Of a stretch of DNA of 64,000 nt, positions 1 to 64,000 are shown one piece after another (within the stretch, counting starts at the first letter, position 1; each line of letters opens with the position of its first letter). The DNA lies in NCBI RefSeq assembly GCF_011397635.1, contig NC_064769.1, positions 41,144,533 to 41,208,532 of the forward strand. Reading direction: 5' to 3'. The translations under genes and the position numbers were made by a program. The DNA is from Epinephelus fuscoguttatus (taxonomy: Eukaryota > Chordata > Actinopteri > Perciformes > Serranidae). The notes beneath the pieces are model-generated. The model saw nothing but the letters and a program-made list of their open reading frames with translations, was not told the origin of the DNA and did no database searches.

Positions 1-3000
1 GATTATGTGACACGTGATTATGTGACAGATGTTGATGTGACAGGTGTTGATGTGACAGGTGATGGTGTGACAGGTGATGTGACAGGTGATGGTGTGATAG
101 GTGATTATGTGACACGTGATTATGTGACAGATGTTGATGTGACAGGTGATGGTGTGACAGGTGATTGTGTGACAGGTGATGGTGTGACAGGTGATGATGT
201 GACAGGTGATGTGACAGGTGATGTGACAGGTGATGGTGTGACAGGTGATGATGTGACAGGTGATGGTGTGACAGGTGATGGTGTGACAGGTGATTATGTG
301 ACAGGTGATGGTGTGACAGGTGATGATGCGACAGGTGATGGTGTGACAGGTGATGATGCGACAGGTGATGGTGTGACAGGTGATGGTGTGACGGGTCATG
401 TGACAGGTGATGGTGTGACAGGTGGTGTGACAGGTGATGATGCGACAGGTGATGGTGTGACAGGTGATGTGACAGGTGATGATGTGACAGGTGATGGTGT
501 GACAGGTGATGATGTGACAGATGATGTGACAGGTGATTGTGTGACAGGTGATGATGTGACAGGTGATGGTGTGACAGGTTATTATGTGACGTGATGGTGT
601 GACAGGTGATGTGACAGGTGATGATGCGACAGGTGATGTGACAGGTGATTGTGTGACAGGTGATGATGTGACAGGTGATGGTGTGACAGGTTATTATGTG
701 ACGTGATGGTGTGACAGGTGATGTGACAGGTGATGATGCGACAGGTGATGGTGTGACAGGTGATGGTGTGACGGGTGATGTGACAGGTGATGGTGTGACA
801 GGTGATGTGACAGGTGATTGTGTGACAGGTGATGATGTGACAGGTGATGTGACAGGTGATGGTGTGACAGGTGATGATGTGACAGGTGATGTGACAGGTG
901 ATGGTGTGACGGGTGATGTGACAGGTGATTGTGTGACAGGTGATGATGTGACAGGTGATGGTGTGACAGGTGATGATGTGACAGGTGATGGTGTGACAGG
1001 TTATTATGTGACGTGATGGTGTGACAGGTGATGTGACAGGTGATGATGCGACAGGTGATGGTGTGACAGGTGATGGTGTGACTGGTGATGTGACAGGTGA
1101 TGGTGTGACAGGTGGTGTGACAGGTGATGGTGTGACAGGTGATGATGTGACAGGTGATGTGACAGGTGATGGTGTGACAGGTGATGTGACAGGTGATGGT
1201 GTGACAGGTGATGATGTGACAGGTGATGGTGTGACAGGTGATGATGCGACAGGTGATGATGCGACAGGTGATGATGCGACAGGTGATGTGACAGGTGATT
1301 GTGTGACAGGTGATGATGTGACAGGTGATGGTGTGACAGGTTATTATGTGACGTGATGGTGTGACAGGTTATTATGTGACAGGTGATGATGCGACAGGTG
1401 ATGGTGTGACAGGTGATGGTGTGACAGGTTATTATGTGACAGGTGATGATGCGACAGGTGATGGTGTGACAGGTGATTGTGTGACAGGTGATGATGTGAC
1501 AGGTGATGGTGTGACAGGTTATTATGTGACGTGATGGTGTGACAGGTGATGATGTGACAGGTGATGTGACAGGTGATGGTGTGACAGGTGATGGTGTGAC
1601 GGGTGATGTGACAGGTGATGGTGTGACAGGTGATGTGACAGGTGATTGTGTGACAGGTGATGATGTGACAGGTGATGTGACAGGTGATGGTGTGACAGGT
1701 GATGATGTGACAGGTGATGTGACAGGTGATGGTGTGACGGGTGATGTGACAGGTGATTGTGTGACAGGTGATGATGTGACAGGTGATGGTGTGACAGGTG
1801 ATGATGTGACAGGTGATGGTGTGACAGGTTATTATGTGACGTGATGGTGTGACAGGTGATGTGACGGGTCATGTGACAGGTGATGGTGTGACAGGTGATG
1901 GTGTGACGGGTGATGTGACAGGTGATGGTGTGACAGGTGGTGTGACAGGTGATGGTGTGACAGGTGATGATGTGACAGGTGATGTGACAGGTGATGGTGT
2001 GACAGGTGATGTGACAGGTGATGGTGTGACAGGTGATGATGTGACAGGTGATGGTGTGACAGGTGATGATGCGACAGGTGATGATGCGACAGGTGATGAT
2101 GCGACAGGTGATGTGACAGGTGATTGTGTGACAGGTGATGATGTGACAGGTGATGGTGTGACAGGTTATTATGTGACGTGATGGTGTGACAGGTTATTAT
2201 GTGACAGGTGATGATGCGACAGGTGATGGTGTGACAGGTGATGGTGTGACGGGTGATGGTGTGACAGGTGGTGTGACAGGTGATGGTGTGACTGGTGATG
2301 GTGTGACGGGTGATGTGACAGGTGATGGTGTGACAGGTGGTGTGACAGGTGATGATGCGACAGGTGATGGTGTGACAGGTGATGTGACAGGTGATGTGAC
2401 AGGTGATTGTGTGACAGGTGATGATGTGACAGGTGATGGTGTGACAGGTTATTATGTGACGTGATGGTGTGACAGGTGATGTGACAGGTGATGATGCGAC
2501 AGGTGATGGTGTGACAGGTGATGGTGTGACGGGTGATGTGACAGGTGATGGTGTGACAGGTGGTGTGACAGGTGATGGTGTGACAGGTGATGATGTGACA
2601 GGTGATGTGACAGGTGATGGTGTGACAGGTGATGTGACAGGTGATGGTGTGACAGGTGATGGTGTGACAGGTGATGATGCGACAGGTGATGGTGTGACAG
2701 GTGATGATGCGACAGGTGATGGTGTGACAGGTGATGGTGTGACGGGTGATGTGACAGGTGATGGTGTGACAGGTGGTGTGACAGGTGATGATGCGACAGG
2801 TGATGGTGTGACAGGTGATGTGACAGGTGATGATGTGACAGGTAATGGTGTGACAGGTGATGATGTGACAGGTGATGTGACAGGTGATTGTGTGACAGGT
2901 GATGATGTGACAGGTGATGGTGTGACAGGTTATTATGTGACGTGATGGTGTGACAGGTGATGTGACAGGTGATGATGCGACAGGTGATGGTGTGACAGGT

Positions 3001-4493
3001 GATGGTGTGACGGGTGATGTGACAGGTGATGGTGTGACAGGTGGTGTGACAGGTGATGATGCGACAGGTGATGTGTGACAGGTGATGGTGTGACGGGTGA
3101 TGTGACAGGTGATGGTGTGACAGGTGGTGTGACAGGTGATGATGTGACAGGCGATGATGTGACAGGTGATGGTGTGACAGGTGATGATGCGACAGGTGAT
3201 GATGTGACAGGTGATGGTGTGACGGGTGATGTGACAGGTGATGGTGTGACAGGTGATGATGCGACAGGTGATGATGTGACAGGTTATTATGTGACGTGAT
3301 GGTGTGACAGGTGATGATGTGACAGGCGATGATGTGACAGGTGATGGTGTGACAGGTGATGATGTGACGTGATGGTGTGACAGGTGATGATGTGACAGGT
3401 GATGGTGTGACAGGTTATTATGTGACGTGATGATGTGACAGGTGATGATGTGACAGGTGATGGTGTGACAGGTGATGATGTGACAGGTGATGATGTGACA
3501 GGTGATTATGTGACGTGATGATGTGACAGGTGATGATGTGACAGGCGATGGTGTGACAGGTTATTATGTGACGTGATGGTGTGACAGGTGATGATGTGAC
3601 AGGTGATGGTGTGACAGGTTATTATGTGACGTGATGGTGTGACAGGTGATGATGTGACAGGCGATGATGTGACAGGTGATGGTGTGACAGGTGTTGATGT
3701 GACAGGTGATGCGACAGGTGATGGTGTGACAGGTTATTATGTGACGTGATGGTGTGACAGGTGATGTGACAGGCGATGATGTGACAGGTGATGGTGTGAC
3801 AGGTGATGATGTGACAGGTGATGGTGTGACAGGTTATTATGTGACGTGATGATGTGACAGGTGATGATGTGACAGGTGATGATGTGACGTGATGATGTGA
3901 CAGGTGATGGTGTGACAGGTTATTATGTGACGTGATGATGTGACAGGTGATGATGTGACAGGTGATGATGTGACAGGTGATGGTGTGACAGGTTATTATG
4001 TGACGTGATGATGTGACAGGTGATGATGTGACAGGTGATGGTGTGACAGGTGCAAAATATGGGCGTGGACTGGTGGTGAGAGGTGCCAGTTCATGATGGA
4101 CAGGTGATTAAGGATGATGTGACAGGTGATGATGTGACAGCTGATTATGGCGGATGATGTGACAGGTGCATGATGTGACATCTCTCCACTTTGTGCATGT
4201 ATAGGTCCTCTTTGTGCATGTGTGTGACAGGTGATGATGTGACAGGTGATGGTGTGACAGGTGATGATGTGACGTGATGATGTGACAGGTGATGATGTGA
4301 CAGGTGATTATGTGACGTGATGATGTGACAGGTGATGATGTGACAGGTGATGGTGTGACAGGTTATTATGTGACGTGATGGTGTGACAGGTGATGGTGTG
4401 ACAGGTAATGTGACAGGTGATGATGTGACAGGCAATGATGTGACAAGTGATGGTGTGACAAGTGATGATGTGACAAGTTATGTGACCACCTTA
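1..4493. repeat. GTGACAGGTGAT minisatellite, 12- and 15-bp units with higher-order structure
   Basis: The first 4.5 kb is a tandem array of GTGACAGGTGAT with an optional 3-bp insertion (GGT, GAT or GCG variants). Because 12 and 15 are multiples of three, the plus strand reads as open blocks of V-T-G-D repeats. The blocks end at a recurrent variant, GGTTATTATGTGACGTGATGG, which lies near 595, 705, 1016, 1356, 1531, 1844, 2181, 2464, 2945 and 3299. Blocks 711-1356 and 1539-2181 are near copies, which shows a higher-order duplication of about 826 bp. The array continues past the window start. I see no gene in it; it is intergenic, downstream of fktn. Confidence 0.97.
4050..4228 (+). repeat. SINE fragments embedded in the minisatellite
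   Basis: Two non-array stretches interrupt the minisatellite. One, near 4051-4105, matches the body of the SINE found at 4606 and 17730 (AATATGG, GTGGACTGGTGG, GAGGTGCCAGTTCA). The other, near 4176-4228, matches the 3' part of the same SINE (CATCTCTCCACT, GCATGTATAGGTCCT). Array sequence runs between and around them, so a SINE insertion seems to have been broken up and partly overwritten by array growth. Confidence 0.75.
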
Positions 4494-4605
4494 GCTCCTT
4501 CCATGTTGATTAGCGTCTTTCTTAATGTCTGCTTTCTTCTTCTTACCTCTGCTTCGTACTTCTGCTTCTTCTTCTTTGTTGTTGTTCTTCTTTGTTTGTT
4601 TCTGG

Positions 4606-4728
4606 GGGGCGGCAGTAGCTCAGTCCATAGGGACTTGGGTTGGGAACCGGAGGGTCGCCTGTTGAGTCCCCGTCCGGACCAAAATATGGAGCGTGGACTG
4701 GTGGCTGGAGAGGTGCCAGTTCACCTCC
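4606..4728 (+). mobile_element. tRNA-headed SINE, 5' part
   Basis: The sequence GGCAGTAGCTCAGTCCATAGG is A-box-like and GGGTCGCCTGTTGAGTCCCC is B-box-like, as in a tRNA-derived pol III head. A second, fuller copy lies at 17730-18090. This copy stops at about 4728, where it is joined to a duplicated piece of fktn exon 10. Parts of its 3' end seem to reappear further on, near 4805-4945, mixed with the duplicated fktn sequence. Confidence 0.8.
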
Positions 4729-5108
4729 AGCAGAGCTGAAATGAGGGAAGCAAGGCACCTGAAGAAAAAAACTGCTTAAAACATTTTTAACGGCAAACAG
4801 TCAAACACACTCTGACATCTCTCCACTGTAATGCATGTATAGGTCCTCATGTTTCCCAACATGTGTGTGTCTTTCAGACCTGTGTGATTGGACAACAGAG
4901 TAAAAAATCTTTATTTTGAATTTCTCAGGGGAATTAATAAAGAAATAAATTAACTTATTTTGAAGAGCTGTTTCCTGGTCAAAATGGTCGGACAGGTGTG
5001 ACATCACATCCAGAGCCATAAGTACAGGAATGTTCCTCTCTGCAGCAGGTCACAGTTTACTGTCTGTTCTCAGCATGGATACCAAGAGGCTGAGAAGGCA
5101 GAGCGAGA
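4729..5108. repeat. Mosaic duplicate of the fktn intron 9/exon 10 border and flank
   Basis: This block matches 5465-5820. It starts inside exon 10 (CAGCAGAGC, GAAATGAGGGAAG), crosses the exon 10 splice acceptor (retained at about 4758/4759 with its T-rich tract), and runs on through intron sequence (AACGGCAAACAGTCAAACACAC, TTTTGAAGAGCTGTTTCCTG, TCACAGTTTACTGTCTGTTC). It ends in the first bases of the P-like transposon that follows the intronic copy. SINE-like patches (GCAAGGCACC, GCATGTATAGGTCCT, AATTAATAAAG) interrupt the match. It is therefore a chimera of a SINE and a local duplicate, and the duplication happened after the P-like insertion. Confidence 0.8.
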
Positions 5109-5244
5109 GGACGTTCCTGTAGTAGTTCCTGCCCCCCAAATATTACCAGGAACTTTTTCAGTGGAAACGGGCCTATATAATCAGATACAGTCAGAAAGTG
5201 TCGAGATAAAAAAAAACCCCTCGGTGTCTGTTTTTTGTCACGTC

Positions 5245-5250
5245 TTTATT
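5245..5250 (-). promoter_or_regulatory. Candidate poly(A) signal of fktn
   Basis: AATAAA on the minus strand, 30 bases downstream of the fktn stop codon. If used, the 3' UTR would be only about 50-60 bases. The next stretch downstream holds the SINE-fused duplicate, so this early signal would keep that block out of the mRNA. Not confirmed by any transcript. Confidence 0.6.
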
Positions 5251-5279
5251 TGTTTCATTTTTCAGTCAAACGTTTCCTG

Positions 5280-5493
5280 TCAGTAAACTTGGATAACCTC
5301 CGCCCACTCGGTCTGAGGCCACACCCCATTTTCCTGTACGTTGCTAGGCGACGACTTCCAGTCCCAGCTCCTCACTGGGACGCTCCATGTGGCGCCATAG
5401 TTCGCCGTCACATAGTCCAGCGTTTCACAAGGAACGCGAACTTTCAGCTCCAGAAGCTCTGCCCAGCAGAGCGTGAAATGAGGGAAGAAGTAC
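5280..5493 (-). CDS. fktn last exon, coding part (residues 387-457 and stop)
   Basis: Acceptor TTTTTTTTTTCTTCAG|GTAC, then 70 residues and TGA. It encodes [59 protein letters not shown] and [10 protein letters not shown]. This is the fukutin C-terminus with the Y-..-NYG..W..P-..-WDWK signature. The acceptor is preceded by 13.9 kb of intron and is duplicated downstream of the gene at about 4759. Confidence 0.98.
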
Positions 5494-8400
5494 CTGAAGA
5501 AAAAAAAAACTTTATTTAAAACATTTTTAACGGCAAACAGTCAAACACACCAACATCACTGTAATGATGTCACTGACTCATGTTTCCCAACAGGTGGTTG
5601 CAGGTCCGCTCTGATTGGATGGCAGGTAAAAAACAATCTTTATTTTGAAGTCCAGGGAATTAATAACAGAGCTTTTATTTTGAAGAGCTGTTTCCTGCTG
5701 CAGAGTGACAGACGGACAGGTGTGAACCTCCACGGGAAGCCATAAGTACCAGGATGTTCCTCTGCAGCAGGTCACAGTTTACTGTCTGTTCTCAAAGAGC
5801 ATGGATACCAAGAGGCGAAGCTCAACAGAACGCCCCACAGCAACAGACTCACCCATGGTTTCGTCCTACCGCCGCCATTTTGGACTGTCAGCAGACCCGC
5901 TTGCATACAAAGACACACAGACAAACTGAAGTATATCGCTATTAATTATGCTTACAATGCTACTCACCTCGTGATAGCTTGGTCACAGCTGCTTTTTCAC
6001 ATTTTTGTAAAGCAAAATATAGACTTTAAAAAAAAACAAAACGAAGAAAAACGGCCTAGATGGCATCTCTACATATTACATCCACTTATGAGAAGATTAA
6101 CTTAATTACTCCATCAAAATCACCCCATAAGCCAATCTACCAAAAAATAAATAAAAAAATAAAAAAAATAAATATTTTAACTAGAAACACATTAATGGCG
6201 ACGTCACATAGTCAAGAATAAAGATTTATTTACAATTTGTACAGTAAGGGGACAGTAATAAAAATAATAATAATAATAATAATAATAATATATAGGCTAT
6301 TTTAATATGATATATTTTAATGCTAAAGCAGTAATCAGTTCTGATATACATGGTCCAAGAGGCCATATATAGGCCTATATATACATATATACATATATCT
6401 TCCCATGAAAACTGGCATATTAAATTGATATTAAAACACTTTAAAACGTACACCTCTGTCGGGATCCTTCGGGAAACGGTGGAAGGCCAGGTGCGGGGTG
6501 TTCCACTGATAGTTGTTGCAGTTAATTGCACTACACTGTTTTCTTTTACTTTTCTCTCCTCTCTCCTTGACATCTTGCATGTTGTCTGGGCGCAACAGTC
6601 CAAGCTCAACAGTCCAAAATGGCATTAGCGCCCCTAGTGGCTGTTGGCAGAAATTCAACGAAGCTTCGCCTCTTGATATCCATGCTCTTTGGTTCTGACC
6701 CACAATCTTCTGCAGCTGACGACACATCATATCGACTGAGCCGTAGACAGTTGACAGATGATTGACAGGTGACAGATGATTGACAGGCGACAGATGACCA
6801 GTCGAACATTAATAACATGAATATTAATTAATTAATGAAATAAACAAAATATTAACGCTGCAAGCAGCAATGAACGGGCCCTCGCACCTTCACACAACTC
6901 GGGGGTGCTGGCAGGACGCAGGCTAACGCATCAGTTCATTTCTGTCAAAGTCAGACGGTACATAAAGGAGTGAGATGGCATATCCTTCATTCAGTCCTGA
7001 GATGACTATTTCACATTTTGTACCACTTCCTCTTCCCACTAGAGGGAGTCAGAGAAGGAACTAATGATATATGATGTTCCTATACATAAAATATAGACCA
7101 CAGCATGTAAATGTCAGATAAATCAAAAAATAAATGTTCGAAAAGACATACTTCCTGTTGGAGCTAGGTGGCGCTGTACTCATCACTGAATATTGACACA
7201 TAGATCTGTCCAGGGTGGGACTCTCATCAATCCTGTGAAATTTGGATAAGATTGGACCATGTATGCTGGAGATATAAACTACTTCCTGTTGCATAGTGAC
7301 ATATGCAAGTTTAACGCCTTGCCACGGTCACATGGTTTGATGAAAACTCAAGCTTGTTAGTTATAACTATTCTTCTTCAAGGTCTTTCAGTGGGACAGAC
7401 CAACATTTGAAGTCAATTGAATAAAATCTGTAGGACAACTTCTTTAATTTACAAGCCCTGGAAATGGCCAAAAGTGCACAAAAGTGGTAGTAAGTAAATT
7501 CAAAATGGCGGACTTCCTGTTGGGTTTGGAGCATGGCTCCAAGAGGCTTTTTTGTACGTCTTAAAGTGTCACAGGTGCCTACCAAGTTTCATACATGCAG
7601 GTCAAATCAGCTTCGGGGGCTGCTTAATTGAAATATTCAAGGGGGCGCTGTTGAGCCATCTTGGTGCATCAAAGCACAATAATCACACCAGACAACAGGA
7701 CCTGCAACCTGTGATGTGTGTGCCACGTTTGGTGCGTTTTCAAGTGTCCCTTGTCCCTTCAAAACAACATCGTGTTTAATGGCGAACAAGAGCAAGTTTG
7801 AGGTGGGTCTGATTAACCTGCTAGAAGAGGGACATCAAAGAATGAACTCAGTGACTTTCTGCAGATGTGTTCAGGGCTGGACTGTCATGATATGTGTGAA
7901 GTTTTGGCAAGATATTCCCACGTGGAGTCAAGTTACAGCAACGTTTATCATCACGGCGAAACATCAAAATTTGCTGCCACACCATGGCCACGCCCTTTGA
8001 CCCCTGGAAATGGCCAAAAATGCACCAAAAGTGAGATCCTTAAAATATCAAACTTTTCACCAGTTCTGATACATCTGCAAAGTTTCATGAGTTTCGGGGT
8101 ATGTTAAGCCTCCCATAAGGGCAATTCATTTGGAGGAAGAAAAAGAAGAATTCCTTCAATTTCAATAGGGTCCTTGCACTGCGTGCTTGGGCCCTTAAAA
8201 CCAACAAACAGTGACAGAGCTACAGGTGTAGAATAGAATAGAATAGAACCAACTTTATTGATCCCACGAGGGGCAATTCGTTTGTAGCTTCCCCATCCCA
8301 CAATATACAAACAACAACACACTAATCCATGCCAAGCACAGTCCAGGCCATGGCCACGCCCTTTGACGAACACTCAGTTTCCACAATAAAGCATGATCAA

Positions 8401-11400
8401 GGTCTTACGGCTTTTTTGACCAAGTTTGAGTACGATGTGGTCAACTTTGTAGGAGATATTCATCAAAGTCTAAAACATGACATTTCCTGTTGCCAGTAGG
8501 GGGCGCTATATTTATCTCTAATTATTGACATGTAGATGTGTTCAGGGCGGGACTGTCATCAATTCTGTGAAGTTTGGGCAAGATTAGACCATGTAAGCCA
8601 GAGTTATAAACTACTTCCTGTTGCATAGTGACATATGCAAGTTTAACGCCATCCCACGGTCACATGGTTTGATGAAAACTCAAGCTTGTTAGTTATAACT
8701 ATTCTTCTTCAAGGTCTTTCAGTGGGACAGACCAAGGTTTGAAGTCGATCGGATGAAATCTCTAGGACGAGTTCGTTCATTTAGGACCCCTGGAAATGGC
8801 CAAAAATGCACCAAAATTGCACAGTAAATTCAAAATGGCCGACTTCCTGTTGGGTTTAGAGCATGCCTCCAAGAGGCTTTTTATGTAAGTTTCACACTCC
8901 TTGGTTAAACCAGCTTCGGGGGCTGTTTTGTTGAAATTTTGTGGGTGGCGCTACTGAGCCATTTTTTGGAACTGAAGGGTGAGACCCTTAAAATATGAAA
9001 TTTTTCACCGGTTCTGATGTATCTGCAGTTTCATGAAATTTATTTGTAAGAAGAAGAAGAAGAAGAAGAATTCCTTGCATTTCAATAGGGTCCACCCTAA
9101 ATATAAATATAAGAAAGAAAGACCTTCTATTCTGTCAGGACATTATTTGCTGAACTAACTACCATCTAAGTTTAGTACCCGAATAGCTGAAGGGATAAAA
9201 GATTTAGAGTAGCCATTAGTCTTGCTCAGAGGCACAAGGTATCGACGACCAGAAGGCAACAGTGAAAACTCTTGAGACAGGACATGGAGACATTGATTAA
9301 TAATGCTCTTCCTCTTCTCAACCATCTGATTCTCCCAGGGGGACAGACAGACAGACAGAAGGACAGAGGGACAGACAGAAGGACAGAGGGACAGACAGAC
9401 GGACAGAAGGGCAGACAGACAGACAGACAGACAGAAGGACAGAGGGACAGGAGGACAGAGGGACAGAAGAACAGAGGGACAGACAGAAGGGCAGACAGAC
9501 AGACAGAAGGACAGGAGAACAGAGGGACAGACAGGGGGACAGGAGGACAGGAGAACAGAGGGACAGACAGGAGGACAGGAGAACAGAGGGACAGACAGGG
9601 GGACAGGAGGACAGAGGGACAGGAGAACAGAGGGACAGACAGGAGGACAGGAGAACAGAGGGACAGACAGAAGGACAGGAGAACAGAGGGACAGACAGGG
9701 GGACAGAGGGACAGGAGGACAGAGGAACAGACAGGGGGACTGGAGGACAGAGGGACAGACAGGGGGACAGGAGAACAGAGGGACAGACAGGAGGACAGAG
9801 GGACAGGAGGACAGAGGGACAGACAGGGGGACTGGAGGACAGAGGGACAGACAGGAGAACAGAGGGACAGACAGGGGGACTGGAGGACAGAAGGACAGAC
9901 AGGGGGACAGGAAGACAGAGGGACAGACAGGCAGACAGACAGAAGGGCAGAGAGACAGACAGAAGGAGAGAGGGATAGACAGAAGGACAGACAGACAGAG
10001 GGACAGACAGGGGGACAGGAGGACAGAGGGACAGGAGAACAGAGAGACAGACAGGGGGACAGGAGGACAGAGGGACAGACAGGAGGACAGAGGGACAGAC
10101 AGGGGGACAGGAGGACAGAAGGACAGACAGGGGGACAGGAAGACAGAGGGACAGACAGGCAGACAGACAGAAGGGCAGAGAGACAGACAGAAGGAGAGAG
10201 GGATAGACAGAAGGACAGACAGACAGAGGGACAGACAGGGGGACAGGAGGACAGAGGGACAGGAGAACAGAGAGACAGACAGGGGGACAGGAGGACAGAA
10301 GGACAGACAGGGGGACAGGAAGACAGAGGGACAGACAGGGGGACAGACAGAAGGGCAGAGAGACAGACAGAAGGACAGAGGGATAGACAGAAGGACAGAC
10401 AGACAGAGGGACAGACAGGGGGACAGGAGGACAGAGGGACAGGAGAACAGAGAGACAGACAGGGGGACAGGAAGACAGAGGGACAGACAGGCAGACAGAC
10501 AGAAGGGCAGAGAGACAGACAGAAGGACAGAGGGATAGACAGAAGGACAGACAGACAGAGGGACAGACAGGGGGACAGGAGGACAGAGGGACAGGAGAAC
10601 AGAGGGACAGACAGGAGGACAGAGGGACAGGAGAACAGAGGGACAGACAGGGGGACAGGAGGACAGAGGGACAGACAGGGGGACAGGAGGACAGAGGGAC
10701 AGGAGAACAGAGGGACAGACAGGAGGACAGAGGCACAGGAGAACAGAGGGACAGACAGGGGGACAGGAGGACAGAGGGACAGAGGCAATGCAGGTATTTT
10801 GGAGCAAGCCTTAACTCTGCTCTGAAGGCTGTTCTTATCCTTAACAGAGAGAATATTAAAGCATCAGATAAAAGAAAAAGTTCAAAGACTTTCAATGAAA
10901 GAACAATAAAAACAACTCAAGATTTTCCCATTGACATTAAAGGAATTCAACTTCCTCAGCAGGTAAATCCTCTGCTGACCTTTCTTGACAATGGACTCTG
11001 TGTTCATATTGAACTTCAGTTTACAATCAGACACAGCACCCAGGTGTTTGTAAGACACCACAATCTGAACATTTCCACCATGAATGACACTGACCTGATG
11101 ATCACTGTGAAACCTAAAGTCAATTATCATGTCATTGGTTTTAGAAACATTTAAATCGAGCTAACTGCCATCTCACCATTTCACAAAATCCTGTAATGCA
11201 GGACCATGATCACTGTCAGAGCGCTGCAGTAAAGATAAGAGGACAGTGTCATCAGAAAGCTTCACCAGATGCCTGTTGACTTGAGAAGATCTGCAGCTGT
11301 CAGTATACAGAATAAATAATAAATAAGAGAGGTGACAACACACAACCTTGAGGAGAGCCGGTGGTAAAAATGGACATGTTAACCATTTGTCCATTGACAA

Positions 11401-14400
11401 AGACCTGCTGGACCCTCTCAGTGAGAAAATTTAAAATCAGAATGAGAAGCTGGTGTGGGAGATTAAAGTAAGAGTCAAGTCTCTCAATTAAAATGTGAGG
11501 CTGCATTTTATTGAAAGCAGAAGAAAAATCTGCAAATACAAGTCTTGCATGAGCTCCAGGTGTTTCCAAGTGTTTGTGCAGAGTGTTCAAAAATAAAAAG
11601 CTTAGCGTCCTCCACACTTTTACCTGGCTGGTAAGTGATTTGCAGAGGATCCAGTTTTCCTGCTACAGAACACACAACAAAGTTCTTTATAATTTTCTCA
11701 AAATTTTTCATTACCAGTGAAGTAAGCACCACTGGTCTGAAGTCTTTCAGTTCTTTTGAATCCTTTGACATGGGGACAGGTATGACGGTTGACGTCTTCC
11801 AGATTGTGGGAATCTGACCCAGATCAGCACACATCTGGAAGAGTCTAGAGAACACCCCACTGAGCTGATCAGCACAGTGAATGAGATGTATGATGAGACC
11901 GTGTCACAGACATCATTCATGTCATCACTACATGCATCAAAGAAACATTCCCAGTTTGACCACTTGGAGCAGGCCTGAAGAGAGGAGATATTCTCCGCAG
12001 ACCAGCATTTCACTGATTTCTCCACACGTGGGAGCTGCCTGAAGGCAGATGTGTACAGAGGCATCACATACACACTGTTGTGGTAGGAAGATCCCAAAGA
12101 TGGCAGCAATCTGTAAGCAGGCTCACACAGCCATAACACAGGTCTAAGGTAGAGTTCCTCTGTGTGGTGGCACAGGTCACATACTGTTCATAAGTCCTCA
12201 GAATATTGTTCAAACAGCAGTAATTAAAATCACAGAGGACGAATTTCGGAGCATCCGGGCATATGGCGTCAAGACGGCTTGTTACGTCAGCAATCAGCTG
12301 AGCAGCAGCTGATGTGTTAGCACGAGGGTGGATGTAAACAATGGTGAAGAACAGTTACTGAAACTCTTGAGGCAAGTAAAAAGGCCGGAGTGAGATGGTC
12401 AAAAGTTCAATGTCAGGGGTACAAATCTTCTCCCGAATCATGACAGTGTGACATAGCAGCACACACCACCTCCCCGTCGCGTGTTGGTGATCTCCGGTGA
12501 CCGGTCCAGTCAGAGCGGAATGCCGAACCCACTAAATGACAGATCCTTGTCCCAGTCTGAATCACTTAGCCAGGTCTTGGTGAAGGCCGGTAAACAGGTA
12601 ACCCTCACTTTGTGTTTAAATTTGGCCCAGGCCTCCAGCTCATGCAACTTGTTGTAGAGAGACTGTGCATTACAGAGCAGAATCGAAGGAAGAGCAGGTA
12701 GCTTGCAGCAGTCATGAAGGCTCATATTCTTGAGTCTCCGACGAATTCCACCTCTTTTCTGACAAGTGGGTTTGGCTCTAGCATCGGTTCTGCTGAGCTG
12801 CAACAAAATATTCACTGGCACAACACTGTTACTTGTCTGAAGTTACAAGAGAAACTCCCGAGAGCATGTAATCCTGCCGGGGAAGACGCCGTGATGTGTG
12901 TTCACTCCGTACCAATACAGAGACCAAGGAGCAGAACACAAAGAAGCACAAACAGGTCCACAGGCGGCCTCATAGTCTATAAACTGGGTGCTTGAAACAC
13001 CAAAGAGAAACAATCATACACAACATGAAACACCTCACAGACAGAGGTAAGCTACACACGTCGCACACAGAGGAGCATGATGAGTTCAGATCTATAAAGT
13101 CCAGATCAGACCGAAGACTGACGACCAGACGAGTTCAGACAGGACGCTGCTGTCAGAGCTGGTGGTTGACAGGAAGTGACCACCATGAGACGGTGTATCA
13201 TCTCTAGTCAACGACTCTCTGTGCTTCTGATCTGTGAAGTTGACAGGAAGTGACCACCATGAGGCGGCGCATCATCTCTAGTTAACGACTCTGTGCTTCT
13301 GATCTGTAACGCTGACAGGAAGTGACCGCCATGAGACGGCGCATCATCTCTAGTCAACGACTCTCTGTGCTTCTGATCTGTAACATTGACAGGAAGTGAC
13401 CGCCATGAGACGGCGCATCATCTCTAGTCAACGACTCTCTGTGCTTCTGATCTGTAACGCTGACAGGAAGTGACCGCCATGAGACGGCGTATCATCTCTA
13501 GTCAACGACTCTCTGCGCTTCTGATCTGTAACGTTGACAGGAAGTGACCGCCATGAGACGACGTATCATCTCTAGTCAACGACTCTCTGCGCTTCTGATC
13601 TGTAACGCTGACAGGAAGTGACCGCCATGAGACGACGTATCATCTCTAGTCAACGACTCTCTGCGCTTCTGATCTGTAACGCTGACAGGAAGTGACCGCC
13701 ATGAGACGGCGTATCATCTCTAGTCAACGACTCTCTGCGCTTCTGATCTGTAACGTTGACAGGAAGTGACCGCCATGAGACGACGCATCATCTCTAGTCA
13801 ACGACTCTCTGCGCTTCTGATCTGTGACGTTGACAGGAAGTGACCGCCATGAGACGGCGTATCATCTCTAGTCAACGACTCTCTGCGCTTCTGATCTGTA
13901 ACGCTGACAGGAAGTGACCACCATGAGACGGCGTATCATCTCTAGTCAACGACTCTCTGCGCTTCTGATCTGTGACGTTGACAGGAAGTGACCGCCATGA
14001 GACGGCGTATCATCTCTAGTCAACGACTCTCTGCGCTTCTGATCTGTAACGCTGACAGGAAGTGACCGCCATGAGACGCCGTGTCATCTCTAGTCAACAA
14101 CTCTCAGAATTTCAGTTCTGATTTGCAGCTTTTCAGACTTATTTTGTGGCTGAATATAACTTGTAGTTTCTTAAAATCTGAATGAGGATAGTGATAGTGA
14201 GATACTGGCTACAGTGATGAAACAAAACCAGCATCAGATAGACTGTATTCATAATCAATACGCCACAATAATATAAATAACCAGCGCCAATTCATCAGTC
14301 AGTGAGAATGTGTGTGTGTGTCTGTTTGTGTGACTGTGTGTGTGTCTGTGTGTGTGTCTGTGTGTGTGTGTGTGTGTGAGACGAAGACAAAATGGCTGAC

Positions 14401-15706
14401 AGCAGCTGATCATAGGGGAAGAGGAAAACCTCTCACAGTGGGCGGGGGAGGTGTCTGTGATGTCCAATGTGACATAACGTCATTTGTGTTTTCACTCTAT
14501 ATATGCTTCCTTTAGGTAACATCATTAGGAATCACTCCATGATGACCATCAAATTCTGCTACAGAGACTGGATCACTTAATTGGCCTAAAAGGTTCTGCA
14601 CTGAGCTGGTTTAAATCTTATTTATCTGATCGTTTTCAGTTTGTTGACGTTCATAATGAATCATCCTTACGTACTAAAGTTTGTTTTGGAGTTCCGTAAG
14701 GTTCTGTGCTCGGACCAATCCTATTTACTCTATATATGCTTCCTTTTGGTAAAATCATTAGAAATCAGTCTATAAATTTCCATTGTTATGCGGATGATAC
14801 TCAGTTGTATTTATCAATGAAGCCAGAAGAAAGTAATCAATTAACTAAACTCCATAATTGCCTTAAAGACATAAAAACCTGGATGAGCACCAATTTCCTG
14901 ATGTTAAATTCAGACAAAACTGAAGTTATTGTTCTTGGCCCCAAACAACTCAGAGACTCTTTATCTGATGACATAGTTTCTCTAGATGGCATTGCTCTGG
15001 CCTCTAGCACTACCGTAAGAAACCTCGGAGTAATATTTGATCAAGATTTGTCTTTTAATTCTCATTTAAAACAAACCTCACGGACTGCATTTTTTCATCT
15101 GCATAATATTGCGAAAATTAGGCCTATCCTGACCCGAAAAGATGCAGAAAAATTGGTCCACGCTTTTGTTACCTCAAGGCTGGATTACTGTAACTCTCTA
15201 TTATCAGGTAGCTCTAGTAAGTCCTTAAAAACTCTCCAGCTAATTCAGAATGCAGCAGCACGTGTACTAACAGGAACTAAGAAACGCGATCATATCTCTC
15301 CTGTTTTAGCTTCTCTGCACTGGCTCCCTGTAAAATCCAGAATTGAATTTAAAATCCTACTGTTAACTTATAAAGCTCTAAATGGTCAAGCTCCGTCATA
15401 TCTTAGAGAGCTCATAGTGCCATATTATCCCACCAGAACACTGCGCTCTGAGAACGTGGTGGTCCCTAAAGTCTCCAAAAGTAGATCAGGAGCCAGAGCC
15501 TTCAGCTATCAGGCTCCTCTCCTGTGGAATCATCTTCCTGTTATGGTCCGGGAGGCAGACACCGTCTCCACATTTAAGACTAGACTTAAGACTTTCCTCT
15601 TTGATAAAGCTTATAGTTAGGGCTGGCTCAGGCTTGCCCTGTACCAGCCCCTAGTTAGGCTGACTTAGGCCTAGTCTGCCGGAGGACCCCCTATAATACA
15701 CCGGGC

Positions 15707-15749
<43 letters not shown>

Positions 15750-17619
15750 TCCTATTACTGCATCTTGCTAACTCGGCCATTCTGGATGTCACTAACTCGG
15801 CTTCTTCTCCGGAGCCTTTGTGCTCCACTGTCTCTCAGATTAACTCATATCACAGTGGTGCCTGGACAGCGTGATGTGTGTGGTTGTGCTGCTGCCGTGG
15901 TCCTGCCAGATGCCTCCTGCTGCTGCTGCCATCATTAGTCATTAGTCATACTTCTACTGTTATTATACACAAATGACTATTGTCACACATGTATACTGCC
16001 AGATATTAATATATACACTGAACAAAAATAGAAATGCAACACTTTTGTTTTTGCTCCCATTTTTCATGAGCTGAACTCAAAGATCTAAAACATTTTCTAT
16101 ATACACAAAAAAACATTTCCTCACAAATATTGTTCACAAATCTGTCTAAATCTGTATTTACAGATTTTGAACAGGTGTGCCTTAGGCTGGCAGAAAACCA
16201 GTCAGTATCTGGTGTGACCACCATTTGCCTCACGCAGTGCAACACATCTCCTTCCCATAGAGCTGATCAGTTTGTTGATCGTGGCCTGTGGAATGTTGGT
16301 CCACTCCTCTTCAATGGCTGTGTGAAGTTGCTGGATATTGGCAGGAACTGGAACACGCTGTCCTATACGCTGATCCAGAGCATCCCAAACATGCTCAATG
16401 GGTGACATGTCCGGTGAGTATGCTGGCCATGCAAGAACTGGGATGTTTTCAGCTTCTAGGAATTGTGTACAGATCCTTGCAACATGGGGCCGTGCATTAT
16501 CATGCTGCAACATGAGGTGATGGTCGTGGATGAATGGCACAACAATGGGCCTCAGGATCTCTTCACGATATCTCTGTGCATTCAAAATGCCATCAATAAA
16601 ATGCACCTGTGTTCGCTGTCCATAACATACGCCTGCCCATACCATAACTCCACCGCCACCATGGACCACTCGATCCACAACACTGACATCAGCAAACCGC
16701 CCCCCCACACGACGTCTCACACGCTGTCTGCCATCTGTCCTGAACAGTGAAAACCAGGATTCATCCGTGAAGAGAACACCTCTCCAACGTGCCAGACACC
16801 ATCGAATGTGAGCATTTGCCCACTCAAGTCGGTTATGACGACGACCTGCAGTCAGGTCGAGACCCCGATGAGGACAACGAGCATGCAGATGAGCTTCCCT
16901 GAGACGGTTTCTGACAGTTTGTGCAGAAATTCTCTGGTTATGCAAACCGATTGTTGCAGCAGCTGTCCGGATGGCTGGTCTCAGACGATCTTGGAGGTGA
17001 ACATGCTGGATGTGGAGGTCCTGGGCTGGTGTGGTTACACGTGGTCTGTGGTTGTGAGGCCGGTTGGATGTACTGCCAAATTGTCTGAAACGCCTTTGGA
17101 GGCAGCTTATGGTAGAGAAATGAACATTCAATTCACGGACAACAGCTCTGGTGGACATTCCTGCAGTCAGCATGCCAATTGCACGCTCCCTCAAAACTTG
17201 CGACATCTGTGGCATTGTGCTGTGCGATAAAACTGAACATTTCAGAGTGGCCTTTTATTGTGGCCAGCCTAAGGCACACCTGTGCAATATTCACGCTGTC
17301 TAATCAGCATCTTGACATGCCACACCTGTGAGGTGGGATGGATTATCTCGGCAAAGGAGAAGTGCTCACTAACACAGATTTAGACAGATTTGTGAACAAT
17401 ATTTGTGAGAAATGGTCTTTTGTGTGTATAGAAAATGTTTTAGATCTTTGAGTTCAGCTCACAAAAAATGGGAGCAAAAACAAAAGTGTTGCGTTTATAT
17501 TTTTGTTCAGTGTACTTTCAACATATTGTACCACAGTAACCAGAATTATAACTATAATATTATTATTTTCATTAACGTTGTTGTAAGCTACTGTCATTAC
17601 CGTCTGTCCTGCATCTCTT

Positions 17620-17657
<38 letters not shown>

Positions 17658-20600
17658 AATATGTGCGTTTACATGGAGCCATGTATTCTTTTTGCATTCG
17701 GGTTGGAAGTCCTACCCGAATAGGGTACTGGGGGTGGCAGTAGCTCAGTCCATAGGGACTTGGGTTGGGAACTGGAGGGTCGCCTGTCGAGTCCCCGTCT
17801 GGACCAAAGTATGGAGCGTGGACTGGTGGCTGGAGAGGTGCCAGTTCACCTCCTGGGCACTGCCGAGGTGCCCTTGAGCAAGGCACCGAACCCCCCATCC
17901 GCTCGGGGTGCCTCACCAAGGGCAGCCCCCTCACTCTGACATCTCTCCAATCTGTGCATGTATAGGTCCTGTTTATGCATGTGTGTGTCTTTTGGACCTG
18001 TGTGTAACTGACAAGTAAGAGTGAAAACATTGAATTTCCCCTCAGGGGGATTAATAAAGTAAATAAACTTAAACTTAACTTAAACTTAAATGCTCCTTGT
18101 AAACACCTCAACCCAAATGAAAACAGCCAACCCGAAAGAAAATCTAATCGGGTGCACAGGGGTGGAATATTCCTTTTCAGAACCCGAATGGAAGATTTTT
18201 TCTGTCTTGTATACACCTCCTACCCGATTGCAGCCATTCCGGTCTTTCTGCGCATGCTCGTTTCCTTGACCTTGTAGCGCAATGACGTATACAGTGTGCA
18301 TAGCAATGGGCTGAGACAGAGCAGTCAGACTCGTTGCACTAATCGGTTTCCATTCTCCACAGCATGGTCTTCTAACTCCCTTCTTTGACCTTCTACCTCC
18401 CTTCTCTTCCTCAACAAATGAAGCACTAGCAGAACAAGGTTGTTGTCGTACTGCTGCTTCAAGAATATAAGCAAAACAAGCCCAAAAAGGCACTAAGAAT
18501 GGCGTCGTCAAGCATCTTGTTATCCGGAGCGAGGACTACAGTGTTTTCTTCCGTTACACGTCACATCCGCCCCGCCCCCTAACCAATCAGAAACCTTCCC
18601 TGCCCCAAACCTTGCGCAGACCCAAATAAAGGTGATTAAACTGATCTCCGTGTAAACCCTCATTCGTAATGAATATTTCCCATGTGAACTACCTGGAAAA
18701 ACTTTAATTCCGAATGATTTCATTCAGATTTATTTCATTCTGAACGAAAAGCCATCATGTAACCGTAGCCAGTGTGTCATACGGATTACTGTTAATTTAT
18801 CATGCTGATCTGTTCTGTACGACATCTATTGCACGTCTGTCCGTCCTGGAAGAGGGATCCCTCCTCAGTTGCTCTTCCTGAGGTTTCTACCGTTTTTTCC
18901 CCGTTAAAGGGTTTTTTGGGTTTTTCCTGATCAGCTGTGAGGGTCATAAGGACAGAGGGATGTCGTATGCTGTAAAGCCCTGTGAGGCAAATTGTGATTT
19001 GTGATATTGGGCTTTATAAATAAAATTGATTGAATTGAATTGAACGTCATCATTTTACCGTCTCTGACATCATAGTGAAGTTTGAGCCTGAACGAATGTT
19101 TGAGTCACAGCGACCTTTGACCTTTGACACCGGCTCCGAGGCATAAAGACAGGAAGTAATGCAGGTCATAGCTGAAGTCCTACAGACTGCCCATATTAAC
19201 CTGAACTCACACATGCCTGTGTATTATGGGATGTCATGATGTCAGTTGTCATGGCCGCACTGTAGCTATAGGAGTTCCTAATAAAATGATAACACAGATT
19301 GATATTACAAACTGCGTGGTGGTCGGTTTTATCTGACGGCAAATAAAAGTCATGACATCTGACAGGAAGAAAAATGAATGGTGTTTACTTGAACTTTCTG
19401 CCGCTCTTCGCCTGTGTCCCTCCGTTCCACACAACGTCTCCATCCTCATAGAAAAAGAAAATGTCCAGTTTGACGTCGTCACTCAGAAATGAAAGTTCTA
19501 GACTGTCCTCCACCTGCATTTCAAAATAAAATACACACAACATAAAACACTCACCAAAATAAAACACACCCGCCAAAATAAAACACACCAAAATAGAACA
19601 CACATCAAAATAAAAAACATGTCAAAATAAAACATACATCAAAATAAAAACACATGTCAAATAAAACAGTAGGGATGCACCGAATATTCGGTAACCGAAT
19701 ATATTCGGCCGAATATTGCAAAAAACCACACATTCTGTATTCGGTGGAATAAGTTAAAAGCAAGGCCGAATAATAGCGGCGTGTTTTGATAACACAATCA
19801 AACAGCGTGCCGTGACGGGCGGAGTAAAATGTCGGCAGTGTGGCGATCCGTCCATCACGGCACTTGCATTTGCGACTAAAAATAGTTTTGAGCGAGCAAA
19901 ATAGGCTTAAATCATTCAGCACGCTGTGCGAGCAGCCTACAGATTTCAACCAGCAGCAGAAATGAAAGGCGAATCCCACCGATTGTGGGTTGAACGGGGG
20001 TCACAGACACAGACAGTAATGTATTCCTGTCAAATACGGCGGCCAATCGGCTTACCGGCGATGGAAAAGTCGGCTCCAATAATATCCTCTTCTTGGCGTC
20101 ACGACTGCCCAGAAGTACCTGAACAGCCGAGCCAGCCGAACACAGGTATGTGACGTGTCAGAGGACAAACGAGTCGTTCACGGCCCACAAACCTCACCGC
20201 ACTTTAGGGACTGTTCTTTACTTATGAAGGGACTGTTCTTTACTTGTCAGGGGAGGAGGGTGGCTGGTTGATTTTTATTTTATTTATTTATTTTATTTCA
20301 ATCCCCCCTATGTTAATCACTTATTGATGCTGTTTTTGAAGTATGAATAAGTCAATAAGTTATTTATTCCATTGAAATATCATTGATGTATTATAGAAAA
20401 GTGATTTATCTTTTTATAAATGACAAAAGGCACATCTGCCTCATTTCTGCTGTGGTATTGTGATACTACTCAGAACCATGATATTTTCATTGGTATCGTA
20501 CAGTGGGTCCCAATTTTGGTACCGTGACAACACTAATCTGGAGGGTTCATCTGCAAAAACTAATGAACAACTAAACAACAATATTCGGTATTTGGTACTC

Positions 20601-23600
20601 GGTATTCGGCCAAGCGTTTAATATTATTCGGCTTCGGCCACAAATTTTCATTTCGGTGCATCCCTATAAAACAGAGTAAAACACACATCAAATTAAAACA
20701 CACAAATTAAAGAAACATGTCAAAATAAATGTCAAAATAACAGAACAGAACACAAAAAACAAAAACAAAGTTTTCACCTTTCCAAACTTGTGTTTGAGCG
20801 CCAGGCCGGCGTCCCTGAACGCCGTGATGATGTCAGATCTGAAGTCCACGCTGAATATGCCAATATCGACGTCACGGCTGTACGAGATAACGCTGCACTG
20901 CCTGAACCAGCCTGCAGGGGGCGACAGACAGCCACAGAAGACATTTACTGACCAGGTTAACAACACGTTAAACACAGAGCAGACCAGAATCACAGACCAC
21001 CACAGACCATTGCCACAGACTACAGACCACCACAGACCATAATCACAGACCACCAAAGACCATAATCACTGACCACCAAAGACTACTACTACAGACCACC
21101 ACAGATCATAATCACAGACCACCACAGACCATTACTACAGACTACAGACCACCAAAGACCATTACTACAGACCACCACATCATTACTACAGACTACAGAC
21201 CACCAAAGACCATAATCACAGACAACCAAAGACCATAATCACTGACCACCAAAGACCATCACTACAGACTACAGACCACCCAAGACCATAATCACAGACC
21301 ACCAAAGACCATTACTACAGACCACCACATCATTACTACAGACTACAGACCACCAAAGACCATAATCACAGACCACCAAAGACCATTACTACAGACCACC
21401 ACATCATTACTACAGACTACAGACCACCCAAGACCATAATCACAGACCACCAAAGACCATTACTACAGACCACCACATCATTACTACAGACTACAGACCA
21501 CCAAAGACCATAATCACAGACAACCAAAGACCATAATAACTGACCACCAAAGACCATTACTACAGACCACCACATATCATTACTATAGACTACAGACCAC
21601 CAAAGACCATTACTACAGACTACATACCACCAAAGACCATAATCACAGACCACCAAAGACCATAATCACAGACCACCAAAGACCATAATCACTGACCATC
21701 AAAGACCATTACTACAGACACCACAGACCATTACTACAGACTAAAGACCACCAAAGACCATAATCGCAGACCACCAAAGACCATTACTACAAACTACAGA
21801 CCACCACAGACCATTACTACAGACTACAGACCACCAAAGACCATAATCACAGACCACCACAGACCATTACTACAGACTACAGACCACCAAAGACCATAAT
21901 CACAGACCACCAAAGACCATAATAACTGACCACCAAAGACTATTACGACAGACCACCACATATCATTACTACAGACTACAGACCACCAAAGACCATAATC
22001 ACAGACCACCAGACCATTACTACAGACTACAGACCACCAAAGACCATAATCACAGACCACCAAAGACCATTACTACAGACACCACAGACCATTACTACAG
22101 ACTAAAGACCACCAAAGACCATAATCACAGACCACCAAAGACCATAATCACTGACCATCAAAGACCATAATCACTGACCACCAAAGACCATTACTACAGA
22201 CACCACAGACCATTACTACAGACTGAAATTACAGAGCACTACAGGCCACCACAGACCATTACCAGACTACAGGCCACCACAGACCATTACCAGACTACAG
22301 ACCACCACAGACCATAATAACTGACCACCAAAGACCATTACTACAGGCCACCACAGACCATTACCACAGACCATTACTACAGACCACCACAGACCATAAC
22401 CACAGACCACCACAGACCATTACTACAGACCATAATTACAGACCCGCACAACAGACCATAACCACAGACCACCACAGACCATAACTACAGACCATGTCTA
22501 CAGACCATTACAGACCATAACTACAGACCACTACAAACCATAACTACAGACCTAACTAAAGATAACTACAGACCATGTCTACAGACCATAACTACAGATA
22601 ACTACAGACCATGTCTACAGACCATTACTGTCTATTACTACCGACCACTACATACCATCACTGCAGACCACTGTAGACCATGACTATAGATCATTACACA
22701 CCATAACTACAGACCATTACAGACCGTATCTACAGACCACTACAGACCATAACTACAGACCACTGCAGACCATTACTACAGATCACTATAGTCCATCGCT
22801 ACAGACCACTACAAACCATAACTACAAACCATAACTACAGACCATTACTACAGACCGTAACTAAAGATCACTACAGACCATTACTACAAACCATGTCTAC
22901 AGACCATTACAGACCATAACTACAGACCACTACAAACCATAACTACAGACCTAACTAAAGATAACTACAGACCATGTCTACAGACCATAACTACAGATAA
23001 CTACAGACCATGTCTACAGACCATTACTGTCTATTACTACCGCCCACGACATACCATCACTGCAGACCACTGTAGACCATGACTATAGATCATTACACAC
23101 CATAACTACAGACCATTACAGACCGTATCTACAGACCACTACAGACCATAACTACAGACCACTGCAGACCATTACTACAGATCACTATAGTCCATCGCTA
23201 CAGACCACTACAAACCATAACTACAAACCATAACTACAGACCATTACTACAGACCGTAACTAAAGATCACTACAGACCATTACTACAAACCATGTCTACA
23301 GATCATCACAGACCATAACTACAGACCACTGCAGACCATTACAGACCATAACTACAGACCACTACAGTCCATCACTACCGACCACTACATACCATCACTG
23401 CAGACCACTGTAGACCATGACTACAGACCATTACAGACCATAACTACAGACCATTACAGACCATATCTACAGACCACTAAAGATTATAACTACAGACCAT
23501 AACTACAGACCATGACTACAGACCATTACAGACCATGACTACAGACCACTATAGTCCATCACTACAGACCACTACTACAGACTGTAACTACAGACCACTA

Positions 23601-25821
23601 CAGATCACTACTACAGACCATAACTACAGACCACCGCAGACCATAACTACAGACTATAACTACAAACTACTGCAGACCACTACAGACCATACCTACAGAC
23701 CACTGTAGACCAATGTAGACCATAGAAGCAGACCATTAAAGGGATAGTGCACCCAAAAATGAAAATTCAGCCATTATCTTCTCACCCATATACCAATGGA
23801 GGCTCAGGCGAAGTTTTAGAGTCCAACTCCACCTAATGGAGGCTGACGGCGCCCCAGATTCAACCGTCCAAAAACACAAAATTGAGACCACATAATATCT
23901 CCATACTGCTCGTCGTAGTGATCCAAGTGTCCTGAAGCCCAGGCATAAAAAGTTGTTTGGAAAAACGTCAGTTGAACTGTTTTTAGCCTCTCTGTAGCCT
24001 GTAGCTCTGACTGCCTCTCTGTGCACCGTATGTGTGTGTGCTTGCGTGAGACATGGGCACCGCGTTCATGTGTGTTCACATGCTTGCGTTGTTCTCGGGG
24101 TGCACAGAGAAGCAGTTAGAGCTGCAAGCTACAATGAGGCTAAAAAGCAGCAGTATGGAGATATTTTGTGGTTTCAATCATGTGTTTTTGGACGTTTGAA
24201 TCTGGGGCGCCGTCAGCCTCCATTAGGTGGAGTTGTGTTGCTACCTCCTCTTCCCTGGGATCTTCGCAAGTGATGTGAGGACTCTAAAACTTTACCTGGG
24301 CCTCCCTCGGCATATGGGTGAGTAGATAATGGATGAATTTTCATTTTTGGGTGCACTATCCCTTTAAAGAGTTTTTAGAAATAAATATCATTTTATCACC
24401 ACATCAGTCCGGTTTTAGAAAACAACACAGCACGACAACAGCTGCTATTAAGGTGGTCAATGACATTATCAAGGCACTGGACTGCAAAAAATATTGTGCA
24501 GCTCTTTTCATCAATTTGTCAAAGGCCTTTGAATAGTAGATCATGTTACCCTGGCAGATAGACTCTGTAAAATTGGCCTATCTAAGCATGCTGTACACTG
24601 GTTTGCTAATTATTTGTCAGGCAGAACACATAGTGTTCAGTTTGCTGGGTCTTCCTCTGCATTCCTCCCAGTGTTAAAAGGTGTTCCTCAGGGTTCCATA
24701 CTGGGGCCATTGTTGTTTTCTATATATGTAAATAATCTCTGTGACAATCAAATGCTGCTTATCATTTTTATGCAGATGATACCGTCATCTATTGTTCATC
24801 CCCTTCAGTTGTTAAAGCTGTGTAATACCTGCAGTCTGATCCACTTAACTCAACCTAAGCTGGTGTTAAATGCAGAAAAATCCAAAATTATGCGTTTTTT
24901 CAAATGGCAAAGACTTAACATCTGATCTTCCAAAGATCTTGACTACTCGAGGGATTGAAATTGAAATTGTTACAATGTTCAAGTATTCAGGTATTATCAC
25001 TGATCAGAACTTGTCTTTCAAAGCACATATTGAAAACCTTGTCGCCAAGCTGAAGGTTAAATTGGTCTTCTTCTTTAGAAATAAATCCAACTTCTCCCTT
25101 CAGGCAAGAAGACACTTGATATGTGCAACTTTTTTACCTCTGCTGGATTATGGTGATCTGCTTTTCATGAATGCAGCTGACCAGTATCTAAAGAAGTAAG
25201 ACACTGCGTACCATTGTTCTTTGCGCTTATTTACTGGTTGCGGAAATCGCATACACCATTGTACTCTGTATGCCACTGCTAAATGGCTGTCTTTGTATGT
25301 CCACAGGCTCTCACATTGGTTGGTTTATATATTAATCTATTCTTGGCCTTGTTCCCTCTTATCTTTCTACATACATGTGCAGAAACCAAAATCAATATGG
25401 CCTTCGCTCTCATAATATTCTTCAAATGCTGGTTCCAAGGGTGAGAACAGTACTCGGCAAAAAAGCTTTTAAATATGCTGCTCATTTGTCTTGGAATAAG
25501 CTTCAGAAGGATATGAAATTGGCAGAGCTGATCACTGTGGGGGAGTTAAAGTCGATTTTAAAGGATGGAGAAATTTGCTCTTTAAGTCAATGTGACTATT
25601 CCTAAATTATTTCAGAAATTGTACTCAAATCATATTTATTCTTGTCCTGACCTTGTATCTCGTGTTGCATACTGTGTTTTTTTTTAATCATTTGTTATGT
25701 GTGAGACAGTTGTATGTGTCTGTTTGCCTTGTAACTTGTAACAATGTTGTATGCTGCCCTCTTGGCCAGGTCACTCTTGAAAGATTTTTGATCTTAATGA
25801 GGCTTTTACCTGGTTAAATAA

Positions 25822-25889
<68 letters not shown>

Positions 25890-25897
25890 CACATATA

Positions 25898-25957
<60 letters not shown>

Positions 25958-26272
25958 AGGGCGGCACGGTGGTGGTTAGCACTGTCGCCTCACAGCAAGA
26001 GGGTTGCCGGTTCAATCCCGGGTCTGGGAGCCCTTGGCTTCCTCCCACAGTCCAAAGACATGCAGATTGGGGACTAGGTTAATTGATAACTCTAAATTGT
26101 CCATAGGTGTGAATGTGAGTGTGAATGGTTGTTTGTCTCTATGTGTCAGCCCTGTGACAGTCTGGTGACCTGTCCAGGGTGAACCCTGCCTCTCACCCAG
26201 TGTCAGCTGGGATAGGCTCCAGCCCCCCCGCGACCCTCAAGAGGATGAAGCGGTTAGAAGATGAATGAATGA

Positions 26273-26304
<32 letters not shown>

Positions 26305-29300
26305 TCATATATATATTCTATATATATGATAAAACAAAGTAAGCCACTTACATCTTTTCACCAGCATATTAAGTTAACATGTTATACCGTAAAATTAGCA
26401 GGTAAGCATGTTGTTATCTAAAGTTAGCATGTAAGCATGTTGTCATACTCTCAAGTTAGCATGTTTTTATACTATCAAGTTAGAGTGTTATATGTTGTTT
26501 TACGTTAGGATATGCATGTTACATGCTGTTAGCCTGTTACATTAGCATGTTATATGCTATTGTACTGTAAAGTTATCATGTTGTTATCCTGTAGCACGTT
26601 ACATGTTGTAAGACTGTAAAGTTAACATGTTATATGTTATTTTACTGCATGTTAGCATGTTATATGTGGTCATTCTGTGAATTCAGCATGTTGTTGTCCT
26701 GTTACGTTAGCATGTTACCTAGACAGGTGCCGCTGCTGAGCCAGAAGGGGATGTTGAGGTGAGCGAGTGTCTGAGCAGCCAAATGAAGCAATGACTTCAC
26801 TTTTCTCCGAAAATCGACAGCGTCCGCTGATGTGTCGTCAGGGTAGAGCTACGTTCACACACAACGGACAGAGATGCATGTATGAGATGTTTTTCTACAT
26901 TTCGTGGACTTGTTAACATGTTATAATAAAAATAATTAAAAACATTATAATAAGCATCATTGAAGGCTCTGTAAGTCTTCCTAAGCTTGAAAAGTTTTTT
27001 TCACATACAGCACACATCTCCTCACGATCCGCTAGCTACATGTCCTCTGAATATGCTGTGATAAAGTCTGGTCTCTGTAGGCAGCCCAGGCTCCGCAAAT
27101 GGCAACAAAAACACTTCTGTTTACGTTCAACAATGTTATCAAGCACAACGGAGCTTGCTCACCTTTTAGCCTCATTGTAGCCTGTAGCTCTAACTGCCTC
27201 TCTGGGCACCGTGTTCACGTGTGTGCTTGCTTTCACTGGTCTCGCGCTGGCTGGTTGGTGCAGCCTGGACCACAATGTCTTTGCTGCCATGTGCGGAGCC
27301 TGGGCTGCCTACAGAGACCAGACTTTTTCCACAGCATATTCAGAGGACATGTAGCTAGCGGATTGTGAGGAGATGTTTGCTGTATGTGAAAAAAACTTTT
27401 CAAACTTAAGAAGACTTAGAGAGCCTTTAACACTTTATAATCAACATTGTTAACATGTTATAAGAAACACTGTTAACATGTTACAATAAACATCATTGAC
27501 ACTTAATAATAATCATCATTAACACCTTATAATCAGCACTGTTTACACATTAGAATAAACATCATTAACACCTTTTAATACACATCATTAACATGTTATA
27601 ATAAACATCATTAAAGGGACACTGTGTAACATTTTCAGTTTATTGGCAAAAATCAATGTCTGCATACATAAATATGTCATCATTGGTGTACTATTACCTC
27701 CACCAATAATCTGACTTATTCTCGTGTGAGGTTGAGCCACTTGTCAGTTGTCAAAAGACAAGACGTGATTGGTTTGTTTGGATTTACACCCACCCCAACA
27801 GTCCTACGTGGTAAACACAGCCAGCATGGTGAGGAGGGGGGTTTGTCAACTTGCGCCACGTGTGTTTGTGTAGGAGCCTGAATGAATACTCTATGAAGTA
27901 TCGGATGACATGGTTTCATCAATGTTATCATAGCTTTTTGGTACACAGCGGCTACCGTTAACATATTATAATAAACATTGTTAACACGTTATAATAAACA
28001 TCGTTAACAATTTATAGAAGTTATTTTACCGTTCAGACGTCTTTCTATAACCGATCCTTCCTCAGAATCACTTACTGCACCTTTAACACACGTGTTTCCT
28101 TTACACCCTTTCATAATAAAAGCCCGGTGCTCTGTCTGACCTGCAGGAAATTGCGGGCGTCACGGTACCGGCACTCCAGGAAGCGAGCGTGTCGCTGCTC
28201 TGACAGAAAACGTGAAACGTTCCGTGGGATTCGAATGTCGAGGCCGTCCAGGACCGTCAGAACCAGCTCTGGCCTGCAGGGGGCAACCACACAAAACAAA
28301 CATGTTAAATCCATCAGCTGTTTCATTAACGACACTTGATGACACGGAACATAAAGTTTCACCTGTCGTAGGCGCCAGCATGGCGTCCAAAGTCCAGACG
28401 TTTGAAGGGAGCGAAGCTTCGGTCCATGTTGGCTTTGAGGCGTAACGCTCCGTGCCACAGGTAGTTCCCACTGCGCTCGTACAGGAACACCACCTGAGAC
28501 AAAATATATTTACTGACACCACCTGAGACTGAATATATTTACTAGATAGAGGTATTAAGAGGTGCAAAGGTAGTGTCCCAGGCTAAACAGGGACAGTGGT
28601 TGAATTGGGAAAGTGTAGAGAAGAGGAAGCTTAGTTGGAGGGACCTGTGGAGTATGGAGGAGAATCGTATTAGATTCCTGGTAGGGGCTACATACGATGT
28701 GTTACCAACCCCCCAGAACCTAGAACTGTGGGTAAATGAGGACCCATCATGCCCATTGTGTTCACGTACCACAACCTTAAAGCATATTTTGTCAGGCTGT
28801 AAAGTTAGCTTGTCACAAGGCCGATATACATGGCGACATAATCAGGTGTTGAAATGTTTAGCTGCAGGCATTGAAGGGAAACGAAGACAGGTGAATTCAG
28901 AAGGTGTTAAGGATAGGAGTTTAGCAATTCAGTTTGTCCGTGAGGGAGAGAAACACAGAAGAGATAAGTTAGTGAGGAGGCAAGGGTGTGGCCGCCTAGA
29001 AGGTGCTTGTGATTGGGAAATGCAAGCAGATTTAGGGGGAAAGCTTGTTGTTCCCCAGGAAATAGTTTGTACCAGGCAGAGGCCTGACTTAGTGTTGTGG
29101 TCAGTGAGTCAACGGATAGTTTATTTCATTGAGCTGACAGTTCCTTGGGAAGACTCAGTGAAAGAAGCCTAAGAAAGAAAAAAGCTTAGACATGCAGACT
29201 TAGGAGCAGAAGCTGAGCAGCGAGGATGGAAGACTAGGATTTGTCCAGTGGAAGTGGGGTGTAGGGGATTCATAGCAAGATCAGCTGTCTCGCTCCTGGG

Positions 29301-32300
29301 AGTTTGAGGAAGACAGTGAAGGAAATGTCAGATGAAGCAGGTAGAGCAAGCCAATGGATCTGGGTGAGAAGAAATAATGTCAGTTGGGAGCCAGCAGGGG
29401 CAACTACTAAGCAGGGTACATAACTCCTTGAGATCAGGTGGAGAGATCCACTTCCTCTCAGGAGGAAATCCAGGAAGAGGAAGGTTATTTCTTGTGCTTA
29501 CGGCCATACCACCCTGAATACGCCCGATCTCGTCCGATCTCGGAAGCTAAGCAGGGTCGGACTGGGCCAGTACTTGGATGGGAGACCTCCTGGGAATACC
29601 CGGTGCTGTTAGCTTGTGGGGCGGCTGTGGCTCAGAGGTAGAGCCACGGCAATCGTCCACCAATTGAAAGATCAGTGGTTTGATCCCGGGCTCCTCCAGG
29701 CTGCATGTTGAAACATCCTTAAGCAAGATACTGAACCCCAAATTGCTCCCGATGGCTGTTCCATCGGTGTGTGAGTGTGGTAAAACTGAGTAGCAGGTGG
29801 CACCTCGTATGGTAGCCTCGGCCACCAGTGTATGAATGTGTGTGTGAATGGGTGAACGTGACTCGTAGTGTAAAAAGTGCTTTGAGTGGTCACTAGATGA
29901 CTAGAAAGGCGCTATACAAATGCAGGTCCATTTACCATTTAAGTGTGGGAGTGGCCTATTTGACTCCCTTTGTTTGAGACCATGCGGCAAGGTGAGTGTG
30001 TTTGCTGATCCTGTGACACCACCTGAGACTGAAAATATTTACTGACACCACCTGAGACTGAATATATTTACTGACACCACCTGAGACTGAATACTGACAC
30101 CACCTGAGACTGAAAATATTTACTGACACCACCTGAGACTGAATATATTTACTGACAGGGTGTGACATACGTGCTGACGTATTGCGGTAAGCGAGTTGTG
30201 TCATTTCCGGTGTTTCTGTGACAGTGTCTCTGTACTGCTCTGGTGAATTCCACTAGCCTGCTTTCTCACCTCAGTTGCTTTAACGTCTACTTCAAGTCAT
30301 AACCCACACTAGTTCTGTTTAAGCACTTATAGCTCTCCTCCTTTCTACGACTTTCTCGCTAATCTCTTAGCTGTTGTTTGCACGCTCTTAGCCTTGTTAG
30401 CTACATTAGCTTAGCCATGACTTCTCCTTCTCCTGCTCTCTGTTGCTCGGTGTGTCAAATGTTCAGTTATGCCTCTGCCTCCTTTAGCGACAGTGGTAAT
30501 TGTAACAAGTGTAGCTTATTTGCTGCGTTGGAGGCGAGGCTTAGTGAATTAGAAGCGCAGCTCCGCACCATGGAAAACCATTCAGTAGCTGCGGTAGTTA
30601 GCCAGCCCCTGTAGCGGTGCGGAGCCACATAGCCTAGCCTTAGCCTCTGCTAACTGTCCTCCGGTAACTCCTGCTCAGCCGGGAGGCTGGGTTACGGATT
30701 CGCCAGAAGCACAGCTCCAAGCCGAAGCCCACGGCTCACCACCAGCCTGTTCACGTTTCCAACCGCTTTTCCCACTCAGCGACACACCCGCTGAGGATAA
30801 AACTCTGGTTATTGGCAGCTCTATTCTGAGAAACGTGAAGTTAGCAACACCAGCGGCCATAGTCAAATGTATCCCTGGGGCCAGAGCGGGCGACATTGAA
30901 TAAAAATTTAAAGCTGCTGGCTAAAGCTAAACGTAGATTCAGTAAGATTGTTATTCACGTCGGCGTCAATGACACCCGGTTACGCCAATCGGAGGTCACT
31001 AAAATTAATATTGCTTCGGTGTGTGAATACGCAAAAATGATGTCGGACTCCGTAGTTTTCTCTGGACCCCTCCCAAATCTGACCAGTGATGACATGTTTA
31101 GCCGCATGTCATCATTTAATCGCTGGCTGTCCAGGTGGTGTCCAGCAAACGATGTGGATTTTGTTAATAATTGGCAAACTTTCTGGGAAAACCTGGTCTT
31201 ATTAGGAGAGACGGCATTCATCCCACTTTGGATGGAGCTGCTCTCATTTCTAGAAACCTGGCAAACTTTATTAGTAATTTAAATCCCTGACAACCCAGAG
31301 TTGAGACCAGGACTCAGAGTCGCAGTCCTAAACGCCTCTCTGAGCTTCTAGTTCAGTTACCCAGCCATAGTTTTAATAGTTTTATACAAACGGTGTCTGT
31401 CCCCCGACTACCTAAATTATTTAAATCTAAAATTAAACAAAGAGGAGTTGTGCAAAACAACCTCATAAAAATTAAAACCTCTTCTGTGACAGAAAGACAA
31501 AACAGGAGAATTAAATGCGGACTGTTAAATATCAGGTCTCTATCGTATAAAGCAGAGTTAGTAAAGCGAATTAATATCAGATAATCATATTGATTTACTC
31601 AGTCTCACTGAAACCTGGCTGTGTCCAGATGAATATGTCAGTCTAAATGAGTCCACTCCTCCCAGTCATAATAATACCCACATTCCTCGAGGCAGCGGCC
31701 GAGGAGGGGGAGTTGCAGCCATTTTTAACTCTAGTCTGTTAATCAGCCCTAAACCTAAACTAGATTATAATTCATTTGAAAGCCTCGTTCTTCGTCTTTT
31801 ACATCCGACCTGGAAAACCTCGCAGCCACTTTTATTTGTTATAGCGTACCGTGCTCCTGGCCCGTATTCTGAATTTTTATCTGAATTCTCAGAGTTTTTA
31901 TCCAGTTTAGTTCTTAAATCAGATAAAGTTATTATTGTAGGCGATTTTAACATTCATGTCGACGTTGATAATGACTCCCTGGCTACCGCGTTTATCTCAT
32001 TATTAGACTCCATTGGCTTCAGTCAGGGTGTACATGAACCTACTCATTATTTTAACCATACCCTCGATCTAGTTCTGACGTATGGAATTGAAATTGATAA
32101 CCTAAAAGTCTTTCCACAGAATCCCTCGCTATCGGATCATTATCTGATTACTTTTGATTTCTTTTTACTCGATTACATGCCACTCAGCAACAGTTACTAT
32201 ACTAGATGTTTATCAGATAGTGCTGTCGCAAAACTTAAGGAAAAGATTACTCCATCGTTAAATTCAATACCAATACCTTCAGTAACAGAGGTTTCCTGTG

Positions 32301-34851
32301 CCGACTTTAACCTCTCCCGAATTGATCATTTTGTTGATAGCACCGTAGGCTCGCTACGAACAACGCTCGACTCTGTAGCTCCTCTTAAAAAGAAGTTAAA
32401 AAAGCAAAGAAAGTTCGCTCCTTGGTATAACTCTCAAACCCGTAAGTTAAAACAAATATCGCGAAAATTTGAAAGGAATTGGCGATTAACCAAACTGGAA
32501 GAAACTTATAAGAGGGGTCTCCGCAATGCCAGAGCAAACTATTACTCAGCTCTAATAGAAGACAATAAGAACAACCCCAGGTTTCTTTTCAGCACTGTAG
32601 CCAGGCTGACTGAGAGTCAAAGCTCTATTGAGCCTTGTATTCCCTTAGCCCTTAGCAGTAATGATTTTATGAGCTTTTTTAATGACAAAATTCTAACTAT
32701 TAGAGGCAAAATTCATGACCTCCTGCCCTCAGATAGTACCTATCTAACCTCAAACACAGCTGTAAAATCTAATATATATTTAGATTGCTTCTCCCCAATT
32801 TCTCTTCAAGAATTGACTGCAGTGATTTCTTCATCCAAATCATCAACGTGTCTCTTAGACCCCATCCCAACTAGGCTACTTAAGGAGGTCTTTCCTTTAG
32901 TTAACACTCATATATTAGATATGATCAATATATCCTTATTAACAGGCTATGTACCACAGTCTTTTAAGATAGCTGTAATTAAACCTCTACTAAAAAAGCC
33001 CACCCTGGATCCAGAGGTGTTAGCCAACTATAGACCAATATCTAATCTTCCCTTTATGTCAAAGATCCTTGAGAAAGTAGTCGCAGACCAGCTGTGTGAT
33101 TTTCTCCAGGATAATAATTTATTTGAGGAATTTCAGTCAGGATTTAGAGTGCATCATAGCACTGAGACAGCTCTAGTTAAAATTACAAATGACCTTCTGA
33201 TTGCTTCAGACAAAGGACTCGTCTCTGTACTTGTTTTATTAGATCTTAGTGCGGCGTTTGACACAATTGACCATCAAATTCTGCTGCAGAGACTGGATCA
33301 CTTAATTGGCCTAAAAGGTTCTGCACTGAGCTGGTTTAAATCTTATTTATCTGATCGTTTTCAATTTGTTGACGTTCGCAATGAACCATCCTTACGTACT
33401 AAAGTTTGTTTTGGAGTTCCGCAAGGTTCTGTGCTCGGACCAATCCTGTTTACTCTATATATGCTTCCTTTAGGTAACATCATTAGAAATCACTCTATAA
33501 ATTTCCATTGTTATGCAGATGATACACAGTTGTATTTATCGATGAAGCCAGAAGAAAGTAATCAATTAACTAAACTCCATAACTGCCTTAAAGACATAAA
33601 AACTTGGATGAACACCGATTTCCTGATGTTAAATTCAGACAAAACTGAAGTTATTGTTCTTGGCCCCAAACAACTCAGAGACTCTTTATCTGATGACATA
33701 GTTTCTCTAGATGGCATTGCTCTGGCCCCTGCCACTACCATAAGAAACCTCGGAGTAACATTTGATCAAGATTTGTCTTTTAATTCTCATTTAAAGCAAA
33801 CCTCACGGACTGCATTTTTTCATCTGCGTAATATTGCGAAAATTAGGCCTATCCTGACCCAAAAGATGCAGAAAAATTGGTCCACGCTTTTGTTACCTCA
33901 AGGCTGGATTACTGTAACTCTCTATTATCAGGTAGCTCTAGTAAGTCCTTAAAAACTCTCCAGCTAATTCAGAATGCAGCAGCACGTGTACTAACAGGAA
34001 CTAAGAAACGCGATCATATCTCTCCTGTTTTAGCTTCTCTGCACTGGCTCCCTGTAAAATCCAGAATTGAATTTAAAATCCTACTGTTAACTTATAAAGC
34101 TCTAAATGGTCAAGCTCCGTCATATCTTAGAGAGCTCATAGTGCCATATTATCCCACCAGAACACTGCGCTCTGAGAACGCAGGGTTACTCGTGGTCCCT
34201 AAAGTCTCCAAAAGTAGATCAGGAGCCAGAGCCTTCAGCTATCAGGCTCCTCTCCTGTGGAATCATCTTCCTGTTACGGTCCGGGATGCAGACACCGTCT
34301 CCACATTTAAGACTAGACTTAAGACTTTCCTCTTTGATAAAGCTTATAGTTAGGGCTGGCTCAGGCTTGTCCTGTACCAGCCCTTAGTTAGGCTGACTTA
34401 GGCCTAGTCTGCCGGAGGACCCCTCTATAGTACACCGGGCCCCTTCTCTCCTTCTCTCTCTCTCTCTCTCTCTCTCTCGTATCCTATTACTGCATCTAGC
34501 TAACCCGGCCATTCTGGATGTCACTAACTCGGCTTCTTCTCCGGAGCCTGTGTGATCCACTGTCTCTCAGATTAACTCATATCACAGCGGTGCCTGGACA
34601 GCGTGACGTGTGTGGTTGTGCTGCTGCCGTGGTCCTGCCAGATGCCTCCTGCTGCTGCTGCCATCATTAGTCATTAGTCATACTTCTACTGTTATTATAC
34701 ACATATGATTATTGTCACACATGTATACTGCCAGGTATTAATACATACTTTCAACATATTGTACCGCAGTAACCAGAACCATAACTATAATATTATTACT
34801 TTCATTAATGTTGTTGTAAGCTACTGTCATTACCTGCATATCTCTCTCTCG

Positions 34852-34886
<35 letters not shown>

Positions 34887-37800
34887 CCTGTGTCATATGG
34901 ATTACTGTTAATTTATCATGCTGATCTGTTCTGTACGACATCTATTGCACGTCTGTCCGTCCTGGAAGAGGGATCCCTCCTCAGTTGCTCTTCCTGAGGT
35001 TTCTACCGTTTTTTCCCCGTTAAAGGGTTTTTTGGGGAGTTTTTCCTGATCAGCTGTGAGGGTCATAAGGACAGAGGGATGTCGTATGCTGTAAAGCCCT
35101 GTGAGGCAAATTGTGATTTGTGATATTGGGCTTTATAAATAAAATTGAGTGATTGAAATTGAAATTGATTGACACCACCTGAGACTGAAAATATTTACTG
35201 ACACCACCTGAGACTGAAAATATTTACTGACACCACCTGAGACTGAATATATTGACTAACACCACCTGACACTGAATATATTTACTGACACCACCTGAGA
35301 CTAAATATATTGACTGACACCACCTGAGACTAAATATTGACACCACCTGAGACTAAATATATTTACTGACACCACCTGAGACAAAACATATTTACTGACA
35401 CCACCTGAGACTGAATATATTTACTGACACCACCTGAGACTAAATATATTTACTGACACCACCTGAGACAAAACATATTTACTGACACCACCTGAGACTG
35501 AATATATTTACTGACACCACCTGAAACTAAATACTGACACCACCTGAGACTGAATATATTTACTGACACCACCTGAGACGAAATATATTGACTGACACCA
35601 CCTGAGACTGAATATATTTACTGACACCACCTGAGACTGAATATATTGACTGACACCACCTGAAACTGGATATATTTACTGACACCACCTGAGACTAAAT
35701 ACTGACACCACCTGAGACGAAATATATTTACTGACACCACCTGAGACTGAATATATTTACTGACACCACCTGAGACAAAACATATTTACTGACACCACCT
35801 GAGACTGAATATAATGACTGACACCACCTGAGACTAAATACTGACACCACCTGAGACTAAATATATTTACTGACACCACCTGAGACAAAACATATTTACT
35901 GACACCACCTGAGACTGAATATATTTACTGACACCACCTGAGACTAAATATATTTACTGACACCACCTGAGACAAAACATATTTACTGACACCACCTGAG
36001 ACTGAATATATTTACTGACACCACCTGAAACTAAATACTGACACCACCTGAGACTGAATATATTTACTGACACCACCTGAGACGAAATATATTGACTGAC
36101 ACCACCTGAGACTGAATATATTGATTGACACCACCTGAGACTGAATATATTTACTGACACCACCTGAGACTGAATATATTGACTGACACCACCTGAAACT
36201 GGATATATTTACTGACACCACCTGAGACTAAATACTGACACCACCTGAGACGAAATATATTTACTGACACCACCTGAGACTAAATACTGACACCACCTGA
36301 GACTGAATATATTTACTGACACCACCTGAGACAAAACATATTTACTGACACCACCTGAGACTGAATATAATGACTGACACCACCTGAGACTAAATACTGA
36401 CACCACCTGAGACTAAATATATTTACTGACACCACCTGAGACAAAACATATTTACTGACACCACCTGAGACTGAATATATTTACTGACACCACCTGAGAC
36501 TAAATATATTTACTGACACCACCTGAGACTGAATATATTTACTGACACCACCTGAGACTGAATATACTGACTGACACCACCTGAGACTAAATACTGACAC
36601 CACCTGAGACTAAATATATTTACTGACACCACCTGAGACTGAATATACTGACTGACACCACCTGAGACTAAATACTGACACCACCTGAGACTAAACATAT
36701 TTACTGACACCACCTGAGACTGAATATATTTACTGACACCACCTGAGACTGAATATACTGACTGACACCACCTGAGACTAAATACTGACACCACCTGAGA
36801 CTAAATATATTTACTGACACCACCTGAGACAAAACATATTTACTGACACCACCTGAGACTAAATATATTTACTGACACCACCTGAAACTGGATATATTTA
36901 CTGACACCACCTGAGACTAAATACTGACACCACCTGAGACGAAATATATTTACTGACACCACCTGAGACTAAATACTGACACCACCTGAGACTGAATATA
37001 TTTACTGACACCACCTGAGACAAAACATATTTACTGACACCACCTGAGACTGAATATAATGACTGACACCACCTGAGACTAAATACTGACACCACCTGAG
37101 ACTAAATACTGACACCACCTGAGACTAAATATATTTACTGACACCACCTGAGACAAAACATATTTACTGACACCACCTGAGACTGAATATATTTACTGAC
37201 ACCACCTGAGACTAAATATATTTACTGACACCACCTGAGACAAAACATATTTACTGACACCACCTGAGACTGAATATATTTACTGACACCACCTGGAACA
37301 ATCATATTCAATATGGCCGCCCACTTAGTGTTTGTTGCTGTACTGGATTCTATGTGGTTACTGTGGCTGCGGTCGATTAGTGCTTTTTGCTTAGGAAGGT
37401 TCCTAACTGAGTGAAATGACCCGGCAGCATCTCAGTGGCAGCCATGATAAGAGCTGGTCGAATTCTCAAAATTTTAAGGAAAGGTGCTTCAATGCTTCCT
37501 TTCCAATCTCCTTTAGCATGGGGTACACTGGACCATCCTTTACAAAAGGAAAGGAGATGATTCCGTCCCACAAGTCCTAACGGCAGCAATATTTAAAGCG
37601 ACCAAGCGACGCACCATTCACAAACTCAAATGATTAGGAAAGAAAAAGATCAACATTATGATGCCATAACTTGTTCATATGCTGTATGTTTTCAACTTTC
37701 AACATTATGTTAAACTCAGATGCGAACTATGAACGTTTCGCTACTATTGGTGTACCCTCCGTCCACAGCTTTGTTTAACTTGTTTTATAACAGGATAAAC

Positions 37801-38013
37801 AAATATACAATGCATTATTTTAATTTTCCAATTTTTGTGTGAATGAGAAAAAACGGAAATCCACGTGCTTTTCCCGTTTTCAGCTTCAAAAACCAAAACC
37901 AGAATCCTACTTGTTTTTCGCCTTTATTGTTATATCTATATTATCTGCCCCTACTGCACCTCAAAACATTGGCATCAGCTATGCTTATGGCCTAGACAGA
38001 TAGACAGATAGAC

Positions 38014-38053
<40 letters not shown>

Positions 38054-41000
38054 TCAGGAGTATTATCTAGACCTGCTCTATGTGTAAAGTGCCCTGAGAT
38101 GACTTTTGTTGTGATTTGGTGCTATATAAATAAAATTGAATTAAAAATAATAGATAGATAATCAATGAAGTAACGTTGCTGTGCTTCGTGCGTAAATGTG
38201 CAGCTTCCCACTTTGTATTCCCCTGTACAGTGTTTCCCTGCAGAGCTACAGCGGAAGCATCATAACAAAAAATACAAAAGACTGTAACGTTAAAAGATAT
38301 CTGCTTGAGGTTATTAAATACCTGCAGCGATTCTTTCGCCGTCTTGTCCACGTTTATATATCCTGCATGAATCAACATGATAAGAACGTACGGGGCGCAA
38401 TATCTAAGATGCGCTTTTTGTAGTCCATCTTCAGAACACTGTAGTTTCACCACAGCAGACCCAAGTCAATAACATCCGCCGTTGCATCATTACGTAGCCC
38501 AGTGTAAGTGCGGTCGGATTCTCTCAGCACCACAGTTGTCTTTTCCTGAGTCCTTATGAATTCTCCTTCACATCTTCCCTTGACCTCGTGACATTTTCCA
38601 TTGAGGTCAAGGAAAAGTGGTTAGGAAAAGACAATAGGAGGGACTTTTCGACCGCAGCCTCTATGTTTTTTGGTGTTGTGGCCCCACCCACCTGAATGAT
38701 GTAACCATGGAGGCGGAGCAGGAAGTGCAGAGGGATCTCCTCTCCTGATAGGGTATCCAGACTGGCTAATCGTGGGTCCTCTCCTCGCAGCTCCAGCAGC
38801 TCGAAGCCTTTCTGCTCTGCAGCCAATAGGAAGCCGGGCTAATGGACAAAAAACTAAATATTAACCTGTAGCTAATCATAAGACTTTTATTTATAAATAT
38901 TATATTTTTTATTTTAGCGTTAGCTCCACACAACAGATAACCACTGTTATATTTTAATGTTACATGTTGTCCTGAACGCATCACTCACTTCATACTTCCA
39001 CAGATTCGCATGCAATGCGAATGATGTGACTGGCCGGCCGGTACACAGGAAGCTGCAGTGTGGCTCATGCACCAGCCGGTCATGCTGCCGCAAAGCATCG
39101 TGGGAGAGCAGCGTCAGTGCGGCGGTGTCAGCGAGGAACACTGGCAGCCTGTAGCGCCGAGCTAATGCTAGAAACTGCTTCACCGTCTGCTACAGAAACC
39201 AGACAGAGAAGGTTACCATGGCAATGGCTACCAGAAAAGGGAAGGAAACAAGGTGTTGGACATGTTAACCCTTCAAAATAAAACAAGATACAACACCACT
39301 GAGAGAACTGCTAGCAGAGATGCTAACAGGCTAACAATGAGGCTAACATTGAGGTTGACAGGCTAACAGTGAAGCTAACAGGTATGCTAACAGTGATGCT
39401 AACAGCGAGGGTGATGCTAACAGTGAAGCTAACAGCGAGGCTCACAGTGAAACTCACAGGTATGCCAACAGTGAGGGTGATGTGGAGCTAACAGCAATGG
39501 TAGCAGGGATGCTAACAGCAATGGTAGCAGGGTTGCTAACAGTGGAGCTGACAGCAATGGTAGCAGGGATGCTAACAGTGGAGCTAACAGCAATGGCAGC
39601 AGGGTTGCTAACAGTGGAGCTGACAGCAATGGTAGCAGGGATGCTAACAGTGGAGCTAACAGCAATGGCATCATGGTTGCTAACAGTGGAGCTGACAGTA
39701 ATGGCAGCAGGGATGCTAACAGTGGAGCTGACAGCAATGGTAGCAGGGATGCTAACAGTGAGGCTAACTGCAGTGCGGCTGTGAACGTTGGCGCTGACTC
39801 ACCCATTGTATGTCGCTGGCAGTCAGGTGACCTGTTCTGCTCAGGATGTGAGGGCCAGGCTGCAGGAGAAAGGAATGATGGGAAATGTGAGGAAAAATAA
39901 AAAGCATCAGCTTCCTGGGTGTTTCTCAAAGTCAGAATGTGGCAAGTCCATGCAAGAGTCCGGACTTCCCAAGAAAGGGAGGACAGGAGTACAGTCATTT
40001 CTGCTTTTGGAACAGCAGCGAACTTGATGATGTCACCACCTCCGCTCACCTTGGCTGTTGTACTGTGTTGTATACATGCATTTATAATAAAACAATATAA
40101 ACACAGCCCAGCCTTGCGGCTTTTCATTGTCATTGTAAGAAATTAATATGTACATGTTTTTAATGTTTCAACACATATAACTGACACACAAAAACATATA
40201 AAGAGCCAAAATATTTTCATAACATGTCTTATAAAACCTTTTCCCCGCAGCTGGCTTCTAATTATAATCAAAAGTCAAGTGCGGGGGAAAGTTTGTGGAG
40301 AGTTGGTTGTTATTGTGATCGTGAGCATTGGCGAGATGGAAATCAAAAATCAATAATTGACATGGATCGGAGAAGGCGTCTTGGTACAGTTATTGCAGCA
40401 GGATTGCTGTACCTGCAGGCTGAGGAGGAGGCTGCAGCTGAGGAAGCAGATCCCAGAAGGACAGCTGAGGATGAGGATGAGACGTGCTATGCTTGCGTGT
40501 CTTTATTGTTTGGTATGTTTGTCCAGTTGTGGACAAAGTACCAGGAAAAGTAGTAATATCACAACAAAGAACAAAAACTCAGTCACAAGTCAAAGTGCTG
40601 CAAATCTGACTTGAGTAAAAGTATCTGGGTATTGTCAGCAAAATGGAGGACTACTTCAAATGAAGAGTTCAAAGTACTCATGATGCAGAGTGACCCAATT
40701 TCAAGTGTTGTAATCATCATATACATGAATACGTATTGAGTATTAATCGATCAATTTACACGTAGGCTTCATGTAAGCAGCACTTAAATGTTGTCATGGT
40801 AGAACTCATGTTAACAGCTGTCACTGGTGCACTAGTCTGATCTATAACAACACACATCAACTTGTAAATATGAAACAACAACATATAAAACAAACTATCT
40901 GAACAGTAATTATAGCTATCAAATAAATGTAGCTTGAGTAGAATGCACAGTATTTCCCTCTCGGTATAAAGTAGCACAAAATGGAAATACCCAAAGTACA

Positions 41001-42715
41001 AGTACATCAGATTTGTACTTAAGTACAGTAGCTACTTGAGTAAATATACTTAGTTACTGTCCATCACTGCATTTGTCTCATCATTATGCTTTCTGTCTAC
41101 ATTTTTATGGAGATGTGACAGTTTACTCGGTGCACCTAGAAAAAACAACAGTTTAATATTCAGTCTGACATTTTATTGAAGTGTTGAGTTGTAGATTGTG
41201 GTGCTGTTGAACTGTACTGGATTACACTGACAGCAGTTTGTCATTTAGTCTGTCCTCACCAATATAAATGGGATCAAACAGGTCAGATGTTCAGAGGAGA
41301 AGTTTATTCAGACATCAGGTATACAATTCATATCAGATAATCAATATTTAAAATGCTGTTGAATACATACTGCACCGCCTGGCTCTCACCTGATCTAACA
41401 GCTGATTGGTTCAGATGTCGACTCAACAAGATGACTTTTTAGATAAACTACTCATTTTTGTTGAATTTCAGAGATTAAGATTGTATTTGTCTGATTTGAA
41501 GGTTTATTCTGTGAACAGAAACATGTTGTGTGACTGATGGTGAAGTTTAGTCGTCACAGACTGAACACATTCATCATAAACTATACAGAGTCTACTGTAT
41601 ATTAACACTGGACTGTTTTAATTATTGAAGCATTTAGCAGCACAGAGACTGGTGGTCAGTGGGATAACATGTGTACAGATGTGAAGCCCTGACTGTATCT
41701 GACTGAGCCTTAATGAAAGCTGTTGTCTTGTATAAAATATGAAGCTTACAGTCAAACACAGTGTATTCAGCCTGTGTAGTTGAGAGGACAGGTCAAACTG
41801 ATATGATGCTGATTTACAGGAGAGTTCATATCAAATGGAGGAAAAAACATGAACATAAACTACAGATCACCTGTAAAGCATTTTAATAAATTAATCTATC
41901 ATAATTAAAACAACTGGAGAACAAACTGATATATGGGTCTGATCACTTCTTTAATGAACTGACATCATTCCAGACAGGATGTTAGTGTGTCTGTGACTTC
42001 CTGTACGGACTGAAGGCTGCTGGAAACTGTCGGGAAACTGTCCGACTTCACCTTTTCGTCACCGCCTCCTGCTGCAGCAGCCTGCTCTCGTTTACTTCTG
42101 TTTTTGGTAAGTACTATAAAGATTGATGACTGTGTACGTTTATTGATCTATTATCCTTTAATTGTCTGTTTTTTTTTTGTATTCTGTTGTTTTTTTAATC
42201 CCCTGGCATAAACAGTTTTTGATTGTACCTTAATATGTACATAAAGCTATTAAAAAATCTCTGTGACTTCCTATACGGACTGAAGGCTGCAGGCAACTGT
42301 CGGGAAACTGTCTGACCTGAGGCAGCTTTGTGTCACCACCTCCTGCTGATCTTGTCTACTGTCCAGGCGCAGTTCATCTCTAACGAGCCTACAGAGCCAC
42401 ATCGTCTCTGAGTGGTTGAATTCTGACACAGATGACCTGTGACGTCATTTAAAAACTTTTCTGTTTGATCTAAATTAAATCAGGTTATTTTATGAATGTC
42501 ATTATTCAGCAGTGGACATGTTGGAAAGTGTAAATGATGATAAAAACATGAATCCAAATAAATGTATCGAAATCCTTGGTTGTGGCGTGCTGTGTTGTTG
42601 ACGTGTGGCTCACCTTACTGACGTACTTCCGGTAGTAATACAACTGGAACAGCAGGAACACGGAGCTACTGACGATCAGCAGCGATAAGACGGCCGTCCG
42701 GTTCACACGAGGCAT
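5280..42715 (-). CDS. fukutin (ribitol-5-phosphate transferase), 10 coding exons
   Basis: Joined exons: 42715-42614, 39859-39803, 39189-38989, 38838-38692, 28493-28363, 28273-28141, 26848-26719, 20911-20778, 19513-19389, 5493-5280. Every intron is GT..AG and the join gives 457 codons plus stop without a frameshift; human fukutin has 461 residues. Fukutin is a Golgi type II membrane enzyme that transfers ribitol 5-phosphate from CDP-ribitol to the O-mannosyl glycan of alpha-dystroglycan. Residues 7-27 are a hydrophobic anchor, residues 301-345 contain the DVD motif (314-316), and the chain ends in the family pattern EVIQ-hydrophobic-Y. Identification rests on recalled similarity along the whole chain, e.g. 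[25 protein letters not shown] and WDWK-SP-NV. Introns total about 36 kb and consist largely of repeats and transposons; the coding sequence itself looks intact. Confidence 0.97.
5793..6691. mobile_element. P-like DNA transposon remnant with THAP fragment
   Basis: Left end CAAAGAGCATGGATACCAAG and right end CTTGATATCCATGCTCTTTG are inverted repeats of about 30 bp. The interior encodes a broken THAP-type zinc finger on the minus strand. THAP domains occur in P-superfamily transposases, which also start with CA, so a P-like element is the best fit; the flanks share only GTTCT, not a clear 8-bp duplication. A second, longer copy lies at 42891-44106. Located in fktn intron 9. Confidence 0.65.
6431..6580 (-). 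pseudogene. THAP-domain fragment of a P-like transposase
   Basis: The minus-strand ORF reads ...[15 protein letters not shown], then [14 protein letters not shown] and a stop. C-x4-C followed by FHRFPKD is the start of the C2CH THAP finger. The distal C-x2-H pair and the rest of the transposase are missing, so it cannot be functional. Confidence 0.6.
6692..6830. repeat. Short GACAGATGATT repeats
   Basis: A short degenerate run of about 18-bp units (GACAGATGATTGACAGGT) near 6755-6800, just right of the P-like element. Nothing else recognised here. Confidence 0.5.
6850..9094. repeat. Interspersed fish repeat, two partial copies in direct orientation
   Basis: Starts GCTGCAAGCAGCAATGAACG. The stretch 7140-7420 (CATATGCAAGTTTAACGCC, CACGGTCACATGGTTTGATG, CTTCAAGGTCTTTCAGTGGG) recurs almost unchanged at 8480-8760. 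GACTTCCTGTTGGGTTT and TTCCTT(C/G)(A/C)ATTTCAATAGGG also recur. It looks like a mobile repeat with an internal or adjacent second copy. I see no coding capacity and no clear terminal repeats. Located in fktn intron 9. Confidence 0.7.
8222..8350 (-). mobile_element. LINE/SINE 3'-tail fragment
   Basis: (TAGAA)n followed by CCAACTTTATTGATCCCACG and AGGGGCAATT. This is the reverse complement of a 3' tail, as at 56108 (ACTTTATTGATCCCCGAGGG), in which (GGAT)CAATAAAGT-like sequence precedes a short repeat tail. It sits between the two halves of the surrounding repeat. Confidence 0.55.
9095..12995 (-). mobile_element. Degenerate LINE (jockey/CR1/Rex-like), interrupted by a minisatellite
   Basis: Minus-strand fragments in the expected order. 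An endonuclease start lies at 12821-12510 ([30 protein letters not shown]). Reverse transcriptase lies at 11855-11300 ([48 protein letters not shown]), followed by an SDDT motif and QDFVKW. The downstream domain is at 11130-10882 ([15 protein letters not shown]). The C-terminus is at 9330-9155 ([27 protein letters not shown]). Several frameshifts and stops mark it as dead. A 1.45-kb GGACAGA array separates the last two parts. Confidence 0.85.
9337..10790. repeat. GGACAGA(G/C) minisatellite grown inside a LINE reading frame
   Basis: About 1.45 kb of GGACAGAGG, GGACAGACA and GGACAGGAG units of 8-10 bp. A longer higher-order block containing GGCAGACAGACAGAAGGGCA and AGAGAGGGATAGACAG recurs near 9920, 10155 and 10480, i.e. 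a period of about 230 bp or multiples. It produces ORFs of more than 500 codons in several frames on both strands, which are composition artefacts. Confidence 0.97.
13166..14110. repeat. 74-bp minisatellite, about 13 units
   Basis: The unit begins TGACAGGAAGTGACCGCCAT and contains GAGACGGCGTATCATCTCTA and CTTCTGATCTGTAAC. Units start near 13167, 13241, 13313, 13387, 13461 and then every 74 bp to about 14053. Units differ at few positions (CAC/CGC, CGG/CGA). Each unit holds an ATG in a good context (GACCGCCATGA) that opens a 22-codon ORF closed in the next unit's GAAGTGA. Located in fktn intron 9. Confidence 0.95.
14309..14380. repeat. (TG)n microsatellite
   Basis: TG-rich tract with TCTG and TTTG interruptions. 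Confidence 0.9.
14544..15620 (+). pseudogene. LINE ORF2, reverse transcriptase C-terminal half (copy A)
   Basis: Reads [15 protein letters not shown], then [57 protein letters not shown] and a C-terminus ending [13 protein letters not shown]-to-TAA change puts a stop at 14697-14699 in the conserved PQG motif; after it the frame stays open for 304 codons. No endonuclease domain is present because of 5' truncation. Confidence 0.9.
16016..17512 (-). mobile_element. Tc1-like DNA transposon, apparently complete
   Basis: Both ends read CACTGAACAAAAATA inward and are flanked by TA (16014-16015 and 17513-17514), the Tc1/mariner target duplication. The terminal inverted repeats are long, about 140-150 bp, and close to identical. 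The element contains an uninterrupted 337-residue transposase gene. It sits in the 3' UTR of LINE copy A, and LINE copy B (around 34740) shows the empty site ATACATACTTTC, so the boundaries are exact. Confidence 0.95.
16202..17215 (-). CDS. Tc1-like transposase, DD34E, intact 337 residues
   Basis: Catalyses cut-and-paste transposition at TA sites. The N-terminal paired-type helix-turn-helix region (about residues 1-110) reads [20 protein letters not shown]. The DDE domain has VLFTDESWF (first Asp), [11 protein letters not shown] (second Asp) and [12 protein letters not shown] (Glu). I count 34 residues between the second Asp and the Glu, i.e. DD34E. Length is typical for Tc1 (about 340), and no stop or frameshift is visible. 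The start [12 protein letters not shown] fits the family pattern. It is in the same orientation as fktn but inside its intron; any expression would need its own promoter in the terminal repeat. Confidence 0.93.
   Translation of the reverse strand: MPQMSQVLRERAIGMLTAGMSTRAVVRELNVHFSTISCLQRRFRQFGSTSNRPHNHRPRVTTPAQDLHIQHVHLQDRLRPAIRTAAATIGLHNQRISAQTVRNRLREAHLHARCPHRGLDLTAGRRHNRLEWANAHIRWCLARWRGVLFTDESWFSLFRTDGRQRVRRRVGGRFADVSVVDRVVHGGGGVMVWAGVCYGQRTQVHFIDGILNAQRYREEILRPIVVPFIHDHHLMLQHDNARPHVARICTQFLEAENIPVLAWPAYSPDMSPIEHVWDALDQRIGQRVPVPANIQQLHTAIEEEWTNIPQATINKLISSMGRRCVALREANGGHTRY
17663..18768. mobile_element. hAT-like MITE carrying a SINE
   Basis: Left end GTTTACATGGAGCCATG and right end AAGCCATCATGTAACC are imperfect inverted repeats. 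The remaining LINE sequence on either side lines up with an uninterrupted stretch in LINE copy B (near 34885). The element holds CTACCCGAATAGGG, ACCCGAATGGAAG and other self-similar arms, plus a SINE at 17730-18090. Superfamily is a guess. Confidence 0.6.
17730..18090 (+). mobile_element. tRNA-headed SINE, near full length
   Basis: The head GGCAGTAGCTCAGTCCATAG (A box) and GGGTCGCCTGTCGAGTCCCC (B box) is followed by a body (GAGCAAGGCACCGAACCCCC, GCATGTATAGGTCCTG) and a tail GGGGGATTAATAAAGTAAAT with a short TTAAAC repeat. The tail resembles 3' ends of fish LINEs such as that at 56108, which suggests mobilisation by that LINE. Same family as 4606-4728 and the fragments at 4050. Confidence 0.85.
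19044..19388. other. Intron 9 sequence, nothing recognised
   Basis: Unique-looking sequence between the end of LINE copy A and exon 9. I see no ORF, repeat array or element ends. Confidence 0.5.
19389..19513 (-). CDS. fktn coding exon 9 (residues 346-387)
   Basis: Acceptor TTTTGAAATGCAG|GTGGAG and donor TTCAA|GTAAAC, 125 bp, phases 0/2. It encodes [20 protein letters not shown], then [31 protein letters not shown] and WNGGTQAK are strongly conserved family blocks and include acidic residues likely to serve the active site. The upstream intron is a simple repeat right up to about 15 bases from the acceptor. Confidence 0.97.
19514..20777. repeat. Intron 8: AAAATAAAACACAC repeat split by a hAT element
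   Basis: From the exon 9 acceptor outward the intron is a degenerate array of AAAATAAAACACACATC-like units (19520-19669). It resumes after the hAT element (20667-20770) and ends close to the exon 8 donor. Apart from the transposon, the 1.26-kb intron is essentially all this repeat. Confidence 0.85.
19670..20666. mobile_element. hAT-type DNA transposon, non-autonomous
   Basis: Ends TAGGGATGCACC and GGTGCATCCCTA are perfect 12-bp inverted repeats. They are flanked by the 8-bp direct repeat TAAAACAG (19662-19669 and 20667-20674), the hAT signature. The subterminal ATTCGG repeats (CGAATATTCGG, CGGCCGAATATTG) are typical of this fish family. No transposase ORF of useful length. Confidence 0.93.
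20778..20911 (-). CDS. fktn coding exon 8 (residues 301-345, DVD motif)
   Basis: Acceptor CGCCCCCTGCAG|GCTGG and donor AAG|GTGAAA, 134 bp, phases 1/0. It encodes [19 protein letters not shown], then [19 protein letters not shown] and KFGK. D314-V-D316 is the metal-binding D-x-D motif of fukutin-type transferases (LicD-like fold). Intact, with no substitution in the motif. Confidence 0.97.
20935..23735. repeat. CAGACCA-type minisatellite in fktn intron 7
   Basis: About 2.8 kb of CCAAAGACCATTACTACAGA and CTACAGACCAC-like units (mixed 10-30 bp). Higher-order structure is clear: 22490-22870 recurs at about 22900-23290, a period near 410 bp. It begins about 25-90 bases after the exon 8 acceptor (intron side) and ends at a MITE. 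Confidence 0.95.
23736..24367. mobile_element. MITE with TTAAAGGGATAGTGCACCC ends
   Basis: Left TAAAGGGATAGTGCACCC and right GGGTGCACTATCCCTTTA form inverted repeats that extend inward (AAAAATGAAAATTCA). Internal arms (CCTCCATTAGGTGGAGTT and its complement; GCCTGTAGCTCTGACTGCC) are also inverted. No ORF of note. A related internal segment occurs in the element at 26915-27440. Confidence 0.85.
24370..25820 (+). mobile_element. LINE relic (reverse transcriptase half)
   Basis: Frameshifted plus-strand fragments in order: [20 protein letters not shown] and [13 protein letters not shown] (24390-24536), [20 protein letters not shown] (24680-24740), [19 protein letters not shown] (24980-25050), [13 protein letters not shown] (25130-25170) and a C-terminal end near 25600. 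The YADD region is frameshifted. Clade not assigned beyond the jockey/I/CR1 group. Located in fktn intron 7. Confidence 0.85.
25823..25957. repeat. (AT)n/(AC)n compound microsatellite
   Basis: Alternating TATATA and CACACA tracts, partly mirror- and inverted-repeat organised. Short ORFs here are artefacts. Confidence 0.95.
25959..26275 (+). mobile_element. tRNA-like SINE, GGGCGGCACGG family
   Basis: Begins GGGCGGCACGGTGGTGG. It has a B-box-like GGTTCAATCCC, a body with TCCAAAGACATGCAGATTGG and CCTGTCCAGGGTGAACCCTG, and ends in a GATGAATGAATGAA tail. An inverted relative with an internal expansion lies at 53852-54579. Confidence 0.8.
26276..26718. repeat. AT microsatellite and GTTAGCATGTTA array up to the exon 7 donor
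   Basis: An (AT)n stretch (26276-26330) leads into about 380 bp of degenerate GTTAGCATGTTATATG and GTAAAGTTA units. The last unit, GTTAGCATGTTAC, contains the complement of the exon 7 donor GTAACATG. Several other units repeat GTAACATG on the minus strand (near 26517 and 26597). Confidence 0.85.
26719..26848 (-). CDS. fktn coding exon 7 (residues 258-301)
   Basis: Acceptor GTGTGTGAACGTAG|CTC and donor CTAG|GTAACATG, 130 bp, phases 0/1. It encodes [17 protein letters not shown], then [20 protein letters not shown] and GTCLG. The [10 protein letters not shown] motif is one of the most conserved in the family and opens the nucleotidyltransferase-like region. The acceptor has a poor pyrimidine tract (GT-rich). 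The donor is the first unit of a tandem array in intron 7. Confidence 0.95.
26915..27440. mobile_element. Foldback MITE with long inverted repeats
   Basis: The left arm (about 26960-27120: TCACGATCCGCTAGCTACAT, CTCTGTAGGCAGCCCAGGCT) is the reverse complement of the right arm (about 27290-27425: AGCCTGGGCTGCCTACAGAG, ATGTAGCTAGCGGATTGTGA). Arms are about 150 bp and highly similar. The centre (GCCTGTAGCTCTAACTGCC) is related to the MITE at 23736. Located in intron 6. Confidence 0.85.
27440..28015. repeat. AACATGTTATAATAAACATC array split by a MITE
   Basis: Units of about 20-22 bp (AACATGTTATAATAAACATC) run at 27440-27610 and again at 27955-28015. Between them is a MITE that starts AAAGGGACACTGTGTAACAT (27613). 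Its right end is uncertain: GTGCAGTAAG-type sequence before CTTTAA near 28085 may belong to it. Confidence 0.7.
28141..28273 (-). CDS. fktn coding exon 6 (residues 213-257)
   Basis: Acceptor GCCCCCTGCAG|GCC and donor CTGCAG|GTCAGA, 133 bp, phases 2/0; the split Arg codon is AG|G. It encodes [18 protein letters not shown], then [20 protein letters not shown]. An N-V-S sequon lies at Asn231. Intron 5 between exons 5 and 6 is only 89 bases, the shortest in the gene. Confidence 0.95.
28363..28493 (-). CDS. fktn coding exon 5 (residues 170-213)
   Basis: Acceptor AAATATATTTTGTCTCAG|GTGGTG and donor GACAG|GTGAAA, 131 bp, phases 0/2. It encodes [20 protein letters not shown] and [17 protein letters not shown], matching the human [14 protein letters not shown] block. 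The acceptor and first 7-8 exon bases are the terminal unit of a tandem array filling much of intron 4; see the entries at 28494, 30008 and 35167. Confidence 0.97.
28494..28544. repeat. Terminal units of the exon 5 acceptor array
   Basis: Directly next to exon 5 (plus strand) lie CACCACCTGAGACAAAATAT and then GACACCACCTGAGACTGAAT. The first is the genuine splice acceptor region (minus: TTTTGTCTCAG|GTGGTG). The second is a full array unit. The array is then cut by an insertion at about 28544 and resumes at 30008. Confidence 0.95.
28573..29305 (+). pseudogene. LINE C-terminus: zinc finger and restriction-like endonuclease
   Basis: A 199-codon open stretch, then a stop at 29170 with family-like sequence beyond (PVEVGCRGF). 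CPLC...HILSGC is a CCHC finger. [14 protein letters not shown] follows, and RPDLVLWS...[13 protein letters not shown] is the PD-x-K-like endonuclease core found in R2/R4/Rex6/NeSL-type LINEs, which lack the APE endonuclease. The reverse transcriptase is missing (5' truncation). Confidence 0.75.
29496..29615 (+). pseudogene. 5S rRNA-like sequence
   Basis: 120 bases alignable end to end with vertebrate 5S rRNA: ACGGCCATACCACCCTGAAT, then CGATCTCGGAAGCTAAGCAG, then TACTTGGATGGGAGACC and GGTGCTGTTAGCTT. By eye there are roughly ten differences, including in the loop after AGCAGGGTCGG. The box A region (AGCTAAGCAGGG) and TTGGATGGGAGAC are kept. No T-run terminator follows, so this is a pseudogene or the 5S-derived head of a SINE rather than a working 5S gene. 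Confidence 0.85.
29616..29940 (+). mobile_element. tRNA-like SINE, GGCTGTGGCTCAGAGGTAGAG family
   Basis: A-box-like TGTGGCTCAGAGGTAGAGCC and B-box-like GGTTTGATCCCGG, then body sequence (ACTGAACCCCAAATTGCTCC, CTTTGAGTGGTCACTAGATG) and the end GGCGCTATACAAATGCAGGT, CCATTTACC. It directly follows the 5S-like sequence. Confidence 0.8.
30008..30157. repeat. Exon 5 acceptor array, middle segment
   Basis: Five or six units of GACACCACCTGAGACTGAA(A/T)ATATTTACT between the two LINE-containing insertions. Same unit and phase as at 28494 and 35167. Confidence 0.97.
30417..31282 (+). pseudogene. LINE ORF1 (zinc-finger-like N-terminus, SGNH esterase), frameshifted
   Basis: The N-terminus [20 protein letters not shown] with C-x2-C and later C-x2-C pairs is followed by a coiled coil ([18 protein letters not shown]) and a stop at 30612. 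Downstream in other frames: [13 protein letters not shown] (GDSL-type block I), [17 protein letters not shown] (block with GxND) and [18 protein letters not shown]. At least two frameshifts. Confidence 0.8.
31393..34353 (+). pseudogene. LINE ORF2 (APE endonuclease, reverse transcriptase), frameshifted
   Basis: Endonuclease motifs are [29 protein letters not shown] and SDHYLITF. Reverse transcriptase motifs are [73 protein letters not shown] and [10 protein letters not shown]. Frame is lost near 31582 and again near 33865 ([12 protein letters not shown]), after which the C-terminal domain runs to 34353. The longest open part is 591 codons. Confidence 0.93.
35167..37293. repeat. Exon 5 acceptor array, main segment (about 2.1 kb)
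   Basis: Roughly 75 units, mostly 29 bp (GACACCACCTGAGACTGAAT plus ATATTTACT) or 23 bp (GACACCACCTGAGACTAAATACT form). On the minus strand each unit reads GTCTCAG|GTGGTGTC, identical to the exon 5 splice acceptor and its first exon bases. A common subtype gives TGTTTTGTCTCAGGTGGTGT, differing from the real site by about one base over the tract. Higher-order copies exist, e.g. 36209-36406 and 36898-37095 match. Confidence 0.97.
37360..38662. mobile_element. DNA element with GGCTGCGGTCGA inverted ends, intron 4
   Basis: Left GTGGCTGCGGTCGATTAG and right CTTTTCGACCGCAGCCTC are inverted, and a second inner pair (GCTTAGGAAGG / AGTGGTTAGGAAAAG) supports this. Inside are (GATA)n at 37994-38052 and a LINE-like 3' tail (GCTATATAAATAAAATTG, 38120-38140). 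Minus-strand ORFs are short and unrecognised. No superfamily assigned. Confidence 0.5.
37994..38052. repeat. (GATA)n microsatellite
   Basis: GACA/GATA tract (ACAGATAGACAGATAGATAG). Confidence 0.95.
38692..38838 (-). CDS. fktn coding exon 4 (residues 121-169)
   Basis: Acceptor TTTTTTGTCCATTAG|CCC and donor CAG|GTGGGT, 147 bp, phases 0/0. It encodes [20 protein letters not shown], then [20 protein letters not shown], then a short tail ending IIQ. The DPRL..LSG.EIPLH pattern is a recognisable fukutin block. The donor opens intron 4 (10.2 kb), which holds the exon 5 acceptor array. Confidence 0.95.
38989..39189 (-). CDS. fktn coding exon 3 (residues 54-120)
   Basis: Acceptor GTTTCTGTAG|CAG and donor GAA|GTGAGT, 201 bp, phases 0/0. 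The sequence includes [18 protein letters not shown], then a cysteine-containing [18 protein letters not shown] segment. This is the N-terminal luminal domain of fukutin. Choosing the acceptor before CAG restores a W-Q-T-V-K junction that parallels W-R-A-V-K in human. Confidence 0.95.
39290..39795. repeat. GCTAACAG minisatellite in fktn intron 2
   Basis: Units such as ATGCTAACAGTGGAGCTAAC and AGCAATGGTAGCAGGG alternate, giving about 30-33-bp composite repeats. It fills most of the 613-bp intron and gives long apparent ORFs on both strands ([23 protein letters not shown]), which are artefacts. Confidence 0.93.
39803..39859 (-). CDS. fktn coding exon 2 (residues 35-53)
   Basis: A 57-bp exon between a strong acceptor (CCTTTCTCCTGCAG) and donor TGG|GTGAGT, phases 0/0. 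It encodes [19 protein letters not shown], a variable stem-region segment matching in length (19 vs 20) and in its final QW the human exon. An array of GCTAACAG repeats begins about 40 bases into the following intron. Confidence 0.9.
40224..40553 (+). other. Unrecognised 109-codon ORF in fktn intron 1
   Basis: Antisense to fktn. It encodes a segment [20 protein letters not shown] followed by a Glu/Ala-rich stretch ([20 protein letters not shown]) and ends [19 protein letters not shown]. The basic-hydrophobic-acidic pattern could be the first exon of a DNA transposon gene, but I do not recognise it. No supporting neighbours. Confidence 0.15.
40600..41070. mobile_element. MITE ending in TACTTAGTTACTGTCCATCACTGC
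   Basis: The right end (TACTTAAGTACAGTAGCTAC, then CTTGAGTAAATATACTTAG and a TGTCCATCACTG end) is a common fish MITE terminus. The left end is less clear; CTTGAGTAAAAGTATCTGGG near 40610 may be the inverted partner. Confidence 0.5.
41985..42370. repeat. Direct repeat pair in fktn intron 1
   Basis: CTGTGACTTCCTGTACGGAC and GAAACTGTCGGGAAACTGTC at 41990-42090 recur at 42262-42365 (CTATACGGAC, CAACTGTCGGGAAACTGTC), both followed by CACC(G/A)CCTCCTGCTG. They are probably two copies of an interspersed repeat. No gene recognised. The stretch 41071-41984 between them and the MITE shows nothing I can name. Confidence 0.5.
42614..42715 (-). CDS. fktn coding exon 1 (residues 1-34)
   Basis: Starts at the ATG with context ACCGGATGCC and ends at AAG followed by GTGAGC, phase 0. 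It encodes MPRVNR, then a hydrophobic stretch ([18 protein letters not shown]), then YYYRKYVSK. That is the short cytosolic tail and single signal-anchor helix expected of a Golgi type II protein. The next upstream ATG belongs to a separate ORF that closes before this start. Confidence 0.96.
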
Positions 42716-42743
42716 CCGGTAAGACTGCACGGTAATCGGCTCC

Positions 42744-42848
42744 TCATGACACCCAAACCGGAACTCTGTGTTCGGGACTAACGGCGGAAAAACCGAACAA
42801 CGGCGCGAAAAACTCCGAGCTGTCAGCAGCGACAACAACCGGCGCCAT
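42744..42848 (-). other. Upstream ORF in the fktn 5' leader (34 codons)
   Basis: An ATG at 42848 opens MAPVVVAADSSEFF... and closes at a TGA at 42744, 28 bases before the fktn start. The ATG lies inside a YY1-like AAGATGGCG motif. If transcription starts at or upstream of it, this uORF would be translated first and could reduce fukutin translation. I see no domain in the peptide. Confidence 0.5.
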
Positions 42849-42856
42849 CTTTGAAA
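42838..42856 (-). promoter_or_regulatory. YY1-like initiator element of fktn
   Basis: Minus strand reads CAAAGATGGCGCCGG, close to the YY1 consensus AAGATGGCGGC that often sits just downstream of transcription starts in TATA-less housekeeping promoters. Its orientation matches fktn. The nearby sequence is CG-rich (CGGCGCGAAAAACTCCG). A P-like transposon terminus lies 35-43 bases upstream, so the promoter must be very short or reach into the transposon. Confidence 0.5.
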
Positions 42857-42947
42857 TGACCGCTTCCTGCGGGGACTTTCGAAGTAAAATCAAAGAGCAT
42901 GGATAACAAGAGGCGAAGCTCAATAGAACGCCCCATAGCAACAGACT

Positions 42948-43593
42948 TTTTTTATTTATTTATTTATTTTTTATTGTGCGACACACAAAACCTTACATAC
43001 AGACATACACTCATAGATACTTACAAACATACATGGGGTGCAGAGATACACACAAAGCAAGGGTAAAAAAACCCAACAAAAAACAAAAGACAGCCAGAGG
43101 CCTTTACAGATCACTTCCACAAAATTTCTCCATAATAGAGTATGTTTTTGTGGCTTTCTTGTTTCTAATGTCCTTAACTGTGGCAGCATAACGGTGCCGT
43201 TCTTGTCGAAAGGGTACAATGTTTGGTTTAGATTTGACCCATTTGTTTTTATGGATGTGAAATTTCCTCAAACTCAAGATCAACTGACAGAAAAAACACA
43301 AATCTTTGTCTTGATCAAAATAAATAAAAATGTGTTTTTCCTGGAAACTGATCGTTCTTCCTGTTTTCTCTTGCACAAAATGTTGAACATCTTTCCAAAA
43401 AGTTCTACTGTAAGTACATTGATAAAATAAGTGAGAGATGGTTTCATCTTCAAGTCCACAGAAATCACACACATATTCAATGTCCAGTTTAAATATTTCT
43501 AGTGTTTTCTTTGCAGGGTAGATTTGATGTAAAACTTTAAACGAAACTTCTTTCACCTTGTTATTAAGACAGAATTTGTCACCAACCACCACG
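42948..43593 (-). mobile_element. L1-type LINE 3' end with poly(A) and target duplication
   Basis: The minus strand ends in an A-rich tail (complement of TTTTTTTATTTATTTATTTA). It is flanked by the direct repeat CCATAGCAACAGACT at 42933-42947 and 43594-43608, a 15-bp target-site duplication. Inserted in the P-like element. Confidence 0.9.
43104..43590 (-). pseudogene. L1 ORF2 C-terminal fragment
   Basis: Reads KVKEVSFKVLHQIYPAKK, then YVCDFCGLEDETISHLFYQC and SRTFWKDVQHFV. C-x2-C...H-x4-C (CDFCG...HLFYQC) is the zinc-binding C-terminal motif of L1 ORF2. No endonuclease or reverse transcriptase domain remains. Confidence 0.85.
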
Positions 43594-44096
43594 CCATAGC
43601 AACAGACTCGCCCATGGTTTTGTCCTACCGCCGCCATTGTGGACTGTCAGCAGACCGCAGCAGACCCGCTTGCATACAAAAACACACAGACAAACTGAAG
43701 TATATCGCTATTAATCATGCTTACAATGCTACTCACCTCGTGATAGCTTGGTCACAGCTGCTTTTTCACGTTTTTTCAACAAAATATAGACTTTAAAAAA
43801 AACAAAATGAAGAAAAACGGCCTAGATGGCATCTCTACATATTACATCCACTTATGAGAAGATTAACTTAATTACTCTTTCAAAATCACCCCATAAGTCA
43901 ATCTACCAAAAAAAAAATATATAAAAATAAAAAAAAAACCCCCACTATTTTAACTAGAAACACATTAATGGTGACGTCACATAGTCAGGAATAAAGATTT
44001 ATTTACAGTTTGTACAGTAAGGGGACAGTAATAATATTAATAGGCTATGTTAATATATTTTAATGCTAAAGCAGTAATCAGTTCTGATATAAATGG

Positions 44097-44140
44097 TCCA
44101 AGAGGCATATATATATATATATATACATATATGCCTCTTG

Positions 44141-44167
<27 letters not shown>
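44097..44167. repeat. AT microsatellite with a short palindrome
   Basis: CCAAGAGGCATATATATA and TATATATGCCTCTTGG form an inverted repeat around an AT tract, at the broken right end of the P-like copy. A second (AT)n follows at 44142-44167. Confidence 0.8.
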
Positions 44168-44175
<8 letters not shown>

Positions 44176-44848
44176 ATTTATACAACAGTTAGTTCCGGCC
44201 CTGCAATCTGATTGGTCGAGAGACAGTAAAACCGTGACGATATTGGAGTACAACATCACGGTTATTTCACTGTGTATGTATCACTCCGCCTCACAGCTGA
44301 TTGCAATCAGCAATCAAATCAAAACTGACGGTCAGTGTCAGTGAGGTCAGCAGTTGCGTTGTAGGCTAATTAATTCATCCACTGTCAAACAGCCAAAAAT
44401 ATGGATTTATTTCCTAAAATAAGTTTTGAATTGAACTATGAATGGTCATCAGAGGAAGATGAGGGAGAGGAGAAGCTGAATCCATCTGAGCACACATCCA
44501 GGTTTGTCAGTGTTTCATCAGCGGAGCTCAATGACTTGGAGAAAACCAATATACTATCAGATCAGAAGTTAGAGTCGGCTGTGCCTGTGAAGCCACAGTC
44601 CACCATGCAGTCACCAGTCTTATTTCACCGGCTGCACAATTAACGGAAACGTGCAGATAAATGTGTATAAAGAGTAAGTGCCTGGCGCACCATGTCTGCG
44701 TTACATAGCAACGGTGACAGCGGAGTCCTGAGGGAACTATTTTTGTTGGCGGAAGACAAATAAAATGCTTAAATGATCTATTTTGTCCTCATTTTTCAAC
44801 ATTTCTTAATCAGCCTTGCTTATTTAACTGTTGGACTGTTGTATAAAA
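44168..44848 (+). mobile_element. DNA element with TTTATACAACAG ends
   Basis: TTTATACAACAG (44169) is matched by CTGTTGTATAAA (44836-44847). Left-end sequence (GCAATCTGATTGGTCGAGAG, GTATGTATCACTCCGCCTCA) looks like a widespread fish repeat. It contains an 80-codon ORF at 44401-44643. A long hairpin follows immediately and may be part of the same element. Confidence 0.55.
44401..44643 (+). other. 80-codon ORF in the TTTATACAACAG element
   Basis: MDLFPKISFELNYEWSSEED, an acidic stretch, then SRFVSVSSAELNDLEKTN. The RFVSVS..EL..L pattern resembles the N-terminal part of ZMYM/KIAA1958-like (Crypton-derived) fish proteins, but the match is short and from memory. It ends without the recombinase domain, so it is non-functional at best. 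Confidence 0.25.
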
Positions 44849-44979
44849 GCAATATCACACGAGAGGGAGTGATGTTGTACTGTGATATCGTCACGGCTGT
44901 GATTGTCTTCGGCTACGACCGAATCACAGCTGTGACGATATCACAGTACAACATCACTCCCTCTCGTGTGATATTGCTT
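44847..44979. repeat. 58-bp near-perfect inverted repeat (hairpin)
   Basis: The left arm 44847-44904 (AAGCAATATCACACGAGAGG...) and right arm 44922-44979 are reverse complements with one mismatch (CGGCT vs CAGCT). They are separated by a 17-base loop that itself starts GTC and contains GAC. If transcribed it would fold into a stem of about 58 bp. Confidence 0.95.
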
Positions 44980-44980
44980 A

Positions 44981-44981
44981 A

Positions 44982-45026
<45 letters not shown>

Positions 45027-45028
45027 CA
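44981..45028. repeat. (AC)n/(AT)n microsatellite
   Basis: ACACAC tract followed by ATATAT between the hairpin and the DD38E element. Confidence 0.95.
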
Positions 45029-45030
45029 TA

Positions 45031-46659
45031 CAGTACAGGCCAAAAGTTTGGACACACCTTCTCATTCAATGCGTTTTCTTTATTTTCATGACTATTTACA
45101 TTGTAGATTCTCACTGAAGGCATCAAAACTATGAATGAACACATGTGGAGTTATGTACTTAACAAAAAAAGGTGAAATAACTGAAAACATGTTTTATATT
45201 CTAGTTTCTTCAAAATAGCCACCCTTTGTTCTGATTACTGCTTTGCACACTCTTGGCATTCTCTCCATGAGCTTCAAGAGGTAGTCACCTGAAATGGTTT
45301 CCACTTCACAGGTGTGCCTTATCAGGGTTAATTAGTGGAATTTCTTGCTTTATCAATGGGGTTGGGACCATCAGTTGTGTTGTGCAGAAGTCAGGTTAAT
45401 ACACAGCCGACAGCCCTATTGGACAACTGTTAAAATTCATATTATGGCAAGAACCAATCAGCTAACTAAAGAAAAACCAGTGGCCATCATTACTTTAAGA
45501 AATGAAGGTCAGTCAGTCCGGAAAATTGCAAAAACTTTAAATGTGTCCCCAAGTGGAGTCGCAAAAACCATCAAGCGCTACAACGAAACTGGCACACATG
45601 AGGACCGACCCAGGAAAGGAAGACCAAGAGTCACCTCTGCTTCTGAGGATAAGTTCATCCGAGTCACCAGCCTCAGAAATCGCAAGTTAACAGCAGCTCA
45701 GCTCAGAGACCAGATGAATGCCACACAGAGTTCTAGCAGCAGACCCATCTCTAGAACAACTGTTAAGAGGAGACTGCGCGAATCAGGCCTTCATGGTCAA
45801 ATAGCTGCTAGGAAACCACTGCTAAGATGAGTCAACAAGCAGAAGAGATTTGTTTGGGCCAAGAAACACAAGGAATGGACATTAGACCAGTGGAAATCTG
45901 TGCTTTGGTCTGATGAGTCCAAATTTGAGATCTTTGGTTCCAACCGCCGTGTCTTTGTGAGACGAGAGAAAAGGTGAACGGATGGATTCCACATGCCTGG
46001 TTCCCACTGTGAAGCATGGAGGAGGAGGTGTGATGGTGTGGGAGTGTTTTGCTGGTGACACTGTTGGGATTTATTCAAAATTGAAGGCACACTGAACCAG
46101 CATGGCTACCACAGCATCCTGCAGCGACATGCCATCCCATCCGGTTTGCGTTTAGTTGGACGATCATTTATTTTTCAACAGGACAATGACCCCAAACACA
46201 CCTCCAGGCTGTGTAAGGGCTATTTGACCAAGAAGGAGAGTGATGGAGTGCTGCGGCAGATGACCTGGCCTCCACAGTCACCGGACCTGAACCCAATGGA
46301 GATGGTTTGGGGTGAGCTGGACCGCAGAGTGAAGGCAAAGGGGCCAACAAGTGCTAAACACCTCTGGGAACTCCTTCAAGACTGTTGGAAAACCATTTCA
46401 GGTGACTACCTCTTGAAGCTCATGGAGAGAATGCCAAGAGTGTGCAAAGCAGTAATCAGAGCAAAGGGTGGCTATTTTGAAGAAACTAGAATATAAAACA
46501 TGTTTTCAGTTATTTCACCTTTTTTTGTTAAGTACATAACTCCACATGTGTTCATTCATAGTTTTGATGCCTTCAGTGAGAATCTACAATGTAAATAGTC
46601 ATGAAAATAAAGAAAACGCATTGAATGAGATGGTGTGTCCAAACTTTTGGCCTGTACTG
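45031..46659 (+). mobile_element. Tc1/mariner element, DD38E (Intruder-like), inactive
   Basis: Ends CAGTACAGGCCAAAAGTTTG and its complement CCAAACTTTTGGCCTGTACTG, flanked by TA at 45029-45030 and 46660-46661. Long terminal repeats (about 200 bp with TTCATGACTATTTACATTG and AACATGTTTTATATTCTAG). The transposase gene is broken. Confidence 0.95.
45444..46496 (+). pseudogene. DD38E Tc1-like transposase, broken
   Basis: MARTNQLTKEKPVAIITL, a paired-type helix-turn-helix (GQSVRKIAKTLNVSPSGVA), then an in-frame TGA at 45828. The frame resumes (KRFVWAKKHKEWTLDQW, VLWSDESKFEIFG), is lost near 45976, and picks up at 46146 (FIFQQDNDPKHTSRLCKGYL, WPPQSPDLNPMEMVWGELD). I count 38 residues between the second Asp (QQD) and the Glu (PME), i.e. 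DD38E as in the Intruder family rather than DD34E. Not functional. Confidence 0.9.
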
Positions 46660-46724
46660 TATATGTATATATATATAATATATATATATAATTAATGATG
46701 GGCAAATGTGTTTGTGTATGTGCT

Positions 46725-46930
46725 GCCCAGCTGTCTGATGCTATTAGTGTGTTGTTATGGTTGTTTTCTTCTATCCACTCCAAACCTAATTTAATAGCTG
46801 AAAACTCCACTGCATATACTGATAAATGGTCTGTGGTTCTTTTCTTGATATGTAATGAAAACTGCAGCTCCTGTTCGTCCAGTATCAGGGTCTTTTGACC
46901 CATCGGTGAAAATCACTGTTTTGTCTGAGA
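46725..46930 (-). pseudogene. RNase H domain of the I-like LINE
   Basis: VIFTDGSKDPDTGRTGAAVF (first Asp), VEFSAIKLGLEWIEE (Glu) and IASDSWAA (Asp) are the RNase H catalytic motifs, in two overlapping frames. A copy in the opposite orientation lies at 53645-53851, nearly identical. Confidence 0.85.
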
Positions 46931-47945
46931 AGTGTTTTTCCAGATAACCCTGAGCTACCCTCCCAGGAGAGACTTGCTTACTCTTTTTCTTCAGTTGTTG
47001 CTGTATTTCTAGGTTTTCTGATGGTTCTACAAATAGCCCGGGAGAAGTACGTGAATGAGGGATTGTTGGACTGAATTGTATATGACCTAAACCTGCTGGT
47101 CCTGCCTTTATGTTCCCTATCCATCCAAAGCTCATAAAATTAGAGTCATTATGTTCCCAACAGTCCTCCAGGATGGCTTTAGCAGGGTGGGAAATGCTAT
47201 GCCCTTGAAGACTGACCCAGTATGCTAACATAAGTTTCATTCTTCTGATCCGAAAAGTTTATTCCCCCATTTCCACTTGTATGGCTGCTACTGGAGAGGA
47301 TTTAAATGCTCCACTACATATCCTCAGTCCCTGTGCCTGCTGTACATCCAACTTTTTAAGATGACTTTCTGCTGCTGATAAATACCCTATACACCCATAG
47401 TCTAGTGTTGTTCTCATAATAGTCTGATATATATTTAACAGTGATACTCTGGTTGCTCCCCAGTCTCTTCCTGACAAGCATCTTAAGAGATTGTTGACTT
47501 GTCTTATCCCTTATTTTATCGATGTGATACTTCCAAGTCAACTTTTCATCCAGCCACATACCCAGTAACCTAATGACCCCGACCTGCTCAATTGTTTGGC
47601 CATACAGTTTCAAGGAGATCTCTTTATGATGTCTGGAAAAACATATTCCTTGTGCTTTGAGCTATTCTTCCGGCTTTCTTACAGTGCAGACGCTCTGCTG
47701 CTTGCGCTCCGCTTTGCTTACATTCTTTTGTGGATACACTTGTTTTTTTTCTGCTAAAAGCTACAGAAAGTAGATCCTGGATACTTATAAAGCATGGGGA
47801 CTTTAATTTGTGAAAGATACAGAGGACTTCTGCCATATTTTCACCACTTTTTCACCACTTTAGTACTGTGTGAGCAGGACTGAGGCACAGTGCAAGCCTT
47901 TTGCTGTGTCTGTGACTGGAAACCTGTGATCAGGACAAGGACAAG

Positions 47946-49469
47946 ATGGCAAAATCTGTGAGCTGCACAGAATGTGAGCGACTAACTGAGACAATAAGGC
48001 AGCTTCAAATGAAGAATGAAACACTACAGCAAATTCGTGAAAGTGAACAATTTATTGACTCTGTGGCAGCTAACATACAAGGGGCTGATGGACAGACTGG
48101 TGTATATGGAAATACAACAAATGTGGAGCACACCATCGCTGACTTGGCTGACACAATCCCATGGATATGTCCTAACACCACTGGATCAGCTGCAGAGGCT
48201 CCCAAACTGGCCTTTCCTAACAACCCTTCCTACTGGCACAGGACTGGTGCTCGACCAAAAGCATCAACTCCAGCTAGGACTTGGTCTGATGTCACTAGAC
48301 GCAGAGGCAAATCCAGCAGGAAATCAGTCAAGAGAGCCCCAACGCTCACCCCTCCACTTGAACTCTCTCTACAGAACAGGTATGATGCACTGGCTCCAAA
48401 TGAAATATGTGACAATACCAACTACACTGAACCCAGGCAGGCCAAGGCTATCCAAAATGCAAACCATAGCCCCAAAACCACTGCTAGACCCAGGGCCAGA
48501 AAAAACTATGCTAACTCCACACCTGAGAAGCCAAGGGCCAGGAGAAGTATCGCTAACACCACACCTGATCAGCCAGACACCATCCTGATCGGAGACTCAA
48601 TAACCAAGCATGTAAGAATGGCAAAGACTGAAAATCTAACAGTGTCTGACACGTCTGTCAGGGAGCTAACTGAGCTGTTGCCAGTGATCCTCTCTGCACA
48701 CCCCAGTAACATGAGGATCATCATCCATGCTGGGTCTTTTGACATTCTACGAGGAAAAACTGGCTCTGAGATCTTGAAAAAAGACTTTTCCTTGCTCCCG
48801 GAGAAACTGAGTGACTGTCAGTCACAAAATGTGTTCATTTCTGGCCCCATTCCAACCCTGGGGAAGGGAATCGAGTCTTTTACCAGACTCCTTGCCCTGA
48901 ATACATGGCTGACATCGGCATGCTTCACTCATGGGATAAAGTTCATTGACAATTTTAACATCTTTTGGAACTCTAAGGATCGTTTTCAGCGTGATGGGAT
49001 TCATCCGAACATCACTGGATGCAGACTACTCGGGGCCAACCTACGTCATGCTCTTGGAAGGCCATACCAAAACAAGAATGGACAGATAAGAGCCAAGGAC
49101 AAGTACGTGGCACAGAGACAGACAGCCTGCAGCTCTCCCCCTTCACCTGACCCTTTGCTCCACATCACCCAAGGCATTCAGAGGATGTCCCTGTCCCAGT
49201 TAGGGATCCAACAACCTCCCTCCTGCCCTTCACCACAACCACCAAGGAGCCAACGCCACCCCCCTCCAGCACCGGCGCAAACACTAAAGAGCCAACGTCG
49301 ACCCTCCCCACCACCACCACAATCACCACGGAGCCAGCGTCAACCCCCCCCTCCACCACGCTCACCAATCAAGGAGTTAGTTAAAGCTGCCACACTAAAG
49401 CTCAGTCAAATTGATGAACTCTTAAATAGTAGCCCTAGACGTCATCACTCAGGTGCCTGTCAGAGATGA
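47946..49469 (+). CDS. LINE ORF1 protein with SGNH esterase domain, intact 507 residues
   Basis: Nucleic-acid-binding accessory protein of an L2/CR1-type LINE. Residues 1-40 have a C-x2-C pair and a coiled coil (LTETIRQLQMKNETLQQI). Residues 90-210 are basic and low-complexity. Residues 212-370 form the esterase domain: ILIGDSITKHVRM (GDS nucleophile block, Ser at 218), IIIHAGSFDIL (block III; Asn of the usual GxND replaced, here GSFD), FISGPIPTLG, and RDGIHPN (catalytic Asp-x2-His, about 350-353). The C-terminus is Pro/Ser-rich (PPPPQSPRSQRQPPPPP). Frame fully open. Confidence 0.88.
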   Translation: MAKSVSCTECERLTETIRQLQMKNETLQQIRESEQFIDSVAANIQGADGQTGVYGNTTNVEHTIADLADTIPWICPNTTGSAAEAPKLAFPNNPSYWHRTGARPKASTPARTWSDVTRRRGKSSRKSVKRAPTLTPPLELSLQNRYDALAPNEICDNTNYTEPRQAKAIQNANHSPKTTARPRARKNYANSTPEKPRARRSIANTTPDQPDTILIGDSITKHVRMAKTENLTVSDTSVRELTELLPVILSAHPSNMRIIIHAGSFDILRGKTGSEILKKDFSLLPEKLSDCQSQNVFISGPIPTLGKGIESFTRLLALNTWLTSACFTHGIKFIDNFNIFWNSKDRFQRDGIHPNITGCRLLGANLRHALGRPYQNKNGQIRAKDKYVAQRQTACSSPPSPDPLLHITQGIQRMSLSQLGIQQPPSCPSPQPPRSQRHPPPAPAQTLKSQRRPSPPPPQSPRSQRQPPPPPRSPIKELVKAATLKLSQIDELLNSSPRRHHSGACQR

Positions 49470-49592
49470 GTCAGACCCCATGCCACTTCCTTAAACATAC
49501 CGGCAATCTTAAATAGCCGGTGGCATGGTCAAACACATCTTGAAATTGAAAAGCATCAGCCAGAGTCATCTCCAAGGTCTGTCATTCCTGTT

Positions 49593-52498
49593 TTGACTAG
49601 CATCAGGAAAAACAATGTGTACTCGAAGCGCACAGCTACTCTATCTAATCTGACTCCAGTTATGCGTCAGCCACAGACTGTGTCAGACAATGTTAGTACA
49701 CTAAACTTAGCTTTATTAAATATCAGATCTCTGGCTGGCAAGTCACTATTAATTAATGATTTTATTATCAAGAGAAACCTTGATTTTATGTTTTTAACTG
49801 AAACTTGGTTAAATGAAAACAACAGTGCAGCAGTACTTATTGAATCAGCCCCCCCAAACTTTCATTTTATCAGCTCAGTTAGAGAACTCAGGAAAGGAGG
49901 TGGAGTAGCCACTTTATTTAAGAATGTTTACCAGTGCAAACAGCTGTCATATGGGAAGTCTGAGTCTTTTGAATATGTTGCACTGCAGTTGAGATCCTCC
50001 TGTCAAGCAGTATTAGTAACCATTTACAGGCCTCCAAAATATAGTGCACACTTTGTTGATGACTTTTCTAAACTATTGTCTGTTGTCTGTATTGATTTTG
50101 ACTGTGTTGTTATAGTGGGTGATTTTAATATCCATATTGATAATCCCAAAGATGGCAGTGTGAAAGAACTTTTCTACATCCTGGACAACTTTGAACTTTC
50201 CCAGCATGTAACAGAGCCAACACACAATAAGGGACATATTTTAGATCTAATTATCTCCAAAGGGCTCAACATTTCTGAGGTTGTGGTGACTGATGTTGCC
50301 TTTTCTGATCATTACTGTGTTTTCTTTAAAATGGCCATCTCCGTTGACACCAGTAAAAGTACAACAAGGGTAATCAGAAAACGCTATGTCAGTGAAAACA
50401 CCTGTACACTATTCACCCAGGATTTTATACCCACACCAGCTCTGCCCTCAGTCTCTGTCAATGATCTGGTTCATAGTTTCAGCTCTAAAGCTATGAATAT
50501 TATGGACAATATTGCCACCATGAAGGGCAAAGTTGTCTCTGGTAAGAAAAAACCACCATGGAGGAACGCCACACAGGTAAAAGCTCAAAAAAGAGAATGC
50601 AGAAAAGCAGAACGCAGGTGGCGAAAAACCAAACTCCAGGTTCATTATGACATCTGTAAGGAAAGTCTGCACATCTATAGCTTGGAGCTAAAAAGGGCGC
50701 AGCAGTCCTTTTTCTCTGAGATTATCAACAAAAATAACAACAATGCACGGACTTTATTTACTGTTGTTGACAGACTGACAAACCCATCAGCGTCAGTCCC
50801 TCCTGAACTGCTATCCACCAAGGCATGCAATGACTTTGCTTCTTTTTTCACAGACAAGATTTTAAAGATAAGACAGACAGTCTGTAACTCCAACACAGTG
50901 ACTATTTCACCTGTGCCTCATAAGACTACTCCAGTTAATTTGGCACTTTTTCACCCATTAAATTATGCTACTTTGACAGACATAGTTAGAAACCTTAGGT
51001 CCACCACCTGCTGCCTTGACACTCTGCCTACAAGCTTTTTTAAAGATGTTTTTAACTGCATAGCATCAGATATACTACAGATAGTCAACTGTTCTCTTCA
51101 GTCAGGCCTTTTTCCAGCGGCCCTGAAGACTGCCTTCATTAAACCTCTCTTAAAAAAGCCTAATCTGGATGCCTCAGTAATAAATAACTACAGGCCCATA
51201 TCAAACCTACCATTTTTAGGAAAGATCATTGAAAAGGTTGTTTTTCAGCAACTTAACACCTTCTTGGAGCAAAACAATATCTTTGATGCCTTTCAGTCTG
51301 GATTTCGAGCACATCACAGCACTGAGACTGCACTTGTAAAAGTTTTAAATGACATTCATCTGAGCAGTGATGCATCAAAGATTTCGGTTCTGGTATTACT
51401 GGACCTCAGTGCTGCATTTGACACAGTTGACCATAAGATACTGCTCAACAGACTAGAAAAGTTTGTGGGACTTGGCACTGTGCTAAATTGGTTTAAATCT
51501 TATTTACAAGACAGGGATTTCTTTGTGTCACTTGGCAATTATGAATCTGTGCGAACAAAGATTACATGTGGAGTTCCTCAAGGGTCCATTCTTGGGCCTC
51601 TTCTGTTCAACATCTATATGCTCCCTCTTGCTCAGATTATGGAATATCATAACATCTCCTACCATACTTATGCAGATGACACACAACTTTACATAACAGT
51701 GTCACCAGATGACTACAGTCCCCTACATCTGCTAAATAAGTGCATTGACGAAATCAATACATTGATGTGCCAGAATTTTCTACAACTAAACACAGACAAA
51801 ACTGAGACAGTTGTTTTTGGCCCCAAAGAACAAAGATCAACAGTCAGTGCTCACCTTGACGCCATGACACTAAAACCTACAAATCAAGCCAGAAATCTTG
51901 GTGTAGTTCTGGACTCAGACCTAAATTTCAATCGTCACATTAAGACAATTACTAAATCAGCCTACTACCACCTTAAAAACATAGCAAGAATAAAAAAAAT
52001 CTGTCTAAACAAGATACAGAAAAACTTGTTCATGCTTTCTTTTTCAGCAGGCTGGACTATTGTAACGGTGTCTTCACAGGCCTGAGTAAAAAATCAATCA
52101 GACAACTGCAGCTCGTCCAGAACGCTGCTGCCAGAGTCCTCACCAACACCAAGAGAGTGGAGCACATCACACCAGTGCTTAAGTCACTGCACAGGCTTCC
52201 TGTGTGTCAAAGGATAGACTTTAAAATCTTGTTACTTGTCTATAAAGCACTAAATGGTCTCGGGCCTAAATACATCTCTGATATACTTGTACGTTATGAA
52301 GCATTCAGACCCCTCAGATCATCTGGAACAGGTTTACTCAGTGTTCCCAGGATCAAAACCAAACAAGGTGAAGCAGCCTTTAGTTTCTATGCTCCCCGCC
52401 TGTGGAACAAACTTCCAGAATATCTGAGGTCGGCTGAAACTGTCAGCTCATTTAAATCAGGGCTTAAAACATTACTATTTACTGCAGCTTACCAGTGA
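49593..52498 (+). pseudogene. LINE ORF2 (APE endonuclease, reverse transcriptase), one frameshift
   Basis: The first 830 codons are open. Endonuclease: [46 protein letters not shown]. Reverse transcriptase: [68 protein letters not shown] one-base deletion near 52015 (LNK|DTEKLVHAF) shifts the frame; the C-terminal domain continues in another frame ([29 protein letters not shown]) to 52498. Without the shift it would be about 965 codons. No other lesion seen. Confidence 0.9.
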
Positions 52499-53644
52499 AC
52501 TAGATATGTAACTTATTGTTAGGATAATCTGTAGCTGTTGTTTTTATATTTGTCTGCTGTTGCTTTTGCTTTATGTTTGCTTTTTAAATGCATTTTCTGC
52601 ACTGTTTTTCTTGCTTTTAGATTTTGTTTTTAATGATCTATTGTTTATTGTTTTGTCTTTAATGTTTTATCTTAGCATATTTCCCTTGTAAAGCACATTG
52701 AATTGCCTTGTGTATGAATGGTGCTATATAAATAAAATTGCCTTGCCTTGCCTTGCCTTGTGTCTTTGCAACCGATAGTTTAACTTCTATTGTTCTCCCA
52801 TACATGAACTCTGATACCCAGTTGTACAGTTTCCCATTCACACCTAATTTATTGAGTTTGATGAGTAGTCCCTCTTTCCATAACATATTGTACGCTTTCT
52901 CAATATCAAAAAAATACAGCAATCACGATTTCTCTGTTGGTCTGAGCTTTCCTTATTTCTGATTCTAGACATAAGACACTATCCAACATCCCTCTTCCCC
53001 TACGAAATCCACTTTGATAATTTGACAATAGTTTTTTATTCTCTAAAAAGTCTGTTTGTCTCTCTGTCACCATTTATTCCAAAGTTTTCCCTAACTGCGA
53101 TGTTAGAGCGATGGGTCTGTAACTAGAGGGATTTGATGAGCCTTTACCTGGTTTTAGTGTAGGTAATATAACTGATTCCTTCCATATTGATGGGAGATTA
53201 CCTGTGTCCCATATTTTATTAAACAGTCTTAACACTGCTTCAAGCGCACTGTCTGTCATATGAGCTAACATACTGTAGCATACACCATCTTTCCCTGGTG
53301 ACTTTTGTCGTGCATTTAATATTGCTCTCTTCATTTCAAATCGAGTGAACGGTAAATCTAGGTCTTCTCCTGATGATGCCCTTCTTTCTGTAATTCCTAT
53401 ATTTTGTGTATGGGTATTATCTCTACACTGCTTAGCTTTTATAAATAAATTATAATTATTATGAGCTGTGAACCTTCACAAATGTCTTCACTAGGGGCTC
53501 TGCCTTTTCTACAGTACTTATGTTATCGCTAATGCATCACTGGTATTTCAAAGTTAGTCTTTATGCCATTCATTTTCCTAATCATTCCCCATACATCTGC
53601 CAACTGTGTCATTCATTGATTCATCTGTTTTGTCATTCATCATC

Positions 53645-53851
53645 AGACAAAACAGTGATTTTCACCGATGGGTCAAAAGACCCTGATACTGGACGAACAG
53701 GAGCTGCAGTTTTCATTACATATCAAGAAAAGAACCACAGATCATTTATCAGTATATGCAGTGGAGTTTTCAGCTATTAAATTAGGTTTGGAGTGGATAG
53801 AAGAAAACAACCATAACAACACACTAATAGCATCAGACAGCTGGGCAGCAC
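53645..53851 (+). pseudogene. Captured RNase H fragment (inverted copy of 46725-46930)
   Basis: Plus strand encodes SDKTVIFTDGSKDPDTGRTG and VEFSAIKLGLEWIEE...SDSWAA. The encoded segment differs from the minus-strand copy at 46725 by one residue (NHRS vs NHRP). Both copies stop at GGGCAGCA. It sits inside the SINE insertion. Confidence 0.9.
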
Positions 53852-54090
53852 TTTCATTCATTCATCCGTTCATCTTCTAACCGCTTCATCCTCTTGAGGG
53901 TCGCAGGGGGGCAACTGGAGCCTGTCCCAGCTGACACTGGGTGAGAGGCAGGGTTCACCCTGGACAGGTCACCAGACTATCACAGGGCTGACACATAGAG
54001 ACAGACAACCATTCACACTCACATTCACACCTACGGACAATTTAGAGTCACCAATTAACCTGCATGTCTTTGGACTGTGGGAGGAAGCTG

Positions 54091-54486
54091 GAGCACCTGG
54101 AGGAAACCCACGCTGACACAGGGAGAACATGTCGGAGCACCTGGGGGAAACCCACGCTGACACAGGGAGAACATGTCGGAGCACCTGGAGGAAACCCACG
54201 CTGACACAGGGAGAACATGTGGGAGCACCTGGAGGAAACCCACGCTGACACAGGGAGAACATGTCAGAGCACCTGGAGGAAACCCACGCTGACACAGGGA
54301 GAACATGTGGGAGCACCTGGAGGAAACCCACGCTGACACAGGGAGAACATGTCAGAGCACCTGGAGGAAACCCACGCTGACACGGGGAGAACATGTCGGA
54401 GCACCTGGGGGAAACCCACGCTGACACAGGGAGAACATGTCAGAGCACCTGGAGGAAACCCACGCTGACACAGGGAGAACATGCAA
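54091..54486. repeat. 44-bp minisatellite inside a SINE, 9 units
   Basis: The unit GAGCACCTGGAGGAAACCCA + CGCTGACACAGGGAGAACATGT recurs at 54091, 54135, 54179, 54223 and so on. The unit is present once in the normal element, so it was amplified after or during retroposition. Confidence 0.95.
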
Positions 54487-54829
54487 ACTCCGCACAGAAG
54501 GGCTCCCACACCCGGGATCGAACCGGAAACCCTCTTGCTGTGAGGTGAGAGTGCTAACCACCACACCACCGTGCCGCCCCTGCCAACTGTGTTTCTCTCC
54601 CAATTTTATTGCAGTATTGTCTCCAGTATATCCGTTTTGCTGATCTTATTGTTTTCCGAACTAATGTTTGTGCTCTTTTGTATTGGATCACTGAAGTAAA
54701 ATCCTCTGGAAGCTGTTTCAAAATAAAGCTCCGGTTCCACAACAGCACCATCAAGTGGCTACTGAACAAAAGAGCCCATAATTCTAAATTATTTATATTA
54801 TTAATTAACTAAATAAAATCCTGAACAAA

Positions 54830-54966
54830 CAAATGAGGGTGAAACAGTGATTAATAATATTACTCTGATTAATACTCTGATTTGAATGACAATATTACTC
54901 TGATTAATACTCTGATCTGAGTGACAATATTACTCTGATTAATACTCCTGATTTGAGTAACAATAT
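54830..54966. repeat. ACTCTGATTAAT minisatellite, left part
   Basis: Units of about 36 bp (ATTACTCTGATTAATACTCT plus GATTTGAGTAACAAT). Cut at 54966 by a DNA transposon and resumed at 58987. Confidence 0.95.
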
Positions 54967-55840
54967 TAGGGTCAATGACGTATAAGGATTTTCAACAGGC
55001 CAATTTTAACATAGAAAAAATAAGAATATCTAATGCAATTGTTCAAACATTAAGAATGTTTTGTACCCATAAATTCATATGAATTCTTTAAATTAAATGA
55101 ATTTAGTGTTTTTTCATCTCAATGAATTGGCTGTGGCCTTAAAAAATGTCATGTGGTGCGACCGTGATTTATCTTAAAATTAATTAATTTCCTTCATATA
55201 CTTAAATTTTATTTTACAAGTTCTCTGTAATTTAAAGTGTTTAGAAACAAAGTATTTGTATTTCTTTGAGTTTATGTTAGTAATGATCTCACATTTTGTT
55301 CTATAATGTCACAATCCCCCTCTTAAATGTAGTACACAGACTTATTTTTTCTGTAAATCTCATAAAACTGATAAAAATCTTATAAGAATACCATTCACTT
55401 AAACATAGTGTATCAGAGATTATTATTTCTGCTACAGAAATTAGATATTTTATTTTGAATTAATTACAGTTACTGCTGTTATTGGTTGCACCACATGATG
55501 AGTGGTCACTCCAAATGACAAAGATATGACATAAGGATATGAATATCCTTAAAAATCCATTTAAAAAGATCAACACAATAAATTCCAAGCAAAAATAGTT
55601 CAAACCACATTTTATTAAATGTTCTCTGGTCCACAAACATTTCATAAACACTTTTTTTTTTAAATAAAACAAACATTTAATCATACATTTCATAAACATG
55701 TTTTTTAATAAAACAAATAGGCTATTTAATCAAACATTTCATGAACACTTTTTTAAATAAAACAAACATTTAATCAAACATTTAATCAAGTTTAACAAAC
55801 ATTTAAGCAAACTTAACTAACATTTAATCAAATCTAATCA

Positions 55841-56095
55841 TCAGGCTGATGATTTGGAATGTCTGCGTGAATGTCCCCTTTGCTTAAATTTTTCACTTAG
55901 GCCTACTCTTTGTCTTGCCCTTAACCTCTCCTCATTGTTTCTGAACTTATCTTTTTCTTTCTTTATCTCTGCTAGCTGGTTCCTCAAAAGTAAGATCTGC
56001 TTTTTCAGTTGACACTTCTCTTCCTGCAGTTTTTTGCAACGCGTCTCAGCTGAAGATGTATTTCTTCTCTGATCTCTGTCTGGTGTGGAGGACAC
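55841..56095 (-). pseudogene. C-terminal part of an ORF of the 4-kb transposon
   Basis: MSSTPDRDQRRNTSSAETRC, then a coiled coil (KLQEEKCQLKKQILLLRNQL, AEIKKEKDKFRNNEERLRAR) and a basic His/Arg/Ser tail. The ORF seems to continue upstream beyond the LINE insertion (57385-57065: REREKKKKREQWKAAS, TPPSMEEIPAVLVDVNVAQE). Function unknown; highly charged, possibly DNA-binding. Confidence 0.4.
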
Positions 56096-56102
56096 TGTTG
56101 GA

Positions 56103-57062
56103 TTAATCAGAATCAGAATCAGAATCAGAAATACTTTATTGATCCCCGAGGGGAAATTGTTTATGTTACAGGTGCTCCTTGCAAGAGAGGAAAGATACGT
56201 GAAAATATAAGAAATTTAAACAATAGTATTAACAAATATAGAGTTAAATAAACAGGAATTATTAACAAACATAAACTTAAATAAATATATATATATACAT
56301 ATATATATTGTAAACTGAACAAGATTATTTACACAAACAAAATATATACAATCAGGGTGAATGGGGTTATTGCACAAGTTAGATTAAATTATTGCAGTGT
56401 GTGAAATAGTCACAGGGCCACTCAGAGGGAGGAGTTGTACAGTTTGATGGCCACAGGCAGGAATGATTTCCTGTGGCGCTCAGTGGTACATCTTGGTGGT
56501 ATGAGTCTCCCACTGAAAGTACTCCTGTGCCTGACCAGCACATGGTGGAGTGGGTGTGAGACATTGTCCAAGATAGTTCGTAGCTTAGACAGCATCCTCC
56601 TCTCTGACACCACCATCAGAGAGTCACACTCCATTCCCACAACATCACTGGCCTTGTGGATCAGTTTGTTGAATCTGTTGGCGTCCGCCACCCTCAGCCT
56701 GCTGCCCCAGCACACAGCAGCATAGAGGATAGCACTGGCCACCACAGACTCATAGAAAATCCTGAGCATAGTCTGGCAGATGTTGAAGGACCTCAGTCGC
56801 CTCAGAAAATAGAGACGGCTCTGGCCCTTCCTGTAGAGAGCGTTAGTGTTCTTAACCCAGTCCAGTTTATTGTCAATGTGTACCCCCAGGTACTTATAGC
56901 TCTCCACAATGTCCACACTGACCCCCTGGATGGAAACAGGGGTCACCGGTGTCTTGGTCCTCCTCAGATCCACAGCCAGTTCCTTTGTCTTTGCCACGTT
57001 GAGCTGCAGATGGTTCTGCTCACACCATGTGACAAAGTTATCCACAACAGCCCTGTACATCC
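56103..57062 (-). mobile_element. Rex/CR1-like LINE 3' end, 5'-truncated
   Basis: The tail on the plus strand reads (AATCAG)n followed by AATACTTTATTGATCCCCGA. The coding part lies at 57060-56422. Inserted in the ORF of the 4-kb DNA transposon. Confidence 0.88.
56422..57060 (-). pseudogene. LINE reverse transcriptase C-terminal fragment, 212 codons open
   Basis: DNFVTWCEQNHLQLNVAKTK, VESYKYLGVHIDNKLDW, SRLYFLRRLRSFNICQTML, and a C-terminus PVAIKLYNSSL. This corresponds to the domain after the YADD motif. Similar organisation to the LINE fragment at 11130-10882 and 9330-9155. Confidence 0.88.
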
Positions 57063-58085
57063 TGTAACATCCTCATTCAGAGCTATGGGGTCTACCACAG
57101 CTTGACCTGCATTTTCTGGCTGCTCTTGTGCTACATTTACATCAACCAGAACTGCTGGGATCTCCTCCATAGATGGTGGTGTGATGTCTAACACAGCATT
57201 TGCCATCGTTTTCCTTTCTCTGTGGTACAGGATGCAGCCTTCCATTGCTCTCTCTTTTTCTTCTTCTCTCTCTCTCTCTCTGGCAGCTCACTTGACTTCA
57301 CATATAGAATCTTTCCCTCTTGTTTTCTTCTCTGGTAGCTGAAGAAGTAACATGATAGCATCATGCCATTTGGTGCTGGAGTCAATTTTATTTTGGACTA
57401 ATGATGACAGCAGATGAACATGTTAACAAAAAATGAATTCCTCTCAGGAAATTAAACACACACGGGCAATTTACACTTCATGTTGCTTTATGTATAGTTT
57501 TCATTTGTCAGATACCTTTCTCTTCTCTTTGAAAGGTACTCTGCTCTTGCTGCAGGGTCAGAATTAATACGGTTTTGACTTTGCTTGACAGTGGCATCTG
57601 GTAAAATAGATTAAAAGTTATAAATAAGTAATAAATTAGTAATAAATGTATAATTACCAAAGTTAGATTACATGCTCTAAATTATTATTTTTTAATTTTT
57701 CTCGTATTGTACAAAAATTAAGCAAACCATTGTTTTTGAAATACTAGGAAAAAAAATACTCAATTTGCAAAAAAATGGCCAATTTAGGACATACATCTAT
57801 CAGGGAAAGCTCTCTGCAATGGTCGCACCACATGATATTTGGTCGCCCCACATGACATTTTCAAGTTAAATCAAAGTTAAGAGGCTAAGAATTAGCCACC
57901 TAAACAAAACAAGCTAGCTACCCACAAAAAGGTTACTGTGAAATTTATAATCAAAATCAATATTTGTAGAAAAAACTTAATATTCATTGTTTTTTTTAAG
58001 GTCATACCGCATGATGTCCAAATATGGAAACTACATACGAACTGTTAAAAGGGTCCTTTTTTCCAAAGTTGAAAGAGAGTAACTG

Positions 58086-58487
58086 TGCGTTCCCACCAAA
58101 AGATTCATGAGCGAAATAAGCAGACAGCAGCCATTCATTTTCAATGAACACTCGCGACGAAGCGCGTCACTGAGCCGGCTGCAGCAAGCGACCACAAGCA
58201 GCGAGATGCCAGTGACCAGAGCGTCAAGCTGAAGTTGAGAGAAGCTGAACTTTATGCAAATGAGCAGCGCCGCCGAAGCAGCAGCGAGCAGCAGCCAGTT
58301 GCAGACCGTGAATATTCTCAAGGCGGGACAGTGAATGAAAGAAAGGAAGAGATCTTCTGCAGCACAGCTTGAAAGCCCCGCCTCTTGGCAGCCTTCTGCA
58401 AGCCCTGCCAGAGCTGCCAGGCAGCGTGATGCCAGCGACCTGAGCGACCGCTGGCGATTTTGAATCTTTTGGTGTGAATGCACAGAA
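58086..58487. mobile_element. MITE with TGTGCGTTCCCACCAAAAG ends
   Basis: Left GTGCGTTCCCACCAAAAGAT and right ATCTTTTGGTGTGAATGCAC form inverted repeats. The interior is rich in GCGA/CAGCGACC repeats. Nested in the 4-kb transposon. Confidence 0.8.
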
Positions 58488-58986
58488 ACAAACCTGCTAG
58501 CAGCTCCCATGGGTCCTTGACCATCTTGTGTATGATGCAACTTCTTGTCCTTGAACATATTTCAAAAATAAAAGTCCCAAAGTGGTAATTTGGCACCGCA
58601 TGATATTTCATAAAATGGGCATCATCGGACAAAGTTTGCATGAATATTATGATGGAAATAGAAATAAAAATACTTTGAAATTTTATACAGGACTACAAAA
58701 CACTTAAAAAATCATGCCAAATAGGGCAGAAAATAAATTTGAATAAATTTAGAGTCATTTTAAAGATGTTTTTGAAACAGCAGTCGTGGCCAGACAGTCA
58801 CACCACATGATATTTTGACACTTTAAATAAAAGAATAAATTACAGATAAGTAATGTTTTTTTGAAAATTCAAAGTGAATGCATATATAGAAGTACTACAT
58901 ATATATTATCTTTTTATGCATTTAGACCTTTTTTTAACTGAAATAAATGCAGTTGGACAGAAAATTTAGGCGTCATGTCATTGACC

Positions 58987-60165
58987 CATTACTCTGATTA
59001 ATGCTCTGATATGAGTAACAATATTACTCTGATTAATGCTCTGATATGAGTAACAATATTACTCTGATTAATACTGATTTGAGGAACAGCATTACTCTGA
59101 TTAATACTCTGATTTGAATAATAAAATTAATCTGATTAATACTCTGATATGAGTATCAGTATTACTCTGATTAATACCCTGACTTGAGTAACAATATTAC
59201 TCTGATTAATACTGATTTGAGGAACAGCATTACTCTGATTAATACTCTGATTTGAATAATAAAATTAATCTGATTAATACTCTGATATGAGTATCAGTAT
59301 TACTCTGATTAATACTCTGATATGAGTAACAATACCACTCTGGTTAATACTTTGATATGAGTAACAATATTACTCTGATTAATACTCTGATATGAGTAAC
59401 AATATTACTCTGATTAACACTGATTTGAGTAACAGAATTACTCTGATTAATACTCTGATATGAATAATAAAATTAATCTGATTAATACTCTGAAATGAGT
59501 AACAGTATTACTCTGATTAATACTCTGATATGAGTAACAGTATTACTCTGATGAATACTCTGATTTGAGTAACAATATTACTCTGATTAATACTCTGATT
59601 TGAATAATAAAATTAATCTGATTAATACTCTGATATGAATAGTAGTATTACTCTGATTAATACTCTGATTTGAGTAACAATATTTCTCTGATTAATACTC
59701 TGATATGAGTAACAGTATTACTCTGATTAATACTCTGATTTGAGTAACAGTATTACTCTGATTAATACTCTGATATGAGTAACAGTATTACTCTGATGAA
59801 TACTCTGATTTGAGTAACAGTATTACTCTGATTAATACTCTGATTTGAATAATAAAATTAATCTGATTAATACTCTGATATGAATAGTAGTATTACTCTG
59901 ATTAATACTCTGATTTGAGTAACAATATTTCTCTGATTAATACTCTGATATGAGTAACAATATTACTCTGATTAATACTCTGATTTGAGTAACAATATTA
60001 CTCTGATTAATACTCTGATATGAGTAACAATATTACTCTGATTAATACTCTGATTTGAGTAACAGCATTATTCTGATTAATACTCTGATTTGAGTAATAA
60101 AATTAATCTGATTAATACTCTGATATGAGTAACAATACCACTCTCGTTAATACTTTGATATGAGA
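58987..60165. repeat. ACTCTGATTAAT minisatellite, main part
   Basis: About 33 units of 33-37 bp, ATTACTCTGATTAATACTCT plus GATATGAGTAACAAT, with variants (GAATAATAAAATTAATCTGA). Blocks near 59570-59700 and 59810-59940 match, which indicates higher-order duplication. Confidence 0.96.
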
Positions 60166-61142
60166 AACAGCATTACTTGTACTTCAGGGAGTACTTGTAT
60201 TTGAGAGAGTACTTTTACTTCAGTGAGTACTTGTATTTCAGAGAGTACTTGTATTTCAGGGAATACTTGTATTTCAGTGAGTACTCATAATTCAGTGAAT
60301 ACTTGTACTTCAGTGAGATTTCAGTGAATACTCGTACTTCAGTGAGTACAAGTATTTCAGTGAGTACTCGTACATCAGTGAGTACTTGTATTTCAGTGAG
60401 TACAAGTATTTCAGTGAATACTCGTACTTCAGTGAGTACTTGTATTTCAGTGAGTACAAGTATTTCAGTGAGTACTCGTACATCAGTGAGTACTTGTATT
60501 TTAGTGAGTACTAGTATTCCAGTGAGTACTTGTACATCAGTGAGTACTCGTACTTCAGTGACGACTTGTATTTCAGTGAGTACTCGTACATCAGTGAGTA
60601 CTTGTATTTTAGTGAGTACTAGTATTTCAGTGAGTACTCGTACATCAGTGAGTACTTGTATTTCAGTGAGTACAAGTATTTCAGTGAATACTCGTACTTC
60701 AGTGAGTACTTGTATTTCAGTGAGTACAAGTATTTCAGTGAATACTCGTACTTCAGTGAGTACTTGTATTTCAGTGAGTACAAGTATTTCAGTGAGTACT
60801 CGTACATCAGTGAGTACTTGTATTTTAGTGAGTACTAGTATTCCAGTGAGTACTTGTACATCAGTGAGTACTCGTACTTCAGTGACGACTTGTATTTCAG
60901 TGAGTACTCGTACATCAGTGAGTACTTGTATTTTAGTGAATACTAGTATTTCAGTGAGTACTTGTACATCAGTGAGTACTCGTACTTCAGTGACGACTTG
61001 TATTTCAGTGAGTACTCGTACATCAGTGAGTACTTGTATTTTAGTGAGTACTAGTATTTCAGTGAGTACTTGTACATCAGTGAGTACTCGTACTTCAGTG
61101 ACGACTTGTATTTCAGTGAGTACTCGTACTTCAGTGAGTATT
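60166..61142. repeat. 15-bp AGTGAGTACTTGTATTTC minisatellite
   Basis: Units TTCAGTGAGTACTTGTA with C/T, A/T and CGT/TGT variants. Blocks of about 75-315 bp recur (e.g. 60440-60600 and 60760-60910). Because units are 15 bp, both strands stay open for hundreds of codons; these are not genes. It ends about 20 bases before the YY1-like motif of the next gene. Confidence 0.96.
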
Positions 61143-61362
61143 TGTCACAGACAGACACAAGATGGCGGACCGCAGCAGCAGCAGTTTCTCTAGAACAAAA
61201 AGGCCGAGTAGTTAAAACTTCTCTTGACTTTGTTAAACTCTACTTTTCCCGCTCTGACCGGAGACATGAGCGGCCCCCGCCGCCCCTGACGGTCCATTTA
61301 CCGGCTGTGTGTTTCCCGGTAATGTTCCCTTGAATCTCCGCCGTCTGAACGGACTTTGGAAG
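61143..61362 (+). promoter_or_regulatory. Promoter and non-coding first exon of an unidentified gene
   Basis: ACAAGATGGCGGACCGC at 61155-61171 is a strong YY1 motif in plus orientation. The sequence after it is CpG-rich (CGGAGACATGAGCGGCCCCC, CGCCGCCCCTGACGG), and AAG|GTAAGA at 61362/61363 is a consensus splice donor. Three small ORFs start and end inside the exon (17, 7 and 3 codons; the first begins MADRSSSSFSRTKR in the YY1 motif). So this is most likely a 5' UTR exon whose coding part lies beyond the window. It is divergent from fktn; the gene cannot be named from this. Confidence 0.6.
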
Positions 61363-63004
61363 GTAAGAACGGCCGTGCTGTTAGCTTAGCTCGGTGTTAA
61401 CAGTTTGTTTATGTTGAATGTCAGTGTTTGGACGGGTCTGCGGACCGACCGGTGACGGTTACCGGCTTTACCGGAGACCAGAAGAATAACCCGGTGTTTG
61501 ATGAATCGACAGACAGCCGATATTTCTGGATGGATTCTGGGAAAATAACGTTAAAGTAACGGGTCAGTGTTAGCCGGACTGTCATGTTCAGCTAACAGCT
61601 AATAGCTAACAGAGCTGCTGCTGCTATTGTCCCAGCGGACTCACACTGACACTACTGTAGCACTGTTACTGTACTATAGTACTAATACAGTACTGCCGTC
61701 GTACTATTGTAGTACTTTTACAGTACATCTCTTCTATACAGTACTACAGTCATACTGTACAATAGTAAACTACAGTACAACTGTAGTACCTTTACTGTTC
61801 ATTGCTACGGCAGTACTGCTGTAGTACTGTAGTACCATTGTACAGTGACAGTACCACAGTCACACTGTGACTGTACAGCAGGATGGGTCCATTCCTCCAC
61901 CTGAACAGAGACTTTCAGATGTCAATTTTTTTCTTCTCCTATGGGCGGTTGAGGCTTAGTTGTCAGCTGACAGCAGTGTGTGTTCTTCTGCTGTGGTGCG
62001 GTTGTTATATGGTGGGTTGTAACGTTACTGTTGACCCGGAGTCACTCTGACCTCTGACCTGTGGACATGTCCTCTGTCTCAGACTGTTGCCCGTCCTGGT
62101 CTCTGGGTCAGCTGATCACCTCAGGTGTTTAATGTGGTTTGTTGTGAGACAAAATGAGATCATGTGACCAGTCAGATGATGATGGTGATGATGGTGATGA
62201 TGGAGAACACTTTTTACTTTGACTGAGACACTTTGATCCAAAACATGAGGCTGACCCAAGGATGGACGTCAGGAACAGAACCTTATAAAACTCAACTGAT
62301 CAGGTCATTGTCATGGTGATGAAGCAGATGACACATTAACCCTTTAGGAAGGTAAAAAAACAGATTTTTGGATCATGCAGTCTCAGGTCTTCTCTCCAGG
62401 ATCAGATCACCTGATAATCACATGACCCAATCATCCGTCTGACTTCACAGTTTGGTTGGATGTGACACGGTGGTTTGTGGTGGTAGAGATGCCAGAAGAT
62501 CAATTTTCTTTACTGTAAATTGTTTTAAGTTTTTAATTAGATGTTATTAAATTTATTTATTCTCTGACCCGTCCTCTGACCCCCCACTGTGTGTGGGCAC
62601 TCAGTCTGTTATGTCCCTGCAGCTCTCTGATGCCACTGATGTCATTCTGATCTCAATGTGATGAACACATGAATAAACACCTCTGTTGAATGTCACAGAT
62701 AAACATCAGATCATCAGCTGACGAACCTCGCAGTCGTTACCGGCCCGTCAGCTGTTAGCTTCTGTTAGCTGCTTTTAGCTTCTGTAAGCTTCTTTTAGCT
62801 GCTAACAAACAGCGGCTCTCGGTCTCTGGTTCAGAGGGTTCCACAGACTATGTGCTGTTAGCTTCGCGGGGGACGCCTCGTTAACAACATTTTATTAAAC
62901 ACAGTTTAAGTTACAGAATTTATTTCCCAAATGTAACAGGGCAGTTGAATCAGTCGTTCAGTTTGTAATGTTAAACGGATGAATACCAATACGTGTGGTG
63001 TTAC
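61363..63004 (+). other. Probable intron 1 of the downstream gene, few recognisable features
   Basis: CpG-rich at first. 61625-61865 is an irregular palindromic repeat of TACTGTAGTACT/AGTACTGTACA. GATGATGGTGATGATGGTGA occurs near 62180, and TTAGCTTCTGTTAGCTGCTT repeats near 62755-62810. No coding exon recognised. Confidence 0.4.
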
Positions 63005-63040
63005 ACCCCTGATGCACACACACACACGTGTGTGGGCACG

Positions 63041-63072
<32 letters not shown>
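63005..63072. repeat. (AC)n microsatellite
   Basis: Interrupted ACACAC tract with CACGCACGCA. Confidence 0.95.
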
Positions 63073-63075
<3 letters not shown>

Positions 63076-63080
63076 ATAAC

Positions 63081-63571
63081 TAGAGTTGTACCGATACCGA
63101 TACCAGTATCGGAAATGCCTCCGATAATGCCTAAAATGCGGTATCGGGTATCGGCGAGTACAGCCTATGACCACTCCAATACCACGTAATGCCTCACGTC
63201 ATTACGCATACGCACGCTACAGGCATACGAAACGGAAACGGAGCAGAGTTTAAAAAGCATTCTACTGTAGCCTTTAAAATGTCTTTTTTACCAAATTGTG
63301 TGGCTGCACTTTAACCTGTGTCTTGATCTGTGTCAACACTGGATAATAATAATAATTCTAAAAAAGTTTTATGACATTATTTCTACTATTGTGTATTTAT
63401 TTCTTAATATTTTACACAGAGTTTTAGGAGTTGAGACATACAACAATTCATATCCCATCCATTTTTATTTTACGCGCTGGTATCGGATCGGTGATTGGTA
63501 TCAGCAGATACCTAAGGTTCAGGGATCAGAATCGGTATCAGGAAGGAAAAAGTGGTACCGGTACATCTCTG
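63081..63571. mobile_element. hAT-type MITE with 8-bp target duplication
   Basis: Ends TAGAGTTGTACCGATACCGA and GGTACCGGTACATCTCTG are imperfect inverted repeats, flanked by CGTATAAC at 63073-63080 and 63572-63579. The interior carries repeated GGTATCGG/CCGATACC motifs. Confidence 0.9.
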
Positions 63572-63579
63572 CGTATAAC

Positions 63580-64000
63580 GAAGGGGTGGTGAGCTGTAAT
63601 CGCTCATCAGTAACATTAACGGTATTTAAAGACCGTAGAAACGACTGCCTTTTTTTCACTCACGCAAATGCTTGAGGAACTCCAGCCGCCTTCCCTCTTC
63701 CCTGTGTGACACAGTTATGGGCGGTTTCCAAGCCACACTGTCGGCACAATGAATGTAAGTTCCACTGTCAGCAGCGTGGAAATAAGTCAAAGTGTGGCGG
63801 AGAAGAGGGACCGGTAAAAGCGGCGGACCTCTGGGGAAGCCTGCTCCGTTCTCCCCGCAGGTAGGGACCGTTCTCCACGGTACCGCTGCTGGGCAGGGTG
63901 GAAATAAGTCCTGCAGAGTTTCAGAGGACCTGGAGAATGTTTTAGGATAGTAATAACATTATATAAGATAATCATATTGCAAAGATAATATATATAAGAT
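63580..64000. other. Unassigned sequence at the window end
   Basis: Contains two similar CGTGGAAATAAGTC / GGTGGAAATAAGTCCTG stretches (63777, 63898) and CG-rich parts. No gene, array or element end that I can name. Confidence 0.4.

Follow-up and report, generated by a model that had tools for sequence, protein, structure and literature searches.

Intron 4 of the fukutin gene (fktn) contains an array of short tandem units whose last member is the acceptor of coding exon 5. The array is probably a 'mirage' minisatellite, that is, an amplified exon-intron boundary of fktn. The gene lies on the minus strand of the window, the whole 64-kb stretch of DNA that was analysed, with exons from 42715 down to 5283 as located by tblastn with a human fukutin query. 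The exons on both sides of the array and the intron between them are as follows (junctions are marked with a slash throughout).

38692 to 38838, minus strand: fktn exon 4, 147 nt, ending ...HGYIIQ in phase 0; located with tblastn, edges read, translated
28494 to 38691, minus strand: fktn intron 4, 10,198 bp, phase 0
28363 to 28493, minus strand: fktn coding exon 5, 131 nt, protein end ...DR; located with tblastn, edges read, translated, collinear with FKTN_N

Intron 4 begins with the donor CAG/GTGGGT, adjoining the end of exon 4 at 38692, and ends with the acceptor CAG/GTGGTG before 28493, where the start of exon 5 reads CAG/GTGGTGTTC. The donor of exon 5, CAG/GTGAAA, is found directly 3' of the 131-nt exon. 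When exons 4-8 were joined and translated, the resulting 225 aa matched the Pfam family FKTN_N at 2e-83 over residues 2-155, and the alignment is collinear across the exon 4/exon 5 junction with 154 residues to 154 profile positions. The number given to exon 5 follows an earlier reading and assumes one small exon between 42600 and 39189; this small coding exon, which the human protein leads one to expect there, was not found. A PDB sequence search with a 176-aa fukutin stretch gave no matches, and of eight matches to the exon 5-6 protein pattern in viral_contigs none was confirmed.

Anatomy of the intron 4 array

The units were found by their core, AGGTGGTG, and the splice signal AG/GT is therefore present in all of them by definition. 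There are 84 cores on the minus strand, from 37292 to 28493, all within intron 4 and the exon 5 acceptor, and the array amounts to about 2.3 kb in total. They are distributed over three blocks of 77, 5 and 2 cores, separated by two inserts.

35170 to 37294, minus strand: array block A, 77 cores, 29- or 23-bp units
30158 to 35169, plus strand: LINE-type retrotransposon inside the array, between blocks A and B, opposite to fktn, identified by domain matches
30014 to 30157, minus strand: array block B, 5 units
28543 to 30013, plus strand: second insert inside the array, between blocks B and C, 1,471 bp
28487 to 28542, minus strand: array block C, made up of the last decoy, whose exon-like part begins at 28522, and the real acceptor, whose exon begins at 28493

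The 83 spacings between cores are 29 bp in 65 cases and 23 bp in 16, and the remaining two contain the inserts. Inside the blocks the spacing is never more than 29 bp, which means that no core is missing there. A preliminary description of this DNA had placed about 75-80 decoy acceptors upstream of the real site; they do lie in the same intron and on the same strand, but their number is 83. Counting the first unit and the unit cut by an insert there are 22 unit types, the commonest of which is TCAGTAAATATATTCAGTCTCAGGTGGTG (n=18). It is followed by a 23-bp form lacking six bases (n=12), a GTTTTG form (n=11) and a TTTAG form (n=11).

Block A has been subject to duplication of whole groups of units. 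Two of its segments align over 466 bases without a mismatch, apart from two gaps the size of a unit (a second comparison, 408/408, falls within this alignment and adds nothing to it), and another segment pair has 2 mismatches in 295. The identical segments are the result of a recent block duplication or are in part an effect of the assembly, and the copy number of the array is for that reason provisional. Complete identity over 466 bases combined with unit-sized gaps is the pattern expected of minisatellite turnover.

The array unit spans the real exon-intron boundary, and the real junction, ...AGTAAATATATTTTGTCTCAG/GTGGTGTTCCTG, is the terminal unit. The first 7 bases of exon 5, GTGGTGT, are also found in the array units. 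The 29-mer at the real site (-23 to +6) agrees with the consensus unit at 27 of 29 bases, with two differences, whereas sequence outside the array reaches at most 18/29 on the plus strand and 19/29 on the minus strand (55,113 positions per strand). Together with the 84 cores, this bears out the earlier observation that the fktn exon 5 acceptor is repeated in an intronic array. The real acceptor unit, TCAGTAAATATATTTTGTCTCAGGTGGTG, occurs only once, at the exon; it is identical to the nearest subtype at 28 of 29 positions and is one step from three subtypes (C, D and G). The nearest decoy is situated 29 nt upstream of the real acceptor.

An open reading frame of the LINE at 31565-33952 gave domain matches to RVT_1 (1.3e-36) and Exo_endo_phos (4.3e-10). 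There is more than one way of rejoining the flanks of this element in blocks A and B so that exact array sequence results, and its edges are therefore uncertain by a few bases. The second insert contains a 5S rRNA-like sequence at 29496-29614, and its 208-aa open frame had no Pfam match. With this insert removed, the flanks in blocks B and C rejoin to a perfect unit, 40 bases that are found exactly in block A; no target-site duplication was seen on this rejoining. The exact fit of the two flanks means that the array once ran unbroken into the true acceptor, before the insertions. The genuine site is thus the last unit of the array, as first described: it is the 84th core, at 28493, in register and formerly continuous with the others.

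The 13-mer GTCTCAGGTGGTG has 77 exact copies on the minus strand of the window and none on the plus strand, and every one of them is in intron 4 or its acceptor. This distribution argues against a dispersed satellite or transposon-borne repeat, for which the 29-bp unit would be present at many genomic loci and the match in exon 5 would be an accident of insertion. The array moreover enters exon 5 in register, and the second insert interrupts the array instead of carrying it, as the LINE can also be read to do. There is only a slim chance that the array is of this dispersed kind. The sequence GTGACAGGTGGTG, which equals the core at 11 of 13 bases and is found at nine plus-strand places between 415 and 3117, was judged to be a resemblance of composition. 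A 22-base pattern of the unit had no matches in viral_contigs, and a 16-base pattern in genome_contigs gave 40 stretches, single hits in bacterial-titled records, which were rejected as close to chance in 257 Gb by our own estimate.

Tandem repeats abound in this region, as a scan of positions 20000-45000 showed. Among 300 random 29-mers, 108 had another match of at least 24/29, 66 had at least 10 copies and 20 had at least 75. Repeats as large as the fktn array are not rare in the window; a repeat that takes in the edge of a coding exon is. The only one of 16 tested fktn exon edges with another copy of at least 24/29 was the exon 5 acceptor, the best value for the other 15 being 21/29. This control covers the edges of the located exons, those of the unlocated exon being missing, and the positions used for the acceptors of exons 8-10 and the donors of exons 7-8 were wrong by one base, with little effect on this test.

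Direction of copying and first steps

The shared exon bases GTGGTG encode Val-Val. When 14 chosen residue pairs were compared at these two places in FKTN_N, Val-Val gave the best score (262.7 bits), with a lead of only 0.1 bit over Leu-Val (262.6 bits), while the other twelve ranged from 255.0 to 261.4 bits. With X-X at both places the score was 257.7 bits, and with both residues deleted it was 251.3 bits. The other two frames of the shared bases, coding for Gly-Gly and Trp-Cys, scored 255.0 and 257.6 bits, respectively. The fukutin profile thus prefers Val-Val at the two shared codons, which makes copying from the exon into the array the simplest direction. Protein conservation, and not the DNA of orthologous introns, is the basis on which this direction is preferred to the reverse, in which the exon took over a unit from the array. 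Val-Val could persist whichever way the bases came, and the choice of codons in relatives alone would tell. If the copying was from exon to array, array-free outgroup fish should end intron 4 in approximately TTTTGTCTCAG/GTGGTGTTC.

The starting point would have been a 29-bp segment comprising about 22 bases of the intron end (an AT tract, a short pyrimidine stretch and CAG) and 7 bases of exon 5. This boundary segment was probably duplicated in tandem and then amplified into intron 4. With the repeat ending at exon base +7, added units would lengthen the intron and one intact copy would stay at the exon; as each addition leaves this intact copy, the protein would be unchanged. Later events were the 6-bp deletion seen in one subtype, the duplication of a block of many units, the LINE insertion and the second insertion.

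Capture of the acceptor would reverse this order: a minisatellite that arose independently in intron 4 would have grown up to the exon, or been joined to it, and its terminal unit would have taken the place of the original acceptor and first exon bases, so that the gene owes this splice site to the array. The position of the real unit in the unit network is consistent with this, since the last unit appears there as one more member and not as the centre. Its mean distance is 2.07, and six of the 20 compared types are nearer the rest (for example D with 1.43 and B with 1.52). Other, unrelated arrays are also present in the fktn introns of the window, and one genome alone cannot show the direction of copying. 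Capture requires, however, a landing that preserves the protein length, phase 0, a working AG and residues preferred by the family. The frame that is read is the one giving Val-Val and not the lower-scoring Gly-Gly or Trp-Cys, and none of the 15 other tested exon edges has a copy in the window at the level of at least 24/29. Capture is accordingly regarded as unlikely, though less so than the dispersed repeat. The off-centre place of the real unit also counts against copying from exon to array. Type J likewise bridges to subtype C in the network.

The two ends of the array have CAGGTGGTGT in common, and the 5' edge of block A starts with it, preceded by unique sequence. According to one idea on the birth of minisatellites, these start from two short direct repeats. 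The shared sequence fits such an origin weakly, because the ends of any array overlap somewhat. The idea that the sequence 5' of the first core is itself homologous to the unit was dropped for want of proof, since scores as good were reached by 1421 of 5000 shuffles and by 283 of 1330 intron 30-mers from nearby. The similarity is not significant, and the original flank can therefore not be read off.

Decoys and the real acceptor in splicing

The strength of splice sites was judged by pyrimidine counts and AG spacing, not by a scoring model, and on these measures the local sequence hardly separates the real acceptor from the decoys. The real site has 9 pyrimidines in the 16 positions from -20 to -5, a number shared by 42 of the 83 decoys; 35 decoys have 8, five have 10 and one has 7. 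Over positions -7 to +7, 76 of the 83 decoys are the same as the real site, and 25 of the 83 have no more than one difference from it in 29 nt. Because of this near identity the array offers a natural experiment on the cues, other than local sequence, by which the spliceosome chooses an acceptor. An extra AG is found six bases upstream of the core AG in 66 of the 84 units, which sets the majority of the decoys apart from the real site; to this extent the initial picture was overstated. The AG-free stretch is 19 nt in 17 units, the real one included, and 31 nt in the first core.

Use of a decoy with unspliced read-on would lead to a stop after 11 to 94 codons for 82 of the 83. Reading from the nearest decoy meets no stop before exon 5 ends, but the frame is shifted and a stop follows in exon 6, 58 codons past the junction. 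In vertebrates the two splice sites that flank an exon are recognised together, as a pair. Only the real site has an exon and a donor behind it, and such exon pairing probably keeps the decoys from being used. The extra AG close upstream of most decoys is in line with their presumed silence. Silent decoys also fit with the amphioxus repeats, which are reported not to disturb splicing (PMC3087553, PMC3902484).

The preliminary description further regarded AG/GTGGTG as a weak ratchet point, which goes too far. A ratchet point has a strong acceptor followed by a strong donor, and a good donor has A at +4 and G at +5 by the consensus; GTGGTG has neither, and the true donor is GTGGGT. A recursive ladder would use the units stepwise as zero-length exons and would make the array a device that sets the splicing rate of fktn. 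What speaks for it is that AG/GTGGTG is present in every unit, that exon 4, which ends in CAG, rebuilds CAG/GTGGTG when joined to any of them, and that stepwise removal would still yield the correct mRNA. GTGGTG is nevertheless a poor donor compared with GTGGGT, and the extra upstream AG recurs in most units. Selection on the core was not supported by its invariance either, as the 11-base run around AG/GTGGTGT was not significant against chance placing of the 9 variable columns (P = 0.071). The ladder is therefore very improbable.

It is conceivable, but has little probability, that the length of the array tunes the amount of fukutin, either by stepwise splicing through some of the 83 AG/GTGGTG sites or by destruction of transcripts stopped at decoys. 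An array used in this way would amount to a natural copy-number dial made out of the gene's own acceptor, and its length should vary between fish. Loss of fukutin causes muscular dystrophy in people. No notable RNA fold was found, with z = +0.98 for the region of the real site and z = -1.10 for a four-unit stretch.

Comparison with known systems

Minisatellite-like duplications of intron-exon boundaries are known from amphioxus globin genes and were named mirages after earlier work on Adh3 (PMC3087553). TnC also has mirages, and PGBD5 has imperfect similar repeats (PMC3902484). The amphioxus cases are the globins BflGb6 and BflGb9, Adh3 and TnC, for which concerted turnover within clusters, haplotype length variation and regular splicing are reported (PMC3087553, PMC3902484). 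An array of this type, at first called unusual, had therefore already been described. Among the papers listed by searches of an open library, from which most subscription papers are missing, no mirage-type case in a vertebrate was seen.

The repeats of BflGb6 consist of the 3' intron end and the 5' part of exon 2, which is the same arrangement as in fktn, and the many units that keep AG/GT are common to both (PMC3087553). The fktn array has 84 copies compared with 6 and 3 in BflGb6 (PMC3087553), and its unit is 29 or 23 bp compared with 150-160 bp in BflGb6 and 10-72 bp in Adh3. It also differs from the amphioxus mirages in being located in a fish-like gene, in the share of the exon in each unit, which is no more than 7 bases, and in its later division by a LINE. 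The fktn array would extend the phenomenon to a fish-like gene, with far more copies than in the globin example.

Intron gain by AGGT duplication (the Rogers model) resembles the fktn array in that every unit has a potential donor and acceptor; examples are ATP2A1, 24-bp repeats in fission yeast and RdRp in potato (PMC4974935). Unlike in that model no new intron is made in fktn; what is repeated is an acceptor that already existed, and the copies lie in the intron to which it belongs. The joined protein of the flanking exons is collinear with FKTN_N and gives no sign of a new intron inside former coding sequence. Ratchet points and zero-length exons of recursive splicing share with the array the AG/GT at each unit, but in the array the donor half is weak and the sites are 29 or 23 bp apart. 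Like an ordinary intronic minisatellite, the fktn array has homogeneous short units, a deletion subtype and a block duplication; it departs from one in that the unit shares homology with the acceptor and the first codons of its own host exon.

Junctions and inserts of intron 4

The donor junction of fktn intron 4 (38700-38680, minus strand) reads ATTCAG|GTGGGTGG, and the motif CAGGTGG is common to this junction, the acceptor junction and the units of the intron 4 array. Two inserts interrupt the array, a LINE (30158-35169) and a second insert (28543-30013). Features inside the second insert, and a relative of the LINE elsewhere in the window, are:

28546-29172, open frame of 208 amino acids inside the second insert
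29496-29614 (+), sequence resembling 5S rRNA over its full length, scoring 106.6 bits against Rfam RF00001
14700-15620 (+), partial second copy of the LINE

The 5S rRNA-like sequence lies within the intronic insert and adjoins the open frame, for which a search for a Pfam match gave none; the two may represent a SINE derived from 5S rRNA and what is left of a LINE. The flanks of the second insert rejoin without a target-site duplication. The break points of both inserts can be placed at one shared position within the repeat unit (TGTCA^GTAAA), although for the LINE this placement is one among several. The reverse-transcriptase translation at 14700-15620 is almost identical to that of the intron 4 LINE when compared by eye.

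Other repeats and transposase-like frames

Tandem repeat search and open-frame translation gave further features:

20981-23712, very long array with a 23-bp period among others
1-4477, 9155-10900 and 60215-61144, long open frames whose translations are repetitive in several of the reading frames
16202-17254 (-) and 45336-46496 (+), open frames

The array at 20981-23712 ends about 70 bp upstream, on the acceptor side, of the fktn exon near 20911, and the best match to the 29-base junction segment of this acceptor anywhere else in the window does not exceed 19/29. The three repetitive stretches are apparently more kilobase-scale minisatellites. The last two open frames resemble transposases of Tc1/mariner type.
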